Source: an uncultured Cellulomonas sp. (GTDB lineage Bacteria > Actinomycetota > Actinomycetes > Actinomycetales > Cellulomonadaceae). Taken from it: a stretch of DNA of 64,000 nucleotides. The position numbers were made by a program, and so were the translations under genes. Location: positions 310,001 to 374,000 of the forward strand of contig NZ_CANLTL010000001.1 in assembly GCF_947494015.1 (NCBI RefSeq). Reading direction: 5' to 3'. This document shows, one piece after another, positions 1-64,000 of this stretch (position 1 is its first letter; every line of letters begins with the position of its first letter). The notes below the pieces were generated by a model. The model worked only from the letters and a program-made list of their open reading frames with translations, was not told the origin of the DNA and did not search any database.

Positions 1-68
1 ACGACCGCGGCGCTCATCGCCGCGGACCCCGACGCCGCCACCGCGGCCGCCGCGCCGGCGATGCTCAC
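1..68 (-). CDS. N-terminus of an unidentified protein (cut by left edge)
   Basis: A reading frame starts with GTG at 68-66, inside the stop codon of the gene at 65-1153 (GTGA overlap), and runs off the window. Only about 22 codons are visible, beginning MSIAGAAAAVAASGSAAMSA. It is Ala-rich and hydrophobic, so it could be a signal sequence or a membrane protein. The 4-base overlap implies translational coupling and membership of the same operon as the RRE-like gene. No function can be assigned from this piece. Confidence 0.5.
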   Translation of the reverse strand, partial: MSIAGAAAAVAASGSAAMSAAV

Positions 69-1153
69 GCGCCCACCGCCAGCGGGCGCGGGGCGGCGGC
101 GATCCCGACGGCGGCGAGCTGGTCCGCGGCCTGGGCCGCCGACGTCGCCGGGACCCACTCCGCGGCCGCGGCGACCGACCCGGTCACCAGGACCGCCTCC
201 ACCGCCGCGGCCGCGTCCCGGTTGAACCGGAACGTCCGGCGGCGCGCAGGGTCGCGCAGGAACGCCTCCTGCGCGGTCCAGGCCAGGACCACCCCGGACG
301 CGCCGGGCGCACCGGACGCGCCGGCGGTCCCGGTCGTCCGGGGCGGGCCGGCGGTGTCGGGCGTCGCCGCGTGCAGCCCGGGGACGAGGGTGTGGCCCCA
401 TCCGGAGACCCGGGCGCCGGTGACCCCACGCACCGTGAGGTCGCGCAGCGCGTCGACCGCATCGAGGTAGCCGCGCAGCCACGGCCGGTCGAGCAGGGCG
501 CGGTCCCGCACGGTCGCCGGGACGGCGTCGCCGAGGCAGACGGCGCACGGCGCGGCGGCGGCGTCGTTCAGCGCCTGCCACCGGCCCTCGAGCGCGTCCA
601 GCCCGTCGCCGACCGTGCCGAGCGGCGAGCCGGTCGGCGACGTCGTCACCGTGCCGTCGGGCCGGACGAACACGCGCCGACGCGGACCGTCCCCGGACGC
701 GTCGCCACCGAGTCCCGGCAGGTCGGCGAGTCGGGCGGCGGGGGCCAGCAGGAAGTCCGGGAAGACGCCGTCGGCCCGGGCCCGGTCCGCATCCGCGACG
801 AAGGCCGCGAGGTCCTCCTCGCCGAAGACGCGCACGAGGGTCGGTCCGATCACCGACAGGTACGCGCTGGTGCTGTAGTCCTGGGTGAACAGGTAGAACT
901 CGTCGCAGACCGTCGCCTCGCTGCCCGACTCGGTCAGCTCGCCGGTGTACGTCACGGCGCCGTCCGTGGCGGCACCGTCCCCCTCGGGCACCAGCACGAC
1001 GGTCCGGTCGGTGACCAGGCCGGACGCCACGGCAGGCGCCAACGCGGACCGGTCGGCCAGCACCGCCACCCCGGTCCCCGGCCCGGTGGCGGCGCCACCA
1101 CGGCCCTCGCCCCACACCAGCAGGGCGTCGAAGAGGTCAGTGAGCTGCGGCAT
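65..1153 (-). CDS. RiPP recognition-element (RRE)-like protein, possibly daptide-type
   Basis: A 362-aa protein. The ATG at 1153 was chosen because GGGAG lies 6 bases upstream; the frame stays open further upstream but only inside the preceding gene. The last ~75 residues (after an Ala/Gly/Pro-rich linker at about 255-285) read like a PqqD-type winged helix: a strand ending FLRDPARRRTFRFN, then a helix DAAAAVEAVLV. Such domains bind the leader of ribosomally made, modified peptides. From memory the overall layout resembles the recognition partner of daptide clusters (MpaC-like), but I could not align it. Its place downstream of an oxidoreductase and a glycosyltransferase in a coupled operon fits RiPP tailoring. 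No precursor peptide is visible in the window; it may lie beyond the left edge. A plain hypothetical protein is the alternative. Confidence 0.45.
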   Translation of the reverse strand: MPQLTDLFDALLVWGEGRGGAATGPGTGVAVLADRSALAPAVASGLVTDRTVVLVPEGDGAATDGAVTYTGELTESGSEATVCDEFYLFTQDYSTSAYLSVIGPTLVRVFGEEDLAAFVADADRARADGVFPDFLLAPAARLADLPGLGGDASGDGPRRRVFVRPDGTVTTSPTGSPLGTVGDGLDALEGRWQALNDAAAAPCAVCLGDAVPATVRDRALLDRPWLRGYLDAVDALRDLTVRGVTGARVSGWGHTLVPGLHAATPDTAGPPRTTGTAGASGAPGASGVVLAWTAQEAFLRDPARRRTFRFNRDAAAAVEAVLVTGSVAAAAEWVPATSAAQAADQLAAVGIAAAPRPLAVGA

Positions 1154-2171
1154 GGAGCACTCCCGTCGTGGATCTGCTGTCGGCCGGGACCGCGGCAGGA
1201 CGCCGCTCCCGGGCCAGGTAGGCGTGGTGGATCGCCTGCGCCTCGGCCAGTGCGGCCGGCACCCCGCGCAGGGCACAGCTCGCCGCGAGGTTCAGGACGA
1301 CCTCGTCCACCCCGGCGGCCTCGAACCCGGCCAGGCCGGCGGCGACCGTGTCCGGGTCACCGTGCAGGAAGCCACCGCCCTCGGCGAGCGCGACGGCCAT
1401 GTCCCGGAAGCCCGAGCGCGGCAGCCGGACCCCGGCCTGCTCCAGCATCGAGCGGTAGTGCGGGCCGCGCAGGTGCCGGCCGTGGGCGGCCATCACGAGC
1501 TGCGCCAGGTCGGCGTCCGGCCCCTCGACGGCGACGCCGATCATCGCGGCCACCCGTGGTGTGGCGCGCCCCGCGCCTGCGGCGCCCTCCGCGAGCGCCT
1601 GGGCGATCGGGCCGGCGAGGTAGCCCGCCGGTGTCATCCAGGTGATGGCGACGTCGGCGCACTCCCCGGCCACCCGGGCCATGCCCGGACGCAGCACGCC
1701 CGCACCGACCTCCACCGGATGGCTCGGCGGCCCGGTCAGCGCGCCCTCGCAGTGCAGCTCGGCGCCGCGCACGGACACCGCCCGGCCGGCGACCAGCTCG
1801 CGGACCACGCCCAGGTACTCACGCATGACGTCGAGCGGGCGGGGGTACGGCGCACCGAGCAGCGCGGCCTGGAACGCCCGGGAGCCGGGCCCGAAGCCGG
1901 CGACCACGGGCATCCCGGTGACCTCGGCCAGCGACCGGGCCTGGACCGCGGCGTCGAAGGGGTGCCGCAGCGGGGTCAGCGTGACGCCGATGCCTGCGGG
2001 GACGCCGATTCCGGCGCCGGCCGCCGCCACGAAGGCGTGGGTCGGGTCGGCCGACGCCGCCTGCCCCTGCCACAGGCGGGCGGCGGGACGGTCGTGCACC
2101 GCGCGGGCGAAGGCCAGCACGTCGGCGGTGGGCATGCCGGCGAAGGGCAGCACGTAGGAGACCGCGATCAT
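1137..2171 (-). CDS. LLM-class flavin/F420-dependent oxidoreductase
   Basis: 344 aa, about the usual length for the bacterial-luciferase-like (LLM) TIM-barrel family. Typical family segments are the N-terminal SYVLPFAG strand, GIGVTLTPLRHPFDAAVQARSLAEVTGM (split by the family's conserved barrel turns), a GFGPGS phosphate loop near residue 93, and PVEVGAGVLRPG before a substrate-binding loop. Many actinobacterial relatives use coenzyme F420, and one LLM branch (LxmJ-like) reduces dehydroalanine in lanthipeptides. Whether this one uses FMN or F420 cannot be told. Its ATG overlaps the stop of the glycosyltransferase (ATGA) and its 3' end overlaps the RRE-like gene by 17 bases, so the three are one transcription and translation unit. 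Confidence 0.8.
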   Translation of the reverse strand: MIAVSYVLPFAGMPTADVLAFARAVHDRPAARLWQGQAASADPTHAFVAAAGAGIGVPAGIGVTLTPLRHPFDAAVQARSLAEVTGMPVVAGFGPGSRAFQAALLGAPYPRPLDVMREYLGVVRELVAGRAVSVRGAELHCEGALTGPPSHPVEVGAGVLRPGMARVAGECADVAITWMTPAGYLAGPIAQALAEGAAGAGRATPRVAAMIGVAVEGPDADLAQLVMAAHGRHLRGPHYRSMLEQAGVRLPRSGFRDMAVALAEGGGFLHGDPDTVAAGLAGFEAAGVDEVVLNLAASCALRGVPAALAEAQAIHHAYLARERRPAAVPADSRSTTGVLHAAAH

Positions 2172-3262
2172 GCCGTCGCCCCGTGCCGTGCCGCGGCGCC
2201 GAGCACCGAGTCGCCGTCGAGCGCGTCCGGCCCCACCGCGTCGGCCATCAGCGCCGTCAGGCGGGGCATGTGCTCACCGGTCGCCACGGCGATGCGGACG
2301 GCGTGCCGCTGCGTCTGGGTGGCCACCACGCTGCCGAGCGACCAGCCGTCGGGCGTCTGGCCCACCCGCAGCGACTCCCACACGCGTCCCTCCGCGGCCA
2401 CCACGGCGTCGATGAGCCGGCCGATGCGCGCCGCGTCCACCGCCCAGTCCGAGGGGGTCGCGAGCTCGCCGGCGTCGAGCAGCCGGGTGTACAGGTCGCG
2501 GGTGTCCTGCCGGTAGGCGTCGAGGAAGCCCGCGGTGCGCCGGCGGTCGGTCAGCGCGCGCCACGCCCGCCGCGCCGCACCGGCGTCGCCGAAGCGGGCC
2601 AGCGGGACGTCGTACGGGCACGGCAGGGAGTGCTTGCGGGTGGCCGCGTCCTCGGTGATCCGGGCGGTGACCGCGGACACCGGCGCGAACCGGTGGCCGG
2701 CGTCGGCCAGGCGCAACCACAGGTCCCAGTCCTCCAGCCCGTCCGGGCTCTCCCGCCAGCCGCCGACGGCGGCCACCGCGGCCGGGTCCCAGGCCGCCCG
2801 GACCGGCTCGAACACCACGTTGAGCAGCTGGAGCAGCGGGTGCCACAGCTGCCCGAGCTCCTCGGTCACCCCGAGCGCGGTCCCGTCAGGGCGCTCGCGC
2901 AGCGCCCGGGTGTACGCCAGGGCCGCACCGGAGTCCAGCGCCCGGAGGAGCACCGCCAGGTGGTCCGGCTCCCAGTGGTCGTCGTGGGCGAGGTAGGTGT
3001 GCACCGACCCCCGGGCGACGGCGGCGCCCTCGTTGCAGGGGCCGGACGGGAACCCGTAGCGGCGGGTGCGGTGCAGCCGGATCCGCTGGTCGGACCGCGC
3101 CATGTCGGCGACCACCGCGTCGGTCCCGTCGCTGCTGGCGTCGGACATCACGACGAGCTCCCAGCTGCGCTCGGTCTGCGCCAGCACCGACGCGATCGTC
3201 GACCGGATCGCCGGGCCCCGGTTGTAGGTCGGGCACAGGATCGACACCAGCGGCTGCGGCAC
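2168..3262 (-). CDS. Family 2 glycosyltransferase
   Basis: 364 aa, GTG start with GGGGGAG just upstream. The N-terminal ~210 residues are a GT-A fold: PLVSILCPTYNRG, the nucleotide-binding SDASSDGTD, and a metal-binding acidic stretch HDDHWEPDH near residue 95; GLEDWDLWLRLADAG carries the usual catalytic-base region. The C-terminal ~150 residues are helical and I do not recognise them. It is first in a coupled operon with an LLM oxidoreductase and an RRE-like protein, so it may glycosylate a peptide product or a cell-envelope glycan. No signal peptide or membrane segment is seen, so it should be cytosolic. Confidence 0.85.
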   Translation of the reverse strand: MPQPLVSILCPTYNRGPAIRSTIASVLAQTERSWELVVMSDASSDGTDAVVADMARSDQRIRLHRTRRYGFPSGPCNEGAAVARGSVHTYLAHDDHWEPDHLAVLLRALDSGAALAYTRALRERPDGTALGVTEELGQLWHPLLQLLNVVFEPVRAAWDPAAVAAVGGWRESPDGLEDWDLWLRLADAGHRFAPVSAVTARITEDAATRKHSLPCPYDVPLARFGDAGAARRAWRALTDRRRTAGFLDAYRQDTRDLYTRLLDAGELATPSDWAVDAARIGRLIDAVVAAEGRVWESLRVGQTPDGWSLGSVVATQTQRHAVRIAVATGEHMPRLTALMADAVGPDALDGDSVLGAAARHGATA

Positions 3263-3544
3263 TGCTCCCCCTGCGGCGCTCGTGGTCGACGCCGGCGTCG
3301 GCCCGCACCGGGCCTCCGACGACCGTCGCGGTGGTCCGCGACGCGCTCATCGTGGTGCCCGACGGGCCTGTGTCAACGTGACTTCACAGAAGTCAGAAGT
3401 CCATGGACAAGCGGCGTCCAGCGTCCTCACCTGGGCTCTTGCGTTCCGGTGGCGAAAACCGCGCCGGAGTCGTATGGAGCGTGACAGGGTGTCACCGCAA
3501 CAGCGACCCACCAGGGGGGTGGGCGCAGCACCAGGGGGACGTCC
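3263..3544. promoter_or_regulatory. Divergent promoter region with two adjacent palindromes
   Basis: 282 bp between the leftward GT2 operon and the rightward LysR-type HTH gene. At 3380-3394 there is gacttc-aca-gaagtc (6-bp arms). At 3399-3408 gtccatggac is a perfect 10-bp palindrome. The heptamer agaagtc is repeated directly at 3388-3394 and 3395-3401. This patch is less GC-rich than its surroundings. Such clustered dyads between a LysR-type gene and its divergent neighbour are where LysR-type proteins usually bind. Binding is inference. Confidence 0.5.
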
Positions 3545-4042
3545 GTGCCAACCGTCACAGAGCTCACGACCTTCGTGCGGGTCGCCGAGCTCGGCTCGAT
3601 GACCCGAGCCGCGCAGGAGATGCACTACAGCGTCAGCACCGTCAGCACGCAGATCACCTCGTTGTCCCGGACGTTGGGGGTGACCTTGTTCGACCGTCGC
3701 CGCACCGGCGTGGAGCTCACCCCGGCGGGTCGCCAGGTGGTGGCTGCCAGCTGCGCCGCGCTCTGCGCGCTCGCACGCATCAACGGCGCCGCGCCGACGC
3801 CCGGGCCGTACCCGGGATGCCCGGCCAGTGAGCGGCTGCCCTGCCTCGGCCTGGACGCGTGCCCCGGACGCCCCGGCGCCGCCGCGGGCGGGACGGCGCC
3901 CGGCAGGACGGCGCCGCCGGCCGGGACGACGTCTCTGACCGGGACGGCGTCCTCGCCCACGACGCCCTCGCCCACGACGACGTCCTCGCCCGCGACGGCG
4001 TCCTCGCTCGCGGCGGCGCCGGCTGGCCGGTCGACGCGGTGA
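3545..4042 (+). CDS. Stand-alone LysR-type HTH DNA-binding protein
   Basis: 165 aa, GTG start with AGGGGGA 6 bases upstream. Residues 1-60 are a canonical LysR-type winged helix (ELTTFVRVAELGSMTRAAQEM...STVSTQITSLSRTLGVTLFDR, then ELTPAGR). The ~200-residue periplasmic-binding-like effector domain of normal LysR regulators (about 300 aa) is absent. The rest is a Cys/Gly/Pro tail that becomes Thr/Ser/Ala/Pro-rich low complexity. It diverges from the putative RiPP operon and is likely to act on the shared intergenic palindromes. It could be a true minimal regulator or a remnant of a truncated one; the clean stop before a strong terminator hairpin argues weakly for a real gene. Confidence 0.65.
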   Translation: MPTVTELTTFVRVAELGSMTRAAQEMHYSVSTVSTQITSLSRTLGVTLFDRRRTGVELTPAGRQVVAASCAALCALARINGAAPTPGPYPGCPASERLPCLGLDACPGRPGAAAGGTAPGRTAPPAGTTSLTGTASSPTTPSPTTTSSPATASSLAAAPAGRSTR

Positions 4043-4088
4043 GACCAGCGCATGCAGGGCGGGCCGCACCGACGCCCGCCGCGCAGAC

Positions 4089-4124
4089 GGCGGCCGCGCC
4101 CGGGTGGACCCGGACGCGGCCGCC
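4089..4124. terminator. Strong bidirectional hairpin between convergent genes
   Basis: A near-perfect inverted repeat: two 17-base arms, beginning ggcggccgcg and ending cgcggccgcc, with a 2-base loop gg at 4106-4107 and one mismatch. It lies between the ends of the LysR-type gene (4042) and the amidase gene (4140) and could stop transcription from both sides. No T-run follows on either strand, as is common in high-GC actinobacteria. Confidence 0.75.
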
Positions 4125-4139
4125 CTCGGCCCCGCGGTG

Positions 4140-6410
4140 TCAGGTCGCCAGCACGGTGTCCAGACGCTGGAGGAAGGCCGCCATCGCCTGACGGGAGACG
4201 GCGGAGGCGGGCTCGTACACGCCCCCGACGTAGCCGGTGGACAGCGACTGCGCCTTCATCCACGCGATCTCGGCGCAGAACGGGTGCGACGTCGGGACGT
4301 CGGCGAACGGCTCACCCGTGCACGACGCGGCGGGGACGTCGCCGTCGACCAGTCGCTGCACGAACGCCGCCATGGCCTGGCGCGAGACGGGAAGGGTGGC
4401 CCCGAACGTGCCGTCGGGGTAGCCGCTCGCGATCCCCTGCTCCACCAGCCAGCCGATCTCCCCGCAGAACGGGTGGTCGACCGGGACGTCGACGAACGGC
4501 GCGGTGGTGCACGCGGGGGCGTTGCGCTCGCCCGTCGAGAACCGGTGGAGGAAGGCCGCCATCGCCTGGCGCGAGACGGCGTCCGTGGGCCGGAAGGTGC
4601 CGTCCTCGTAGCCGGTGGTGATGCGGTTCTCGACGAGCCAGCTGATCTCGTCGTTGAAGGGGTAGGCCGCCGGCACGTCGACGAACGACGGGCCTCGGGT
4701 GGTCGCGAGGTCACGGTTGACGACGCGACCGCCGTAGGCCTCGGCGTAGTCGTAGGCGTAGCCGAGCAGCTCCGCCTCGGTCCACTTGGTGTCGAGGAAC
4801 AGGAGGTTGAACGGCTTGCCGCTGGCGTAGGCGCCGTCCGGCACGACGACGCCGGGCACCTGGGCGAAGTTGATCTCCGAGACGGTGCTGGCGGCCACCG
4901 TGCCGCCGAAGATCGGCCCGACCTCCTGGACCTGCTGCGGGAACACGAGGGCGTCGAGGTCGTGGTCGGCCATCACCTGGTCGAACGTGGTCAGGTAGGC
5001 GTCGCGGCGGGCCAGGAAGCCGGACAGGTCCGGCTCCTGGCTGACGTCACCGAGCATGGCGTCGATGAGGGTGTCGTCCTCGAACCCGTTGGCGTCCGCC
5101 CAGGCGTTGAGCTCGGCGATGGAGCTCACCGCCGCGCTGGCGCCCAGCCGCTGCAGGTACTGCTCGACGGCGTAGTTGTTGAGCGGGCCGATGCCGGTCT
5201 CGCCGCCGGCGGCACGCAGCTCGGCGAAGCCGGACCCCGCGAACGGGTCCTCGACGACGGTCGCGCCCTGCTCCTCGAGCCTGGCGACGGCCTGCGCGTA
5301 GAGCTCGGCGGTCTCCGGTGAGAGCTCGCTGTTGCTGCCCACGCGCCAGCCCGGTCCGTACAGGCCGATGCGCTTCCCCTCGAGCGCCGTGGTGGACAGC
5401 TGCGACGTGAAGCCGCCCTCGGGGACCACCGCACCCTCGGTCTTCGGGTCCTGCGGGGAGTACCCCGCCAGGACGTCGAGCATCACGGCGGCGTCCTCCA
5501 CGGTCTTGGTGAGCGGTCCGAGGACGTCGCGGGTGGAGCCGCTCAGCGGGAAGTTGCCGGTGTTCGGCACCAGGCCGAACGTCGGCTTGACCCCGTACAG
5601 GCTCTGCGCGGAGGCGGGGTTCTGGATCGACCCCCCGGTCTCCTCGGCCATGCCGGCGACGGCGAAGTCGCCGGCCACGGAGGTCGCGGATCCCGACGAC
5701 GACCCACCGGGCGCCCAGTCCTGGTCGAGCGCGTTGTACGTGGGCCCGTAGGCGCTGGTGTTGGCGTTGTTGCCGCTGCGGGCCAGGGTCGGCAGGTTCG
5801 TCTTGCCGAGGATGATGGCGCCGGCGTCGCGCAGTCGCTGCACCGCCGGCGCGTCGGTCTCCGGGACGAGGGCGAGGCCCCCGGCGATCGGCGCGGTGAG
5901 CGCCCAGCCCGAGGTCGTGGGGATCCCCGCGACGTCGAGGGAGTCCTTGATGACGATCGGGACGCCCTCGAGCGGGCGGACGTCGTCGGAGCCGGTGCGT
6001 CGCTCGTCCGAGGCGGCGGCGTCGTCGAGCGCGTCGACGTTCATCTGGGTGAAGGCGTTGTAGTACGGCTCGTAGGTCTCGATGCGGGCGAGGAACGCCT
6101 CGACGAGCTCGACGGACGTGTACTCGCCCGCGTCCAGCGCGGTCAGGGCCTCGGTGATGGTGAAGGTGGTGGGGTCCGGCAGCTCGGTGTCTGCCACGGC
6201 TGTGACGGGCGACCGGCGCTGGGCAGAGCCGGGCAAGACGGTGGTGGGCGCGGTGGTGGTGGGCGAGGCGGTGGTGGTGGCCGGGACGGTGGTGGCGGCC
6301 GGGACGGCGGTGGCGGCCGGGGCGCTGACCGCGGCCAGACCGCCGGTGGCGAGGAATGCGCCGACGGCGACTCCGGCCACGCGGCTGCGCCGCTGGGAGA
6401 AGGTGCTCAC
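4140..6410 (-). CDS. Secreted amidase-signature enzyme with three SLH repeats
   Basis: 756 aa. The GTG at 6410 is chosen because GGAG lies 8 bases upstream and it begins a signal peptide (SQRRSR, hydrophobic stretch, Ala-X-Ala). A Thr/Pro/Ala-rich linker follows (about 30-75). The central ~480 residues are an amidase-signature hydrolase with the Ser-cisSer-Lys triad: Lys near 155 in PIVIKDSLDVAG, GGSSSGSA near 235-242, and the nucleophile Ser near 261 in ETGGSIQNPAS. The last ~183 residues are three S-layer-homology repeats, each with FVDVP..(H/Y)PF, GY.DG.(F/Y) and VSRQAMAAF. The family cleaves C-N amide bonds; the substrate is unknown. SLH repeats would hold it on the cell surface. It faces the 6.55-kb tandem repeat region upstream. 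Confidence 0.88.
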   Translation of the reverse strand: MSTFSQRRSRVAGVAVGAFLATGGLAAVSAPAATAVPAATTVPATTTASPTTTAPTTVLPGSAQRRSPVTAVADTELPDPTTFTITEALTALDAGEYTSVELVEAFLARIETYEPYYNAFTQMNVDALDDAAASDERRTGSDDVRPLEGVPIVIKDSLDVAGIPTTSGWALTAPIAGGLALVPETDAPAVQRLRDAGAIILGKTNLPTLARSGNNANTSAYGPTYNALDQDWAPGGSSSGSATSVAGDFAVAGMAEETGGSIQNPASAQSLYGVKPTFGLVPNTGNFPLSGSTRDVLGPLTKTVEDAAVMLDVLAGYSPQDPKTEGAVVPEGGFTSQLSTTALEGKRIGLYGPGWRVGSNSELSPETAELYAQAVARLEEQGATVVEDPFAGSGFAELRAAGGETGIGPLNNYAVEQYLQRLGASAAVSSIAELNAWADANGFEDDTLIDAMLGDVSQEPDLSGFLARRDAYLTTFDQVMADHDLDALVFPQQVQEVGPIFGGTVAASTVSEINFAQVPGVVVPDGAYASGKPFNLLFLDTKWTEAELLGYAYDYAEAYGGRVVNRDLATTRGPSFVDVPAAYPFNDEISWLVENRITTGYEDGTFRPTDAVSRQAMAAFLHRFSTGERNAPACTTAPFVDVPVDHPFCGEIGWLVEQGIASGYPDGTFGATLPVSRQAMAAFVQRLVDGDVPAASCTGEPFADVPTSHPFCAEIAWMKAQSLSTGYVGGVYEPASAVSRQAMAAFLQRLDTVLAT

Positions 6411-6549
6411 GACAGGGTCTCCAGTCTCTGGTCCGTGGACGACGAGACGGAACCTATGGTCGGGACGTTTCGGCGCCGTTGCCCGGATGTTCCGAACCGA
6501 ATCGGTTCGAGCGACGGGTGTGAGGCCCGTCCGGGTGGCGGACCCCACC

Positions 6550-6693
6550 GGGCGGTCTGGTCACCAGGCGGGCTGGTCACCGGGCGGTCTGGTCACCAGG
6601 CGGGCTGGTCACGTACTGCGCGCTGGTCACGTACTGCGCGCTGGCCACGTACTGCGGGCTGGCCACGTACTGCGCGCTGGTCACGTGCGGCGA
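6550..6693. repeat. Two-part tandem repeat built on GGTCAC
   Basis: First a ~32-bp unit (starting gggcggtctggtcaccaggc) occurs twice (6550-6611). Then an 18-bp unit, gctggtcacgtactgcgc, occurs four times at 6604-6675 with one or two changes and a decayed fifth copy to about 6693. Every unit carries GG(T/C)CAC. It sits between the divergent amidase (start 6410) and HATPase/PAS gene (start 6770). It is not CRISPR: no spacers. It may be a minisatellite or an array of regulator half-sites. The rest of 6411-6769 shows no gene. Confidence 0.8.
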
Positions 6694-6769
6694 CCTGGTG
6701 CACGCGCGGCGCGCCGGTCACCTGCGGTGGGCCGGTCACCGGGGCGGCGGTCGCACCGCGCACGGTCTA

Positions 6770-8191
6770 ATGGTGCGCGTGACCCCAGCGGACGGTGCCG
6801 GCGACGAGACGGGCGGACCCCTCGCGACCGCGACCAGATCCGTCCGGCTCCCCCCGGACCTCGGCAGCGCCCGCCGGGCCCGGCAGCTGCTCCGGGAGGT
6901 CCTCAGCGACGCCGACCGGCTGGACTGCCTGGACGCAGCAGAGCTGGCCTGCACCGAGCTGGTCACGAACGCGGTGCTGCACGCCCACACCGACGTCGAG
7001 GTCACCGTGGACGTGGCGCGGTCGATCCGCGTCGCGGTGCGGGACTTCAACCCCATGCCCCCCCTCCAGCGGCACTACGACCTGCACGCGACCACGGGGC
7101 GCGGGCTCGCGCTGGTCGCCGCGGTCAGCGACAGCCACGGGGTCGAGGATCTCGGCCCGGCGGGGAAGACCCTGTGGTTCACCGTCGGCGCCCCGGAGCC
7201 GGCTCGGTCCGACGGCGAGATGGTCGCCGCCTGGCACACCGCCGACTGGACCGTCGACGCGTGGTCGGCTGCGGCCACGGCCAGCGCGCCGGTGCGGACG
7301 ATCCGTCTCGTCGGAGTCCCGCCGACGCTGTGGTTGGCCGCCCGCCAGCACGACGACGCCCTGCTGCGGGAGCTCGCGTTCTACCGCGCGAGCCACCCGG
7401 TGGACGTCGACGTGGCGGCGGCCGACCGGGCCCGGTCGCTGATCTCCGACGCGGTCGTCGCGGTGATCGAGGCGGCGCAGCGGCGCGGTGAGGCGCAGCC
7501 CGCGCTGCCCAGCGGGCACCCCAGCCCCCTGCCTGCCGTCCCGCCTCCGTTCGACGTCGAGCTCGAGGTCACGGAGGGCACCGGGGCGGACGCAGCGGCC
7601 ATGCAGGACGCGCTCGACGTCGCCGAGGAGCTCGCGGCCGCCGGCCAGCTCCTCGCCCGGCCGGGGCTGCCCGAGGTCGTCGCGGTTCGCGACTGGGCGT
7701 GCGAACAGGTGCAGGCCCAGCTGGGCGGGGTGGACGCGTCACCGTGGCCGGGGACGGACTCGGCCCGGTTCATGGGTGACGTCGACGTCGATGCCGCGCA
7801 CGCCCTGCGGACGTTCACCACCGAGGTCCGCACGTCCGATCGCCGCGTGGTGGCCGCGGACGACGCCAACCGCATCGTCGCCGTCAGCGCACCGCTGGCC
7901 GGCGCCCTCGGGTGGGACGTGGACGATCTGGTCGGCCGCCGCATCGTGGCGTTGATCCCGCCGCACCTGCGCGAGGCCCACGTCTCGGGGTTCACGCGTC
8001 ACCTGACCACCGGTCAGGCGCACGTCCTCGGCGTCCCGCTGGTCCTGCCCGTGCTGCGACGTGACGGCACCGAGGTGGACTGCACCTTCCTCATCGAGCA
8101 GCGCCGTCCCACGACCGGACGGGCGGTGTACGTCGCGTTCATCGACCCCGTGTCTGCGGCCCTCGCGGAAGGCCTCCACCGAGCGCGGTGA
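6770..8191 (+). CDS. HATPase (anti-sigma-factor kinase type) + PAS regulator
   Basis: 473 aa. The start is taken as the ATG at 6770 (gtctaATGgtgcgc); no clear Shine-Dalgarno is seen, so a leaderless start or the GTG at 6779 is possible. Residues ~15-140 are an RsbW-type histidine-kinase-like ATPase: an N-box-like CTELVTNAVLHA and a G-box region TTGRGLALV. The middle is helical (about 150-350). Residues ~350-470 are a PAS domain (VVAADDANRIVAVSAPLAGALGW, DDLVGRRIVALIPPHLREAHVSG). The family phosphorylates or sequesters partner proteins in general-stress partner-switch systems; PAS supplies a signal input. No partner gene is adjacent. Confidence 0.82.
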   Translation: MVRVTPADGAGDETGGPLATATRSVRLPPDLGSARRARQLLREVLSDADRLDCLDAAELACTELVTNAVLHAHTDVEVTVDVARSIRVAVRDFNPMPPLQRHYDLHATTGRGLALVAAVSDSHGVEDLGPAGKTLWFTVGAPEPARSDGEMVAAWHTADWTVDAWSAAATASAPVRTIRLVGVPPTLWLAARQHDDALLRELAFYRASHPVDVDVAAADRARSLISDAVVAVIEAAQRRGEAQPALPSGHPSPLPAVPPPFDVELEVTEGTGADAAAMQDALDVAEELAAAGQLLARPGLPEVVAVRDWACEQVQAQLGGVDASPWPGTDSARFMGDVDVDAAHALRTFTTEVRTSDRRVVAADDANRIVAVSAPLAGALGWDVDDLVGRRIVALIPPHLREAHVSGFTRHLTTGQAHVLGVPLVLPVLRRDGTEVDCTFLIEQRRPTTGRAVYVAFIDPVSAALAEGLHRAR

Positions 8192-8207
8192 CGGCCGGCC
8201 TCACGCG

Positions 8208-9590
8208 TCACATCCTCCGCGGGTACGGCACCTCGAGGTCGTCGACGACGGGCCGTCCGTCACGGTCCTCGAACTCCCACCGGCCTTCCCGGCGCCGGAT
8301 GCGCAGGTCGCGGCGATGCACCAGGTCGTGATGGAGCCAGCACAGCAGGATGCCGTTGGCCACCGACGTCGGTCCGCGATCGCGGGCCCACTGCTCGACG
8401 TGGTGGCACTCGCCGAGAACGGGAGGAGCGGTGCAGCCCGGGAATCGACAGTGCTTGTCCCGCGCGATGACCGCGGACCGCAGATGTCGGGTGAAGGTGC
8501 GCTCCGCGCGGCCCACGTCGATGATCTCCGATTCCGGGCCGAAGATCACGCGGTTCATCTCGCCGTCGCACATCAGCCGGTCCAGCAGCGCTCTCGGAAC
8601 GGGAACGCCGTCCTCGAATCGCGGGCCAGAAACGGGCGAGTCGCCACCGACCGCCGCGGAGAATGCGCCGTCGGGGCATGCTGAATGATCGACACCCTCG
8701 CGGCCGCGCGCGGACCCGGAAGCGACGGCGGCATAGGGCACCAGCACGGTGATCCGTGGCCGCACGCCGCACCGCTTGGGTGCCAGGCCGTTCTCGAGCA
8801 CGACCCGGGCCACGTCGCCGAGGGCCTGCGCGCGCCGCTGCGCGGACGTCCGCTCGTCGCCGGCAGACGGCACCCGCGTGACCGCCTCCAGCGCCGACTT
8901 GAGCCACTGCCCGTGCTCGAGGGTCAGCTGCCCCGCGAGGTGGTAGCCGTCCGGCATCGGCGACATGGTGAAGTGCTCCCGGTCGGCCGCCTCGCGGTAC
9001 CCCCGGTCGTCGGCGTCCGGGTCGGCCGCGGCGGCCCAGCGGCGCGCGACGATCGCGAACGAGTCGACCGGCCACACCCGCGCCTGCCCCACGAGGAACT
9101 CCTCGTTGCACTCGACCTCGGGGTCGGCGAGCGCCTCGCGGCGTCGCTCCGTCGTTGGCCCGAACCTCGCGATCAGCTGGGTGTGCTCGAGCGTGATGTC
9201 GCCGGTGGCCGCCGCCTGCGCCGTGGTCGGCAGGTGGTCACGCAGGGCACGACCCAGGCGGACCTGCGCGTGGGCGGCACGTGCGCTGATCCGGTGCTGC
9301 GCGGACACCCACCGCGGGAAGGAGCGTGCGCCACTCAGCGCCCACCGGCCGTCGGCCTCGACCACCGGGAGCATCCGCGCCCCCACCACGCCGAGTCGGC
9401 TGGTCACCGAGGCCACCGCGCCGGCCACGACGGCGGCTCCTGGCCCGTCGAGGTCGGCGACGCTGATCTGCGCGAGCGCCTCCGTCGCCGCCAGCAGGTC
9501 CGCAACACCCGCGGCGACATCCGGCGGCAGCATCGACAGGTCGAACGACGACGCCCTCGTCGGCCCGGAGAACGACCGGTCGGCCGGCAT
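8208..9590 (-). CDS. DUF222 / HNH endonuclease domain protein
   Basis: 460 aa. The ATG at 9590 is supported by GAGGGGG just upstream; a longer frame exists but lacks a ribosome site. Residues ~15-330 are the actinobacterial DUF222 domain (helical, with AADREHFTMSPMPDGYHLAGQL). The C-terminus is an HNH nuclease fold with FPGC...ECHHVEQWA...NGILLCWLHHDLVH, which includes the zinc-binding Cys and catalytic His residues. Such genes occur in many copies in actinobacteria and have been linked to mobile elements; their targets are unknown. It converges on the HATPase/PAS gene with a 16-bp gap. Confidence 0.9.
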   Translation of the reverse strand: MPADRSFSGPTRASSFDLSMLPPDVAAGVADLLAATEALAQISVADLDGPGAAVVAGAVASVTSRLGVVGARMLPVVEADGRWALSGARSFPRWVSAQHRISARAAHAQVRLGRALRDHLPTTAQAAATGDITLEHTQLIARFGPTTERRREALADPEVECNEEFLVGQARVWPVDSFAIVARRWAAAADPDADDRGYREAADREHFTMSPMPDGYHLAGQLTLEHGQWLKSALEAVTRVPSAGDERTSAQRRAQALGDVARVVLENGLAPKRCGVRPRITVLVPYAAVASGSARGREGVDHSACPDGAFSAAVGGDSPVSGPRFEDGVPVPRALLDRLMCDGEMNRVIFGPESEIIDVGRAERTFTRHLRSAVIARDKHCRFPGCTAPPVLGECHHVEQWARDRGPTSVANGILLCWLHHDLVHRRDLRIRRREGRWEFEDRDGRPVVDDLEVPYPRRM

Positions 9591-10032
9591 GATCCCCCTC
9601 CCGCCGCGTCGCCGAGGATTCCGGGGAATCTGACCCCGCCCTTCTGCACCCACACTAGGGCGACCCACTGACATGCCCGAGAACCGGAGAAACGGCTGTG
9701 GACGGGTATACGAAGTGCGCGCCCTGGGGTCGCATCGACACCACCGGAATGCATTGATCGACGGCCGGCCCCTCGGATTCCCATGGCCGCCATCGACACC
9801 GATGCGGGCCGCTATTCACGCGACCCTTTCACGCGACCCGGGCGCGGTCGACACGACTGCCTGTGCCGAGCACACGTCCCCTCGCCGACGACCGCCTCGG
9901 CGGCCCTCACACGACCTCCACGCGGGACGCGCGAGCCGGCGACGAGCGAGCGGATGCCCTGCCGGCGGGCGCCGCGAGCACGGGCCCAGCCAGCACGAGC
10001 CCGGCCAGCGCAGGCCCAGCCAGCGCCCCCTC
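9591..10032. other. Non-coding spacer with degenerate GCCCAGCCAGC repeat
   Basis: About 440 bp lying downstream of the YgjV-GNAT gene and upstream of the HNH gene, both on the minus strand. The short motif gcccagccagc recurs at roughly 9984-10024, interleaved with gagcccggccagc. The segment 9690-9790 is relatively AT-rich (gaatgcattgatcg) and may carry the HNH promoter. I see no convincing gene. Confidence 0.5.
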
Positions 10033-10683
10033 TCACCCCACCGCGGCGTCCCGCACGTCGCGGACCCAGCCGTCGTCGGACCGGTGGAACCCCACCCGCG
10101 CGTAGTAGTCGCGCGAGCCGACGACGTCGTCGGGCGCGACCACGGTGCGGAAGCCGTGCCGGGCGAAGATGCCGCTGCGCCGGTAGACGAACTCCCCGGG
10201 CGTGAAGTCACGGAAGCGCGGGGTCACGTAGTCGAGCTCGATCTGCGCCACCCCGGCGCCCCGGTCGCGCACGACGACGGCACCCACCGTCTCGTCCCCG
10301 CGGAGCACCAGGAACGCCCGGCGGCCGGCGGGGCCGTCGTCGGGCGACCGGTCGGCGGAGAAGCCGGGGTAGAACCGGGCGATGTCGGACGCGTGCATGC
10401 GCAGCGTGTGCCGGAGGTAGGCGTCGTCGGCCCCGACCTCGACGACGTCGTAGCTCGCCTCGTCGTGCCGCTCGCGGTGCAGCCGGACCAGCCAGTACAG
10501 GTCGATGATCGTGATGGCGCCGTTCATCGCCGCGAACGGCCAGATCTCGAGCCACGTGTTGTACCCCGTCGCGATGAGCGCGCCGGCGAAGTTGAGCACG
10601 CGGAACCGCCACACCCCGGCGACCGTCAACGAGATCACCACGAGCGCCGATCCCAGCCAGCCGACGACCTCGAGCCACACCAT
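10033..10683 (-). CDS. YgjV-like membrane domain fused to a GNAT acetyltransferase
   Basis: 216 aa, ATG start. Residues 1-~70 contain three short membrane segments (GWLGSALVVISLTVAGV; LNFAGALIATGYNTWLE; GAITIIDLYWLVRL), matching the half-size YgjV inner-membrane module. Residues ~75-216 are GNAT-like (RRAFLVLRGDETVGAVVVRD, GIFARHGFRTVVAP, YYARVGFHR). The fold would place an acyltransferase on the inner face of the membrane. The substrate is unknown. It diverges from the double-GNAT gene at 10752 with a 68-bp shared promoter region. Confidence 0.8.
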   Translation of the reverse strand: MVWLEVVGWLGSALVVISLTVAGVWRFRVLNFAGALIATGYNTWLEIWPFAAMNGAITIIDLYWLVRLHRERHDEASYDVVEVGADDAYLRHTLRMHASDIARFYPGFSADRSPDDGPAGRRAFLVLRGDETVGAVVVRDRGAGVAQIELDYVTPRFRDFTPGEFVYRRSGIFARHGFRTVVAPDDVVGSRDYYARVGFHRSDDGWVRDVRDAAVG

Positions 10684-10751
10684 GCGGCGGAGCCTAACCG
10701 CGCTCGCGAAAACCCCTGGACCGCCGCGCCCCGGCGGCGGACGCTCGGGCG

Positions 10752-11864
10752 ATGACGACCACCACAGCGACCCCGTGGACGCTCGGGACGGTCCCCGTCC
10801 CCGCCTCGCTCGACGACGACGACGCCTGGGCGCTGCGAGGAGAGGTCGAGCTGGAGCGCCTCGTCGAGAGGGACCTGCGCGGGCACGACGACCTCGCCTA
10901 CTCGGTCCAGGAGACGCTCGTGGCGCTCCGGGACCAGCGCTACGTGGCCCGGACCCACCTCGTGGTGACCCACCCCGACCGGCCGCGTGACGTCGTCGGG
11001 GCGCTGCACCTGCGCGCCCCGCAGCTCGGGGACACCCACCTCGTCGAGTGCGGCCTGCTGGTGCACCCCGACCACCGGCGCCGCGGCGTCGGCACCCTGC
11101 TGCTCGCGGCGGCGGAGCGCCACACCCGGGACCTCGGACGCCGGCTGCTGCTGGTCGCGAGCGACCACGGCCCCGAGCCGGACGCCGACGACCCGGACGC
11201 CGTGACGCCGCCGACCGGCAGCGGGCGGATCCGGCGCACGGACCCGTTCGCGCGCCTGGCCGCCCGCGGCGGGCTCGTGCTGCAGCAGTCCGAGCGGTAC
11301 AGCGTGCTGGACCTGCCGGTCGACCCCGGGCACCTGGCCCGCCTGCGCGCCGACGCGCAGGACGCCGCCGGTCCCGACTACCGGGTGGTCACCTGGCAGG
11401 ACCGCTACCCCGGGCAGTGGGTGGACCAGATCGCCGTGCTGGTGACCCGGATGAGCACGGACGTGCCCCGGGGCGCGGTCGAGGCGACCGAGGACCCGTG
11501 GGACGCCCGGCGGCTGCTCGACGCGGCGGCCGACACCCGGGCGAGCGGGCGGGGCTGGCTGGGTGCCGCCGCGCTGCACGTCCCCACCGGGACGCTGGTC
11601 GGCTTCACCGAGGTGGAGTACCCGCTGCACGCACCCACGGTCGTGTTCCAGGAGGACACGCTCGTCCTGCGCGAGCACCGCGGCCACCGCCTGGGCCAGC
11701 TGGTCAAGGCCGCCAACCTCCAGCGGCTGGCCGAGGTGCGCCCGACGGCGCGCCGGGTGCACACCTGGAACGCCGAGGAGAACAGCTACATGCTCCGCAT
11801 CAACGTCGCGCTGGGGTTCCGCCCGGCCGGCGTGAGCGGGCTGTGGACGAAGCCGGTGGGCTGA
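10752..11864 (+). CDS. Two-domain GNAT N-acetyltransferase
   Basis: 370 aa, ATG start. Two GNAT domains in tandem. The N-terminal one has the acetyl-CoA loop VHPDHRRRGVGTLLL near residue 105. The C-terminal one (about 200-370) has VFQEDTLVLREHRGHRLGQLVKAANL and ends with the usual NSYMLRINVALGFRPAG. This double arrangement is common in actinobacterial acetyltransferases, including mycothiol synthase. MshD itself is a poorer match by length and context, so no symbol is given. Substrate unknown. Confidence 0.85.
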   Translation: MTTTTATPWTLGTVPVPASLDDDDAWALRGEVELERLVERDLRGHDDLAYSVQETLVALRDQRYVARTHLVVTHPDRPRDVVGALHLRAPQLGDTHLVECGLLVHPDHRRRGVGTLLLAAAERHTRDLGRRLLLVASDHGPEPDADDPDAVTPPTGSGRIRRTDPFARLAARGGLVLQQSERYSVLDLPVDPGHLARLRADAQDAAGPDYRVVTWQDRYPGQWVDQIAVLVTRMSTDVPRGAVEATEDPWDARRLLDAAADTRASGRGWLGAAALHVPTGTLVGFTEVEYPLHAPTVVFQEDTLVLREHRGHRLGQLVKAANLQRLAEVRPTARRVHTWNAEENSYMLRINVALGFRPAGVSGLWTKPVG

Positions 11865-11913
11865 CCGCCCGGGCCGCCCGGCGGGCCGGAGTCCACCGGT
11901 CAACGCCCGCCGG

Positions 11914-13227
11914 TCAGCCCGGGACGACGGCCACGAGGTCCGGGTCGACGCGCAGCGGGACGCGCTGGCCCGGCGCCAGCACCGGGACGCCGGCGGCCAC
12001 CGCGGTGACCGACCCCACCCCGGCGACGTCGACGGCGACCTCGGTCCGGCCGTGGCGGAAGGTCGTCCCCTGCACCACCCCGTCCACGTGCGCGCCCGCC
12101 GCCGACCGCCCCCCTGCGAGGTCGACGACGAGCGCACCGCGGGCCAGCGCCGCCACCGCGCCGCTGGAGGGCTCGGCGCGGGCGGCCGCTGCACCGCCGT
12201 CCGACACGGCGCCCCCGTCCGGCACCGCACCGCTGTCCGGCACCGCAGCCCCGTCCGGCACCACGCCCCCGTCCGGCACCACGCCCCCGTCCGGCACCGC
12301 GAGCGCGCGCACCAGCGCCGCACGGATCGCCCGGGCGGGCTCGGCGGCGCCGCCCGCACCGTCCGCTCCGGCGTCGTCGTCCAGCACCACGAACGCCTCG
12401 TACCCGAGGAACTCCGCCACGGCGCGGGACCGCGGCCGGCGCCACAGGCGGGCCGGGGTGTCGACCTGCAGCAGGCGCCCGGCGCTCATCACCGCGACCC
12501 GGTCGGCGACGGTGAACGCCTCGTCGTGGTCGTGCGTGACGAACAGCGCCGTCGTGCCGGTCTCGACGAGCGTCCGCCGCACGTCCGCGGCGAGGCGCTC
12601 ACGCAGCGACCGGTCCAGCGCGGACAGCGGCTCGTCGAGCAGCAGCAGCTGCGGCGTCGGCGCGAGCGCTCGCGCCAGGGCGACCCGCTGCTGCTCACCA
12701 CCGGACAGGGTGCTGACCGCGCGCCGGCCGTACCCCGCCAGGCCGACCGTGCGCAGCAGCCGCTCGACCCGGTCCGCCCGGTCACGTCGCCCCACGCCGG
12801 CCATCTCCAGCCCGAACGCCACGTTCCGCGCGACGTCGCGGTGCGGGAACAGCTGCCCCTCCTGGAACATCAGCCCGAACCCGCGTCGGTGCACCGGCAC
12901 ACCCGCGAGGTCGGCGCCGTCCCAGCGGACCGACCCGGCGACCGGCGGCTCGAGCCCCGCGACGGCGCGCAGCAGGCTGGACTTGCCGCAGCCGGACGGC
13001 CCCAGCAGCGCGACCACCTCGCCGGGCGCCACGTCCAGGCAGACGCCGTCGACCGCCGTCGTCGGCCCCGTGTCGCCGTCGTCGTAGCGCACGACGACGT
13101 CGCGGACGCTGAGCCCGCGCGGCTGCGGCGCCACCTCGGGCGTCCCGGGACCCGGCGTCGTGGCAGCCGGTGTGGCGGACGTCGACGTCGTGGCGGCCGG
13201 TGTCGTCGTGCGGTCGGTGACGCTCAC
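11914..13227 (-). CDS. thiQ: Thiamine ABC transporter ATP-binding protein
   Basis: 437 aa. GTG at 13227 has GGGAGG 5 bases upstream. After a ~38-aa low-complexity Thr/Ala/Pro leader comes the ATPase: Walker A GPSGCGKSS, Q-loop MFQEGQLFP, signature LSGGEQQRVALARAL, Walker B LLLLDEPLSALD, H-loop FVTHDHDE. The C-terminal regulatory part is interrupted by a repeat of six VPDGG-like pentamers/hexamers and ends in an OB-like segment. It is the last gene of the thiB-thiP-thiQ operon, which starts with a TPP riboswitch, so thiamine or a thiamine precursor is the likely cargo. Confidence 0.85.
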   Translation of the reverse strand: MSVTDRTTTPAATTSTSATPAATTPGPGTPEVAPQPRGLSVRDVVVRYDDGDTGPTTAVDGVCLDVAPGEVVALLGPSGCGKSSLLRAVAGLEPPVAGSVRWDGADLAGVPVHRRGFGLMFQEGQLFPHRDVARNVAFGLEMAGVGRRDRADRVERLLRTVGLAGYGRRAVSTLSGGEQQRVALARALAPTPQLLLLDEPLSALDRSLRERLAADVRRTLVETGTTALFVTHDHDEAFTVADRVAVMSAGRLLQVDTPARLWRRPRSRAVAEFLGYEAFVVLDDDAGADGAGGAAEPARAIRAALVRALAVPDGGVVPDGGVVPDGAAVPDSGAVPDGGAVSDGGAAAARAEPSSGAVAALARGALVVDLAGGRSAAGAHVDGVVQGTTFRHGRTEVAVDVAGVGSVTAVAAGVPVLAPGQRVPLRVDPDLVAVVPG

Positions 13228-13285
13228 AGCGCCTCCCGCCCGCCCGCAGCGCCCTGCTCGCTGCGCTCGCAGCTCCTCCACGGGC

Positions 13286-15184
13286 TCACAGCAGTCCTCC
13301 GGTCCCGGGGCCGCGCAGCCGCTCGGCGAGCGCCACCACCCCGGCGGTCATGGTGGCCAGGACGACCGACGCCGCGAGCGCCATCCCCGAGCTGTCCGCA
13401 CCCGGCCGTCCGATCAGCCGGAAGATCACCACCGGCAGCGTGGGCGCGTCGGGACGCGCGAGGAACGACGTGGCGCCGAACTCGCCGAGCGCGACCGCGA
13501 ACGCGAACCCGACCGCGAGGCCGACCGCGCGGGCGGCGATGGGCAGGTCGACCGCGGCCAGGACGCGTCCGGGCGCCGCCCCGAGGGCCGACGCCGCCTC
13601 CCGCAGCCGGGGGTCGACGGCGCGCAGCACGGGCAGCACCGTGCGCACGACGAGCGGCACCGCGACGACCGCCTGCGCGACCGGCACCAGCAGGCCGCTC
13701 GTGCGCAGGTCCACCGGCAGGCCGAGCGGGCGGTCCAGCGTGATGAGGATGCCGAAGCCGACGGTCACCGCGGACACCCCGAGCGGGAGCATGAACACCG
13801 CGTCCAGGCCGCGGACGGCGCGCCGGCCGGACCGCGACCGCGGGCGCCGCGAGACCACCAGCGCGACCAGCCCGCCGACGACCAGCGCGAGCACGGTGGC
13901 GTCCACCGCGGCCCGCAGCGAGTTGCCGGCGGCCTGCCAGACCGTGACCGCGAGACCGTCGCCGACCGTGCCGAGGTTCGCGTAGTTCGCCAGCCCCCAG
14001 CCGTCCGGTGTGCGCAGCGACCGGGCGACCAGCGTGGCCAGCGGCAGCGCGAGCAGCACGACCACGCCGGCGGTGAGCACCGCGGCACCGCGGTCTCCCC
14101 GGCCCGCCGTGCGCCACCGCAGCGGGGTCGACCGGTCCGCGCCGGCCAGGTGCAGGGCACGCTCGCCGCGCGCGCGGGCTCGACCGGCGACGGCGAGCGC
14201 ACCGGCGACGATGACGAGCTGCACCACGGACAGCACGGACGCCGTGCGCAGGTCGAGGAACTGCGTCGTCTGCACCCAGATCTCGGTCTCGACGGTGCCG
14301 AGCCGGGGCCCGCCCAGGACGAGCACGGTGCCGAACGCCGTTGCGCAGAACAGGAAGACGAGGGACCCGGCCGACGCGATCGCGGGCAGCAGCGCGGGCA
14401 GCGTGACCCCGGTGAACGCCCGCCACGGCGGCGCGCCCAGCGCCCGGGCGGCCTGCTCGGCCCGCGGGTCCAGGCGCTCCCACAGCCCCCCGACGGTCCG
14501 CACCACCACCGCGTAGTTGAAGAACACCAGGGCCGCGACGACGGCGGTCATGGTGCCGTCCAGCCGCAGCCCGGCCAGCGGCCCGCCCTCGACGAGCAGC
14601 GATCGGAACGCGACGCCCACGACGACGGTGGGCAGCACGAACGGCACGGTCACGAACGCCCGGACCGCCCCGCGGCCGCGGAACCGGCGGCGGTAGAGCA
14701 CGTACGCGCCGGGGATGCCCAGCGCGAGCGAGATCACGGTGCCGAGCGTGGCCTGCGCCAGCGTCTGCCCGACGATCCGCCAGGTGCGCGGGCGGCTGAA
14801 CACCTCCGCGAAGCCCGACAGGTCCGGTGCGCCGTCGGTGGTGAAGCCGCGCGCCACCAGCGCAGCCGCCGGCCACCCGAAGAAGAAGCCCAGGAACGCG
14901 AGCGGCACCCCGGCCGCGAGCGCCCACCCGACCACGGGCCCCCAGGCGATGCGACGCGAGGGTCGCCCGCCCCGGCCGGCCGGGGTCGCCACGGGCGGCC
15001 CGGTCACGCCGGGCGCGACGGGCGCGCCGGGCGCGCCGGGCGGCACGGGCGGTACGGGCCGGCCGGGGGCGGCGGGCGCACCCGGCCGGCCCGCCGACGA
15101 CCGCGGGGCGGCTGCGGCGGGCGGGACGGCCGGGTCCGGTGCCAGGGTCAGCCGATGACCGTGTCGGTCCACGTCCTGATCCAC
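13286..15184 (-). CDS. thiP: Thiamine ABC transporter permease (fused double permease)
   Basis: 632 aa with a GTG at 15184 that overlaps thiB by 37 bases; a second GTG at 15172 is equally possible. Residues 1-~80 are a cytosolic Pro/Ala/Gly-rich extension not seen in enterobacterial ThiP. Two binding-protein-dependent permease units follow, each with about six membrane helices and an EAA-type loop (EQAARALGAPPWRAFTGVTLP near 245; REAASALGAAPGRVLAAVDLP near 545), to which the ATPase docks. The fused-pair architecture is that of ThiP and FbpB. The riboswitch selects thiamine. Confidence 0.85.
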   Translation of the reverse strand: MDQDVDRHGHRLTLAPDPAVPPAAAAPRSSAGRPGAPAAPGRPVPPVPPGAPGAPVAPGVTGPPVATPAGRGGRPSRRIAWGPVVGWALAAGVPLAFLGFFFGWPAAALVARGFTTDGAPDLSGFAEVFSRPRTWRIVGQTLAQATLGTVISLALGIPGAYVLYRRRFRGRGAVRAFVTVPFVLPTVVVGVAFRSLLVEGGPLAGLRLDGTMTAVVAALVFFNYAVVVRTVGGLWERLDPRAEQAARALGAPPWRAFTGVTLPALLPAIASAGSLVFLFCATAFGTVLVLGGPRLGTVETEIWVQTTQFLDLRTASVLSVVQLVIVAGALAVAGRARARGERALHLAGADRSTPLRWRTAGRGDRGAAVLTAGVVVLLALPLATLVARSLRTPDGWGLANYANLGTVGDGLAVTVWQAAGNSLRAAVDATVLALVVGGLVALVVSRRPRSRSGRRAVRGLDAVFMLPLGVSAVTVGFGILITLDRPLGLPVDLRTSGLLVPVAQAVVAVPLVVRTVLPVLRAVDPRLREAASALGAAPGRVLAAVDLPIAARAVGLAVGFAFAVALGEFGATSFLARPDAPTLPVVIFRLIGRPGADSSGMALAASVVLATMTAGVVALAERLRGPGTGGLL

Positions 15185-16287
15185 TCGTCACGGTGGGCGT
15201 CGATCGTCTCCGGGGCCACGGTGAACGGCTCGGGCGCGAGCGGCGCGAACTGCTCCCACGACTGCGGCAGCGCGACCGACCCGTCGACGGGGTACATGTA
15301 CATCGCGTCCGGGACCTGCGCCTGGACCTCGGGGCTGAGCAGGTAGTCGACGAGCTGCTGCGCGCCTTCGGGGTTGTCCGCCCCGGCCAGCACCCCGGCG
15401 TACTCCACCTGCCGGAAGCACGTGTCGAGCAGCGCCCCGGTGGGCGACTCGTCGGCACCCTCGGCGACCTCCGCGGGCGGCGACGACGCGTAGGACACGA
15501 CGAGCGGACGCGCGCCCTCGCCGGCCGAGCCGGAGAAGTCGACGCTGTACGCGTCCGACCAGCCGTCGACGACCTTGACGCCGTTGTCGCGCAGGTCGGC
15601 CCAGTACTGCTGCCAGCCGTCCTCGCCGAACGCGCCCACGGTCGCCAGCAGGAAGGACAGGCCCGGGGACGACGTCGCCGGGTTCGTCACGACGAGCAGG
15701 TCGCGGTAGGCGGGGTCGGTGAGGTCGGTGAGCGTGGTCGGTTCGGCGACGCCCTGCTCGGCGAACCACTCGTGGTCGACGTTCACGCACACGTCGCCCA
15801 GGTCGACCGGGGTGAGCAGGCCCTCGTCGTCGGCCGCGTACTGCTCGGCGCCGGCCGGCAGCTCCGGGGACGTGTAGGGCGCCAGCACACCCTCGGTGAT
15901 GGCGCGCGACGCGAAGGAGTTGTCGATGCCGTAGACGGCGTCGCCGATCGGCGAGTCCTTGGTGAGCACCAGCTGGTTGACGAGCGCGCCCCCGTCCCCC
16001 GGCTGCACGACCTCCAGGGTGAGCCCGGTCCGCTCCTCGAAGGCCGTCACGAACTCCTCGCCGAGCCCGAAGGAGTCGTGGGTGACCAGGGTGACGGTGC
16101 CGCCGTCGGCGGTGCCGTCGGACCCGCCGTCGGGCTCGCCCGCGCTGCCGGTGCCGACGGTCGAGCACCCCGCCAGCACGAGGCCGGCCAGCCCGGCGAC
16201 GGCGGTGCGGGCGACGGCGGTGCGGGCAGTGACGGTGCGGGCGGCGGCGCTCGCCCTGGTGCCCGGGGCACCGGTGGTGGTGGTCAT
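15148..16287 (-). CDS. thiB: Thiamine ABC transporter substrate-binding lipoprotein
   Basis: 379 aa. ATG at 16287 is preferred because AGGAGGA lies 8-9 bases upstream; an ATG at 16305 has no such site. An Ala/Arg/Thr N-terminus and the lipobox LAGC (Cys near 40) mark a lipoprotein anchored outside the membrane. The mature part follows the thiamine-binding family: TVTLVTHDSFGLGEEFVTAF, GDAVYGIDNSFASRA, PVDLGDVCVNVDHEWF, TSSPGLSFLLA and DAYSVDFSG. First gene of the operon, 99 bp after the TPP aptamer. Confidence 0.88.
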   Translation of the reverse strand: MTTTTGAPGTRASAAARTVTARTAVARTAVAGLAGLVLAGCSTVGTGSAGEPDGGSDGTADGGTVTLVTHDSFGLGEEFVTAFEERTGLTLEVVQPGDGGALVNQLVLTKDSPIGDAVYGIDNSFASRAITEGVLAPYTSPELPAGAEQYAADDEGLLTPVDLGDVCVNVDHEWFAEQGVAEPTTLTDLTDPAYRDLLVVTNPATSSPGLSFLLATVGAFGEDGWQQYWADLRDNGVKVVDGWSDAYSVDFSGSAGEGARPLVVSYASSPPAEVAEGADESPTGALLDTCFRQVEYAGVLAGADNPEGAQQLVDYLLSPEVQAQVPDAMYMYPVDGSVALPQSWEQFAPLAPEPFTVAPETIDAHRDEWIRTWTDTVIG

Positions 16288-16385
16288 GTGACTCGTCCTC
16301 CTCATGGATGCAGGAGGGGTTCCCCGCGCCGCCGCTCGGCGCCCGCACGCGGGCACACCACGGCACCACGGGGAATGAGAAGCCC

Positions 16386-16476
16386 GACTCCCTACGCCGG
16401 TGCAAACCGGATCAGGTTCGAGGGTCTGCGGTTCACCGCACTCTCAGCGTCGTCCGTGACCGGCGACGCTCCCCTG
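16386..16476 (-). promoter_or_regulatory. TPP riboswitch (THI element)
   Basis: Read on the minus strand the conserved THI blocks are present in order: GGGGAGC, then GCTGAGAGTG, a P3 hairpin (GCGGTGAACCGC), ACCCTCGAACCTGATC, and CCGGCGTAGGGAGTC at the end. The aptamer binds thiamine pyrophosphate and turns off the genes behind it, here thiB, whose ATG is about 100 bases downstream. Control is probably at translation initiation or by termination in the gap; no U-rich intrinsic terminator is visible. Confidence 0.93.
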
Positions 16477-16673
16477 TCGTTCGACGCGACCCTACACCCG
16501 GCCGTCCCGCCGCGGTCCGGAGCCGGATCGAGGTCCCGACCCGGCGCCGGTCAGGGGGCCAAGGGCGGCGGCGGCGCACGTCGAGCCGGCCGGAAGAGGT
16601 GACGCCCGCACGGCGTTGTACACCCGCGCCCGGTGGTGGCAGGGTGCGACGGTCGTCGGCGGAGGGGCATGAC

Positions 16674-17156
16674 ATGGACATCGAGGAGACGCGGCTGCCC
16701 GGGGTCGGGCTCCGGCACGAGCTCGCGATCCGCGGTGGACGGCGCGTGGGCGTGGTCTCGCAGGTGAACGGGGACCGCGAGCTGGTGCTCTACGACCAGC
16801 ACGACCCCGACGCGTGCCAGGCGGTGCTGCACCTGACACCGGAGGAGGCGAGCACCCTCGCCGAGCTGCTCGGCGCCCCCCGGGTCACCGAACGGCTCGC
16901 CCGGCTGCGCGAGCAGGTCGAGGGCATCGCCACCGAGGGCCTCGTGCTGGCGCCCGAGTCGCCCTACGTGGGCCGCACCCTGGGCGACGCCCAGATCCGG
17001 ACCCGGACCGGGGTGTCCGTCGTCGCGGTCGTCCGGCACGGGGAGGTGTCCCCGTCGCCCGCCCCGACGTTCCGCTTCGTCGCCGGCGACAAGGTCATCG
17101 TCGTGGGCACCGACGACGGGGTGGCCGCGGTCCACCGCCTGCTCGCCGACGGCTGA
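16674..17156 (+). CDS. K+/H+ antiporter regulatory subunit (KhtT-like, TrkA-C domain)
   Basis: 160 aa; the ATG has GGAGGGG 6 bases upstream. An N-terminal helical/β region (TRLPGVGLRHELAIRGGRRVGVV) precedes a TrkA-C (RCK-C) ligand-binding fold at about 75-158 (SPYVGRTLGDAQIRTRTGVSVVAVVR ... FVAGDKVIVVGTDDGVAAV). KhtT-type subunits sense nucleotides or pH and gate a CPA2 antiporter. The stop is 3 bases before the antiporter start, so both are co-translated. Confidence 0.88.
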   Translation: MDIEETRLPGVGLRHELAIRGGRRVGVVSQVNGDRELVLYDQHDPDACQAVLHLTPEEASTLAELLGAPRVTERLARLREQVEGIATEGLVLAPESPYVGRTLGDAQIRTRTGVSVVAVVRHGEVSPSPAPTFRFVAGDKVIVVGTDDGVAAVHRLLADG

Positions 17157-17159
17157 CGG

Positions 17160-18407
17160 GTGCACACCGCCTCCCTCCTCCTGCAGCTGGGGACGGTCCT
17201 GTTCGGACTCGGCCTGCTGGCGCGTCTGGCGGCCCGGGTCGGCCTGTCCCCGATCCCGCTGTACCTGCTCGCCGGCCTGGCGTTCGGCACCGGCGGCATC
17301 GTCCCGCTGGACGCACCGGAGGGGTTCTTCGAGGCGGGCTCCGAGATCGGCGTCGTCCTGCTCCTGCTGCTGCTCGGCCTGGAGTACTCGGCCCCCGAGC
17401 TCGTCGGGCAGCTGCGCCGGCAGGCCCCCGTGGGCGTGCTGGACCTGCTGCTCAACGGGCTGCCCGGCGCCCTGCTCGCGCTCGCCCTCGGCTGGGGGCC
17501 GGTCAGCGCGCTGGCCATGTTCGGCATCACCGCGGTGAGCTCCTCCGGGATCGTCGCGAAGGTGCTGACCGACCTCGGCCGCCTCGGCTACCGGGAGACG
17601 CCGACCATCCTGGGCATCCTGGTGCTCGAGGACCTGGCGATGGCGGTCTACCTGCCGGTGCTCACGGCCGTCCTCGCCGCGTCGGGCGGTGCCACCGCGC
17701 TGCAGTCGGTCGCCATCGCCCTCGTGGTGCTCGCGCTCGTGCTGGTGGTGGCGCTGCGGTACGGCACCCAGGTCTCCCGGCTCGTCGCCGCGGACAGCGG
17801 CAGCGAGGTGCTGCTGCTGCGCGTCTTCGGGCTGGCGCTGCTGGTGGCCGGCGCCGCGGAGGCCGTGCACGTCTCGGCGGCCGTCGGCGCCTTCCTGCTC
17901 GGCATCGCGCTGTCCGGCGAGGTCGCCACCAAGGCCCGGCCGTTGCTCGAGCCGCTGCGCGACCTGTTCGCCGCGGTGTTCTTCGTCTTCTTCGGCCTCT
18001 CCACCGATCCGGAGCAGCTGCCCGCGGTGCTGGTGCCGGCCGCGGCGCTGGTCGTCATCGGGATCGCGACCAAGGGGGTCACCGGGTACGTCGCCGCACG
18101 CCGCGCCGGCATCGGTCCCGGTGGCCGCATCCGTGCCGGGGCGGCGCTGGTCGCGCGCGGTGAGTTCTCCATCGTCATCGCCGGGCTGGCAGGCAGCGCG
18201 GTCGACCCCCGGCTGGCCCCGACCGTCGCCGCCTACGTGCTGGCGATGGCGGTGGTCGGTCCGCTGATGCCGCGCCTGGCCGACCCGGTCGCCCGCCGCG
18301 CCGCCGAGCGGGCCGCCGCCCGGGCCGCCGTCCTGGCCGCGGTCGGCGACGTGCCGGCGGGTGCGGGCGCGACCGGCACGGGGGTGCGCGCTCAGGCAGG
18401 CCGCTGA
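17160..18407 (+). CDS. CPA2 cation:proton antiporter (KhtU-like)
   Basis: 415 aa, GTG start just after the regulatory gene. About 12-13 membrane helices fill residues 5-385, in the Na+/H+ exchanger fold, with the characteristic AVSSSGIVAKVL unwound helix near residue 125, ILVLEDLAMAVYLPVL near 155 and FFVFFGLSTDP near 285. No cytosolic RCK domain is fused: that role is taken by the preceding gene. Probable K+ (or Na+) efflux in exchange for H+ at the cytoplasmic membrane. The C-terminus is Ala-rich. Confidence 0.88.
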   Translation: MHTASLLLQLGTVLFGLGLLARLAARVGLSPIPLYLLAGLAFGTGGIVPLDAPEGFFEAGSEIGVVLLLLLLGLEYSAPELVGQLRRQAPVGVLDLLLNGLPGALLALALGWGPVSALAMFGITAVSSSGIVAKVLTDLGRLGYRETPTILGILVLEDLAMAVYLPVLTAVLAASGGATALQSVAIALVVLALVLVVALRYGTQVSRLVAADSGSEVLLLRVFGLALLVAGAAEAVHVSAAVGAFLLGIALSGEVATKARPLLEPLRDLFAAVFFVFFGLSTDPEQLPAVLVPAAALVVIGIATKGVTGYVAARRAGIGPGGRIRAGAALVARGEFSIVIAGLAGSAVDPRLAPTVAAYVLAMAVVGPLMPRLADPVARRAAERAAARAAVLAAVGDVPAGAGATGTGVRAQAGR

Positions 18408-18488
18408 TCCGGGCGGACGCGCACCCGGCGGACAGCGCCGTGCCGCACTAGCGTGTGGGCGTCCGCTCACCTGCTCAGGAGGTTCCCC

Positions 18489-18740
18489 GTGGTCGACGAG
18501 TCCACCCAGTCCACCGTCTCCAAGGTCGTCGGTCTGGCGGTCGCCGGAGGCGCCGTCTGGGCAGCGCAGAAGGTCGTGGGCCTGGTCTGGCGTCGGGTCA
18601 CGGGCCACACGCCCCCCAAGCCCGAGGACGACGACGACCCGCGGATCCTCGAGGTCGCGGTCGCCGCGGCGCTCACCTCGCTCATCGCCTCGCTCGCGCG
18701 CGTGCTCGCCACCCGCGGGACGGCGAAGTTCCTCAGCTGA
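18489..18740 (+). CDS. DUF4235 family small membrane protein
   Basis: 83 aa; GTG at 18489 with AGGAGGTT upstream decides the start. Two hydrophobic segments (about 11-35 and 55-75) flank a polar GHTPPKPEDDDD stretch. This is the pattern of actinobacterial DUF4235 proteins. Function is unknown. It follows the antiporter by about 80 bp and may be co-transcribed. Confidence 0.8.
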   Translation: MVDESTQSTVSKVVGLAVAGGAVWAAQKVVGLVWRRVTGHTPPKPEDDDDPRILEVAVAAALTSLIASLARVLATRGTAKFLS

Positions 18741-18761
18741 CCCGAGCCCCCGCGTCGGGCG

Positions 18762-20177
18762 TCAGTCGCCCGTGTGGGTCTGCGGCGGATCACCGAACGC
18801 CGCCGGGACCACGGCGACGCTCGGCGCGTCGCCGTCGGGCGTCGCGAGCAGCGTCCGGGTGGCGCCGGTGGCCGGGTCGACCGCGACCAGGGTCGCCGTC
18901 GACGGGTCGCTGCCCCACGGGGACCGTTGCACGGCGACGAGCTCGGACCCGCGCACGTCGACGACGGTGACGGCGGGGGTGCCGCCGCTGCTGAGCGGCG
19001 TGACCCCGTCCGGGCCGACCTCCCACCACGACGCCTCGGACTCCGTCGGGCCGGACAGGCCCGCCACCAGCCGGGCGCCGACCCGCCACACGCCCCCGAC
19101 CCGGGTCGCCGGCGGCATGCCCGCGAGCAGCCGGGCCGGTCCGGAGACGGGAGCCACCCAGAACTCGCTCGGGTCCCCGACGGCGTAGTCGGCGGTGCCG
19201 CCGGTCGCGCACTCGAGCAGCACCTCGGCGTCCGAGACCCAGCCCCACGCCCGGCACGCGGCGGGGCGGTCGGGGTACGGCGCGAGCGTCGCCACGGCCG
19301 AGAGGTCGCCCGCGGCGACCACCCGCGGCCCGGAGACGGCGTTGACCACGACGTCCGACGTGGACGGGCTCGCGACCCACGCCGTGGTGCCGTAGGGCAC
19401 CTCGACCGCGGGTCCGGTCGCGCGCAGGGCCCCGTCCAGGCCCACCCGCCGGGTGACGACCGTCGACGGTCCGTCCCGCTGGGCGACGAGGACGTCGCGG
19501 CTGCCGTCCCGCACGAACTGCGCCTGCGCCCACCCGGCGCCCACCTCGTGCACGGTGGCGCCGGTGAGCAGGTCGATCACCTCGATCACGGGGTCGGCGA
19601 CCTGCTGGACGAGCGCCAGGGACGTGCCCGGCAGCCAGTCCAGCAGGTACCAGGCCGCCGGGTCGCCCACGACCGGGACCTCGTACACGGCGCCGTCCGG
19701 AGCCAGCAGGTACACCCCGGCCGGTGACATGTCGCCCCCGGGCGTGGCCGGGACCTGGTGCCGCACGAGCCGCCAGTCGCCGTCGGTGGTCGCGAGCAGG
19801 CCGGGGGCCATCGGCTGCGCCGATGCGAGCGACGGCACCACCGCCACGGTCGGCTGCGGGGCCGGGGTGGCCACCGGCTCGGGGAGCGGGGCGACCGGCG
19901 GCGCCTGCGTGGGCCGTGAGGTCGACGACGGCGCCGGTTCGGCGGGGGCGGGCGGGGCTGGGTCCCGGCCGGCGCCGCTGCCCAGCACCAGCGACACCGC
20001 GACCACGGTGACGGCGGCGGCGGACGTGACCGCCCCGCCGGCGCGCGCGGCGCGGCGACGGGCCACCCGGCGGGTCAGCCGGTCGATCTCGCGGTCCAGC
20101 TCGGGCGGCGTGGCGTGCGCCGCGCGGCTCTCGGTGGCGACGAACCCGTGCAGGGCGTCGCGCAGGTTCTCGTTCAT
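18762..20177 (-). CDS. Membrane-anchored anti-sigma-like protein with extracytoplasmic propeller
   Basis: 471 aa; the ATG overlaps the sigma-factor stop (ATGA). Residues 1-~50 are a charged cytosolic helix region, followed by one membrane helix (AVTSAAAVTVVAVSLVLG, about 51-68). A Pro/Thr/Ala-rich stalk leads to a ~360-residue extracytoplasmic part with repeated short β-strand motifs, as in a β-propeller. Coupling to the sigma gene and the one-helix topology suggest an anti-sigma or sigma-partner role. No zinc-binding anti-sigma motif (HxxxCxxC) is present. Confidence 0.65.
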   Translation of the reverse strand: MNENLRDALHGFVATESRAAHATPPELDREIDRLTRRVARRRAARAGGAVTSAAAVTVVAVSLVLGSGAGRDPAPPAPAEPAPSSTSRPTQAPPVAPLPEPVATPAPQPTVAVVPSLASAQPMAPGLLATTDGDWRLVRHQVPATPGGDMSPAGVYLLAPDGAVYEVPVVGDPAAWYLLDWLPGTSLALVQQVADPVIEVIDLLTGATVHEVGAGWAQAQFVRDGSRDVLVAQRDGPSTVVTRRVGLDGALRATGPAVEVPYGTTAWVASPSTSDVVVNAVSGPRVVAAGDLSAVATLAPYPDRPAACRAWGWVSDAEVLLECATGGTADYAVGDPSEFWVAPVSGPARLLAGMPPATRVGGVWRVGARLVAGLSGPTESEASWWEVGPDGVTPLSSGGTPAVTVVDVRGSELVAVQRSPWGSDPSTATLVAVDPATGATRTLLATPDGDAPSVAVVPAAFGDPPQTHTGD

Positions 20178-20728
20178 GCCTCGGTCTCCCGTGCCGTCGT
20201 GACGATCCATCGCTCGTGGCCCGGCTCACCGGGGGCGTCGTCGGGCATCCCCAGGGCCTCGCGCAGCTTGCGGGTGCCGTCGCTGAGGTACCGCTTCACG
20301 GCTCCCGCGCCGATGCCGAGCTCGGCGGCGACGTCGGCCACCGGGAGGTCGTCGACGTACCTCAGCGCGACGCAGGCTCGTTCCCGCGGCGACAGCGCCG
20401 CGAGCGCCGACCGCACGTCGACGGCGGCCGTGGCCGCGTGCTCGGCGGCGGGCGCGCTGGTCGGGTCGGCCAGCAGGTGGAGGCGCTCACGCCAGGTGCG
20501 CTGCCGGCGCACGCCGTCCAGGAAGGTGGTGCGGATCGCCGCCCGCACGTATCCCTCGGCGGCGTGCACGTCGGTGACCGACCGGGTCCGGGAGAGCGTG
20601 CGCACGACGGCCTCGTGCACGAGGTCCTCGGCCTCCCGGCGGTCGACGACGAACAGGCAGGCGTAGCCCACCAGCGCGGACCGCCGCTCACGGATCATCT
20701 CGTCGAGCACCTCGCGCCACTGCGTCAT
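20174..20728 (-). CDS. RNA polymerase sigma factor, SigE/ECF-like
   Basis: 184 aa; ATG at 20728. It has sigma region 2 (LVGYACLFVVDRREAEDLVHEAVVRTL, about 16-50) and region 4 (ALAALSPRERACVALRYVDDLPVADVAAELGIGAGAVKRYLSDGTRKLRE, about 115-165). The length is typical for a group IV factor. It heads a two-gene unit with the anti-sigma-like membrane protein. Regulon unknown. Confidence 0.88.
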   Translation of the reverse strand: MTQWREVLDEMIRERRSALVGYACLFVVDRREAEDLVHEAVVRTLSRTRSVTDVHAAEGYVRAAIRTTFLDGVRRQRTWRERLHLLADPTSAPAAEHAATAAVDVRSALAALSPRERACVALRYVDDLPVADVAAELGIGAGAVKRYLSDGTRKLREALGMPDDAPGEPGHERWIVTTARETEA

Positions 20729-20764
20729 GCGCGAGCACCCCCCTGCACCCGTCGTCCCATGCCA

Positions 20765-20796
20765 CCCCAACGGCCGGGGCGGCCGGAACGTTGGGG
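20765..20796. terminator. Hairpin between mrp operon end and sigma gene
   Basis: Arms ccccaacg (20765-20772) and cgttgggg (20789-20796) with a self-complementary ccgg pair inside. It lies downstream of mrpG and just upstream of the sigma-factor start. It is likely the end of the mrp transcript, though it could also affect sigma-factor expression. Confidence 0.5.
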
Positions 20797-20810
20797 GCCG
20801 GGTCCGGGAG

Positions 20811-21281
20811 TCACCCGACCGGTCGACCGCCGCCCCGGGCCGGCGGGCGGCCCTCGGTGTCCCGCGCGACCTCGGCCGGGGTCGGCCGGTGGTGGTCGCG
20901 GGCCTCGTCCTGCGCGGCTCGCGCGTCGGCGGCGTCCTGGTCGACGGTGAGCTCGTCGACCAGCAGGAGGTCGTGGCGGACCTTGCCGGTCCGGTAGCCG
21001 GCGCGCCCGACCATGTGCGCCGCCACCGGTGAGCTGAGCAGCCCGAAGACGGCGACCAGCACGAGGATCGAGGTCACCGGACCGGTCCGCAGCCGCAGCG
21101 CCACGCCGATCAGCACGAGCACCAGGCCCAGCACCTGCGGCTTGGTCGCCGCGTGCATGCGGGACAGCAGGTCCGGGAACCGGACCACGCCGACCCCGGC
21201 CGCGAACGCCAGCAGGGCGCCGCCGATCAGGCAGGCCGCCGCGACGACGTCGGCCACCACGGTCCAGTCGACCCCGGCCAT
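20811..21281 (-). CDS. mrpG: Mrp Na+/H+ antiporter subunit G
   Basis: 156 aa. Three membrane helices (about 8-30, 45-65, 70-90) with the family sequence VVRFPDLLSRMHAATKPQVLG. A polar ~55-residue tail extends past the usual ~100-120 aa. The ATG overlaps the mrpF stop by one base (TGATG). G is a small scaffold subunit of the multi-subunit antiporter. Confidence 0.93.
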   Translation of the reverse strand: MAGVDWTVVADVVAAACLIGGALLAFAAGVGVVRFPDLLSRMHAATKPQVLGLVLVLIGVALRLRTGPVTSILVLVAVFGLLSSPVAAHMVGRAGYRTGKVRHDLLLVDELTVDQDAADARAAQDEARDHHRPTPAEVARDTEGRPPARGGGRPVG

Positions 21282-21655
21282 CAGACGTCCTCCTCGGTGC
21301 GCTCGCGCACGGGAGCGGCGGCGTCGGACTCGTCGAGGCCCAGCCGCTGCGCCTCGTCGCGGGCGATCTCCTCACGGGTCCGGACCCGGCCCTGCCCGGG
21401 CGGCTCCTTCGAGGCGAACCGGGCGATGGTCACCGATCCCACGAACCCCACCAGCGCCAGCGCCACGAGGAGCGGGACGGTGTCCGTCCGGCGCGACACC
21501 GCGGTCTGGACCGCGACGAACCCCACCAGCACGGTGGTGAGCACGTCCAGCGCGATGGTGCGGTCGAGCATGCTGGGGCCGCGCTCCATGCGGACGACCG
21601 CCAGCGCACCGGCGGCCGCGAGCAGCGCGGCGCAGATCAGGCCGACGACGGTCAC
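21281..21655 (-). CDS. mrpF: Mrp Na+/H+ antiporter subunit F
   Basis: 124 aa, GTG start overlapping the mrpE stop (GTGA). Three helices with VRMERGPSMLDRTIALD, the MrpF hallmark. A charged C-terminal extension of about 40 residues (TREEIARDEAQRL) follows the last helix. Confidence 0.92.
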   Translation of the reverse strand: MTVVGLICAALLAAAGALAVVRMERGPSMLDRTIALDVLTTVLVGFVAVQTAVSRRTDTVPLLVALALVGFVGSVTIARFASKEPPGQGRVRTREEIARDEAQRLGLDESDAAAPVRERTEEDV

Positions 21656-22274
21656 GAGGTCACCTCCTGGGAGGGGGTCGACGGTGGTGTGGCGGTCGAG
21701 GTGCCGGTCGAGGTGGCGGTCGACGCCGTGCGGCCGGGACCGCCGAGCCCGGCGGCGGCCAGCTCGGCGTCGGACGCCAGGGCCCGCAGCACGCGCTCCT
21801 CCTGGTCGAGCACCCGGCGACGCGCGTGCTCGATGCCCCGCTCGCCGTCGACGTCCAGCTCGTGCAGGTACAGCGTGCTGGTCAGCCGGTGGGCCTCGAC
21901 CACGAGCGACCCGGGCACGAGGGAGCAGAGCTCGGCCGTGAGGGTGAGGTACAGGTCGGACGTCGTGCGCAGCCGCACCCGGATCACCGCGCTGCGCGGC
22001 GCCCGCCGCCGGAACGCCAGGACGGCGACCCCGACGCTCGCGACGCAGACGTCCTTGACGAACACCGCGAGCAGGTGCGCGAGTCGCAGCGGGCGCAGCC
22101 TCCCCTCGGTGGCCACCGGCGGCAGCGGCAGGCCCATGCTGACCAGCAGCCCGATGGCGAGGCCGGCGAGCACGTTGGCGGGGGTCAGACCGCCCCACAG
22201 CAGCACCCAGACGATCGTCAGCCACAGCAGGGTCGGCCACTGCACCGCCATCCGTCGGCGGCGGGTGTGCAGGC

Positions 22275-22278
<4 letters not shown>
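21652..22278 (-). CDS. mrpE: Mrp Na+/H+ antiporter subunit E
   Basis: 208 aa, GTG start overlapping the mrpD stop. Two N-terminal helices (WPTLLWLTIVWVLLWGG; LAGLAIGLLVSMGL), then the conserved MrpE region TLTAELCSLVPGSLVVEAH...LYLHELDV. The C-terminus ends with a Thr/Ser-rich repeat tail (TSTGTSTATPPSTP) of unknown use. A start at the downstream ATG 22251 is possible. Confidence 0.92.
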
Positions 22279-23854
<1,576 letters not shown>

Positions 23855-23858
<4 letters not shown>

Positions 23859-24331
23859 CGGCGCCGCACCCCCCCGGTCTCGTCCCGCGCGACGGCCGCG
23901 TCCTCGTCGAGGTCGCCGCCGACGTCGCCGGAGTCGTCGTCGGCGAAGATCGCACCGTTCGCCGCGGCGATGCGCGCGATCCGGCGGTCCTCCAGGTCGT
24001 CCTGCACCTCGTCGTGACGGTTGAGCTGCCAGGACCGGTACGCCATGGCCAGCACGAACGCGGTGATCCCGAGGGTGATGACGATCGCGGTGAGCACCAG
24101 GGCCTGCGGCAGCGGGTCGCTCATCTCGGCGGCGTCCGTCTGGCCGACGATCGGCGGGCCGCCCGCGGCGCCCCCGGCGATGAGGAACAGCACGTTGATG
24201 CCGTTGCTGGCCAGGATGATGCCGATGATGATCCGGGTCAGGCTGCGCTCGAGCATGAGGTAGACGCCGGCGGCCACCAGCACCGCCACGACCACCGCCA
24301 GCAGGATGTTCGGCGTCATGTCCGGGTCCAC
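23855..24331 (-). CDS. mrpC: Mrp Na+/H+ antiporter subunit C
   Basis: 158 aa, GTG start one base after the mrpAB stop; an ATG lies four codons in. NuoK-like: three helices with LERSLTRIIIGIILASNGINVLFLIAGG and PLPQALVLTAIVITLGITAF. The C-terminal ~45 residues are acidic and cytosolic, longer than in Bacillus MrpC. Confidence 0.95.
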
Positions 24332-27300
24332 TCAGCTCACCTCCTCGGGTTCGCGCGCGTCGTCCGAGGTCCCGGACGCCGGGGTCGTGGTCGGGGTCGG
24401 GGTCGTGGTCGGGGTCGTGGCCTGGGCCGTGGTGGTGGTCGGGGCCGGCAGCGCGCGCCGGACGCCGTGCTCGGACCCGGCGGGGTCGCCGCCCTCCTCC
24501 TCGCCGTGCTGGTCGATCTCGGCACCCAGCGAGCGCAGCACGTCGAGCACCAGGCCGATGACCACGAGGAAGACGCCGATGTCGAAGAACAGCGACGTCA
24601 CCAGGTGCACGGTCCCCAGCACGGGCACCTCGAGGTCGATCGCGGTGCTCTGCAGCACCTCACCGCCCAGGGTCAGCGCGACCAGGCCGACCCCGGCCGA
24701 CAGGAACAGACCCGACCCCAGCAGCAGGCCGGGGTGGACCGGGGCGGCCTCGCCCAACTCGTAGCGCCCACCGGCCAGGTACCGCACGACCAGCGCGACC
24801 CCGACGACGAGGCCCGCGGCGAACCCGCCGCCCGGGGAGTTGTGGCCGGCGAACAGCAGGTACAGCGCGACGACGACCATGGTGTGGAACAGCAGGCGGG
24901 TGATCACCTCCAGGATGACCGACCGGCGCTGCGGGGCGAGCGTCTGCTCGGCGCGCAGCCAGGCCCGGGCGCGCCGGCTCGCCATGCCGACCGACGCGGC
25001 CCCTGTCGACGGGGGCAGCCCCGCTCGGGAGGCGCCCGCCGGCCCCGACGCGGGCGGTCGTCGCAGGGACGCGCCGGGGTCGGCGTCGCCGCCCCACACC
25101 CGGGCCTCGGAGCCTTCGTCGACCTCGCCGACGCGGTACAGGTCGCCGCTGCGGCGGCGCAGGAACAGCAGGGACGCCACCCCGGTGGCGGCGACCAGCA
25201 GCACCGCGATCTCGCCCATCGTGTCCCAGGCGCGGATGTCGACCAGGACGACGTTGACGATGTTCTTGCCGCCGCCGAAGGCGTACGCCTCCTCGGGGAA
25301 CGGCACCGACTGCGGCAGGTGGCGGCGGGCGCCCGGGGCGATCAGCGCGAGCGCGCCCACGGTCAGCCCGACGCCGACGGCGAGCCCCAGCCGCAGCCAG
25401 CGGCTGCGGGCCAGCGGCCGGTCGGAGAAGTACGGGGGCAGGCGCCGCAGCACCAGCACGAACACGACCAGGGTGATCGTCTCGACGAGCACCTGGGTCA
25501 GCGCGAGGTCGGGGGCGCCGTGCAGCACGAACAGCACCGCGATCCCGTACCCGCAGGCCCCGAGCAGCACGACGGACTTCAGCCGGCGCCGGGCGTTGGC
25601 GGCCAGCACGGCGGCCACGACGACGAGGAGGGCGGCCACCCACTGCAGCACGGACTCGCCCCAGACGACCTCGGTGGGCAGCCGGGTGCCGGTGACCAGG
25701 GCGGTCCCGGCCAGTGCGATCAGCACGACGAGGATCGCGCTGAGGTAGAACGGCAGCGACCCGCGCTGCGTCAGCGCGGTGACGTCGGCGGCGACGTCGT
25801 CCAGCCGGCGCATGCTGCGGCGGTACGTGCGGTCGGCGTCCGGGCCGGTGTGCAGCGCCGCCTGCACCCGCTCGACCGTCGACCGGCCCACGAACAGCGC
25901 GAGCCCGGCGACGAGGACCGCGACCGTGATGCCGAGAGCGGGGGTCAGGCCCGCCCACAGGACCAGGTGGCCGGCCTCGCCGCGGGGCAGCGTCCCGGCG
26001 TAGGGCGACAGCACCCGCTCCCCGATCGCGGGGACCAGCGCGAGCGCGAGCCCGAGGACGGCGAGCACGACGGCCGGGGCGACGAGGACGAACGACGGCC
26101 GGGACACCGACGCGAAGCCGGCCGGCTCGTCCGTGGGGCCGTCGGCGGCGTCGGGCCCGGCGCCGGGCGCGGCGGGCGGGTGCGGCTTGCGCGCGAAGGC
26201 GCCCCACAGGAACCGCAGCCCGTAGGCGACCGTGAGCGCCGAGCCGACCGCGACGGCGACCAGGACGACGACCGCGACGGCGCCGCCGTCCTCGTCGTGC
26301 AGGAGGGCCTCCAGCGCGGCCTCCTTCGCGACGTACCCCGCGAACGGCGGCAGGCCGATCATGGACGCGGTCGCGAGCAGGCCGGCCGTCGCGGTGATCG
26401 GCAGCGCGCGCCCGACGCCGGACAGGCGGCGCAGGTCCCGGGTGCCGGTCGCGGCGTCGACCACCCCGACGACCAGGAACAGAGCCGCCTTGAACATGGC
26501 GTGCGCGCCCACCAGGGCGACGCCGGCGAGCGCGGTCGCCTGCGTCCCGTAGCCGACCAGCAGGACGATCAGCCCGAGCTGGCTGACGGTGCCGAAGGCG
26601 AGCACGAGCTTGAGGTCGTGCTGGCGGATGGCGCGGTAGCCGCCGACGAGCAGGGTCCCGCAGCCGAGGGTCAGGACGACGGCGCGCCAGACGGTGAGGT
26701 CGGCGAAGCCGGGCGCGAACCGGGCGACCAGGTACACGCCGGCCTTCACCATCGCGGCGGCGTGCAGGTAGGCGCTGACCGGCGTCGGTGCCGCCATCGC
26801 GGCCGGCAGCCAGAAGTGGAACGGGATGAGGGCCGACTTGGTGACGGCGCCCGCCAGCACGCAGGCGATCGCCACGGTGGCGACCGTGCCGCCGGGCGGG
26901 TCGGCCAGCACCAGGGAGAGCCGGTAGGTGCCCGCGGCGTGGCCCAGCAGCACGAACCCGACCAGCATCGCGAGCCCGCCGGCGGTGGTGATCACGATGG
27001 CCTGCATCGCGGCGCGGCGGCTGGCCTTGCGGTCGGCGTAGTGCCCGATCAGCAGGTAGGAGAAGACCGTGGTCAGCTCCCAGAAGACGTACAGCAGGAG
27101 CAGGTCGTCGCTGGCGACGAGGCCCAGCATCGCCCCGGCGAAGGCGACCAGGACGCCACCGAAGCGGCCGAGCCCGCCGGCCGAGGCCGAGAAGTATGCC
27201 GAGCAGTACACGAGCACGAGCGCGCCCACGCCACCGACCAGCAGCACCATGAGCCAGGTCAGGGTGTCGAGCCGGAACGCGAGCTCGAGCCCGAGGGCGG

Positions 27301-27484
27301 GCACCCACGAGACCGTCTCGACCGGACCGCGGCCGTCCAGCACCGCGGAGGTGTGGGCCAGCGCCCACACCGCGGCCGACGCCGGCGCGAGCGCGAGGAC
27401 GAGGAAGGCCCGCCGTCCCCACCACGCGACGAGGACAGGCGCGGCGAGCGCCATGACCAGATGGGTCGCGAGGAGGTACAGCAC
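24332..27484 (-). CDS. mrpA: Mrp Na+/H+ antiporter fused subunits A and B
   Basis: 1050 aa. The GTG at 27484 is preferred: GGAG lies 7 bases upstream and the first helix begins at once (VLYLLATHLVMALAAPVL); an ATG at 27571 would add 29 polar residues. Residues 1-~800 are MrpA: NuoL-like channel (SDDLLLLYVFWELTTVFSYLLIGH; KSALIPFHFWLPAAM) plus the MrpA C-terminal helices (HGAPDLALTQVLVET). After a polar linker comes MrpB (SVILEVITRLLFHTMVVVALYLLFAGHN...PGGGFAAG). The protein ends in a Thr/Pro-rich repeat tail. The order AB-C-D-E-F-G with overlaps throughout implies fixed stoichiometry. Role: electrogenic Na+/H+ exchange in pH and salt homeostasis. Confidence 0.93.
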   Translation of the reverse strand: MLYLLATHLVMALAAPVLVAWWGRRAFLVLALAPASAAVWALAHTSAVLDGRGPVETVSWVPALGLELAFRLDTLTWLMVLLVGGVGALVLVYCSAYFSASAGGLGRFGGVLVAFAGAMLGLVASDDLLLLYVFWELTTVFSYLLIGHYADRKASRRAAMQAIVITTAGGLAMLVGFVLLGHAAGTYRLSLVLADPPGGTVATVAIACVLAGAVTKSALIPFHFWLPAAMAAPTPVSAYLHAAAMVKAGVYLVARFAPGFADLTVWRAVVLTLGCGTLLVGGYRAIRQHDLKLVLAFGTVSQLGLIVLLVGYGTQATALAGVALVGAHAMFKAALFLVVGVVDAATGTRDLRRLSGVGRALPITATAGLLATASMIGLPPFAGYVAKEAALEALLHDEDGGAVAVVVLVAVAVGSALTVAYGLRFLWGAFARKPHPPAAPGAGPDAADGPTDEPAGFASVSRPSFVLVAPAVVLAVLGLALALVPAIGERVLSPYAGTLPRGEAGHLVLWAGLTPALGITVAVLVAGLALFVGRSTVERVQAALHTGPDADRTYRRSMRRLDDVAADVTALTQRGSLPFYLSAILVVLIALAGTALVTGTRLPTEVVWGESVLQWVAALLVVVAAVLAANARRRLKSVVLLGACGYGIAVLFVLHGAPDLALTQVLVETITLVVFVLVLRRLPPYFSDRPLARSRWLRLGLAVGVGLTVGALALIAPGARRHLPQSVPFPEEAYAFGGGKNIVNVVLVDIRAWDTMGEIAVLLVAATGVASLLFLRRRSGDLYRVGEVDEGSEARVWGGDADPGASLRRPPASGPAGASRAGLPPSTGAASVGMASRRARAWLRAEQTLAPQRRSVILEVITRLLFHTMVVVALYLLFAGHNSPGGGFAAGLVVGVALVVRYLAGGRYELGEAAPVHPGLLLGSGLFLSAGVGLVALTLGGEVLQSTAIDLEVPVLGTVHLVTSLFFDIGVFLVVIGLVLDVLRSLGAEIDQHGEEEGGDPAGSEHGVRRALPAPTTTTAQATTPTTTPTPTTTPASGTSDDAREPEEVS

Positions 27485-27775
27485 GTCCGCTCCGTCCGGG
27501 TCGGGGGCGGGTGGGCGAGGGTCGGGGGACCGCTGTCCGGGCCGCCGCCGCGAGGGGCGCCGGTCCGGCATGGGACGGCCGTGTGGTGTTGTCAGCGAGC
27601 GGGTACGCGCAGGCTCCGAGGGCGACGATCCCCTCGGCCGCGCGTCACAGGTGTTCCAACAGAATACCAAGCACTCGTCGACGGGTCGGCCTGGCGGCGT
27701 CGCCGTGGCCGGGGTGAGCGCAGCGGCACCCCTCGGTCGGTGCGAGGTGCCGCGGTGCGGCGGCGACGGGCGGCG
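27485..27775. promoter_or_regulatory. Upstream region of the mrp operon
   Basis: About 290 bp with no gene. The least GC-rich patch is 27650-27675; on the minus strand it includes tattct at 27666-27661, a possible -10 box, though no good -35 box is seen at the usual spacing. The upstream gene (27776-28855) reads toward it and may also terminate here. Confidence 0.3.
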
Positions 27776-28855
27776 TCAGAGGTCGCCCGGGTCGACCAGG
27801 AACTCCGCGGCGTCCGCGATCTCCCCGCCCACCACGGCCTGGAGCTCGCGCGCAAACGCCGTGACGAAGGCCTGGGCCCGCGTGCGGGACGCGGCGTGCC
27901 CGGCGGACGGGTGCTCGCGCTCGAGCTCCTCGACGTCGGCGGGCTCCCAGCGGACCCGGTAGGTGGCGACGCCGTCGGCGGTCCAGGGCAGGCCGCGCAG
28001 CACGAGCGGGACGACGTCGTCCCCGCCGGCCTCGACCACGACGAGCCCGTCCGCGCCCAGGTCGACCTCGACCCCGTAGCCGTCCAGCTCGTCGGGTGCG
28101 GTGAGCGCCGTCGCGTCCCACTCGTCCGCGCGGGCGTGCAGCCGGCGCCGGACCCGCTCCCCCAGCCCGGTCAGCGCGGCACCGGCGCCGACTCCCGGCG
28201 CTCCCGCCGCGCTCGGCCCGGTGGCGGGGCTGGTGGCCGGCCCCGCCCAGGGGACGCCGTCCATCGCGAGCCGCGCGGACGGCGCCGCGCGCTGCACGAC
28301 GGCGAGGCCGGACGCCGGGTCGAGCCAGGTGTCGGAGTACACGGTCAGGTCGATCCCGGCGCCGACGTCCGGCACGAGGACGGCGGCGCCGTCGGCGACG
28401 CGCACCGCGCCGGCCAGCCGCCGGGCGGCGTCGACCAGCCAGCGCAGGACCCGCTCCTCGTCGCGGACCGGCACCGCGTCGGGGAAGGCCCGCTTGAGCC
28501 CGTCCCGGTCCCCGCCGGGGTACGGCGGCTCGCCGCGCTCGCGCGGGGTGGCGACGAGGAAGGCCGTCGCCGTGCCGTCGGGCAGGCCGAGACGGGCGAC
28601 GTCGTCGGCGGTGAGGGCGAAGGGCCCGACGGCGGAGGAGTGGCGGGACAGCCGCAGCACGCCGACGCCCGCCATCGGGTCGCGCGCCGCCCGGCCGCGG
28701 GGAGCCGTGGCGGGGACGGGCGTCTCCCAGCGGGACCCGACGAACCGGCTCAGCGCGAGGACCTCGACCTCCTCCGCCGCGACGTCGTCGGGCAGCGCGA
28801 GCAGGTGACGCCCGGCGAGGCGCGGGTCGTCCGCGGCGAGGCGGGGAGGGAACAT
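27776..28855 (-). CDS. Conserved hypothetical protein downstream of dcd
   Basis: 359 aa, ATG start 7 bases after the dcd stop, so they form one operon. I do not recognise a named domain. It is soluble, with no signal peptide. The N-terminus (PRLAADDPRLAGRHLLALPDDVAAEEVEVLAL) repeats a phrase type seen again as HARADEWDATALTAPDELDGYGVEVDLGADGLVVVEAGG. A ~15-residue Gly/Ala linker near 205-225 separates two halves. Co-location with dCTP deaminase might suggest nucleotide metabolism, but nothing in the sequence shows it. Confidence 0.7.
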   Translation of the reverse strand: MFPPRLAADDPRLAGRHLLALPDDVAAEEVEVLALSRFVGSRWETPVPATAPRGRAARDPMAGVGVLRLSRHSSAVGPFALTADDVARLGLPDGTATAFLVATPRERGEPPYPGGDRDGLKRAFPDAVPVRDEERVLRWLVDAARRLAGAVRVADGAAVLVPDVGAGIDLTVYSDTWLDPASGLAVVQRAAPSARLAMDGVPWAGPATSPATGPSAAGAPGVGAGAALTGLGERVRRRLHARADEWDATALTAPDELDGYGVEVDLGADGLVVVEAGGDDVVPLVLRGLPWTADGVATYRVRWEPADVEELEREHPSAGHAASRTRAQAFVTAFARELQAVVGGEIADAAEFLVDPGDL

Positions 28856-28862
28856 CGCGTGC

Positions 28863-29438
28863 CTAGACGGCCGTGCGGTGGAAGCTCTGCCAGGAGCGCG
28901 ACGGCGTCGGCCCGCGCTGGCCCTGGTAGCGCGAGCCGTACTGCGCCGACCCGTACGGGTGCTCCGACGGCGAGGACAGCCGGAAGAAGCACAGCTGGCC
29001 GATCTTCATCCCGGGCCACAGCGTGATCGGCAGCGTCGCGACGTTGGACAGCTCGAGGGTCACGTGGCCGGTGAAGCCCGGGTCGATGAAGCCCGCGGTG
29101 GAGTGGGTCAGCAGGCCGAGGCGGCCGAGCGAGGACTTGCCCTCCAGGCGCGCCGCGACGTCGTCGGGCAGGGTGACGGCCTCGTACGTCGAGCCGAGCA
29201 CGAACTCGCCGGGGTGCAGGATGAACGGCTCGGTGGGGTCGACGTCGACGAGGCGCGTGAGGTCGGGCTGGTCCTGCGCGGGGTCGATGACCGAGTACTT
29301 GTGGTTGTCGAACAGCCGGAAGTACCGGTCCAGGCGCACGTCGATGCTCGACGGCTGGATCATCGCCGGCTCGTACGGGTCCAGCACGACCCGCCCGGAG
29401 TCGAGCTCGGCGCGGATGTCACGGTCGGAGAGCAGCAC
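28863..29438 (-). CDS. dcd: dCTP deaminase
   Basis: 191 aa, GTG start chosen because the family begins (M)[11 protein letters not shown]. Family blocks: [68 protein letters not shown] with the catalytic Glu in the last block, and a C-terminal [10 protein letters not shown] lid. It deaminates dCTP to dUTP; the actinobacterial relative in Mycobacterium also hydrolyses dUTP to dUMP. Acts as a trimer in the cytosol. Confidence 0.95.
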
Positions 29439-29551
29439 GCGGCCACGGTAGCCGCGGTGGGCGCGCTCCGGTGGTGTGTCCGCGGCCGGTGTCCCCGCCG
29501 CTGCCGGCGTTGGGTATGCTCGGTGCCGCGCGCTCACGCCCCGAGCGCCGC

Positions 29552-29622
29552 GCGGGTGTAGTTCAGTGGCAGAACTTCAGCTTCCCAAGCTGATAGCGCG
29601 GGTTCGATTCCCGTCACCCGCT
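29552..29622 (+). tRNA. tRNA-Gly (anticodon CCC)
   Basis: 71 nt. Acceptor GCGGGTG pairs with CACCCGC. D arm GTTC..GAAC. Anticodon stem TCAGC/GCTGA with loop TTCCCAA, giving anticodon CCC (reads GGG). T arm CGGG-TTCGATT-CCCG. No CCA is encoded. From the anticodon loop onward it is part of the 60-bp att repeat, so the 3' half is shared with the integrated element and remains functional. Confidence 0.95.
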
Positions 29623-29641
29623 CCCAGCATCACCGCAGGTC
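29582..29641 (+). repeat. attL: 60-bp direct repeat (tRNA-proximal)
   Basis: Begins exactly at the tRNA anticodon loop (ttcccaagc) and ends 19 bases beyond the tRNA (caccgcaggtc). Identical over all 60 positions to 40879-40938. It also contains the last 12 bases of the integrase gene. Confidence 0.95.
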
Positions 29642-30832
29642 AGGGCCGGCGCCCGGAGCCTGCGACAGCCCCTCAGCGTCAGCAGTCTCTGCGTCGTGCC
29701 CGCTGCGTGCCCGTTCCCGCTGCACCAGGCCGTCCAGCGCTTGCGCTACCGCGCGGTCCCGGGTCGAGCTGGTGTGCAGGTAGATGAGCGCCGCACGGGC
29801 GCTGGCGTGCCCCATCCGAGCCATGAGGTCGGGCAACGTCGCGCCGGCCTGAGCGGTGAGGGTGTTGCCCGTGTGCCGCAGGTCGTGGAAGTGCACGCCC
29901 TCCACCCCGGCCGTCGCCAGGGCACCGCGCCAGATCGCCTGGAAGTTGCTCCGCCGAAGCAGGCCGCCTCGCTTCCCGACGAACACGTAGGAGCCGGCTC
30001 CCTCTCCCGCGAACCGCTGCAGGTGGTCTACGACGTCGGGCAGGATCACGGCGGGCACGGCCACTACGCGCCGCCCGGCCGCCGTCTTCGGTGGTCCCAT
30101 GACGAACGAGCCGTCCGCGAGCTCGACGACGGCGTTGCGCACATGGACCCACCCACCGGTCGCGCTTCCAGCGAGATCGGTCTCGATCACGATGTCCTGA
30201 CGGGCCTGGGCGACGAGCTCACCCCACCGCAACGAGCAGAAGGTCGCGAGCAGGGGGAGGCACCGCAGGTGGTCGGGCAACGCATCCGCCACCGTGTAAA
30301 CCTGGTTACCCGTCAGGGTGGGCCGCTCAGGAGTGCGCTCGACGGACGCGCCCCGCAGCTGGCACGGGTTCGCCCGGATCAGCCGGTCCTCGACCGCCGT
30401 CCCCATGATCGTGCGCAGCAGGCGGTACGCCTTGGCGACCGTCGACTGGCCGAGCCCGCTCTCGACCAAGCCCGCGCGCCACGTCCGGACGCGAGCCGGC
30501 GTGATGCTCACCAGGTCGTACCCGCCCAAGGCCGGCGTGATGTGCAGCCGCACCAGGCCTTCGTAGAGCTGGCGCGTCTTGGGCCGCAGTCCCGGCCGCT
30601 CCTGCACCCACCGAGAGGCGTACTCCCCGACCGGGATACGGCCGGCGTCGGGATCGGTCCAGTCCCCCTGCATCAGGTCCTGCTCGACCGAAGCCAGCCA
30701 CCGGTCGGCGTCCGCCTTCCGCTCGAAGGTGTGGGGCGCCGGCCGGTCCACTCCGTCGGGACCGAGGTAGCGAGCCTGGTAGCGCCCCGACGGAAGCCGC
30801 CGCACCCGACCGAAGCGGCGCTTCGCGGTCAC
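29630..30832 (-). CDS. int: Tyrosine recombinase (integrase)
   Basis: 400 aa; GTG at 30832 overlaps the xis stop (GTGA). It has an N-terminal arm-binding AP2-like region (RRLPSGRYQARYLGPDG), a core-binding SAM-like domain (about 65-155) and the catalytic domain with Arg202 (SLRWGE), His316-x-x-Arg319 (HDLRHTG), His342 (MGHAS) and nucleophile Tyr351 (IYLHTS). It catalyses site-specific recombination between the tRNA-Gly site and the circular element. Its stop codon lies inside attL, as expected for an enzyme gene adjacent to attP. Confidence 0.95.
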   Translation of the reverse strand: MTAKRRFGRVRRLPSGRYQARYLGPDGVDRPAPHTFERKADADRWLASVEQDLMQGDWTDPDAGRIPVGEYASRWVQERPGLRPKTRQLYEGLVRLHITPALGGYDLVSITPARVRTWRAGLVESGLGQSTVAKAYRLLRTIMGTAVEDRLIRANPCQLRGASVERTPERPTLTGNQVYTVADALPDHLRCLPLLATFCSLRWGELVAQARQDIVIETDLAGSATGGWVHVRNAVVELADGSFVMGPPKTAAGRRVVAVPAVILPDVVDHLQRFAGEGAGSYVFVGKRGGLLRRSNFQAIWRGALATAGVEGVHFHDLRHTGNTLTAQAGATLPDLMARMGHASARAALIYLHTSSTRDRAVAQALDGLVQRERARSGHDAETADAEGLSQAPGAGPDLR

Positions 30833-31035
30833 GCCAGAACCCACGTGCCGCGCCGACGCCGCACGGGCTCGACGGTTCCCGCGTCGATGAACTCCCGCAG
30901 CGCCGACTCCGGGATGCGCACGTGCCGTCCCACCCGCACGAACCGGATGCGCCGCTCCGTGATGAGCCGCCGCACGAACCGCTCCCCCGTCCCCAGCACC
31001 TCGCCGGCCTCCACGACCGTCAACAACCTGTCCAC
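30829..31035 (-). CDS. xis: Excisionase (MerR-like HTH)
   Basis: 68 aa. GTG at 31035 with AGAGGGG upstream; a longer frame runs back into rep without a ribosome site. The sequence is a single winged helix of the excisionase family: LLTVVEAGEVLGTGERFVRRLI, then RRIRFVRVGRHVRIPESALREFI. It directs the integrase toward excision. It is coupled to int by a 4-base overlap. Confidence 0.9.
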   Translation of the reverse strand: MDRLLTVVEAGEVLGTGERFVRRLITERRIRFVRVGRHVRIPESALREFIDAGTVEPVRRRRGTWVLA

Positions 31036-31046
31036 CGCTACCCCTC

Positions 31047-32642
31047 TCACGCCGCCGACTCCGTTGCCGAATGCCTGTCCACAGGTGCCGTCGGTGGGCC
31101 GGCACGTGGCCCGGCTGCCTTGGCGGCTTCGTACTGCTCGCGCCAGGCGCGGCGTTGACGCATCGACGCGCTGATGGCCGCGGTGTAGTCGCGCTCCAGC
31201 ACGGGCACGTCGGCCCACTCGAACCGGGGCCGTCCGTCGCTGGCGAGGACCTCAGCGGCGAGGCGTCGCGCGTCGGGTGGTTCGATGCCGGCGGCCTGGA
31301 GGACTTCGCGGACGACGGTGGCGCGGTCGGCGCGGTGCTCGGTCAACGTCTTGCCGGACCACTGCCGGGAGACCAGAACGCGTCGGCCGCCGAGGCCCAG
31401 GTGTTCGCGGTCGTGGGCTTTGGACGGGCACGCCCCGGGGATCAGGCCGGGGCCGGCTTCCATCGGCTGGACGCCATGGCGCAGCCAGTTCGCGCACCGC
31501 GGCGAACACGGCAACCACCGGAGCTCCATGTGGAGCCGGTCGATGTGCGCCTCGTACGCCCGCACCGCCCGATCCTCGGGGTCCACGTGGTCGCGGGCGT
31601 AGGTCTCGGTGACCGACTTGGTCAGGTACTTGCACAGGTACCGCACTGCCCGGTCGGAGTCCTCCGTTCCACCGAGCAAGCCCTTGAGGTCGACCTGGGC
31701 GCCGAACCGCAGCACGTGCAGCGGCTTCGCGTCGGGGTCAGCCCCGAGGTCGTCGAGCGCCCGGTCCCAGCTCGTCAGCGGCGCGGCAGTGTGGGGGTCG
31801 CGGTAGCAGCTCGCGTCCGCGTCCCACACGGGCAGCCGGTCACCGTCGTAGACGACGCGGTCGATGGGGGGCCACCACACCTGGTGGTAGGTCGCCTTGA
31901 CGACCTGCCGCACCACCGAGCGCGGGATGGTGCCGCGGATGGCGGCGTGCAGGTGCGGGGCGAGGCGCTTCTGTGGTTCGACGGCGGCGAAGTACTGCAC
32001 CCGGTAGCCGGCGCACCTGCGGAGGTTCTGCCAGAACCGGTCCACCAGCCGCGGGAACAGCAAGGCGTCTAGGGCGGCGCGCCGGTAGTCGTACCGGGCC
32101 GGGTCGACCGGTGTGCCGGTGCCGGGGATGACCTTGCCGTACGACCCGAGCGTGAGGGTGAGGAACATGCTCGGCCGGTAGGTGCGGCCCGTCTTGGCGT
32201 CGGTGAAGGCCCGCCCGGTCGTGCGCGAGTCCATCGGGACCCGGGGCAGCTCGGGAGCGTCCTGCCGCCGTCGAGTCGACCGCGCCCGCCGCGAGGCATC
32301 CTCGTCATCGTCGCTCGCGTGGGCGTCGTCCAGGTCCAGGCCCAGGTGGAGCTCGTCGTCGGCCTGGTCGTCGGTAGTGGGGCTGGGTGGGTCGTCGGTT
32401 AGGTGCCAGCCTTCGCGGCATTGGTGCATCCGCAGCCGGCGCGCCCGGTCGGCGCACGAGGGGCAGACCGTCTCGCGGGTGGATCCGCACGGGATCGGCA
32501 CGGTGGTGACCTGGCCGGTGGCGCGGTCGGTCACGCGGCGTAGCAGCGGGCGGATGCAGACACCGGCGGCTTTGGCGGCGTCGATCACCACATCGGTGGT
32601 CAGGTCCGGCGCCGACTCGACCCGCTGCTGTGTGGGCATCAC
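31047..32642 (-). CDS. Replication initiator (RepSA-like, HUH type)
   Basis: 531 aa; GTG at 32642 overlaps the tra stop, with an ATG as the second codon. An N-terminal Cys pair (C60-x-x-C63, with further Cys) looks zinc-binding. It is followed by an acidic linker (about 82-118) and then the rolling-circle nuclease: FLTLTLGSYG (160-169), metal-binding HLH at 230-232 (APHLHAAIRG) and candidate nucleophile tyrosines Y335/Y339 (YLCKYLTKS). This is the Rep type of pSAM2-like AICEs. It should nick the element origin after excision so the circle can replicate. Confidence 0.9.
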   Translation of the reverse strand: MMPTQQRVESAPDLTTDVVIDAAKAAGVCIRPLLRRVTDRATGQVTTVPIPCGSTRETVCPSCADRARRLRMHQCREGWHLTDDPPSPTTDDQADDELHLGLDLDDAHASDDDEDASRRARSTRRRQDAPELPRVPMDSRTTGRAFTDAKTGRTYRPSMFLTLTLGSYGKVIPGTGTPVDPARYDYRRAALDALLFPRLVDRFWQNLRRCAGYRVQYFAAVEPQKRLAPHLHAAIRGTIPRSVVRQVVKATYHQVWWPPIDRVVYDGDRLPVWDADASCYRDPHTAAPLTSWDRALDDLGADPDAKPLHVLRFGAQVDLKGLLGGTEDSDRAVRYLCKYLTKSVTETYARDHVDPEDRAVRAYEAHIDRLHMELRWLPCSPRCANWLRHGVQPMEAGPGLIPGACPSKAHDREHLGLGGRRVLVSRQWSGKTLTEHRADRATVVREVLQAAGIEPPDARRLAAEVLASDGRPRFEWADVPVLERDYTAAISASMRQRRAWREQYEAAKAAGPRAGPPTAPVDRHSATESAA

Positions 32643-34105
32643 GCCACCTCCGCCACGGCCGGCAGAGCCGTCATGGACCGGGGCGCGTACGCCTGCGCCA
32701 GGGCGGCGATGTCCGCGTCCGTCACGTGCGTGAATCGCACCCGGGCGGCCTCCGGTGCCCCGTCCTGCCCGACGTACGCGACGCCGGGGGTGGCCTCGTC
32801 GATGAGGTCGGCACGTGCGCCGCGGTCGCGTGCACCTTGACCGAGGGCGAGGGCGACGTGTTCGGGCTCGGTGACCCGCAGCAGAATGCGGGTCGGGAAG
32901 AGGTCTCGCATCGAGATGACGTCCTTGCGGGGGTCCTGCACCGCCCCAACGACCGACACCCCGACCGCGCGGCCTTGGGACAGCAGCAGGGACAGGGCGG
33001 CGATGATCCGGCGCTTGGCGTCCCGGTCGTTGACGTACGCGGTCAGGGACGCGAGCTCGTCGACGATGACCACGATCAGCGGCTCATCCGCGGTGGGCGT
33101 GTGCAGGCGGGATCGACCTCGCAGGGCCGATTGGCGGCGGCGCATCACGGTGACGGCGTCCTCGAAGCCCCGGGCGAACTCCAGCTCGTACCCGGTCGTG
33201 TCGGCGCCGTCCGCGGTGTCGCCGTAGACGAACCGAGCGAACAGCGCCCGGCCCGGTGCGAGCTCCATGCCGCCCTTGGGGTCGATCGCCCACACCTGCA
33301 CCAGCCCGTCGCGGATCCCGGGCGCAACCGCGGCAAGCAGGGACCACAGGACCGAGCCCTTCCCAGACCCGGTGGCCCCGATGACCAGGACGTGAGCGCC
33401 GAGGAGCCGGACGTGGTGCACGAGCCCGTCCTCACCAACCGCGACCGGCAATGCGCCCAGGCGGGGAGGGTCGGCCGGCTCGAACGGCTCCACCGGCGCC
33501 GTGAGCGGGTCGGTGGTGAGGAACCACAACGCGAGGTCGTGCGCCCGCCCGGGGACGGTGCGGACGCGGCAGTCGACTGCGCCGAAAGTCTGCGCCAGGC
33601 GCTGGGTGTTGCTCGCCCAGTCGGTGAGAGTTTGCCCGGGCAGCATCCGCACCCGCACCACATCCACCGCCCCGGTCGAGGCCACCGACACCAAGCGCGG
33701 CAGGTACCCGGTGCCGTCCACCCGCACCGCGAGCCCGGCGGTGACCATGGCCGGCTGCCACACCCACCGGTACACCGTGGCCGCCCGCCACAGCCCCCGC
33801 GTCCGCCAGACCACGAGCCGGACGAACGACCGCGGGTACACGCGCCACCAGGCCACGAGCACGGCGACCGCCACGGCGGCGACCGACAGCACCAACACAG
33901 GTCCCCGGGTCGCGGTCACACGCACAGCCATCAGCGCCGCCACGGCCAGGGCGACGGCCAGCGGGTGTCGCAGCAGCCACCACACACCGGATGCCAACTG
34001 TCGTCCGGCCCACGCTGCGAGGACTGCGGTGAGGGGGACGCGGACCTTGGCGACGTTGAGCCGCATCGGACCGTGCTCGCGCCGGTCGCCGCCCAGGCGG
34101 TTCAC
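32639..34105 (-). CDS. FtsK/SpoIIIE-type DNA translocase (conjugal transfer protein)
   Basis: 488 aa; GTG at 34105 overlaps the preceding stop (GTGA). Two membrane helices at about 46-90. Walker A GATGSGKGS at 243-251, Walker B LIVVIVDELAS, and a QGRAVGVSVVGAVQDPRKD arginine-rich segment. In AICEs the equivalent TraSA/TraB forms a hexameric membrane pump that moves double-stranded DNA between hyphae or cells without a relaxase. No γ-like winged helix is obvious at the C-terminus, so recognition of a clt site may be done elsewhere. Confidence 0.9.
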   Translation of the reverse strand: MNRLGGDRREHGPMRLNVAKVRVPLTAVLAAWAGRQLASGVWWLLRHPLAVALAVAALMAVRVTATRGPVLVLSVAAVAVAVLVAWWRVYPRSFVRLVVWRTRGLWRAATVYRWVWQPAMVTAGLAVRVDGTGYLPRLVSVASTGAVDVVRVRMLPGQTLTDWASNTQRLAQTFGAVDCRVRTVPGRAHDLALWFLTTDPLTAPVEPFEPADPPRLGALPVAVGEDGLVHHVRLLGAHVLVIGATGSGKGSVLWSLLAAVAPGIRDGLVQVWAIDPKGGMELAPGRALFARFVYGDTADGADTTGYELEFARGFEDAVTVMRRRQSALRGRSRLHTPTADEPLIVVIVDELASLTAYVNDRDAKRRIIAALSLLLSQGRAVGVSVVGAVQDPRKDVISMRDLFPTRILLRVTEPEHVALALGQGARDRGARADLIDEATPGVAYVGQDGAPEAARVRFTHVTDADIAALAQAYAPRSMTALPAVAEVA

Positions 34106-34305
34106 AGCGTGCTCACCTTTTCCCACAGCCACGTCCCGGCTGCGGTCAGGGCCTCGTTTACCGCCGGACCGGCCGGGGTCGCCCCCAGCACCAGACCCAG
34201 CACGACGCACACCAGGCAAGCCCCGATCCGCAGCTGACCGGTCCGCAGCAGAAGCACCACCAGAGCGGCCAGGACCAGGGCGACGGCTGCGACGCTCACG
34301 GTCAT
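34102..34305 (-). CDS. Small two-helix membrane protein of the transfer operon
   Basis: 67 aa. Helices at about 3-22 (VSVAAVALVLAALVVLLL) and 29-48 (GACLVCVVLGLVLGATP), then an amphipathic tail. ATG overlaps the upstream stop and its stop overlaps the tra start, so it is tightly co-translated with the translocase. It could be a Spd-type spread protein or a partner of the translocase. Function not shown. Confidence 0.75.
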   Translation of the reverse strand: MTVSVAAVALVLAALVVLLLRTGQLRIGACLVCVVLGLVLGATPAGPAVNEALTAAGTWLWEKVSTL

Positions 34306-34694
34306 GCCGCCTTGCCGTCGGCCACGCCCTGACCCTGGCCTTGGGCCTTGCCGCCGACCACGCCGTCAGCGGTCCAGGTCTCCACCAGGCCGCCGGCCTT
34401 GTTAACCCGGGTCTCGACCCACAGGTCGGTGAACTCCACCCGACCGAACTCCTCCACCACCGGTCGGTTCAACGACCCCACCGTCACCGTGGCCGTCGTG
34501 TTCGAGACCCGGCCCCAGGACGATTGCCGGTAGATCACCTCCACCGCCCACAGCGGCATCCCGGTGTTCTCATCCCGCGCCTGGGTCTCCGACGGCCGCC
34601 GCCGCCCGTCCAGCTCCACCCACTCCTTGACCTCATCGACGATGCCCGTCGCCCGCATCACCTGACGCTTGCTGTCCACCGCGTACCCGCTCAT
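34302..34694 (-). CDS. Small β-rich protein, first gene of the AICE transfer operon
   Basis: 130 aa, ATG start with AGGAGGA directly upstream. The pattern of short strands (ATGIVDEVKEWVE; MPLWAVEVIYR; TATVTVGSL; VEFTDLWVETRV) suggests an OB-like fold, and similar small proteins precede FtsK-type genes in other actinobacterial elements (from memory). The C-terminus is a Gly/Gln/Ala-rich tail (GKAQGQGQGVADGKAA). A single-strand-binding or accessory role is possible but unproven. Confidence 0.7.
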   Translation of the reverse strand: MSGYAVDSKRQVMRATGIVDEVKEWVELDGRRRPSETQARDENTGMPLWAVEVIYRQSSWGRVSNTTATVTVGSLNRPVVEEFGRVEFTDLWVETRVNKAGGLVETWTADGVVGGKAQGQGQGVADGKAA

Positions 34695-34814
34695 CGTTCC
34701 TCCTGTGTAGGGGTCTATACGCCCCGGCGTGGGCCGGCACCTGCCGGTTTAGGGGGGTAAACGGCACCGTAGCCAGCTAGGGCAGCGTCGGTCAACCCCT
34801 CTAAACTCGCAGCC
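34695..34814. promoter_or_regulatory. Divergent AICE control region with operator-like repeats and a leaderless promoter
   Basis: 120 bp between the transfer operon and the HTH/PP2C operon. A dyad tgccggttta-N6-taaacggca spans 34742-34766. The stretch t(t/g)tag(a/g)ggg recurs at about 34706, 34749 and, inverted, 34796-34805. On the plus strand taaact at 34802-34807 lies 7 bases before the ATG at 34815, the spacing of a -10 box for a leaderless transcript; no Shine-Dalgarno is present. These repeats are good candidates for the binding site of the 34815 gene product. Confidence 0.6.
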
Positions 34815-35639
34815 ATGGCGGCTGACGAGTTCGAGCAGGTGCGACGGGAACGCGACCCGCTGCGCCAGGCCCAGCGCGCCACCGATCTCCTCGCCACCTA
34901 CCAGCAGCGGGGCGTCGAGCTCGCGCGGCTTCGTAGGGACGCCGTTGAGCGTGCGGCCGACGAACTCGGCCTGTCCTACTCAGCCGTGGCAGCCCGCATC
35001 GGACTCTCCAAGGGGCGCATCACACAGATCCGACAGTCCGCCCCACTCACCGAGCGCGGCTTCTTCGGTGTTGGGCCACTAACCGTGGCCGTACCGCTGC
35101 GCGCGATGCCCGCCCGGCCGAGCGGCGTCATCGCGCACGAGGACGCCTTGGCTTCGGAGCGCCTGACGGGCCTCCTCACAGGCCTCCAGTTCCAGGTCCG
35201 GACGCTGCACATTCCGCCGGACGGCGACTGGCGCCCTCCGGCCGAGGCCATCGCCATCTGTGGCCCGAAGTCGTCTCGTGTCACGGTGGAGGCGATCGCA
35301 TCTGATCCACACCTGGCCTTCGATCAAGGCCCGCAAGGGCACTGGTCAATCCGCGACAGATTGACCAATGAAGAAGTGAAGTCCCCGATGGACGAAGGCA
35401 TCGACAGTGAGGACTTCGCGTATGTCGGCCGTCTGCCATATCGGGACCATCTACTGTTCGTCATTGCCGGCATCCACGCACTGGGCTCACTCGGCGCGGT
35501 AGATTACTTGACTGCGAATCTGAAGGCGCTATACGCGACGGTTGGACAGGCGCCGTTTTCTCTCGTCGTCCGTAGCACGTTTGACGGCAATACCGTTACC
35601 AAGTCGGAGGCACTATGGGGACCACGCGCGCACCCGTAG
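34815..35639 (+). CDS. HTH regulator with C-terminal sensor domain
   Basis: 274 aa. Residues ~30-66 are a sigma-region-4-like helix-turn-helix (RDAVERAADELGLSYSAVAARIGLSKGRITQI). Then comes PLTERGFFGVGPLTVAVPLRAM and an α/β domain with an EAIAICGPKSS loop near 150, DPHLAF..GPQGHWSIRDRLTNEE and DFAYVGRLPYRDHLLFVIAGIHALGSLGAVDYL. I know this arrangement from Streptomyces proteins annotated as sigma-factor-like HTH, without an established role. It overlaps the PP2C gene by 25 bases. I infer that it is the element's master regulator, replacing the usual GntR-type KorSA, with its activity modulated by the coupled phosphatase. Confidence 0.75.
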   Translation: MAADEFEQVRRERDPLRQAQRATDLLATYQQRGVELARLRRDAVERAADELGLSYSAVAARIGLSKGRITQIRQSAPLTERGFFGVGPLTVAVPLRAMPARPSGVIAHEDALASERLTGLLTGLQFQVRTLHIPPDGDWRPPAEAIAICGPKSSRVTVEAIASDPHLAFDQGPQGHWSIRDRLTNEEVKSPMDEGIDSEDFAYVGRLPYRDHLLFVIAGIHALGSLGAVDYLTANLKALYATVGQAPFSLVVRSTFDGNTVTKSEALWGPRAHP

Positions 35640-36454
35640 CACGCATCGCTGCGGCCACGCGGCAAGGAAGCGGCTCGACGAACCAGGATCGATACGTGGT
35701 CGGGGAGCACTACGCGGCCGTCCTTGACGGGGCATCCTCGGAGAGCGTCACCATCCCGGGCCGTGATGGCGGCTGGTATGCGGAGGCCCTCTCACACCGG
35801 CTCGTCAAATTTCTCGACGAAGATGCTGGCGGCACCACCGCCGACGTGGTCGCCCGTGCGATTGCCGACGTGCGCGACGCCTACAGCCTCGATCCCGAGT
35901 CCACACCGACGAGCACTGTCGCCATCGCGAGGTGGACCGACACGTCGATCGACCTATTCGTCTTGGGCGACAGCACCGCCGTAGCGCTCCTCGCAGACGG
36001 CACCGAGTTGCTCCAGACCGACGACCGCTTAGCCAATGTCGCGCGCGCAGAGCGCGACGCCTACCTCAGCCGGCTGGCGTCGGGCGCCGGCTACGACCCA
36101 GGGCATCGCGACCTATTGCGCCGACTCCAGGCACACCAACGCGCCGAGCGGAATCAGCCTGGTGGCTACTGGATTGCGGGCGCCGAGCCGGGCGCTGCTT
36201 ACCAGGCGATCACCACGAGGCTCAGTCGGCACGGAGCAGCGGCGATCGTCCTAGCCACCGATGGCGCGGCCAGCGCGGTCGATCGCTACCAGTTGCTTCC
36301 CGACTGGCAGGCGTTCGTCGAGCGCCTGAAGACCCTAGACCTGGCGCCGCTCCTGCTAGAGATTGAGCAGCACGAAGCATTCGACCCCAACGGCCAACAC
36401 TGGCCCCGTGGCAAGCGACACGATGACAAGACGGCCGTTTACGTCGGTCTATGA
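35615..36454 (+). CDS. PP2C-type serine/threonine phosphatase
   Basis: 279 aa, ATG with GGAGG 5 bases upstream. The PPM/PP2C metal residues are in place: Asp25 in STNQDRY, Asp38-Gly39 in AAVLDGAS, FVLGDSTAV, IVLATDGAAS and the C-terminal DDKTAV. The phosphatase is soluble, and no kinase gene is nearby. It is translationally coupled to the HTH-sensor gene, so it probably dephosphorylates that protein or a shared partner. Confidence 0.85.
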   Translation: MGTTRAPVARIAAATRQGSGSTNQDRYVVGEHYAAVLDGASSESVTIPGRDGGWYAEALSHRLVKFLDEDAGGTTADVVARAIADVRDAYSLDPESTPTSTVAIARWTDTSIDLFVLGDSTAVALLADGTELLQTDDRLANVARAERDAYLSRLASGAGYDPGHRDLLRRLQAHQRAERNQPGGYWIAGAEPGAAYQAITTRLSRHGAAAIVLATDGAASAVDRYQLLPDWQAFVERLKTLDLAPLLLEIEQHEAFDPNGQHWPRGKRHDDKTAVYVGL

Positions 36455-36656
36455 GAGCTCTATCAGAGCCATGCGTGCGTGGCTGGTCCTCCACTAGGGG
36501 CGGGAGCCGGGGGCGGCCAGCAGTATGCGTAGTCAGTAGTGGGCGCAGGCGCGGATGCCGTGGGCCACCGCTCTGACAGGCTTACCGGGCTACACCGCTA
36601 GAAGACACGCCCTAGCGGGCTGCACTGATGGTTGCCTTATACGCCATGCTGAGGCA
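36455..36656. other. Spacer with no clear gene
   Basis: About 200 bp after the PP2C gene, less GC-rich than the chromosome. It may hold the promoter of the next gene. The frame of the next gene is open from 36555, but no ribosome site supports that longer form. Confidence 0.4.
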
Positions 36657-37250
36657 GTGCAGGACCAGTGGGGGTGGAACCCCTCAACCTTCGAGGCCAT
36701 CGGCACGGTCGCCGCAGCTACCCTTGCGGCTGTCGCCCTACTCCTCGCCGTTGCCGATCGTCGCAGCGAAGCACGGCGCGCACGACAGGCCCAAGCCCAA
36801 CCGATTCTCGTCTTCGAGCACGGCAGCGGGCGCAGGGGCGATCCGCTCGAGGTGGTGGTCCACAACAGGGGAGGGACTGATGTCATGGTTTCGGCTTTTA
36901 CACTCAGGTATCGGGCCCGATCGTTCTGGAATCGCAAGAGACCTCGGAACTGCCACGATGTCATCACTGAGCCACCCGACCCTCAGTATGAGGGCTACCG
37001 TTCTAGCCTTCTGCCTCTCGACCTATGGGGCTATGCCTCCTACGACTGGCGAGCACGCCCACATCTACGCGGGCCCGAGGTTGTGGCACCCGGCGATTCG
37101 ACTAGCATGACTATTCGCCTAGGGCCTTGTGCGCCGCCATGGGGCGAACGTAAGAACACTTTTGGAGTCATGTTCGCTGACGGAGACGGCAACGTATGGA
37201 CGCGCACAATCGGCGGTAGGCTACGGCCGGGCAATCAGTTTCTTCTCTGA
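36657..37250 (+). CDS. Hypothetical single-helix membrane protein
   Basis: 197 aa if the GTG at 36657 is the start; an in-frame ATG at 36555 would add 34 residues, and neither has a strong ribosome site. The N-terminus is WGWNPSTFEAIGTVAAATLAAVALLLAVADRRSE in pieces: a short outside segment, one membrane helix (about 11-32) and a basic stop-transfer. The cytosolic ~150 residues are β-rich (ILVFEHGSG; LEVVVHNRGG; VAPGDSTSMTIRLG), as in immunoglobulin-like folds. Similar small membrane proteins occur in phage-defence and mobile-element cargo, but I cannot name a family. Confidence 0.6.
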   Translation: MQDQWGWNPSTFEAIGTVAAATLAAVALLLAVADRRSEARRARQAQAQPILVFEHGSGRRGDPLEVVVHNRGGTDVMVSAFTLRYRARSFWNRKRPRNCHDVITEPPDPQYEGYRSSLLPLDLWGYASYDWRARPHLRGPEVVAPGDSTSMTIRLGPCAPPWGERKNTFGVMFADGDGNVWTRTIGGRLRPGNQFLL

Positions 37251-37429
37251 CGGGGCGCCCGGCAGCAGCCCGAACCGACCCTCACTCTTGGTCGAGGCGT
37301 CAGGAGCCCAGGTCGTGTGCTTGGCCCGCGGGGCGCCGGGTCGCGCCGCTCGGTCGAGCCGTTCACCCGCTGGGTGGCTAGGGTTGCTTGAGTAGCCCAC
37401 ACCTTGTTCGCCTAAACGAAGGAGCAGCG

Positions 37430-38527
37430 ATGGCAGACCGTCACGGATCGCCGTCACATCAATCTGGCGAACGAACAGACTTGGTTGCGGCGTTCCTTGA
37501 AGCGCAGCGGGCGGCAGTGCTCGAGATTGCCGACCAAGGACTCGTCTCTCTCGCTCGGCTGGTCGAGACACAGGCCATCGACGTTGCACCCAGCTTTCAG
37601 AGACGGGATCGCTGGGACTCCGAACGGCAATCGCTCCTTATAGAATCACTAATGACCAATATTCCTGTCCCGCCCGTGTATCTGGCGGAGGACCTGGCGC
37701 GCATCGGGAGCTATGCCGTCATCGACGGAAAGCAGCGACTGACCGCCATCAGCGTATTTTTCGCGGACAGACTCACATTACGCGGACTGACTCGCTTGAC
37801 AGATTTCAATGGGCTTCGCTATTCACAGCTGCCTCCTCAGGTTCAGAACGCTCTCGGAATGAAGAATCTGCGCATCACGACGCTGCTTCGCCAGAGCAAT
37901 GAGGAGCTCAAGCACGAGGTGTTTCTGCGACTCAACACTGGTGGTGAAGTGTTGAACGCGCAAGAGATTCGGAACGTCGCATATCGCGGTCCCCTCAACG
38001 ATCTAATCTACGGCCTCGCCGAGAACGACTTCCTGCGCAAGCAGTTCAAGGTCCAACCGCCGTCGTCGCCGGCTTATCGGCAGATGACCGACGCAGAATT
38101 CGTCTTGCGCTTTTTTACTCTGCACGCCCACTGGCGTGCCTTCAGCGGAGGACTCCGCGAGGCGATGGACCAATTCATGATGGTGAATCGCTTCCTCGAG
38201 CCCGGGCATCTTGACCGCCTTGCAAAAACTTTCCGCAACGCCATCGATATCGCAGAGGCAGTTTGGGACGGGGAGGCTTTCAAGCGGCCTGGTAGGGATC
38301 AGGCTCTCGCAGGTCTGTATGACGCGCAGATGATCGCCGTCGCAAGCCTTAATGAGGAGGATCGTGCCAACTTGGTCAAGCAGCAAACCGAGGTTCGATC
38401 CGCGACGGCCCAGCTCTTCGACTCTGCCGAATTCGACGAGGCCGTGCGGCGTGGGACCAACACCCCGTCGCGCTTACGGTTCAGGACCGAAGCGCTCATC
38501 CAGACCCTTCGACCCTTCGTGGGCTGA
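37430..38527 (+). CDS. DUF262 (ParB/GmrS-like) protein
   Basis: 365 aa; ATG at 37430 with AAGGAG 6 bases upstream decides the start over an upstream ATG. The DUF262 domain fills the first ~200 residues: PSFQRRDRWD (53-63), the catalytic-type IDGKQRL (98-104) and FLRLNTGG (165-172). This is the domain found in the S half of GmrSD-type restriction of modified DNA. The C-terminal DUF1524 HNH nuclease of GmrSD is absent; the rest is helical. The stop TGA is followed immediately by the ATG of the HEPN-like gene, so the two work as a pair. Confidence 0.82.
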   Translation: MADRHGSPSHQSGERTDLVAAFLEAQRAAVLEIADQGLVSLARLVETQAIDVAPSFQRRDRWDSERQSLLIESLMTNIPVPPVYLAEDLARIGSYAVIDGKQRLTAISVFFADRLTLRGLTRLTDFNGLRYSQLPPQVQNALGMKNLRITTLLRQSNEELKHEVFLRLNTGGEVLNAQEIRNVAYRGPLNDLIYGLAENDFLRKQFKVQPPSSPAYRQMTDAEFVLRFFTLHAHWRAFSGGLREAMDQFMMVNRFLEPGHLDRLAKTFRNAIDIAEAVWDGEAFKRPGRDQALAGLYDAQMIAVASLNEEDRANLVKQQTEVRSATAQLFDSAEFDEAVRRGTNTPSRLRFRTEALIQTLRPFVG

Positions 38528-39463
38528 ATGAGCAGCGCAGCCCGGGCGGCCTTTGTCGATGGTATGGCCGCCTTCACTACCGCGCTAAGCGAGCCCGCTG
38601 TAACGGCTCAAGACGGTGCTGGCGCCTTTTTGCGACGCGGCCTAACCGTCGCGGCCTATAACTTGCTTGAGAACTTCGTCGACGACCGGCTTACCGAACT
38701 CGCATCGCACGTTAACGCGGGACCGGTGCAATTTCTTGACTTGCCTGACAAACTCCAGCGACGCGCGATACAGCACACGCTCGACGTGGCGACGGCGCGA
38801 CTGCGCCGACAGAACGTTACTACGGCGGAGATGCGACAGTTCTCGAGCGGACTAGGCCAAAACCTGACGGCAGTGGGCGCCGCGCTATCGGTATCGCCAT
38901 TCACCTGGGCGTGGCCCGGAAGTAATCTGGGCGCCGCCGACATCGCTGGGGCCATGAGTCACTTCTGGATCGACGGATCCTGGGAGACCGTCCGCGGGGT
39001 AGCGGGCCGCATTGGCTTCACCACGACGAACCCTGCTGGCCAGAATCTCGACCTCGCTGAAGAGTTCCGCGCTATATCCGCCGAGCGCAACAGCGCGGCA
39101 CACCAATCGATCCATCCGATCACGTCGCTCTGGCTCAGAGCTCTGCCCGAGCGCCTCATGCGATTGGCGGTGCCCATCGATCTACTGCTGTCTTGCGGAG
39201 CGCACGCTTTACATAATGCCGACGCGACTCTCCTCGCCGGGCGCAAATGGAATGCGTCTGCGCGGCTGAAACTTCGGTTCGTCGACCAACGCGCGAGTGA
39301 CCATGCTACATTCAAGGAGGCAGCTAAACGGGCCACCGCCAAGGGCCCCGACGGGGTTGCTCTATTCACAGCGGCCTGTGTTCAGGCAAGTGACTATGAA
39401 GCAGTCGTTCGACGTGACCGCGTCAAGCAGGTCGTCACTTGGGCGTTACCTTGCGCTGACTAG
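38528..39463 (+). CDS. HEPN-like putative RNase, partner of DUF262 protein
   Basis: 311 aa, ATG directly after the DUF262 stop. It is predicted all-helical. The N-terminal half has the long-helix pattern of MAE_28990-type HEPN proteins (LTVAAYNLLENFVDDRLTEL, about 39-58). Residues 187-192, RNSAAH, match the HEPN Rx4H active site. HEPN domains of this kind are metal-independent RNases used in abortive-infection and toxin-antitoxin systems. I infer that the DUF262 protein senses (nucleotide or foreign DNA) and this protein kills or arrests by RNA cleavage. Alternative: a toxin whose antitoxin is the DUF262 protein. Confidence 0.65.
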   Translation: MSSAARAAFVDGMAAFTTALSEPAVTAQDGAGAFLRRGLTVAAYNLLENFVDDRLTELASHVNAGPVQFLDLPDKLQRRAIQHTLDVATARLRRQNVTTAEMRQFSSGLGQNLTAVGAALSVSPFTWAWPGSNLGAADIAGAMSHFWIDGSWETVRGVAGRIGFTTTNPAGQNLDLAEEFRAISAERNSAAHQSIHPITSLWLRALPERLMRLAVPIDLLLSCGAHALHNADATLLAGRKWNASARLKLRFVDQRASDHATFKEAAKRATAKGPDGVALFTAACVQASDYEAVVRRDRVKQVVTWALPCAD

Positions 39464-39612
39464 CCGCCGCTCCGGCGTCGCCTCCCCGCCGCCCCGCACT
39501 GCCGAACTCCGCTCTAATGAATCAAGGCGCCGGCTACGCCGACGCGTGCCTGCGGGCGGCGCTGGCGCGCCGTCCTCGGCACACCGAAAGGGCTTCTATA
39601 AGTCGTGACGCC

Positions 39613-40347
39613 TCAGGTACCGCCCCTCAGGGCCAGCATCGCGACGACGAAGCTGCCGAGAGCTAGTAAAGCAGCTAGAACCCCGGCCGCTACGCCCACC
39701 TCCGCCGTAAGCCATGAGCCCTGCGCGGCTGGCTTGCGAACCAGGTGGCCACCCCCGAATCGACGGGATAGCGTACGGAAACCAAAGTAGACCAGGAAGT
39801 TCCACAAGATAACAAGCACGAGTACCAGAGGCGTGCTCAAAGTTTGCGACACCCCAGCCAGCAGGGATCCCGGCTCGCGCAACTCGGCCCAGACGGAATA
39901 TGCCAGCAGTAGCACCAGCCAGATTGAGGGAATCCAGAGTCCGGATACGATTCCCCTGATCCGGGCGCGCCCGGGGCGAACACCCGCGAGCTCGTCGCGG
40001 CACCGATGCGTAGCCGCCATGGCTAGTCCGCCGCCTCGCACGCTCAAAAAAACGTGCTCCGGCCGTATCAAGTACCCCTCAACTGTAGAACCGTCGTCGA
40101 AACGCCAATTGACATAAATGCGGAGGACGCGGTCTACGTCCATGATGCGATTTAGGTCGTGCACGTCGATCGTCTTCGTTGCGCCGTTCTTCCAAGCGAC
40201 CACGACACTGCGAGACTCGTGCCGACTCGTCCCCACCCAAAGTTCGTCCAGTGCCTTCACAACCTCGACAATGGTGTATGTGTTGTTCGGGAGGGGCATG
40301 CGCACCGGAGGGGAAGGCTCCGAGATCGGCGGAGGGGTCGAAGACAT
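39613..40347 (-). CDS. Hypothetical three-helix membrane protein
   Basis: 244 aa from ATG 40347; in-frame ATGs at 40356 and 40359 are possible and no strong ribosome site picks one. Residues 1-~125 are cytosolic and β-rich (NTYTIVEVVKAL; SVVVAWKNGATKTIDV; IYVNWRFDDGSTVEGYLI). Three helices follow at about 137-158, 172-190 and 214-238. Unknown family. It is the only cargo gene on this strand, convergent with the HEPN-like gene, and shares the less GC-rich composition of the element. Confidence 0.65.
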   Translation of the reverse strand: MSSTPPPISEPSPPVRMPLPNNTYTIVEVVKALDELWVGTSRHESRSVVVAWKNGATKTIDVHDLNRIMDVDRVLRIYVNWRFDDGSTVEGYLIRPEHVFLSVRGGGLAMAATHRCRDELAGVRPGRARIRGIVSGLWIPSIWLVLLLAYSVWAELREPGSLLAGVSQTLSTPLVLVLVILWNFLVYFGFRTLSRRFGGGHLVRKPAAQGSWLTAEVGVAAGVLAALLALGSFVVAMLALRGGT

Positions 40348-40359
40348 GGCCAACATCAT

Positions 40360-40878
40360 CCCGCGTGCTCATCAGAATCGGGTGGAAGCACGCGAGCGGG
40401 CGCGTCCCCGCCAGCGGCATGCTCTGCAGGCTCGGCGACGTGCGCGACGCACTGCTCGGGGACTGGGGAGACGATCGGGTCGACTGCGAATCGAGTGAGT
40501 TGAGATTCACACGTCCGCCGGGCCCACCGCAGCGACCCACCTACCCGCGACAGCCATGGCTGCCAAGTCAGTCGTTTGTCGCACCTCCGAGCCGTCGACC
40601 CGGCCGCTGAGCATCCGCCCGGCTTCGGTCCGCATCAAGGGCGCCTGCGGCGTCACTACGTGATGAGCTGCGCTCCCCCCTGACCCAGACCTCCGTCGGG
40701 TTCTGTGCTCCGCTATCGGGTCGGCGGCTCTCCCTGGCCAAGCCCGTGCCCGTTGCGTGCCCGATCCGGCAGCCGGCCAAAGTCACTCAGCGGCACCGAC
40801 GGGCGAGCACCATGGACCTTCACGCCTGAGCTGGCGCCGTTCCACCACGAGCGGATGTCCGGTCGCGCTCGACGCCAA
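40360..40878. other. Non-coding right end of the element
   Basis: About 520 bp from the last cargo gene to attR with no convincing gene. Being next to attP in the circular form, it is where integrase/Xis arm sites, a transfer locus or an origin might lie. One stretch (gtgcccgttgcgtgcccg, about 40748-40765) closely resembles gtgcccgctgcgtgcccg in the integrase 3' end at about 29697-29714. This could be a duplicated arm site or chance. Confidence 0.45.
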
Positions 40879-40938
40879 TTCCCAAGCTGATAGCGCGGGT
40901 TCGATTCCCGTCACCCGCTCCCAGCATCACCGCAGGTC
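40879..40938 (+). repeat. attR: 60-bp direct repeat (distal)
   Basis: Exact copy of 29582-29641, i.e. the 3' half of tRNA-Gly(CCC) plus 19 bases. There is no acceptor or D arm upstream, so it is not a second tRNA gene. It marks the right boundary of the element. Confidence 0.95.
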
Positions 40939-41059
40939 GCGACCGGTCTCCGGTCCCTGCAACCCCCGTGCCGCACCGGCCGGACATGCCGAGGCCCTCG
41001 CGAGCCGGGAGCGGCGAGCGCCTCCCGGCCCGTCGAGGGCCTCGGTCATCCGGTGCGGG

Positions 41060-42736
41060 CTACCTCCGCTCGAGCGCGGCGATCGCGGCGACGACCCGAG
41101 CGGTCGCGGCGTCGACCTCCGCCTGGGTGCTCCGGGTGGCCATGACCACCCGTGCCTTGCCCGCGGCAAGACGGACCGCGGCGACGCTCTTGCCGGTGTA
41201 GTCCCGCCCGGTCGGGTTCAGCGCCTTGGCCTCGGCGACGACGTCCTCGAGTCGCGACGTGTCGGTGACCGGCTTGCGCAGGCCCAGCCAGCCCTCGGGG
41301 TCAGCGACCGCCACCGCGCCCAGCTTCGGGGTCCAGTCGCTGTTGAACAGCAGCGGGTTGTGCGTCGATCGCCAGCTGAGCTGGTCGTTCAGGCCCCAGA
41401 AGGTCACCCGGTGGATGTCCTGGGAGTACTTCTTGTAGACCGCGAAGTACTCGGCGAACCGCTGGGCCTGGATGGCCTCCAGCTCGGTGCGGCTGCTGAT
41501 CTTGCCGACCCAGTAGTCGAACTCGCCGCGCGAGATCCGGTCGGCGACCGACGGGTCGTTCAGGTCGCGGTAGAGCGACCGGTCGTCCCCCTCGGGCTGG
41601 CCGTTCCAGGCCTCCCACACCTGCAGGTCGAGCTCGCTGATGTCGGCCTCGAAGCCCGCCTCGGTGATGAGCTGGAGCGACCGCTCCACCGACGCCTCGT
41701 TCGAGCAGGCACCCGGCCGCCACTCCTCGGCGTCGTCGTCCACCAGCTCGGGCAGGCGCGTGAGGTCGGAGCAGGCGAAGGCCGGCGTCTGGTTGATGTA
41801 GTTGTGCGACTGCAGGCCGATGACCTCCACGAGCTGCCGCGGGTCCTCGGGGTGCTCGGCGGCGTACCGCTCGTTGAGGTCCGTGGCCATCGCGATGATC
41901 GCCTGGCCCTTGCCCTCGGACTGGAAGACGTTGAAGTCGTTGTACTCGAGCCGCGTCTCGGGACCGTACGTCCGGGCGAACACGAACGCGTCGTAGAGGA
42001 AGTCCGCCGGCGACTCGCCCGCTGCCAGGTCGGCGCCGTTGGCGTAGGCGTTGTACCAGTCGGAGAACCCGCCGTTCGGGCCGCCGCGCAGGAAGTCCCG
42101 CCAGTCCTGGGTCGCGGGGTCGAACTCCGCGAGCCCGTCGACGAACGCCTCGTTGACGACGTCCCAGGAGACGACCTTCCCGCGGTAGTGCGTCAGGACC
42201 TCCTCGATGTAGCGCTCCATGTTGGCGCGGGCCTCGTCGCGCGTGAGGCCCCGGTTGAGGTTGGGCGGCGACTGCCCGTGCCAGACCAGCACGTGCCCGT
42301 GGACCTTCATGCCGCGCGCGAGCGTCTGGTCGACGAAGGCGTCCGCGGGCCCGAAGTTGAAGGTCCACTCGCCCGTGGCCCGGTTGATGTTGGCGTTCGG
42401 CAGCAGCTGGTCGGGCTTCATGGCGTTCTCGGCGGTCATGATGCTGAAGTGCCGCTCGACCACGGCCGAGTTGGGCGACCCCGCCGCGTACGTCGCCGGG
42501 CCCGACCAGATGTTCCCGACGTCGAAGTAGTCGCTGTAGACCTCCTTCAGCGAGGCGATCGGTGCCTGCGGCGTGGTGTCGTGGTGACGGGCGGCCTGGG
42601 CGGTCGGTGCCAGCCCGACCGTCGCGAGAGCGACCGCGAGGCCCACTCCCGCCCACCGGGGGGCACCGGGCCGGTGGGTCCGCGGCGTCGTCACCGCGGT
42701 CGCCCCACCTCGTCGTGTGGTGCGTCGAATCATCAT
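41060..42736 (-). CDS. Secreted GH10 endo-1,4-β-xylanase with FIVAR-like module
   Basis: 558 aa. Twin ATGs at 42736/42733 follow GAGAGGA; a longer frame has no ribosome site. The signal peptide ends at about residue 49 (PTAQA). The GH10 barrel spans about 60-470 with acid/base Glu196 (WDVVNEAF) and nucleophile Glu368 (ISELDLQVW), plus the -1/-2 site motifs TAENAMKPD and HGHVLVWHGQSP. The last ~65 residues, with YTGKSVAAVRLAAGKARVV and QAEVDAATARVVAAI, resemble a FIVAR module, a wall- or sugar-associated helical repeat. It cleaves internal β-1,4 bonds in xylan outside the cell. An operator-like box lies about 180 bp upstream. Confidence 0.93.
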   Translation of the reverse strand: MMIRRTTRRGGATAVTTPRTHRPGAPRWAGVGLAVALATVGLAPTAQAARHHDTTPQAPIASLKEVYSDYFDVGNIWSGPATYAAGSPNSAVVERHFSIMTAENAMKPDQLLPNANINRATGEWTFNFGPADAFVDQTLARGMKVHGHVLVWHGQSPPNLNRGLTRDEARANMERYIEEVLTHYRGKVVSWDVVNEAFVDGLAEFDPATQDWRDFLRGGPNGGFSDWYNAYANGADLAAGESPADFLYDAFVFARTYGPETRLEYNDFNVFQSEGKGQAIIAMATDLNERYAAEHPEDPRQLVEVIGLQSHNYINQTPAFACSDLTRLPELVDDDAEEWRPGACSNEASVERSLQLITEAGFEADISELDLQVWEAWNGQPEGDDRSLYRDLNDPSVADRISRGEFDYWVGKISSRTELEAIQAQRFAEYFAVYKKYSQDIHRVTFWGLNDQLSWRSTHNPLLFNSDWTPKLGAVAVADPEGWLGLRKPVTDTSRLEDVVAEAKALNPTGRDYTGKSVAAVRLAAGKARVVMATRSTQAEVDAATARVVAAIAALERR

Positions 42737-42904
42737 CGATCCTCTCGTGCTTGCGCTGGGGAGCCGGCGTGGCGGGGGTGTGCCCCGTCCGGGCCGACGT
42801 CCTGTCCGTGAACCGCCCCATACCTCTCGTCCGTCGCGGCGTCGTCGCCGGCAGCGCTGGGGCCGTGCGCTGCGCCGTTGCAGCCTCGATGTCGTCGTTC
42901 CGCG

Positions 42905-42923
42905 CAGCGGTAGAAAACGTTTT
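42905..42923. promoter_or_regulatory. LacI-type operator upstream of the xylanase
   Basis: gtagaaaacgttttac at 42908-42923 contains a perfect 10-bp palindrome aaaacgtttt with a central CG, the classic form of a LacI/GalR-family binding site. It is the most AT-rich spot in the 42737-43033 spacer. The LacI gene at 56446 is a candidate regulator. The rest of that spacer shows no gene. Confidence 0.6.
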
Positions 42924-43033
42924 ACATCGGGTGTGACCGGAACGTTAGCGATAAAGGGCACAGGGGGCAAGGGCGTCCGTCGGTGCGCGGCCCACACCCG
43001 CCCGGCGCCCCGGGGCGCCGGCGTGCTGCGCTC

Positions 43034-44224
43034 CTACAGCGACCCCAGCACGTCGAGCGCCGTCCCCAGCCCGTCCTCGCCGCGCATGGCTCGGCCGACC
43101 TCGGCGGCCCGCTCGCGGCACGCCAGCGCGTCGGCGACCGCGGAGGTGAGCGCTGCGGACGTCAGCCGGCGCACCGGGACCGGTCGCGCGGCGATCCCCT
43201 GCCGGTGCAGCTGGGCGCCCCAGAACGGCTGGTCCGCGGTGACCGGCACGACGACGGCCGGGACGCCCGCCCGGGCGACCGCGTGCGAGGTGCCGGCGCC
43301 GCCGTGGTGGACCGCCAGCGCCGCCCCCGGCATGACCGCGCCGAACGACGCCGCCCGCACCGCGAGGACGTCGGCGCCCCGCAGAGCGACCGGCAGCTCC
43401 AGCCCGCCCCACCCGGTCAGCAGGAGCGCCCGCAACCCGTGGGCGCGGGCGGCGCCCACCACCGCCCGGGCGCGGGCCTGCGCGCCGCCCACCGCCATCG
43501 AGCCGAACGACGCGACGAGGTGGCCGCCGTCGTGCACGAAGTCCGCGACCTCCGCGTCGAGCGGCGCCGCGAGCGCGTCGTCGTGCCAGGAGCCGGTGAG
43601 GTGGACCCGGGGCGGCCAGTCGTGCGGCCTCGGCAGCAGCTGGGGGCTGACGGCCATGAGCGTCGCCCGGGACGCGGTGCGGGAGGCGGAGCGGCGGCCG
43701 CCCGGCAGCTGGGCCGCGGCCCGGACGACGTCGGCGTCGAGCAGGCGGGCGGCGGCGCGCGGGACGGCGTACGTGGACCGGTTCCAGCGGCCGAGGTCGA
43801 CGGTGGCCGTCGGGCCCCCCGCGGCCGGGAACACCCCCGACGGCGTCGCGACGGGTGACAGCTCGACGAGGACGCGCGGCACGCCGAGCGCGTCGGCCGC
43901 CATCGGCGCGCTGAGGATCAGCGGGTGGTGCACGACGACGTCGGGCGCGAACGCCACGGTCTGGCGGACGGCGGCCGCGAACATCCGCCGCAATGCGGGG
44001 CGCACCTCCCGGCCGAGGTGACGGGCGAGCGTCCACGGGGCCCCGCCGCCGGGCGACATCACCCGCCGGAAGTCGAGGTCGAGGCCGACGACGTCCACCC
44101 CGGCCGGCCGGTCGGCGTCGTCGGGCACCCCCAACCGGACGCTGTGACCGCGGGCGGCGGCGGCCCGGGCGAGGGCCACGAACGGCTCGATGTCGCCGCG
44201 GGTCCCGGCCGTCAGCAGCATCAT
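43034..44224 (-). CDS. GT1-family glycosyltransferase (MGT/sterol-glucosyltransferase-like)
   Basis: 396 aa. Start at the ATG 44224 (a second ATG follows; a GTG at 44230 is possible). A GT-B fold: the N-terminal Rossmann half begins MLLTAGTRGDIEPFVALARAAAARGH, the GT28-type signature. The C-terminal nucleotide-sugar site reads AVHHGGAGTSHAVARAGVPAVVVPVTADQPFWG. Relatives glucosylate sterols, polyketides and carotenoids. It diverges from the UbiA-CrtI-Idi genes, so a carotenoid or other isoprenoid acceptor is plausible. Confidence 0.85.
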   Translation of the reverse strand: MMLLTAGTRGDIEPFVALARAAAARGHSVRLGVPDDADRPAGVDVVGLDLDFRRVMSPGGGAPWTLARHLGREVRPALRRMFAAAVRQTVAFAPDVVVHHPLILSAPMAADALGVPRVLVELSPVATPSGVFPAAGGPTATVDLGRWNRSTYAVPRAAARLLDADVVRAAAQLPGGRRSASRTASRATLMAVSPQLLPRPHDWPPRVHLTGSWHDDALAAPLDAEVADFVHDGGHLVASFGSMAVGGAQARARAVVGAARAHGLRALLLTGWGGLELPVALRGADVLAVRAASFGAVMPGAALAVHHGGAGTSHAVARAGVPAVVVPVTADQPFWGAQLHRQGIAARPVPVRRLTSAALTSAVADALACRERAAEVGRAMRGEDGLGTALDVLGSL

Positions 44225-44400
44225 CCGCACCCGCCCAGTCTGCCCCGGCGTCGCGCTGCGGTCCGCGCCCCGGCCGGCGCCCGCGGGGGCGGGCCGGCCG
44301 CCTGCCCGTCCCGGCGGCCCGTTGGCGGGGGCCGGCTCTCCCGGGTTACCTTCACCCCGGGTGGGCGACCCGCACGGCGACGATCTCGAGGAGCGACAGC

Positions 44401-44457
44401 ATGCGCGACAGCCGCACGCCCGGACGCTCGTCGTGCGGCGGGTACTCCCGTCGCTGA
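44401..44457 (+). other. Short frame (18 codons) with strong ribosome site before the UbiA gene
   Basis: ATG at 44401 has GAGGAG 7 bases upstream and reads MRDSRTPGRSSCGGYSRR, then stops. The UbiA frame, shifted by one base, is open over the same stretch but has no start codon there. Either this is a leader peptide, or a one-base frameshift (real or sequencing) separates the true UbiA start from its body. Confidence 0.4.
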
Positions 44458-44518
44458 CACGGCCGAGACGACGCCGCAGACCTCCCGGGGCGGGATCCGC
44501 ACGGTCGTCGGGCGGCTC

Positions 44519-45346
44519 GTGCACATCTCCCGGCCCGTCCTGTGGATCAACACCATCGGCTCGGGGGTCGTCGCGGTCTGGCTCACCGGGGCGCTCATGG
44601 ACCTGCGGGCCCTGCCGGTCATCCTGTGGCTGACCCTGCCGTTCAACCTGCTCATCTACGGCGTCAACGACATCTACGACCAGGAGACCGACGCCGCCAA
44701 CCCCCGCAAGGGGTCGATGGAGGGGGCGCGGATCCGGCCGTCGGAGGTCCGAGGGATCGCCTGGGCCGTCGCCGCGACCAACCTGCCCTTCCTCGCGTAC
44801 TTCCTGCTCGCGCTGCCGGCGGCGGCGAACGCGGTGATCGCGCTCTACGCGGCCGTGTTCGTCTGGTACTCCGCCCCGCCGCTGCGGTTCAAGGCGCGAC
44901 CCGTCCTGGACTCGCTGAGCAACGCCGCCTACGCGCTGCCGCTGGTCATCGTGCCGCTGGCGCTGGGGGTCGCACCGGTGTGGCCGGCGGCCGTCGGGCT
45001 GATGGCGTGGAGCGTCGCGAAGCACCCGTTCGACGCGGTGCAGGACATCGTCGAGGACCGCGAGGCCGGCATCACGACGACAGCGGTGCTGCTGGGCCCC
45101 CGAGGGGTCGCGGTGTGGAGCGGGTCGTGGTGGGTGCTGTCGTCGGTGCTGTTCGCCCTGGTGAGCGTGCCCGTGGCGGTGGTGAACCTGGCGATCGCCG
45201 GCGTCCTCGTGGGGCGCCTGCTGCGGGACCCGACGCCCGCCACGGCGCACCGTCTCTACCCCCTGTCGGTCGCGTTCCCCTACCTCGCGGGTTCCGTCGC
45301 CGGGGTCCTGCTCACCGTCGCCATCTTCGTCGGGCGCTACCCGTGA
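44519..45346 (+). CDS. UbiA-family prenyltransferase (lycopene-elongase-like)
   Basis: At least 275 aa from the GTG at 44519, the first start codon in frame; a longer N-terminus is likely (see the short frame at 44401). SRPVLWINTIGSG opens the first helix. NDIYDQETDAANPRKG (about 44-59) and DAVQDIVEDREAG (about 172-184) are the two Asp-rich prenyl-diphosphate/Mg sites. Seven to nine membrane helices. Actinobacterial relatives next to crtI genes add C5 units to lycopene or transfer prenyl chains to quinone precursors. The 36-bp gap to the CrtI-like gene and the nearby idi gene favour carotenoid biosynthesis. Confidence 0.82.
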   Translation: MHISRPVLWINTIGSGVVAVWLTGALMDLRALPVILWLTLPFNLLIYGVNDIYDQETDAANPRKGSMEGARIRPSEVRGIAWAVAATNLPFLAYFLLALPAAANAVIALYAAVFVWYSAPPLRFKARPVLDSLSNAAYALPLVIVPLALGVAPVWPAAVGLMAWSVAKHPFDAVQDIVEDREAGITTTAVLLGPRGVAVWSGSWWVLSSVLFALVSVPVAVVNLAIAGVLVGRLLRDPTPATAHRLYPLSVAFPYLAGSVAGVLLTVAIFVGRYP

Positions 45347-45380
45347 CGGCCTGTGTGCGCGTGTGCGACGGGGGCCGGTC

Positions 45381-46811
45381 GTGAGCCGCATCGTGGTCGT
45401 CGGCGGCGGGCTCGGCGGGCTGGCGGCCTCCGCGCTGCTGGCCCGGGCCGGTCACCGCGTCGTGCTCCTCGAGGCGTCGGGCGAGCTGGGCGGCAAGAGC
45501 CGCCGCGTGCTGCTCGGCGGCGAGCGGATCGACACCGGACCGTCCCTGGTGACGTTCCCGGCGGTGTGGGACGAGCTGTTGCGCCGGCTCGACGACGGCC
45601 GGCGCCCGGTGTCCGACGTCGGCCGCCTCGACCTCGTGCGGATGCCCGAGGTCGGCCGGTACTACCTCCGGGGCGAGGAGACGTCCCTGCCGGTCGCGCC
45701 GGACCACCCGTGGTACCCCGCCTGGCGCCGCTTCTGCGACCTGCACGCCCCGCTCGCCGACGACGTGTCGACGCTGCTGCACACCGAGCCCCTCGACCGG
45801 GCGGCACTGCCGGCGCTGCGGCGGCTGCTCGGCGTCTACGGGTCGCGGCTGACCACCCGCGCCTACCTCGACGGCCTGCCCTGGCTGCCCGACGGGCTGC
45901 GGGAGATCATCGCGATCCACACGCTCAACGCCGGTGTCTCGCCGTCGCGCACCCCCGCCCTGTACGCGAGCATGCCGGCGATCATGGCCGAGACCGGCGT
46001 CTGGGTGCCTCGCGGCGGGGTGCACGAGGTCGTGCTGGCGCTCGCCCGGCTCGCCGAGGCGGCCGGGGTCGAGGTCCGCCGGGACGAGCCCGTCGTGCGC
46101 ATCGAGCGCGGGCGGGTCGTCACGGTGCACGCCGAGCACCGGGCCGACGTCGTCGTGGGCGCGCTGGACGCCGACCGGCTCGCGTCCCTCGTCGGGCTCG
46201 GCCGGGCGCCGGCCCGCACCCGTCCGCGCGTGCGCCCGCGCACCCTCTCGTGCTCCGGCATCGCGGTGTACGGGGTGCTGCGCGAGGACCTGCCGGCCAC
46301 GCTCGCCACGCACAGCGTCGTGCTGCCGACGAAGCCTGCCGCGCTGTACCGCAGCCTCGAGGCGGGCGACGAGCCGGCGGACACCATGGCGTTCGTCAAC
46401 CAGTACCGTCCGGGCGAGGTCTACCCCAACACCCGCAGCACGGTGGGCATCCTGCTCACCGCTCCCGCGGACGGCGGGCGCTACACCGTCGAGCACCCGT
46501 TCGTGCGCCGCGAGGTCGAGCGGATCTCGGCCGCCCTGGGGCTCGACGCCCCGCTCACCGACCACCTCGACGAGCACGTCGTGCTCGACCCGCAGCACTA
46601 CGGCGCCTTCGGGGAGCCGCACGGAGCGCTCTACGGCGCCGCCCGACCGCCGTGGCTCAGCGGCCCGCTGCACCGCCCGTCGTACTGCGACCCGTGGCGA
46701 CCGTGGCTGTGGCGGGTCGGGGCGTCGGTCCACCCCGGCGGAGGCATCCCCGCGGTGCTGGGCGGCGCGATGCTCGCGGTGGCGCGACTGCTCCGGGCGA
46801 CCCCGGCGTGA
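45381..46811 (+). CDS. CrtI/CrtD-like carotenoid desaturase (FAD flavoprotein)
   Basis: 476 aa, GTG start. The N-terminal dinucleotide site IVVVGGGLGGLAASALLARAGH continues to LEASGELGGKSRRV, then DTGPSLVTFPAVW, as in phytoene desaturases. The C-terminal FAD segment is VGASVHPGGGIPAVLGGAMLAVARLL. The family dehydrogenates or isomerises carotenoids at the membrane surface. The exact step is not decidable; no phytoene synthase (crtB) or GGPP synthase (crtE) is present in the window. Confidence 0.85.
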   Translation: MSRIVVVGGGLGGLAASALLARAGHRVVLLEASGELGGKSRRVLLGGERIDTGPSLVTFPAVWDELLRRLDDGRRPVSDVGRLDLVRMPEVGRYYLRGEETSLPVAPDHPWYPAWRRFCDLHAPLADDVSTLLHTEPLDRAALPALRRLLGVYGSRLTTRAYLDGLPWLPDGLREIIAIHTLNAGVSPSRTPALYASMPAIMAETGVWVPRGGVHEVVLALARLAEAAGVEVRRDEPVVRIERGRVVTVHAEHRADVVVGALDADRLASLVGLGRAPARTRPRVRPRTLSCSGIAVYGVLREDLPATLATHSVVLPTKPAALYRSLEAGDEPADTMAFVNQYRPGEVYPNTRSTVGILLTAPADGGRYTVEHPFVRREVERISAALGLDAPLTDHLDEHVVLDPQHYGAFGEPHGALYGAARPPWLSGPLHRPSYCDPWRPWLWRVGASVHPGGGIPAVLGGAMLAVARLLRATPA

Positions 46812-46928
46812 GGCGTCCTCGGGTGCCGGCGGGGACCGTCCCGCCGCGTCGGGGCGTGGACCGTCGCGGCCCGGCGCCGTGTTTGACTGGTCGTCACCAT
46901 CAGGCCACCGCCACCGAGGAGACCCGTC

Positions 46929-47462
46929 GTGACCCGTGAAGAGACGGTCGTCCTGCTCGACGAGGCCGGCGAGCACATCGGCGTGGCGAACAAGGCGGAG
47001 GTGCACACGACCGACACCTCGCTGCACCTGGCGTTCTCCTGCCACGTGTTCGACGAGCGGGGGCGCGTGCTGGTGACCCGCCGCGCGCTGAGCAAGCGCA
47101 CCTGGCCCGGCGTCTGGACCAACAGCTTCTGCGGCCACCCCGCGCCGGGTGAGCCGATGGCCGACGCGGTGCGCCGGCGCGGCCTGGACGAGCTGGGGAT
47201 CGCCGTCACCGACCTCGAGCTGGTCGACGCCGACTTCCGGTACCGCGCGACGGACGCCTCCGGCATCGTCGAGAACGAGATGTGCCCGATCTACTTCGCC
47301 CGGACCACGCAGGCGCCCGCCGCGAACCCGGACGAGGTGATGGACCTCGTGTGGGTGGCACCGGACCAGCTGCGCCGCACGGTCGAGGCGGCGCCCTGGG
47401 CGGTGAGCCCCTGGCTCGTGAGCTCGTTCGACCGGATCGCCGGACGGTTCGGCGCCGCGTAG
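46929..47462 (+). CDS. idi: Isopentenyl-diphosphate Δ-isomerase, type I
   Basis: 177 aa, GTG start with GAGGAGA 7 bases upstream. Nudix-fold isomerase: SCHVFDERGRVLVTRRA, catalytic Cys in TNSFCGHP, RRGLDELGI, and catalytic Glu in ENEMCPIYF. It interconverts IPP and DMAPP, feeding the neighbouring prenyl- and carotenoid-modifying genes. Confidence 0.95.
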   Translation: MTREETVVLLDEAGEHIGVANKAEVHTTDTSLHLAFSCHVFDERGRVLVTRRALSKRTWPGVWTNSFCGHPAPGEPMADAVRRRGLDELGIAVTDLELVDADFRYRATDASGIVENEMCPIYFARTTQAPAANPDEVMDLVWVAPDQLRRTVEAAPWAVSPWLVSSFDRIAGRFGAA

Positions 47463-47554
47463 CGCGGCGAGGTCGAGTCCTGCGCCGGACGGTGCACCCG
47501 GCCCGCTACTCTCGCCGCAGCACCGGCCACCAGCCTCGGCGACGAGAGGGTCCC

Positions 47555-47656
47555 ATGACGCCCGCAGCGCGCTCCCGGCAGCCCGTCACCCGGCAGCCCC
47601 ACGCCCGGCAGCCCCACGCCCGGCAGCGACCCCGCCCCGGCGTGGCCCACCGATGA
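47555..47656 (+). CDS. 33-aa leader peptide coupled to an ABC transporter
   Basis: ATG at 47555 preceded by GAGAGGG. The peptide is rich in Arg, Gln, Pro and His, with RQPHA repeated (from 15-bp tandem DNA repeats at about 47589-47622). Its stop overlaps the ABC ATPase start (ATGA at 47653-47656), and the ATPase has no other good ribosome site. It may act as a leader that couples or regulates translation. It is short, so it could also be chance. Confidence 0.45.
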   Translation: MTPAARSRQPVTRQPHARQPHARQRPRPGVAHR

Positions 47657-48570
47657 CCCTCATCAGCACGCGGGCCCTGACCAAGCGGTTCGGCGCCGTC
47701 ACCGCGGTCGACGACCTGACGGTGGACGTGGCTCCCGGCGTCGTCGGCCTGGTGGGCGCGAACGGCGCCGGCAAGTCGACCCTGCTGAAGATGCTGCTGG
47801 GCCTGGTCCCCGCGACGTCCGGCAGCGCGCGGTTGCTGGACCTGGACATCGCGACCGAGGGCACCGCCATCCGCGAGCGCGTCGGGTACATGCCCGAGCA
47901 CGACTGCCTGCCGCCGGACGTGACCGCGACCGAGTTCATCGTCCACATGGCGCGCATGTCCGGCCTGCCGACCACCGCCGCCCGCGAGCGCAGCGCCGAC
48001 ACCCTGCGCCACGTCGGGCTCTACGAGGAGCGGTACCGGCCGATGGGCGGGTACTCCACCGGCATGCGGCAACGGGTCAAGCTCGCGCAGGCCCTCGTCC
48101 ACGACCCCGACCTCGTGATGCTCGACGAGCCGACCAACGGGCTGGATCCCGCCGGCCGCGACGACATGCTCGGACTCATCCGCCGCATCGGCGCCGAGTT
48201 CGGCATCTCGGTGCTCGTCACGTCGCACCTGCTCGGCGAGCTGGAGCGGGTCTGCGACAGCGTCGTCGTCGTCGACGGCGGCCGCCTGCTGCGCCACTCC
48301 AGCACCGTCGCCATGACCACCGAGACCACTGCTCTCCTCGTCGAGGTGGACGGCGACGTCACGCCGCTCGCGGCGCTGCTGGAGCAGCGCGGTGTGCCCA
48401 GCCGGTCGCACGGGCGGCAGCTGGAGGTGCAGCTCGACGACGACGCCCTGCTCGACCTCATCCGTGATGCCGTGGCCGGGCTCGACCTCGGGCTGGTCCG
48501 GATGGAGCGACGGCGGCACCGGATGTCCGAGCTCTTCGCGACCGGAGGTGGCAGCCATGTCGGCACCTGA
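47653..48570 (+). CDS. ABC transporter ATP-binding protein 1
   Basis: 305 aa. Walker A GANGAGKST near 36, Q-loop YMPEHDCLPPDVTA, signature YSTGMRQRVKLAQAL, Walker B LVMLDEPTNGLDP, H-loop VTSHLLGEL. The ~90-residue C-terminal extension (DGDVTPLAALLEQRG...) is typical of ABC-2 exporter ATPases. First main gene of an interleaved ATPase-permease-ATPase-permease operon. Substrate unknown. Confidence 0.9.
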   Translation: MTLISTRALTKRFGAVTAVDDLTVDVAPGVVGLVGANGAGKSTLLKMLLGLVPATSGSARLLDLDIATEGTAIRERVGYMPEHDCLPPDVTATEFIVHMARMSGLPTTAARERSADTLRHVGLYEERYRPMGGYSTGMRQRVKLAQALVHDPDLVMLDEPTNGLDPAGRDDMLGLIRRIGAEFGISVLVTSHLLGELERVCDSVVVVDGGRLLRHSSTVAMTTETTALLVEVDGDVTPLAALLEQRGVPSRSHGRQLEVQLDDDALLDLIRDAVAGLDLGLVRMERRRHRMSELFATGGGSHVGT

Positions 48571-49464
48571 GCAGCCGCAGCTCCCACCACAGGCGGCCGG
48601 CGGCGGTGTCATCCACGACATCGGCTACCGGCACTACGACGGACCCCGGCTGGGCACCCGGTACGTGCAGCGCTCGCTGTTCGTGGACGGCCTGCGCGGC
48701 GCCTACGGGCTGGGCCGGTCGATGCGGTCGAAGATCATGCCGCTGCTGCTGCTGGCGGCGATGTGCCTGCCCGCGATCGTCCTCGTCGTCGTCACCACCG
48801 TGGTGGGCGGCGACGACCTCCCGCTCGGCTACACCGAGTACCTGTTCAACGTGCAGACCGTGGTGGCGATCTTCCTGGCCGCGCAGGCCCCGGTGCTCGT
48901 CTCGCGGGACCTGCGCTACCGCGTCGTCCCGCTGTACTTCGCCCGCCCGTTGCAGCGCCCGCAGTACGTGCAGGCGAAGCTGGCCGCGATGACGACGGCG
49001 CTGTTCGTGCTCATGGCGCTGCCGCTGGTGATCATGTTCGCCGGCGCGCTGCTGGCCAAGATCCCGTTCTCCGAGCAGGCTCCCGACCTCGCGCTGGGGC
49101 TGCTCGCGGCTCTGCTGTACGCCGTCGTCCTGGCCGGCGTCGGCCTGCTCATCGCGGCGTTCACCCCCCGGCGAGGACTGGGGGTCGCGGCCGTCATCGC
49201 CGTCCTGCTCGTGCTGTCCGGGGCGCAGGTCGCCGTGTGGGCGATCGCCGACGAGCTCGGCAACACGACCCTGGCCGGCCTCTCCGGCCTCATCTCCCCG
49301 TCGACCCTCGTGGACGGCGTCCTCAGCAGCGTGCTGGGGGCGTCGAGCACCGTCGTCGAGCCGCCGGGGACCCTGGGCGCGGTCGTCTTCGTCGCGGCGG
49401 CGGTGCTGCTCGTCGTCGGCTGCTACCTCGCCCTGCTCGCCCGCTACCGGAGGGTGCCGACGTC

Positions 49465-49468
<4 letters not shown>
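48557..49468 (+). CDS. ABC-2 type permease 1
   Basis: 303 aa, ATG with GGAGGTGG 7 bases upstream, overlapping ATPase 1 by 14 bases. A cytosolic N-terminus (VIHDIGYRHYDGPRLG, a motif of this permease group) precedes six hydrophobic segments from about residue 50 to 300. No duplicated domain, so it probably dimerises with permease 2. Confidence 0.88.
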
Positions 49469-50415
<947 letters not shown>

Positions 50416-50428
50416 ACCTGGAGACCCG

Positions 50429-51169
50429 ATGAACGCCACCGTCGCGCGGCTCACCTCCCGCGCCATCCTCGGCCGACGGCGCGCGCTGCTGCTCCTGCTG
50501 CTGCCCGCCGCCCTCCTCGTCATCTGCGTCCTCGCCCGGGTCCTGGCCGGGGCGGGGCCGGACGGCGCCGACGGGCTCGCCGCCGAGCTGCTGAACGGGT
50601 TCGGTCTCGCGGTCCTGCTGCCCCTGCTCGCGCTCATCGCGGGCACCGGCGCCATCGGCCCGGAGATCGACGACGGCTCCATCGTGTACCTGCTGGCCAA
50701 GCCGCTGCGTCGGTCCGTCATCGTGGTGACCAAGGCGCTGGTCGCCATCGGCATCGTCACGCTCTTCGGGGCGCTCCCCGTGCTCATCGGCGGGGTGATC
50801 ATGACCGGTGGGCTGGGGGCCGTGCCCGTCGGCTACGGGGTCGGCAGCCTCCTCGCCGGGATCGCCTACAGCGCCGTGTTCCTGCTGCTGGCGGTGGTCA
50901 GCCGCAACGCCGTCGTCCTCGGGCTGCTCTACGCGCTCCTGTGGGAGTCGCTCATCGGCCAGTTCGTCCCCGGCGCGCAGGCGCTGAGCATCCAGCAGTG
51001 GTCCCTGGCGGTCACGCAGAGCGTGGTGGGCGCGGACGCCGAGCGCCTCGGCATCGCTTCCGCGGTCGGCCTGCCGGTCGCCGTCGTCCTGCTCACGCTC
51101 GTCACCGTGGGCAGCGTCTGGTACGCGTCCCGCCGGCTGCGGACCATCCGCCTGACCGAGGACGCCTGA
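50429..51169 (+). CDS. ABC-2 type permease 2
   Basis: 246 aa. ATG at 50429 has GGAG 6 bases upstream. Between it and ATPase 2 a six-codon frame (ATG at 50412, MNLETR) overlaps both stop and start, which may carry ribosomes across the junction. Six hydrophobic segments, with EIDDGSIVYLLAKPLRRS between helices 2 and 3, the usual ABC-2 coupling region. Confidence 0.88.
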   Translation: MNATVARLTSRAILGRRRALLLLLLPAALLVICVLARVLAGAGPDGADGLAAELLNGFGLAVLLPLLALIAGTGAIGPEIDDGSIVYLLAKPLRRSVIVVTKALVAIGIVTLFGALPVLIGGVIMTGGLGAVPVGYGVGSLLAGIAYSAVFLLLAVVSRNAVVLGLLYALLWESLIGQFVPGAQALSIQQWSLAVTQSVVGADAERLGIASAVGLPVAVVLLTLVTVGSVWYASRRLRTIRLTEDA

Positions 51170-51320
51170 CCCCTGGGCGCGGGGCCGCACGTTCCGCCGC
51201 CGAGAGGCTCCGGCCTGCACCCACCGCCGCTCCCGACGGGCAGCCCGCGCCGACCTCTGATTGGGTCGCATCGGATCTGGACCGGACCGGACCGGCCAGC
51301 ACGAGGTGGAGGCGCACGCG

Positions 51321-52502
51321 ATGAAGGCTGTGACCTGGCAGGGCAAGCGCGACGTGCGCGTCGAGGACGTCCCCGACCCGCGGATCGAGCAGGACACCGA
51401 TGCGGTCGTGCGGATCACCAGCACGAACATCTGCGGCTCGGACCTGCACCTGTACGAGACCCTGGGTGCCTTCATGGACGCCGGTGACATCCTCGGCCAC
51501 GAGCCGATGGGCATCGTGGAGGAGGTCGGCAGCGGCGTGACCGGTCTGGCGCCGGGCGACCGGGTCGTCATCCCGTTCCAGATCTCCTGCGGGCACTGCT
51601 TCATGTGCGACGGCGGCCTCTACACCCAGTGCGAGACGACCCAGGTGCGCGAGCAGGGGACCGGGGCGGCGCTGTTCGGCTTCTCCAAGCTGTACGGGCA
51701 GGTGCCGGGCGGTCAGGCGGAGTACCTGCGCGTGCCGCAGGCGCAGTCGACCCACATCAAGGTCCCGCACGGGCCGGCGGACGACCGCTTCGTCTACCTC
51801 TCCGACGTGCTGCCGACCGCGTGGCAGGCGGTGCAGTACGCCGCGATCCCGCGGGGCGGGACCGTCGCCGTCCTGGGTCTCGGCCCGATCGGCGCGATGG
51901 CCGGGCGGATCGCCCTGCACCAGGGCGCCGGCCGGGTGTTCGGGGTCGACCTGGTCCCGGAACGCCTCGAGCGCGCACGTGCCCGCGGCATGGAGACGGT
52001 CGACCTGCGCGAGCACGACGACGTCGCGGCCGTGCTGCGCGACCTCACCGGCGGCAGGGGCCCGGACGCCGTCATCGACGCCGTCGGGATGGAGGCGCAC
52101 GGGTCACCGGGCGGCAAGGTCGTGCAGACCATCACGGGGCTCCTGCCGGACGCCATCGCCGCACCGCTCACGGAGAAGGCGGGGCTGGACCGGCTCGGCG
52201 CGCTGTACGCCGCGATCGACATCGTGCGGCGCGGCGGCACCATCTCGATCATCGGCGTGTACGGCGGCATGGTCGACCCGATGCCGCTGATGACGATGTT
52301 CGACAAGCAGATCCAGCTGCGCATGGGGCAGGCCAACGTGAAGCGGTGGGTGGACGACATCATGCCGCTGCTGGGTGACGACGATCCCCTCGGCGTCGAC
52401 ACCTTCGCCAGTCACCGGCTGCCGCTCAGCGAGGCGCCGCGGGCCTACGAGGCGTTCCAGAAGAAGACCGACGACGCCTTCAAGATCGTCCTGACGCCGT
52501 AG
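51321..52502 (+). CDS. Zinc-dependent alcohol dehydrogenase, formaldehyde-dehydrogenase-like
   Basis: 393 aa. ATG at 51321 with GGAGG 7-8 bases upstream; the frame runs on upstream to 51261 without support. Catalytic-zinc ligands: Cys in NICGSDLH and GHEPMG. Four-Cys structural zinc: SCGHCFMCDGG...YTQCE. NAD site VAVLGLGPIGAMAG near 185. The insertion FGFSKLYGQVPGGQAEYLRV matches glutathione-independent formaldehyde dehydrogenases. Natural substrate unproven. It stands alone, 150 bp after the ABC operon. Confidence 0.88.
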   Translation: MKAVTWQGKRDVRVEDVPDPRIEQDTDAVVRITSTNICGSDLHLYETLGAFMDAGDILGHEPMGIVEEVGSGVTGLAPGDRVVIPFQISCGHCFMCDGGLYTQCETTQVREQGTGAALFGFSKLYGQVPGGQAEYLRVPQAQSTHIKVPHGPADDRFVYLSDVLPTAWQAVQYAAIPRGGTVAVLGLGPIGAMAGRIALHQGAGRVFGVDLVPERLERARARGMETVDLREHDDVAAVLRDLTGGRGPDAVIDAVGMEAHGSPGGKVVQTITGLLPDAIAAPLTEKAGLDRLGALYAAIDIVRRGGTISIIGVYGGMVDPMPLMTMFDKQIQLRMGQANVKRWVDDIMPLLGDDDPLGVDTFASHRLPLSEAPRAYEAFQKKTDDAFKIVLTP

Positions 52503-52593
52503 CGCCGCCAGCGGGCGCCGGCGATGGCCCGGGTGCCATGGGCTACGTTCGGCGGGTGCCCATCGGCCCCCTCGACGTCGCGCGCGACCGGTC

Positions 52594-53826
52594 ATGAGCA
52601 CCGCGACCGTCGTCGGCGGCGGGCCGGCGGGACTGATGGCGGCGGAGGTGCTGGCCCGGGCCGGCGTCGCCGTGACCGTGTACGAGCGGATGCCCTCGGT
52701 CGGGCGCAAGCTCCTCATGGCCGGCCACGGCGGGCTGAACCTCACCCACACCGAGGACCTCGCGCGCTTCGGGCCCCGGTACGGCGACGCGGCCGACCAG
52801 GTCGCCCCGATGCTCGCCGCCTTCAGCCCGGACGACCTGCGCAACTGGTGCGCCGACCTGGGCGAGCCCACGTTCGTCGGGTCGAGCGGGCGCGTGTTCC
52901 CCGAGGCGTTCCGGGCGACGCCCCTGCTCCGGGCGTGGCTGGCACGGCTCGCCGACCTCGGGGTCACCGTCCGTACCCGGCAGCGCTGGACCGGCTGGGC
53001 CCCGGACGACGGCGGTCTGCGGTTCACCGGCCGCGACGGCGCGACGAGTGACGCCGCCGCGGACGCGACCGTCTTCGCCCTCGGCGGCGCGTCGTGGCCG
53101 CAGCTGGGGTCCGACGGCGGATGGGTCGGGCCGTTCCGTGAGCGCGGCGTCGCGATCGCCCCGTTCCGCGCGGCGAACGTCGGCGTCCGGGTCGCGTGGA
53201 GCGACGTCTTCGCGGACCGGTTCGAGGGGACGCCGGTCAAGCACCTGCGGCTGACGGTCCGCGGGGTCGACACGGATCCGGTGCGCGGCGACGCGATGGT
53301 CACCCGCACCGGCCTGGAGGGCGGTCCGGTGTACGCGCTCGGTGCCGCGATCCGCCAGGCCCTGGACCGCGAGGGGACGTGCGTGCTGGACGTCGACCTG
53401 CGTCCCGACCTCACCGTCGGGCAGCTCACCGACCGGCTCGGACGCCGGCGGGCGAAGGACTCGGTGTCGACGTGGCTGCGCCGCTCGACCGGTCTGGATC
53501 CGGTCGCCGTCGGACTCCTGCGCGAGGCGAGCGGTGGTGCGGTGCCCGACGACGCCGCCGCCGCGGCCGCGCTGATCACGGCGGTTCCGGTGACGGTGAC
53601 CGGGACGATGCCGATCGCCGAGGCGATCTCGTCGGCGGGCGGCGTGACATGGTCGGACGTCGACGGGGCGCTCATGCTGCGCCGGCTGCCGGGCACGTTC
53701 GTGGCTGGCGAGATGCTCGACTGGGAGGCGCCGACGGGCGGCTACCTGCTGCAGGCGTCGTTCAGCAGCGGGGTGGTCGCCGGGCACGGAGCACTGGCCT
53801 GGCTGAGGCGCGGCGCCACCGGCTGA
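52594..53826 (+). CDS. HI0933-like flavoprotein (TIGR03862-type)
   Basis: 410 aa, ATG start. FAD site VVGGGPAGLMAAEVLARAG at the N-terminus, then ERMPSVGRKLLMAGHGGLNLTHTE, the family hallmark. A GATVFALGG-like second segment (ATVFALGGASWPQLGSDG) and the C-terminal FAD loop FVAGEMLDWEAPTGGYLLQASFSSG complete the fold. Members are soluble oxidoreductases of uncertain function (YhiN-related). Confidence 0.88.
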   Translation: MSTATVVGGGPAGLMAAEVLARAGVAVTVYERMPSVGRKLLMAGHGGLNLTHTEDLARFGPRYGDAADQVAPMLAAFSPDDLRNWCADLGEPTFVGSSGRVFPEAFRATPLLRAWLARLADLGVTVRTRQRWTGWAPDDGGLRFTGRDGATSDAAADATVFALGGASWPQLGSDGGWVGPFRERGVAIAPFRAANVGVRVAWSDVFADRFEGTPVKHLRLTVRGVDTDPVRGDAMVTRTGLEGGPVYALGAAIRQALDREGTCVLDVDLRPDLTVGQLTDRLGRRRAKDSVSTWLRRSTGLDPVAVGLLREASGGAVPDDAAAAAALITAVPVTVTGTMPIAEAISSAGGVTWSDVDGALMLRRLPGTFVAGEMLDWEAPTGGYLLQASFSSGVVAGHGALAWLRRGATG

Positions 53827-53916
53827 GGCTCCCGACGACGCGTTCGGTCCCGCGGGACTCCGCGCGTCACTAGGGTCCGTGCCGGGGATCGATCGACGAG
53901 CCGAGGGGCGTGGGCG

Positions 53917-54504
53917 GTGCACGAGGTGAAGGCGGGGTTGTTCCGGAGCGGCGGCGGGCGACGAGCGCACCGGGTGATGCTCGGTCTCACCGTGCTGTCG
54001 GTGCTGTGGGGCGTCGCGAGCCTCGTGGCCGTGGCCGTGGAGCTCGCCGGCGGCGCGACGGGCACCTTCGAGCTGGGCGGCCGCCGGCTGCCCCTGTGGG
54101 TCCTGTGGGTCGGCTCGGCCGTGGCCGCGGCCGTCGTCACGCAGGACAGCTACGCCAACTGGCGCCGGACCGGCCCCCACCACGGCATCCTCGACATCGC
54201 GGTGGAGCCGACGGGGCTGCGCATCGCCCGGCCCGGGACGTGGGGGCGCAGCCGCGAGGTCCTCGTCCAGCGCGGCGAGACGGTGATCCTCGACGCCCGG
54301 CTGGTGCGCGACCGGCGGGCGGGCACGGACCGCAGCTACCGGTTCACGGTGTCCGCACCGGCCGGGTCGTTCGGCTTCGTCCAGCCCATCTATGTCGAGA
54401 AGCTGTCGCTCGTGCCGCTGGACGAGGCCGCGCGCGAGCTCCGCATCACCGTCGAGGTGTCAGGCGCGATGACCGCGGTCGAGCGGCTCGGCGTCCCCGC
54501 GTAG
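53917..54504 (+). CDS. Hypothetical two-helix membrane protein
   Basis: 195 aa, GTG start with GAGGGG about 8-9 bases upstream. Helices at about 21-43 (MLGLTVLSVLWGVASLVAVAVEL) and 58-76. The C-terminal ~110 residues are cytosolic and β-rich. I do not recognise a family. Confidence 0.65.
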   Translation: MHEVKAGLFRSGGGRRAHRVMLGLTVLSVLWGVASLVAVAVELAGGATGTFELGGRRLPLWVLWVGSAVAAAVVTQDSYANWRRTGPHHGILDIAVEPTGLRIARPGTWGRSREVLVQRGETVILDARLVRDRRAGTDRSYRFTVSAPAGSFGFVQPIYVEKLSLVPLDEAARELRITVEVSGAMTAVERLGVPA

Positions 54505-54529
54505 CACGCCGCGCCCCGTCCGCGCCGCG

Positions 54530-54566
54530 CCGGCAGCCGGCACCGGCAGCCGGCACCGGCAGCCGG
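54530..54566. repeat. 13-bp tandem repeat
   Basis: Unit ccggcagccggca occurs 2.8 times in the spacer between two convergent genes, just before the terminator hairpin. Confidence 0.7.
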
Positions 54567-54577
54567 GGCCGGCACAG

Positions 54578-54603
54578 GTGGCCGGACGCCGCCGTCCGGC
54601 CAC
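54578..54603. terminator. Bidirectional terminator hairpin
   Basis: Perfect 11-bp stem gtggccggacg / cgtccggccac with a 4-base loop (ccgc). It lies between the convergent ends of the membrane-protein gene (54504) and the arabinofuranosidase gene (54632). No T-run. Confidence 0.8.
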
Positions 54604-54631
54604 CCGACGGTGACCGGACGGCGGGCCGGGG

Positions 54632-56146
54632 TCAGCCGACCTTGATGAGGAACATCGTCCAGGAGGCGGGTGCGAGCTCCGCGGTCAGCACGCCGTCGGT
54701 CACCTGGGCCGCCTCGAAGGCGCGCGGGACGACGCGGTCGGGGGCGTCCTGGGTGTTCGCCGCGGTGTAGTCCTCGTCGGCGATCTGCAGCGCGTCGACG
54801 AGCTCGGCACCGTCGAAGGACCGCAGCGAGGTGGACAGCTGCACCGGCTGGGACGGGTCGCGGTTGACGACGAAGACGGCGACCTGGCCCTCCTCGGCGT
54901 CGTACGTGGCCACGGAGTCCAGCAGCGGGACGTCGCCGTACCGCTCGGTGGACAGGGTCGGCGCGTCCAGCCGGAGGTCCAGGACCTGGCCCCGGGCGTG
55001 CTTGGCCATCTGGGCGAAGGGGTGGAAGATCGACTGCCGCCACGCCGGCCCGTTCGGCTCGGTCCGGATCGAGCTGATCGTGTTCACGAGCTGGGCCTGG
55101 GAGGCCGACGTGACGCGGTCCGCGTGCCGCAGCAGGGTGATCAGCAGCGACCCGACGACGACGGCGTCGACGACCGTGTACGCCTCCTCGCTGGTGCGCG
55201 GCGCCTCGACCCAGTCCTCCGGCAGCCCGCCGTTGCCGGCCTGCAGCTCCTCGAGGTACCAGACGTTCCACTCGTCGAACGAGATGTTGATCTTCTTGTC
55301 CGACTGCAGGCGGGCACCGACGTGGTCGGCGGTCGCGACGACCTGGTGGATGAAGCGGTCCATGTCGACCGAGGACGCCAGGAAGCTCGCGTGGTCGTCG
55401 CCGTGCAGCTGGTAGTAGGCGTGCGCGGAGATGTAGTCGACGACGTCGTAGGTGTGCTCCAGGACGGTCGCCTCCCAGGCGCCGAAGGTCGGCATCACGC
55501 GGCTCGAGGAACCGCACGCGACGAGCTCGAGGTCCTTGTCGAACTGGCGCATCGCCCGCGCGGTCTCGGCCGCCAGCCGGCCGTACTCCTCGGCCGTCTT
55601 GTGGCCCAGCTGCCACGGGCCGTCCATCTCGTTGCCCAGGCACCACATCCGGATGTCGTGCGGCTCCTTCGCCCCGTGCTCGATGCGCAGGTCCGACAGG
55701 TGCGTCCCCTGGGGGTGGTTGGCGTACTCGAGCAGGTCGATGGCCTCCTGCAGCCCGCGGGTGCCCAGGTTCATCGCCATCATCGGCTCGATGTCGGCCT
55801 TCTTGGCCCACTCCATGAACTCGTTGAGCCCGAACGCATTGGTCTCGATCGTGCGCCACGCCGGGTCCAGCCGGGTCGGGCGGTCCTCGACCGGCCCGAC
55901 GCCGTCCTCCCACTTGTACCCCGAGACGAAGTTGCCGCCGGGGTACCGCACCGTGGTCACGCCGAGCTCGCGGACGAGGTCCAGGACGTCGCCGCGGAAG
56001 CCGTTGTCGTCGGCGGTCGGGTGACCCGGCTCGAAGATGCCCGTGTACACGCACCGGCCCATGTGCTCGACGAACGACCCGAAGAGCCGGCGGTTGACGG
56101 GGGCGACGACGAACGCCGGGTCGATCGACACTCTTGCCTGCTGCAT
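54632..56146 (-). CDS. GH51 α-L-arabinofuranosidase
   Basis: 504 aa, ATG start with GGAGG 10 bases upstream. It has no signal peptide, so it acts inside the cell on imported oligosaccharides. GH51 barrel: FGSFVEHMGRCVYTGIFEP, VRYPGGNFVSGYKWEDGVG, acid/base Glu173 (CLGNEMDGPW) and nucleophile Glu292 (ISFDEWNVWY). A C-terminal β-jelly-roll runs from about 385. It releases arabinose side chains from arabinoxylan and arabinan. It sits next to its likely LacI regulator. Confidence 0.94.
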   Translation of the reverse strand: MQQARVSIDPAFVVAPVNRRLFGSFVEHMGRCVYTGIFEPGHPTADDNGFRGDVLDLVRELGVTTVRYPGGNFVSGYKWEDGVGPVEDRPTRLDPAWRTIETNAFGLNEFMEWAKKADIEPMMAMNLGTRGLQEAIDLLEYANHPQGTHLSDLRIEHGAKEPHDIRMWCLGNEMDGPWQLGHKTAEEYGRLAAETARAMRQFDKDLELVACGSSSRVMPTFGAWEATVLEHTYDVVDYISAHAYYQLHGDDHASFLASSVDMDRFIHQVVATADHVGARLQSDKKINISFDEWNVWYLEELQAGNGGLPEDWVEAPRTSEEAYTVVDAVVVGSLLITLLRHADRVTSASQAQLVNTISSIRTEPNGPAWRQSIFHPFAQMAKHARGQVLDLRLDAPTLSTERYGDVPLLDSVATYDAEEGQVAVFVVNRDPSQPVQLSTSLRSFDGAELVDALQIADEDYTAANTQDAPDRVVPRAFEAAQVTDGVLTAELAPASWTMFLIKVG

Positions 56147-56352
56147 GTGCTCAAGCCTCCAGGGAGCTGGTGCGGGGACGAGGGGAGGGTGGGGTGCGGT
56201 GCTCGGGTGGTCCGGGGACCACCCCGGCGGCACGGTGCCGGTACGGCGCTCCACGCACGGCCACGGCTGCCGGGACGGTGGGCACCGACCGGTGGGACGA
56301 GGGCGGTCGCGACGGCTGCATCGGCGGGCACACCCCCGGGGGACGTCGTTCT

Positions 56353-56379
56353 CTACATCGTTGCAGGACAACGATGTAG
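56353..56379. promoter_or_regulatory. Perfect palindrome upstream of the arabinofuranosidase gene
   Basis: Arms ctacatcgttg and caacgatgtag (11 bp, perfect) around cagga. It is in the 299-bp spacer between the GH51 start and the end of the LacI gene. The arms contain CGTTG, as in sites of LacI-type sugar regulators. A likely operator for the neighbouring LacI protein. The rest of the spacer (56147-56445) shows no gene. Confidence 0.7.
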
Positions 56380-56445
56380 GACGATACAGCCCGTCGTCAC
56401 GGGCGGTCAATGCACCGCCGGACGGCGTCCCGGCGGTGCCGCGCC

Positions 56446-57495
56446 TCAAGCCACGATGGGCGTGGTGGACTGCCGCACGTGCAGCTCGTACGGCGCCACG
56501 ACCAGGGCGGGCGCACCGTCCGACGGCGCCACGCCGGCGGCACGGTCGACCAGCAGCTGCACGGCACGGTCGGCGATGTCCTGGCGTCCGGGCGCGATCG
56601 AGGTGAGCGTGGGCGTCGAGTACGCCGACTCCTCGATGTCGTCGAACCCCACCACGGCGACCTGCTCCGGGACGGAGAGCTGCCACGCGTGCAGCGCGTG
56701 CAGCGTCCCGTGCGCCAGCGCGTCGTTGAAGGCGAACACGGCGTCGAACGCGACGCCGGCGTCGAGCAGGCCCTGCACCGCCTGCTCGCCGGTGGACCGG
56801 TGCCACGCGTCGGCGGGGGCGACCAGTGCCGGGTCGTAGGGCAGGCCGGCCGCCTCGAGCGCCTGCCGGTACCCCTGCAGACGCAGCGCCGCGGACCCCA
56901 CGGTCTCGCCCGGGTGGGAGCCCACCGCGGCGATCCGGGTCCGTCCGATGGCCACCAGGTGGGCCGTGGCGGCGGCGGCGCCCTGGACGTTGCTCATCGT
57001 GACGTGGTCGACCCCGGTGTCGAAGATCGACTCGCCCAGCAGGACCAGCGGGAAGCTGACGTCGAACAGCTCACGGTCGTCGTCCCCCAGGCGCAGCGGG
57101 GAGAAGATGACGCCGTCCACGAGGTGGCGCAGCGAGCCGGACAGGATCTCGACCTCGCGGTCGCGGCGCCCGCCCGTCTGCTCGATGAGGACCCGCAGGC
57201 CGGAGCGCTCCGCGGCCTGGATCACCGAGTCGGCCAGCTCGGCGAAGTACGGCAGCCGCAGCTCGGGCACCGCGAGCGCGATCATGCCGGTGCGGCCCTG
57301 CCGCAGGTTCCGCGCGGCCACGTTGACCTGGTAGCCCAGCTCGTCGATGGCCGCCTCCACCCGGGCCTTGGTCTCCGGGCGCAGGTACTGGTAGCCGTTG
57401 ATGACGTTGGAGACGGTCTTGATCGACACCCCGGCGACACGGGCGACGTCGTGCATCGTCACGTTGCCCGACCTGCTCAGACCGCTCGCCGTCAT
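56446..57495 (-). CDS. LacI-family transcriptional regulator
   Basis: 349 aa, ATG start. HTH at about 14-35 (MHDVARVAGVSIKTVSNVING) and hinge helix YQVNVAARNLRQGRTG. The ligand domain follows with LALAVPEL-type first strand (MIALAVPELRLPYFAELADSV), VDGVIFSPL, HVTMSNVQGA and VVGFDDIEESAYSTPTLTSI. It probably represses the arabinofuranosidase gene and perhaps the xylanase until an arabinose- or xylose-derived sugar binds. Confidence 0.93.
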   Translation of the reverse strand: MTASGLSRSGNVTMHDVARVAGVSIKTVSNVINGYQYLRPETKARVEAAIDELGYQVNVAARNLRQGRTGMIALAVPELRLPYFAELADSVIQAAERSGLRVLIEQTGGRRDREVEILSGSLRHLVDGVIFSPLRLGDDDRELFDVSFPLVLLGESIFDTGVDHVTMSNVQGAAAATAHLVAIGRTRIAAVGSHPGETVGSAALRLQGYRQALEAAGLPYDPALVAPADAWHRSTGEQAVQGLLDAGVAFDAVFAFNDALAHGTLHALHAWQLSVPEQVAVVGFDDIEESAYSTPTLTSIAPGRQDIADRAVQLLVDRAAGVAPSDGAPALVVAPYELHVRQSTTPIVA

Positions 57496-57700
57496 CGTCC
57501 GTCCTCGTCACCGGAGGGACAGCTCGACAGACACCGCGGCACGCACCCACCGGCACGGGCGTCGCGGGCTGGGCCCCTCGACCACCGCCGGCTGAGCATC
57601 GTACGCGACACGCCGTGTCAGCCCCCTTCCACCCTCGGTGCGGACCCGGGCGTGACCGCGGCGGACGCGGACCGTCGGGCCGCGAGGGACGTCCCTGGCG

Positions 57701-57729
57701 GCGCCAGTATGCAACGTTAAACCTGGCGC
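57701..57729. promoter_or_regulatory. Inverted repeat with AACGTT centre upstream of the LacI gene
   Basis: Arms gcgccag (57701-57707) and ctggcgc (57723-57729) enclose tatgcaacgttaaac, whose centre is palindromic aacgtt. It shares CGTTGCA (minus strand) with the palindrome at 56353. It may be an autoregulatory operator or part of a terminator for the upstream deacetylase gene. Remaining spacer 57496-57801: no gene seen. Confidence 0.5.
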
Positions 57730-57801
57730 GGGCAACGGTCTGCTCGCACGCCGGACCTGCGGACCTGCGGGTCGGCCGGTCTGCAGGTCGGCGGGTGTCG
57801 C

Positions 57802-58554
57802 TCAGGGCATCGGCACCCACGGCGCGGGCGGTTCGGGCTCGGGCACCACCAGCGGCCGGTACGGGACCGGCGCCGCCAGCTCGGGCACGGGCTGTCCGCT
57901 GGCGACGTACCGCGCGGGGACGACCGCGCCGGTCTCGTCCAGCAGCCCGAACCCGTACCCGCTCTCCCGGACACCGGCCACGATGCCCGGCAGCGCCTCC
58001 ACGGTCGCGCTCCCCGCGCCCGTGTCGGCCGGACCGTCGTGCAGGACGATCACCCCGCCGGGCGCGAGCTGGGCCAGCACGCTGTCGCGGATGGCCTCGG
58101 CGGTGGTCCCGGGGTGCCAGTCCAGCGCGCTGATGGTCCCGCCCACCTCGAGGTAGTCGAGCACCTGGATCACCGCGTGCACCACGTCGTCGACGGCGGT
58201 CATCGGTGGCCGCACGGCGCGGAACGGGACCTCGACCCCGGCGTCCTCCAGCGCGCGGCCCGCACCGAGGATCTCCTCGCGCATCCCGACCGGGGTCAGC
58301 GACGTCAGTGCGGGGTGGGTGTCGGTGTGGTTGAGGACCTGGTGGCCCTCCGCGGCCGCGAACCGGACCAGGTCCGGGTTGGCGCGCACCCGCATCCCGA
58401 CGTCGAAGAACACCGCCGGCACCTCGAGCTCGCGCAGGATCTGCAGGGTGCGGGGCCGGTGCGCGGACGGGCCGTCGTCGAAGGTCAGGCAGACCAGCGG
58501 ACCGTCCGCGCCGGCGACGGGCCCCGGGGTTGCCTGCTCGGCCGGGTCGGGCAC
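57802..58554 (-). CDS. Polysaccharide deacetylase (CE4, NodB homology)
   Basis: 250 aa, GTG start 3 bases after the transporter stop. NodB motifs: TFDDGPS (Asp26, Asp27), HTDTH (metal His76, His80), RPP and a C-terminal LHDG. There is no signal peptide, so it would act in the cytosol, which is unusual for the family. It could deacetylate imported acetylated xylo-oligosaccharides; that is inferred from the sugar-gene neighbourhood only. Pro-rich tail. Confidence 0.85.
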   Translation of the reverse strand: MPDPAEQATPGPVAGADGPLVCLTFDDGPSAHRPRTLQILRELEVPAVFFDVGMRVRANPDLVRFAAAEGHQVLNHTDTHPALTSLTPVGMREEILGAGRALEDAGVEVPFRAVRPPMTAVDDVVHAVIQVLDYLEVGGTISALDWHPGTTAEAIRDSVLAQLAPGGVIVLHDGPADTGAGSATVEALPGIVAGVRESGYGFGLLDETGAVVPARYVASGQPVPELAAPVPYRPLVVPEPEPPAPWVPMP

Positions 58555-58557
58555 GGA

Positions 58558-59976
58558 CTACTCCATGTCCTCGAGCTGTCGTCCCTTGGTCTCCGGCACG
58601 AACTTCGCGACGAAGAGCAGGGACAGCAGCGCGAACGTCGTGTAGAAGCCGTACGCGAACGACAGCCCGATCTCGGCCATGGCCGGGAACGAGGTGGAGA
58701 TGAGGAAGTTCGCCAGCCACTGCGCGGCCGCCGCGAGCCCGAGCGCCGTGCCGCGGATGCGGTTGTTGAACATCTCCCCCAGGAGCACCCACACCGCCGG
58801 CCCCCAGGACATCCCGAAGAACACGACGAAGCCGTTGGCGGCGAGCAGCGCGACGATGCCCTGGGTGCCGCCCAGGGTCGGCTCGAGGACGCCCTCGGCG
58901 TTCTCGACCAGGTCCGCGGTGCCGAACACCACGGCCAGGATCCCCAGGGTGACGAACATGCCGGCCGACCCGATCAGCAGCAGCTTGCGGCGGCCGATCC
59001 TGTCGATGAGGGAGATCGCGACGATCGTCACGACGATGTTGGTGACCGACGTGATGACGGTCTGGGTGAGCGCGTCCGCCTCGGTGAACCCGACCGATCG
59101 CCACAGCGTCGTGGAGTAGTAGAAGATGACGTTGATCCCCACGAACTGCTGGAACACCGACAGCGCGATGCCGATCCACACGATCGGCAGCAGCCCACCG
59201 CCGGGCTTGCGCAGGTCCGCGAACGAGCTGCGCGCCTCCTGCCGGACGGTCCGCCGGATCTCGTCGATGCGCTCGCGCACCCCCGTCGTGAGGACCTGCC
59301 CGAGGACGTCGCGCGCGCGCTCGAGCTCGCCCTTGGCGACCAGGTAGCGGGGGGACTCGGGGATCTGGAACGACAGCACGCCGTACGCGATCGCGGGCAC
59401 GAGCTCGGCGAGGAACATCCACCGCCAGGCCTCCAGGCCCAGCCACAGGTCCTCGGCGGCCCCGCCGGCGATCCCGGCGAGCAGCGCGTCGGAGAGCAGC
59501 GCGACGAAGATGCCGGTCACGATCGCGAGCTGCTGGAGCGACCCGAGCCGACCGCGCACCGCGGCCGGCGAGATCTCGGCGATGTACGCCGGCGCGATCA
59601 CGGACGCCGCGCCGACGCCGATGCCGCCGACGACCCGCCAGAGGATGAGGTCGCCCGGACCGAACGCGAGGGCGGAGCCGACCGCGCTGACGCTGAACAG
59701 CAGGGCCGCGAGCGCCATCACCCGGATGCGCCCGATCCGGTCGGCCAGCCGGCCGGCCATGTAGGCACCCACGATGCAGCCGAGCAGCGCGGAGGAGACG
59801 GTGAAGCCGGTCAGGCCGGGCCCCATCCCGAACTCGTCGCGGATGGCGTCGACCGCGCCGTTGATGACGGCGGTGTCGAAGCCGAACAGGAATCCGCCGA
59901 GGGCCGCGACCGCGGCCAGCATCACCACCCTGCCGGTGTGGAACTGCTCAGCCGTGGACGGACTCTCAGCAGCCAT
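58558..59976 (-). CDS. Sugar-porter MFS transporter
   Basis: 472 aa; ATG at 59976 with AGGAG 6 bases upstream. Twelve helices with sugar-porter signatures: GGFLFGFDTAVINGA, GRLADRIGR, PAYIAEISPAAVRGRLGSLQQLAIV, IPESPRYLV, QQFVGINVIFYYS, LIDRIGRRKLLLIG, PETKGR. Probably a pentose or hexose/H+ symporter of the XylE type. Operon with the deacetylase. Confidence 0.93.
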   Translation of the reverse strand: MAAESPSTAEQFHTGRVVMLAAVAALGGFLFGFDTAVINGAVDAIRDEFGMGPGLTGFTVSSALLGCIVGAYMAGRLADRIGRIRVMALAALLFSVSAVGSALAFGPGDLILWRVVGGIGVGAASVIAPAYIAEISPAAVRGRLGSLQQLAIVTGIFVALLSDALLAGIAGGAAEDLWLGLEAWRWMFLAELVPAIAYGVLSFQIPESPRYLVAKGELERARDVLGQVLTTGVRERIDEIRRTVRQEARSSFADLRKPGGGLLPIVWIGIALSVFQQFVGINVIFYYSTTLWRSVGFTEADALTQTVITSVTNIVVTIVAISLIDRIGRRKLLLIGSAGMFVTLGILAVVFGTADLVENAEGVLEPTLGGTQGIVALLAANGFVVFFGMSWGPAVWVLLGEMFNNRIRGTALGLAAAAQWLANFLISTSFPAMAEIGLSFAYGFYTTFALLSLLFVAKFVPETKGRQLEDME

Positions 59977-60115
59977 CGGAACTCCTGGGCTCGGGCGGGC
60001 TCGGGCGGATGCCGCTGGTCTACCACGTCCCCCGGCGGGCGGCACCGGCAGGCGCCCGACGCCCCGCTCGCCGACTGCTCGGCGACTGGCTCAGCGGCCG
60101 CTCGACGGCTGGTCA

Positions 60116-60132
60116 GCCGCCGCTCAGGCGGC
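60116..60132. terminator. Small hairpin after the isomerase gene
   Basis: gccgcc-gctca-ggcggc, 6-bp stem, 14 bases beyond the end of the 60146 gene and upstream of the transporter gene. Weak candidate terminator within a GC-rich repeat of cggcgctca. Confidence 0.4.
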
Positions 60133-60145
60133 GCTCAGCCGGCGC

Positions 60146-61150
60146 TCACCGGGTGCTGAAGGCGGCGTCGAAGGCGGCCGACGGCGGGTCGAACGCGAGC
60201 CGCTGGACGAAGGCGAGCGCCTCGGGCGCACCCACGAGGCGGTCCATGCCGGCGTCCTCCCACTCCACCGAGATCGGTCCGTCGTAGCCGATCGCGTTCA
60301 GCGTCCGGAAGCTGTCCTCCCACGGGACGTCGCCGTGCCCGGTCGAGACGAAGTCCCAGCCGCGGCGGGGGTCGGCCCACGGCAGGTGCGAGCCCAGCCG
60401 GCCGTTGCGGCCGTTGCCCACCCGGCGCTTCACGTCCTTGCAGTCCACGTGGTAGATCCGTTTCGAGAAGTCCAGCAGGAAGCCCACCGGGTCCAGGTCC
60501 TGCCACATGAAGTGGCTGGGGTCCCAGTTGAGGCCGAACGCCTCGCGGTGGCCGATCGCCTCGAGGGTGCGCACGGTCGTCCAGTAGTCGTAGGCGATCT
60601 CGCTGGGGTGCACCTCGTGCGCGAACCGCACCCCGACCTCGTCGAACACGTCGAGGATCGGGTTCCACCGGTCGGCGAAGTCCCGGTAGCCGGCGTCGAC
60701 CAGCTCGGCGGAGACCGGCGGGAACATCGCGACGTACTTCCAGATGGACGACCCGGTGAAGCCCACGACGGTCTTCACCCCCAGGCGCGCCGCGGTGCGC
60801 GCGGTCATCTGCATCTCCTCGGCGGCCCGCTGCCGGACGCCCTCGGCGTCGCCGTCGCCCCAGATGCGGTCCGGCAGCATGTCGCGGTGCCGCTGGTCGA
60901 TGGGGTCGTCGCAGACCGCCTGGCCCTTGAGGTGGTTGGAGATCGCGTGCACCTGCAGGCCGTACCGCTCGAGCACGTCGAGCCGCTCCCGGATGTACGC
61001 GTCGTCCTGCGCGCCACGCCACGGGTCCAGGTGATCGCCCCAGCAGGCGATCTCGAGGCCGTCGTAGCCCCACTCGGACGCGAGGCGCGCGACCTCCTCG
61101 AAGGGCAGGTCGGCCCACTGGCCGGTGAACAGGGTGATCGGTCGGGCCAT
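60146..61150 (-). CDS. Sugar phosphate isomerase/epimerase (AP endonuclease 2-fold TIM barrel)
   Basis: 334 aa, ATG start one base after the dehydrogenase stop. TIM barrel with metal ligands typical of IolE/IolH-like enzymes: [13 protein letters not shown], Glu in [43 protein letters not shown]. Together with a Gfo/Idh/MocA dehydrogenase and a Rbs-like ABC system it suggests oxidation and isomerisation of an imported sugar or cyclitol. Confidence 0.88.
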
Positions 61151-61151
61151 C

Positions 61152-62390
61152 TCAGCGTGCTCCGTTCTCGGGGGTGCTCTCGGGGGTGCTCTCGGACGCC
61201 TTCTCGGGGACGTCCTCGACAGGGGTCCAGGTGCTCGCCTGCGCGGCGCTGCGCTCGACGGCGGCCAGCACCCGCTGGACCTGCAGGCCGTCGGCGAAGG
61301 AGGGCTCGGGCTGCCGTCCGGCCGCCAGCGCCCCGACCAGGTCCACCACCTGGTGGACGAACGCGTGCTCGTAGCCGAGCCCGTGGCCGGCCGGCCACCA
61401 GGCCCCGACGTACGGGTGACCGGGCTCGGTGACCACGATCCGGCGGAACCCGGCGGTCTGCGGGTCCTCCTCCGCGTCGAACAGGTGCAGGACGTTCATG
61501 TCCTCGAAGTCGAACGCGAGCGAGCCGCGCGAGCCGTTGATCTCCAGCCGGATCGCGTTCTTGCGTCCCCAGGCGAACCGGGTGGCCTCGAACGTGGCCA
61601 GTCCCCCGCCGTCGAGGCGTGCGGTGAACAGGGCGGCGTCGTCGACCGTGACCGGTCCCCGCGCGCTGCCCGCGGTGCCGTGCAGGCCGGAGAAGCCGTC
61701 GGCGACCGGACGCTCGCGCACGAAGGTCTCCAGCACGCCGCTCACCCCGGTGATGCGCTCGCCGGTGATGTGCTGGGCGAGGTCGACGACGTGCGCGCCG
61801 ATGTCCCCCAGCGCCCCGGACCCGGCGCGCTGCTTGTCCAGGCGCCAGGACAGCGGCGCCTGCTCGTCGGCGATCCAGTCCTGCAGGTACTGGGCGCGCA
61901 CGTGGCGCACCGTGCCGATCCGTCCCTGCGCGACCAGCTCGCGGGCGAGCGCGATCGCGGGCACCCGCCGGTAGGTGAACCCCACCATCGCCCGGACCCC
62001 GGAGGCCGCCGCGCGCTCCGCCGCCGCCGTCATCGCCTCCGCCTCCGCCACCGTGTTCGCCAGCGGCTTCTCGCACAGCACGTGCTTGCCCGCCTCCAGC
62101 GCCGCGACGGCGATCTCGGCGTGCGTGTCACCGGGCGTGCAGATGTCGATCAGGTCGACGTCGTCCCGGACGAGGAGCTTGCGCCAGTCCGTCTCCGTCT
62201 GCGCCCAGCCCAGCTTGCGGGCCGCGGCCTCGACCCCGGCGGGCTTCCGGCCGGCGACGACGGCCATCTGCGGGTCCAGCGGCAGGTCGAAGAAGTGGGG
62301 AGCCACCCGCCAGGCCTGGGAGTGGGCCGCCCCCATGAAGGCGTAGCCCACCATGCCGACACCCAGGCGGGTGCCCTGTTGCTCAGCCAT
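61152..62390 (-). CDS. Gfo/Idh/MocA-family dehydrogenase
   Basis: 412 aa, ATG start with GAGAGAGA upstream. Rossmann N-terminus [19 protein letters not shown], then [33 protein letters not shown] (with the conserved EKP Lys), and a C-terminal α/β substrate domain with [16 protein letters not shown] (His/Asp active-site pair). NAD(P)-dependent oxidation of a sugar or inositol. It precedes the isomerase by one base. Confidence 0.92.
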
Positions 62391-62497
62391 CGGTCTCTCT
62401 CTCGTGGTGCGCGCGACGTCGTCGGGTCGGGGCTGGTGGATGGGCCGGGGGCGTGCGCCGGTGGGTGGACCGGGCGGGTCGGCCGACCCACCGCCGG

Positions 62498-63562
62498 TCA
62501 GGACTCGAACGCGGTGGGCAGGTACTGCTCGACGTTCTCCGCGGTGACGACGGGTGCGTAGAGCTGGATGGTGCGCGGGATCTCGACCTCGACGAGATCG
62601 TCCATCGCCTTGTCCTGGACCGCGAGGCGGGCCAGCCGGATCCCGTCGGCGGCCTGCGTGGAGGGGTAGATGACCGTCGCCTGGAGCACGGAGTCACCGG
62701 CCTGGATGGCCTCCATGACGTTCTTCGAGCCAGCGCCGCCAACCATGACGAACTCGTCGCGACCGGCCTCGTCGATCGCAGCCATCACACCGACCCCCTG
62801 GTCGTCGTCGTGGTTCCACAGCGCGTCGATCTGCGGGGCCGCCTGGAGCAGGTTCGCCGCCGCCTGCTGACCGCCCTGCACCGTGAAGTCGGCCGCGACG
62901 CGGTTGTCGACGTCCAGGCCGCAGTCGCTGAGCGCGTCGGCGAAGCCCTGGCTGCGGTCCTGGGTGAGCGGCAGCGAGTCGATGCCGGCGATCTCGGCGA
63001 CGACGGCGTCCGGGTTGTCCCCGACCTGCTCGCAGATGTAGGTGCCGGCCGAGACGCCCATGCCGTAGTTGTCGCCGAGCACCGTCGCGCGGGCCGCGAA
63101 CGGGCTGGTGAACTCGCGGTCGACGTTGATGACCGTGATGCCCGCCTCCATGGCCTCGATCGCGACCTCGGTCAGCGCGGCACCGTCGAACGGCAGCAGC
63201 ACGATCGCGTCCACGCCGTCGTTGATGAACTGCTCGACCTGCGAGATCTGCAGGTTGACGTCGTTGGTGCCCTCGGCGACGCGCAGCTCGACGTCGTCGT
63301 ACTTCTCCGCCTCGGCGCGCGCGGCCGAGGTGATCGCCCCCATCCAGCCGTGGTCGGCGGCCGGGGCGGAGAAGCCGATGACGACGTCCTCGCCGGTCTC
63401 GTCGTTGGACCCGCCACCGACCGCGGTGTCGGCCGCGGCGGCCGGCGCGTCGTCCTCGGGAGCCGGGGTGTTGGACGTGCAGCCCGTGGCGAGGACGGCG
63501 CCGGCGGCGAGGGCGCCGGCGGTGGTCCACCAGCGGCGGCGCAGGGTGGGACGAGCGGACAT
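62498..63562 (-). CDS. Sugar ABC transporter substrate-binding lipoprotein (RbsB-like)
   Basis: 354 aa, ATG with AAGGAGGA 5-6 bases upstream. Lipobox LATGC (Cys near 28). Mature periplasmic-binding fold type I: VVIGFSAPAADHGWMGAITSAA, VDAIVLLPFDGAAL, VINVDREF, GNPDAVVAEIAG-like strand, LWNHDDDQGVGVMAAI. It binds a monosaccharide or cyclitol outside the membrane and delivers it to the permease encoded just upstream in the operon (63733 to the right edge). Confidence 0.92.
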   Translation of the reverse strand: MSARPTLRRRWWTTAGALAAGAVLATGCTSNTPAPEDDAPAAAADTAVGGGSNDETGEDVVIGFSAPAADHGWMGAITSAARAEAEKYDDVELRVAEGTNDVNLQISQVEQFINDGVDAIVLLPFDGAALTEVAIEAMEAGITVINVDREFTSPFAARATVLGDNYGMGVSAGTYICEQVGDNPDAVVAEIAGIDSLPLTQDRSQGFADALSDCGLDVDNRVAADFTVQGGQQAAANLLQAAPQIDALWNHDDDQGVGVMAAIDEAGRDEFVMVGGAGSKNVMEAIQAGDSVLQATVIYPSTQAADGIRLARLAVQDKAMDDLVEVEIPRTIQLYAPVVTAENVEQYLPTAFES

Positions 63563-63732
63563 GGTGATCCTCCTTGATCGCGAGCGGAGCTCGGGGGTGT
63601 CAGGACGCGGGTGCGGGTGTGCGCGGGTGCGGGTGTGCGCGGGTGCGGGGGTGCGCGGTGCGGGGCGGGGGGTGCGGGCGTCACCCGGGGGACGGGGTCC
63701 CCAGGGCGCCGCGTCGGTGCGGCGCCGGCCCG
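63563..63732. repeat. Spacer with GCGGGTGTGC tandem repeats
   Basis: 170 bp between permease and binding-protein genes. From about 63607 to 63690 it is a degenerate tandem array of gcgggtgcgggtgtgc. Such gaps between rbsC- and rbsB-type genes often hold a hairpin that raises expression of the binding protein; here a repeat fills it. Confidence 0.6.
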
Positions 63733-64000
63733 TCAGGTGCGTCGCGATCGGGCCGCGAGCTGCTGCTGGAGCAGGACGGCGACCACGATGATCAGCCCCT
63801 TGGCGACGCCCTGGGCCGACGTGGACAGGTTGTTCTGGACGAAGACGTTGGTCAGGGTGGTGAAGATGAGCACGCCGAAGACGGTGCCGACGATGGTGCC
63901 GCGGCCGCCGGCCAGCAGCGTCCCCCCGACGACGACGGCGGCGATGGCGTCGAGCTCCATGAGCGTGCCGTGGGTGGACGAGCCGGACGTGGTCCGCGCG
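63733..64000 (-). CDS. Sugar ABC transporter permease (RbsC-like), C-terminal part
   Basis: The frame is open to the right edge; 88 codons are visible. ELDAIAAVVVGGTLLAGGRGTIVGTVFGVL is, in segments, the hallmark of ribose-type permeases, followed by NVFVQNNLSTSAQGVAKGLIIVVAVLLQQ. The start lies beyond the window. It is in the same operon as the binding protein. Confidence 0.92.
   Translation of the reverse strand, partial: ARTTSGSSTHGTLMELDAIAAVVVGGTLLAGGRGTIVGTVFGVLIFTTLTNVFVQNNLSTSAQGVAKGLIIVVAVLLQQQLAARSRRT

Follow-up and report, generated by a model that had tools for sequence, protein, structure and literature searches.

The window, a stretch of 64,000 nucleotides from an uncultured Cellulomonas sp., carries what by its sequence is a complete AICE of ordinary size in tRNA-Gly(CCC), a candidate for mobility. 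Within it, genes for an HTH protein and a PP2C-type phosphatase lie beside three candidate DNA-binding sites, an arrangement that recurs in actinobacterial mobile elements and is probably a transfer switch; this HTH-PP2C-operator module is the new part of the present analysis. An AICE with its own integrase, with control of its leftward gene array by the module and with a variable cargo slot would very likely explain these features jointly.

The only tRNA that ARAGORN identified in the window is tRNA-Gly(CCC), at 29552-29624 with its anticodon at 29584, and the att repeats bound 11.3 kb with the gene order att-int-xis-rep-tra:

29552 to 29624, plus strand: tRNA-Gly(CCC), target of integration, complete on the attL side (ARAGORN)
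29582 to 29641, plus strand: attL, 60-bp core from the anticodon loop to 17 bp beyond the tRNA, exact repeat
29630 to 30832, minus strand: int, tyrosine recombinase, 400 aa (PF00589, E 4.2e-13, profile 91-169 of 172; PF14659, E 4.9e-8)
30829 to 31035, minus strand: xis, excisionase-type HTH, 68 aa (TIGR01764, E 8.7e-16), 4-bp overlap with int
31047 to 32642, minus strand: rep, RepSA family replication initiator, 531 aa (PF20199, E 1.3e-95, profile 3-410 of 438)
32639 to 34066 or 34126, minus strand: tra, FtsK/SpoIIIE-type DNA translocase, TraB-like, 475-495 aa by choice of start (PF01580, E 8.7e-11, profile 10-86 of 221)
34102 to 34305, minus strand: 67-aa ORF, hydrophobic by eye, assigned by position only, without a family match
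34302 to 34694, minus strand: 130-aa protein whose gene opens the leftward array, no Pfam match, weak homologues in L093, L099 and L275
40583 to 40878, no strand: right end of the element; together with attR it shares 83% identity with a remnant in the congener G001
40879 to 40938, plus strand: attR, the 60-bp core again, identical to attL

The perfect 60-bp repeats and exact boundaries described in the first-pass annotation were confirmed, since 29582-29641 and 40879-40938 are identical; as it also held, the core runs from the anticodon loop (first letters TTCCCAA) to 17 bp past the tRNA. A 43-bp att probe allowing up to three mismatches found only the two att copies in the window, versus none in 100 shuffles. 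The integrase, excisionase, RepSA-family and FtsK-type genes form one leftward array in which every frame is open, in line with the claim of intact mobility genes. The same annotation had called the element compact at about 11.3 kb; this is not special, because 26 sibling AICEs span 8.8-17.2 kb with a median of 12.0 kb, and both the size and the repeat length are typical for an AICE.

A passage of Ghinet 2011 (PMC3218068) defines AICEs by Int, Rep and FtsK-type Tra within 30-60 kb, with int not between rep and tra. Here PF00589, PF20199 and PF01580 all score above the Pfam cut-offs, even if Int and Tra cover only part of their profiles, and the element occupies the 3' part of a tRNA, with a direct repeat at either end. 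Because Int, Rep and Tra occur together at a tRNA site between exact repeats, we keep the assignment to AICEs in tRNA-Gly(CCC) that had been made at first pass. AICEs lack a type IV secretion system, and here no T4SS or relaxase family scored above cut-off in the 12 ORFs (Pfam) or in 10 of these (NCBIfam); tra gave only weak P-loop cross-hits, and a search for clt, the repeats to which Tra binds, returned short, weak tandem repeats only. AICEs also excise, replicate as a circle and transfer double-stranded DNA. Rep reached 21 of the 700 bits of the NCBIfam RepSA equivalog and tra 34 of the 800 bits of the TraB equivalog, scores so far below the cut-offs that the two proteins are relatives, not orthologues, of the named ones; tra compares at 38-58% with the tra of other RepSA elements. 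The element would have been inserted into tRNA-Gly(CCC) by its own tyrosine integrase, and the leftward array (the 130-aa gene, the small ORF, tra, rep, xis and int) would encode transfer, replication, excision and integration.

The first annotation had proposed a search of genomes for the same tRNA site empty or filled by other elements: at 20 kb the tRNA-Gly site looks free in three of five family genomes and holds different elements in the others. The three free-looking sites (G022, G073 and G113, selected by hand) have one tRNA copy and about 18 kb of flank, with no match there to any of the 12 element proteins at E 1e-3. The site carries an 8.6-kb element with a 43-bp exact repeat in G004, and in G192 a 17.3-kb element, also with a 43-bp exact repeat, whose int and xis are each 45% identical to those described here. 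G001 retains a 1.8-kb remnant with a right end 83% identical to that of the present element, and at the G002 site the integrase is split between frames. In a pool of 89 loci (80 HTH-relative loci and nine picked by hand), tRNA-Gly is the nearest tRNA for eight of the 12 integrases most like the present one, one of the eight lying 12 kb from it in a tandem pair.

The 130-aa gene and the HTH gene diverge from a 120-bp gap with three operator-like sites, spaced by about 43 bp:

34705 to 34720, no strand: O1, operator-like site GTGTAGGGGTCTATAC, two mismatches to GTYTA-N6-TARAC
34747 to 34762, no strand: O2, operator-like site, perfect palindrome GTTTAGGGGGGTAAAC, the sole exact site in the 64 kb
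34791 to 34806, no strand: O3, operator-like site GTCAACCCCTCTAAAC, one mismatch to GTYTA-N6-TARAC
34815 to 35639, plus strand: HTH protein, 274 aa, N-terminal HTH and C-terminal alpha/beta domain, HTH families below curated cut-offs
35615 to 36454, plus strand: PP2C-type phosphatase, 279 aa (PF13672, E 1e-8), 25-bp overlap with the HTH gene

The HTH protein gave an AlphaFold2 model with a pLDDT of 94.9. The phosphatase scored 35.4 bits against a PF13672 cut-off of 24, and its residues D25, D38, G39, D216, G217, D270 and D271 are invariant in 14 sequences, the window's included; we take the conserved aspartates to be metal-binding. A consensus promoter scan of the divergent gap found nothing. 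The module had not been remarked on in the first-pass annotation.

PP2C adjoins the HTH gene in 21 of 25 loci and, as read from genome contigs, lies on the same strand in 72 of 80 loci with HTH relatives. Int, rep and tra are all nearby in 46 of these 80, only one of them in 15 and none in 16, of which 10 have a full 20-kb neighbourhood. Where all three are present, the pair is divergent from rep and heads the transfer array in 31 of 46 loci. Only a minority of RepSA elements have the HTH-PP2C pair, which was found in none of 20 pSAM2-type and two of 20 second-group loci. It also occurs on plasmids with other transfer systems, among them pVMKU, where a long series of leftward genes, one of them a T4SS coupling gene, diverges from the pair.

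In the 300 bp that precede the start of the HTH match, the palindrome GTYTA-N6-TARAC occurs with at most one mismatch in 77 of 81 regions (191 sites, often in three copies at a distance of about 43 bp) and is absent at that tolerance from four. The pattern came from the very regions used for its first count; 200 mononucleotide shuffles gave a mean of 1.6 sites and a maximum of 7, and random windows from the same loci gave 10 sites in 1,067. Successive sites are 39-49 bp apart in 95 of 114 cases, and across 34 non-redundant sites conservation is limited to the palindrome. Among the 40 RepSA loci, exact operators are confined to the two with HTH-PP2C, the other 38 having none; of three plasmid regions that carry the pair, two (L224, L226) lack exact sites, as do L090, L097 and L100-L103. 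A recognition-helix His goes with C/G at the operator in 22 of 23 sites and Thr/Ser with T/A in 43 of 48, a covariation that follows clades and is uncorrected for descent, with a few loci entering it twice. The HTH protein would bind the three sites and set expression of the leftward array, of itself and of the overlapping PP2C gene, and PP2C probably ties this switch to a Ser/Thr phosphorylation signal.

Between the HTH-PP2C module and attR lies what appears to be a variable cargo slot:

36555 to 37250, plus strand: 231-aa cargo protein, hydrophobic segment by eye, no Pfam above cut-off, weak match to the PADLOC '1TM' effector (E 0.021)
37430 to 38527, plus strand: DUF262 (GmrSD_N) protein, 365 aa, DGKQR motif (PF03235, E 2.6e-22)
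38528 to 39463, plus strand: HEPN-like protein, 311 aa, R187-NSAA-H192, immediately following the stop codon of the DUF262 gene (PF18735 below cut-off, E 0.0011)
39613 to 40359, minus strand: 248-aa protein, hydrophobic segments by eye, no match of note

In domain content the DUF262 and HEPN-like pair resembles PD-T4-2, a defence system reportedly described by Vassallo in 2022, in which a DUF262 gene likewise adjoins a HEPN-type gene. The DUF262 protein matches PD-T4-2_A (E 6.9e-39), though it is closer to the PADLOC family NsnA (1.3e-67); PD-T4-2_B was not recovered, as the HEPN-like protein and two relatives match no PADLOC family at E <= 0.1. Against PF18735 the HEPN-like protein scores 19.4 bits (cut-off 28.4), its relative L105 16.9 bits and L104 not at all, and the R-x4-H motif is kept in all three sequences; fold prediction (pLDDT 38) gave no usable model. 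The DUF262 domain is shared with GmrSD/BrxU type IV restriction, but only GmrSD_N is found here, without a DUF1524 (GmrSD_C) match. Two further families of the order also have DUF262 next to HEPN. No close homologue of either gene was found in the 80 HTH loci (phmmer, E < 1e-8), L161 having a distant DUF262 protein with a weak GmrSD_C match, and in some siblings restriction-like genes occupy this slot. The DUF262 and HEPN-like pair probably senses or restricts invading phage and would act through an RNase-type effector. The earlier view that such cargo replaces a usual metabolic load is unsupported, because PMC9513070 reports phage-resistance and R-M genes as AICE cargo.

HEPN proteins are common toxins, and the pair is low in G+C (58-62%) and rare, with HEPN matches in four of 396 genomes of the order, its own included, all of which would suit a toxin-antitoxin-like stabilisation module; we think this somewhat unlikely in view of the strong PADLOC defence-model matches of the DUF262 protein, the restriction-like genes in the sibling slots and the listing, in PMC10952713, of PD-T4-2 with both DUF262 and HEPN domains. 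We likewise doubt that the element is immobile, its genes looking open while excision or transfer has been lost: decayed relatives do exist, namely the G001 remnant, the split integrase at the G002 site and a tRNA-Pro element of the same genome in which both rep and hth are broken across frames, yet here the mobility frames are all open, the two 60-bp repeats do not differ and the RepSA match spans most of its profile.

HTH-PP2C could also be cargo or an addiction pair, for toxin-antitoxin function or host manipulation, with operators for autoregulation only. Its absence from 38 of 40 sampled RepSA loci, the 16 of 80 HTH loci without int, rep or tra and its presence on plasmids with other transfer systems would all fit. 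This is nevertheless unlikely given the divergent position at the transfer-array head in 31 of 46 loci, the likewise divergent arrangement on pVMKU and six co-directional elements (L166, L170, L176, L180, L185, L188), in which six exact operators closely follow PP2C on the side of tra, at +1.70 to +1.76 kb.

We therefore return to the transfer switch as the preferred reading. To our knowledge, the control of AICEs has been worked out in detail for only a few of them (pSAM2, with KorSA, Pra and Pif). The present element shares with pSAM2/pMR2-type AICEs the tRNA 3' integration, tyrosine Int and Xis, a RepSA-family Rep and a single FtsK/SpoIIIE-type translocase, but none of its 12 ORFs has a GntR (KorSA) or NUDIX (Pif) Pfam match, and HTH-PP2C with three operator-like sites heads its transfer array instead. 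At somewhat less than an even chance, the module may be an exchangeable switch that couples mobilisation to host protein phosphorylation and is shared between AICEs of many different tRNA sites and plasmids whose transfer machinery is unrelated. If it is a transfer switch, GTYTA-N6-TARAC in three sites at 43-bp steps would predict where control regions lie in many elements of soil actinomycetes, drug producers included, and offer a handle on the signal that mobilises them; the cargo slot beside it would be worth searching for restriction and defence genes. AICEs of other actinomycetes (Kineosporia rhizophila L114, Promicromonospora L110 and L113, Amycolatopsis L132) have the same order of int, rep, tra, HTH and PP2C, with operator-like sites, and differ from the present element in cargo; that of K. 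rhizophila also occupies tRNA-Gly(CCC).

The element at 29582-40938, in tRNA-Gly(CCC), is a new member of the AICEs, as judged from its genes and repeats. In the accessible text of Ghinet et al. 2011 (PMC3218068), AICEs are recognized by the joint presence of Int, Rep and an FtsK-type Tra, with int not lying between rep and tra, and the 3' ends of tRNA genes are the site of most tyrosine-type AICEs. The gene set, the gene order and the tRNA 3' site found here all agree with that description, in support of the first-pass annotation, which had proposed an AICE integrated in a tRNA gene. The features are as follows.

Features of the element, from attL to attR
29552-29624, tRNA-Gly(CCC), the sole tRNA of the window
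29582-29641, attL
next to attL, minus strand, int (PF00589)
after int, inward from attL, minus strand, xis (TIGR01764)
after xis, minus strand, rep (PF20199 RepSA, E 1.3e-95)
after rep, minus strand, tra (PF01580)
after tra, minus strand, a 67-aa ORF, then the gene of a 130-aa protein
34705, operator-like site, two mismatches
34747, operator-like site, perfect
34791, operator-like site, one mismatch
34815-35639, plus strand, HTH protein
overlapping the HTH gene by 25 bp, plus strand, PP2C protein
after PP2C, plus strand, 231-aa protein
after the 231-aa gene, plus strand, DUF262 protein (PF03235)
start directly behind the DUF262 stop, plus strand, HEPN-like protein
after the HEPN-like gene, minus strand, 248-aa ORF
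40879-40938, attR

Since neighbors from int to the 130-aa gene overlap or lie no more than about 40 bases apart, we read them as one operon from 34694. Int and Tra cover part of their Pfam profiles only, and the NCBIfam equivalog cut-offs were missed by far (RepSA, 21 of 700 bits; TraB, 34 of 800 bits). The G+C content is 73% from int to tra, 66% in HTH-PP2C and 58-62% in the cargo, with flanks at 73-76%, and the drop across HTH-PP2C and the cargo is in line with their separate acquisition.

The boundaries proved as exact as had been claimed: the two att copies form a perfect 60-bp direct repeat, which, as described earlier, starts at the anticodon loop and extends beyond the tRNA, in fact by 17 bp. 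A 43-bp probe of the repeat, with up to 3 mismatches allowed, detected no third copy in the window and had no match in 100 shuffles. A search of the host genome with the tRNA recovered the tRNA itself, the other att copy and, at 78% identity, two further loci; these two encode tRNA-Gly species that differ in anticodon. The DNA immediately right of attR had no match adjoining the tRNA in congeners; a large minus-strand ORF in that region (41060-42997) may encode a secreted GH10 xylanase. Among sibling loci having a tRNA beside int, 30 of 45 carry an exact repeat of 33-86 bp, and the 26 sibling AICEs with an exact repeat, int, rep and tra have a median length of 12.0 kb (range, 8.8-17.2 kb), the distance from the HTH-PP2C module to the far repeat having a median of 3.3 kb. 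Against these ranges, a length of 11.3 kb and a repeat of 60 bp are ordinary, and the compactness noted previously does not set the element apart.

The search for the same tRNA site empty or otherwise filled, which had been suggested as a check, revealed occupied sites and apparently free ones. Within the genus (five genomes), every tRNA-Gly(CCC) at this place has something adjoining: the present element in the host; in the congener G001, a remnant of 1.8 kb, the right end of which shares 83% identity with window 40583-40928; an integrase match broken across frames in G002; another integrase match in G003; and, in G004, an interval of 8.6 kb that carries its own integrase in opposite orientation and is bounded by an exact repeat of 43 bp. 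A search of 220 genomes of the family supplied 29 tRNA-Gly loci from genomes other than the host's; for 9 of them an integrase match, weak in two cases, lies no more than about 1.5 kb away. Five family genomes chosen by hand were read across 20 kb. G192 harbors an element of 17.3 kb with an exact 43-bp repeat, in which int and xis are each 45% identical to their counterparts here and keep their order, and no rep or tra match was found; G018 has another integrase; in G022, G073 and G113, the tRNA occurs once within about 18 kb and none of 12 element proteins has a match, so that these sites seem to lack an element of this kind. In a pool of 89 loci (the best 80 of 199 relatives plus 9 hand-picked), tRNA-Gly is the nearest tRNA for 8 of the 12 integrases most like that of the window, the other four having Ala (2), Arg (1) or none (1). 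One of the eight is found in Amycolatopsis thermalba (L128), where two AICE gene sets follow each other downstream of one tRNA-Gly(CCC), the first ending in an exact 42-bp repeat; this integrase belongs to the inner of the two and is 12 kb away from the tRNA.

Besides its anatomy and repeats, the conserved pairing of HTH and PP2C is established for the element. Of 394 genomes of the class, 37 have an HTH match, the host among them, and PP2C adjoins HTH in 21 of 25 loci from the class set. A scan of genome contigs yielded 199 HTH relatives, and the analysis used the best 80: PP2C is on the same strand as HTH in 72 of the 80, and int, rep and tra occur together in 46, two of the three in 3, one in 15 and none in 16, 10 of the latter having a full 20-kb neighborhood. 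Where all three are present, the nearest rep is divergent from the HTH gene in 31 loci and codirectional in 15. Conversely, when 20 pSAM2-type and 20 second-group RepSA loci were taken from a list spanning the class, the pair was found in 0 and 2 of them, respectively. On this evidence, HTH-PP2C is a minority, exchangeable module. No description of such a regulatory module was found in the literature searched.

Plasmid records, mostly from Streptomyces, contain HTH in 24 cases and PP2C in 32, and often label the HTH protein a sigma-70 family factor; phage records gave no match to it. Plasmid pVMKU combines the module genes with genes for a MOBP relaxase and T4SS coupling (its record tables give an HTH gene described as sigma-factor-like, followed by PP2C and an Abi-family gene), and the module genes are also present on the linear plasmid pRL1. 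The metal-site aspartates of PP2C are invariant across 14 sequences. At 9857-11188 of a Streptomyces uncialis plasmid (L223), the PP2C match lies mostly within a CDS annotated "UTRA domain-containing protein," and may thus reflect a fusion to the ligand domain of a GntR regulator. Residues 78-263 of the HTH protein form an alpha/beta domain resembling the GH67/GH115 glycosidase N-terminal domain and a BcsB domain, which is odd for a DNA-binding protein.

An operator-like array is conserved and tied to the presence of the HTH-PP2C pair. When gapped palindromes were counted in 81 regions, each comprising the 300 bp that precede the HTH match start, GTTTA-N6-TAAAC occurred in 25 and GTCTA-N6-TAGAC in 19, while any palindrome reached at most 4 in 50 mononucleotide shuffles. 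The exact form (spacer 5-7) is present upstream in 53 of 80 loci (best 80 of 199 relatives; 65 sites) and 16 times in the remaining 1.43 Mb of the same loci. Seven of these 16 precede the HTH match start by about 0.6 kb (L168, L171, L177, L179, L181, L182 and L184) and six follow it by about 1.7 kb, directly after PP2C (L166, L170, L176, L180, L185 and L188); such additional palindromes at neighboring positions suggest a small regulon inside each element. As contrary evidence, exact sites were absent from pVMKU, pRL1, L090, L097 and L100-L103 in the exact-form search. A relaxed search (up to one mismatch, spacer 6-7) detected 191 sites in 77 of the 81 regions, 50 of which have three or more, compared with a mean of 1.6 and a maximum of 7 in 200 mononucleotide shuffles and with 10 sites in 1,067 random windows from the same loci. 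Since the pattern was found on these very regions, independent weight comes from the comparison with shuffles and random windows and from the 40 RepSA loci, where an exact site occurs in precisely the two that have HTH-PP2C. Successive sites are 39-49 bp apart in 95 of 114 cases, and across 34 nonredundant sites the palindrome is conserved and the flanks are not. In the window, the array has steps of 42 and 44 bp within the 120-bp gap separating the divergent units. The residue preceding Gln71 of the HTH protein covaries with the third half-site base (C/G accompanies His at 22 of 23 sites, and T/A accompanies Thr or Ser at 43 of 48), which is supportive and not proof, given that the covariation follows clades and that a few loci are counted twice. 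Our working model is that the HTH protein binds the array and may control the transfer operon, and that PP2C would modulate this control through dephosphorylation.

In the cargo, the DUF262 protein matches PADLOC NsnA (1.3e-67) better than PD-T4-2_A (6.9e-39), whereas the HEPN-like gene matched no PADLOC model and has a weak PF18735 match, under the cut-off (E 0.0011). HEPN matches occur in 4 of 396 genomes of the order, own included; a DUF262 gene lies beside HEPN in two of the three others (DUF262 66% and 48% identical), and none was found within the 3.3 kb examined in the third, a weak HEPN match. R-x4-H is present in all three HEPN genes compared, despite 42% and 25% identity. PD-T4-2, listed as DUF262 plus a PF18735 HEPN in the accessible text of PMC10952713, protects against T4 according to that of PMC9519451; the window pair has the same build and is a candidate member that probably defends against phages. 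The corresponding slot of siblings has 54 predicted ORFs, of which all but two near-duplicates from L188 were scanned (52). Among them we found an AspBHI-type restriction enzyme (L126), a DUF262 protein that weakly matches GmrSD_C (L161), HEPN/RES plus RES (L109) and the PADLOC candidate PDC-M48B (L137), the rest being regulators and unknowns. Defence-like cargo had been singled out as unusual; however, restriction-modification and phage resistance are already reported for AICEs in the accessible text of PMC9513070, so that the cargo type is not new.

The same genome contains further elements. A second RepSA element (L275, G000:C4:290000-304290) lies beside a tRNA Gly(GCC)-Cys-Val(GAC) cluster, with rep 61% and tra 58% identical to those of the window; neither HTH nor PP2C was matched across the 14 kb examined. 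A third (L106, G000:C1:150000-169900) is located at tRNA-Pro(CGG), of which 22 bp are repeated some 12 kb off. Both rep and HTH are broken across frames in this element, so that it looks decayed, or else reflects assembly errors.
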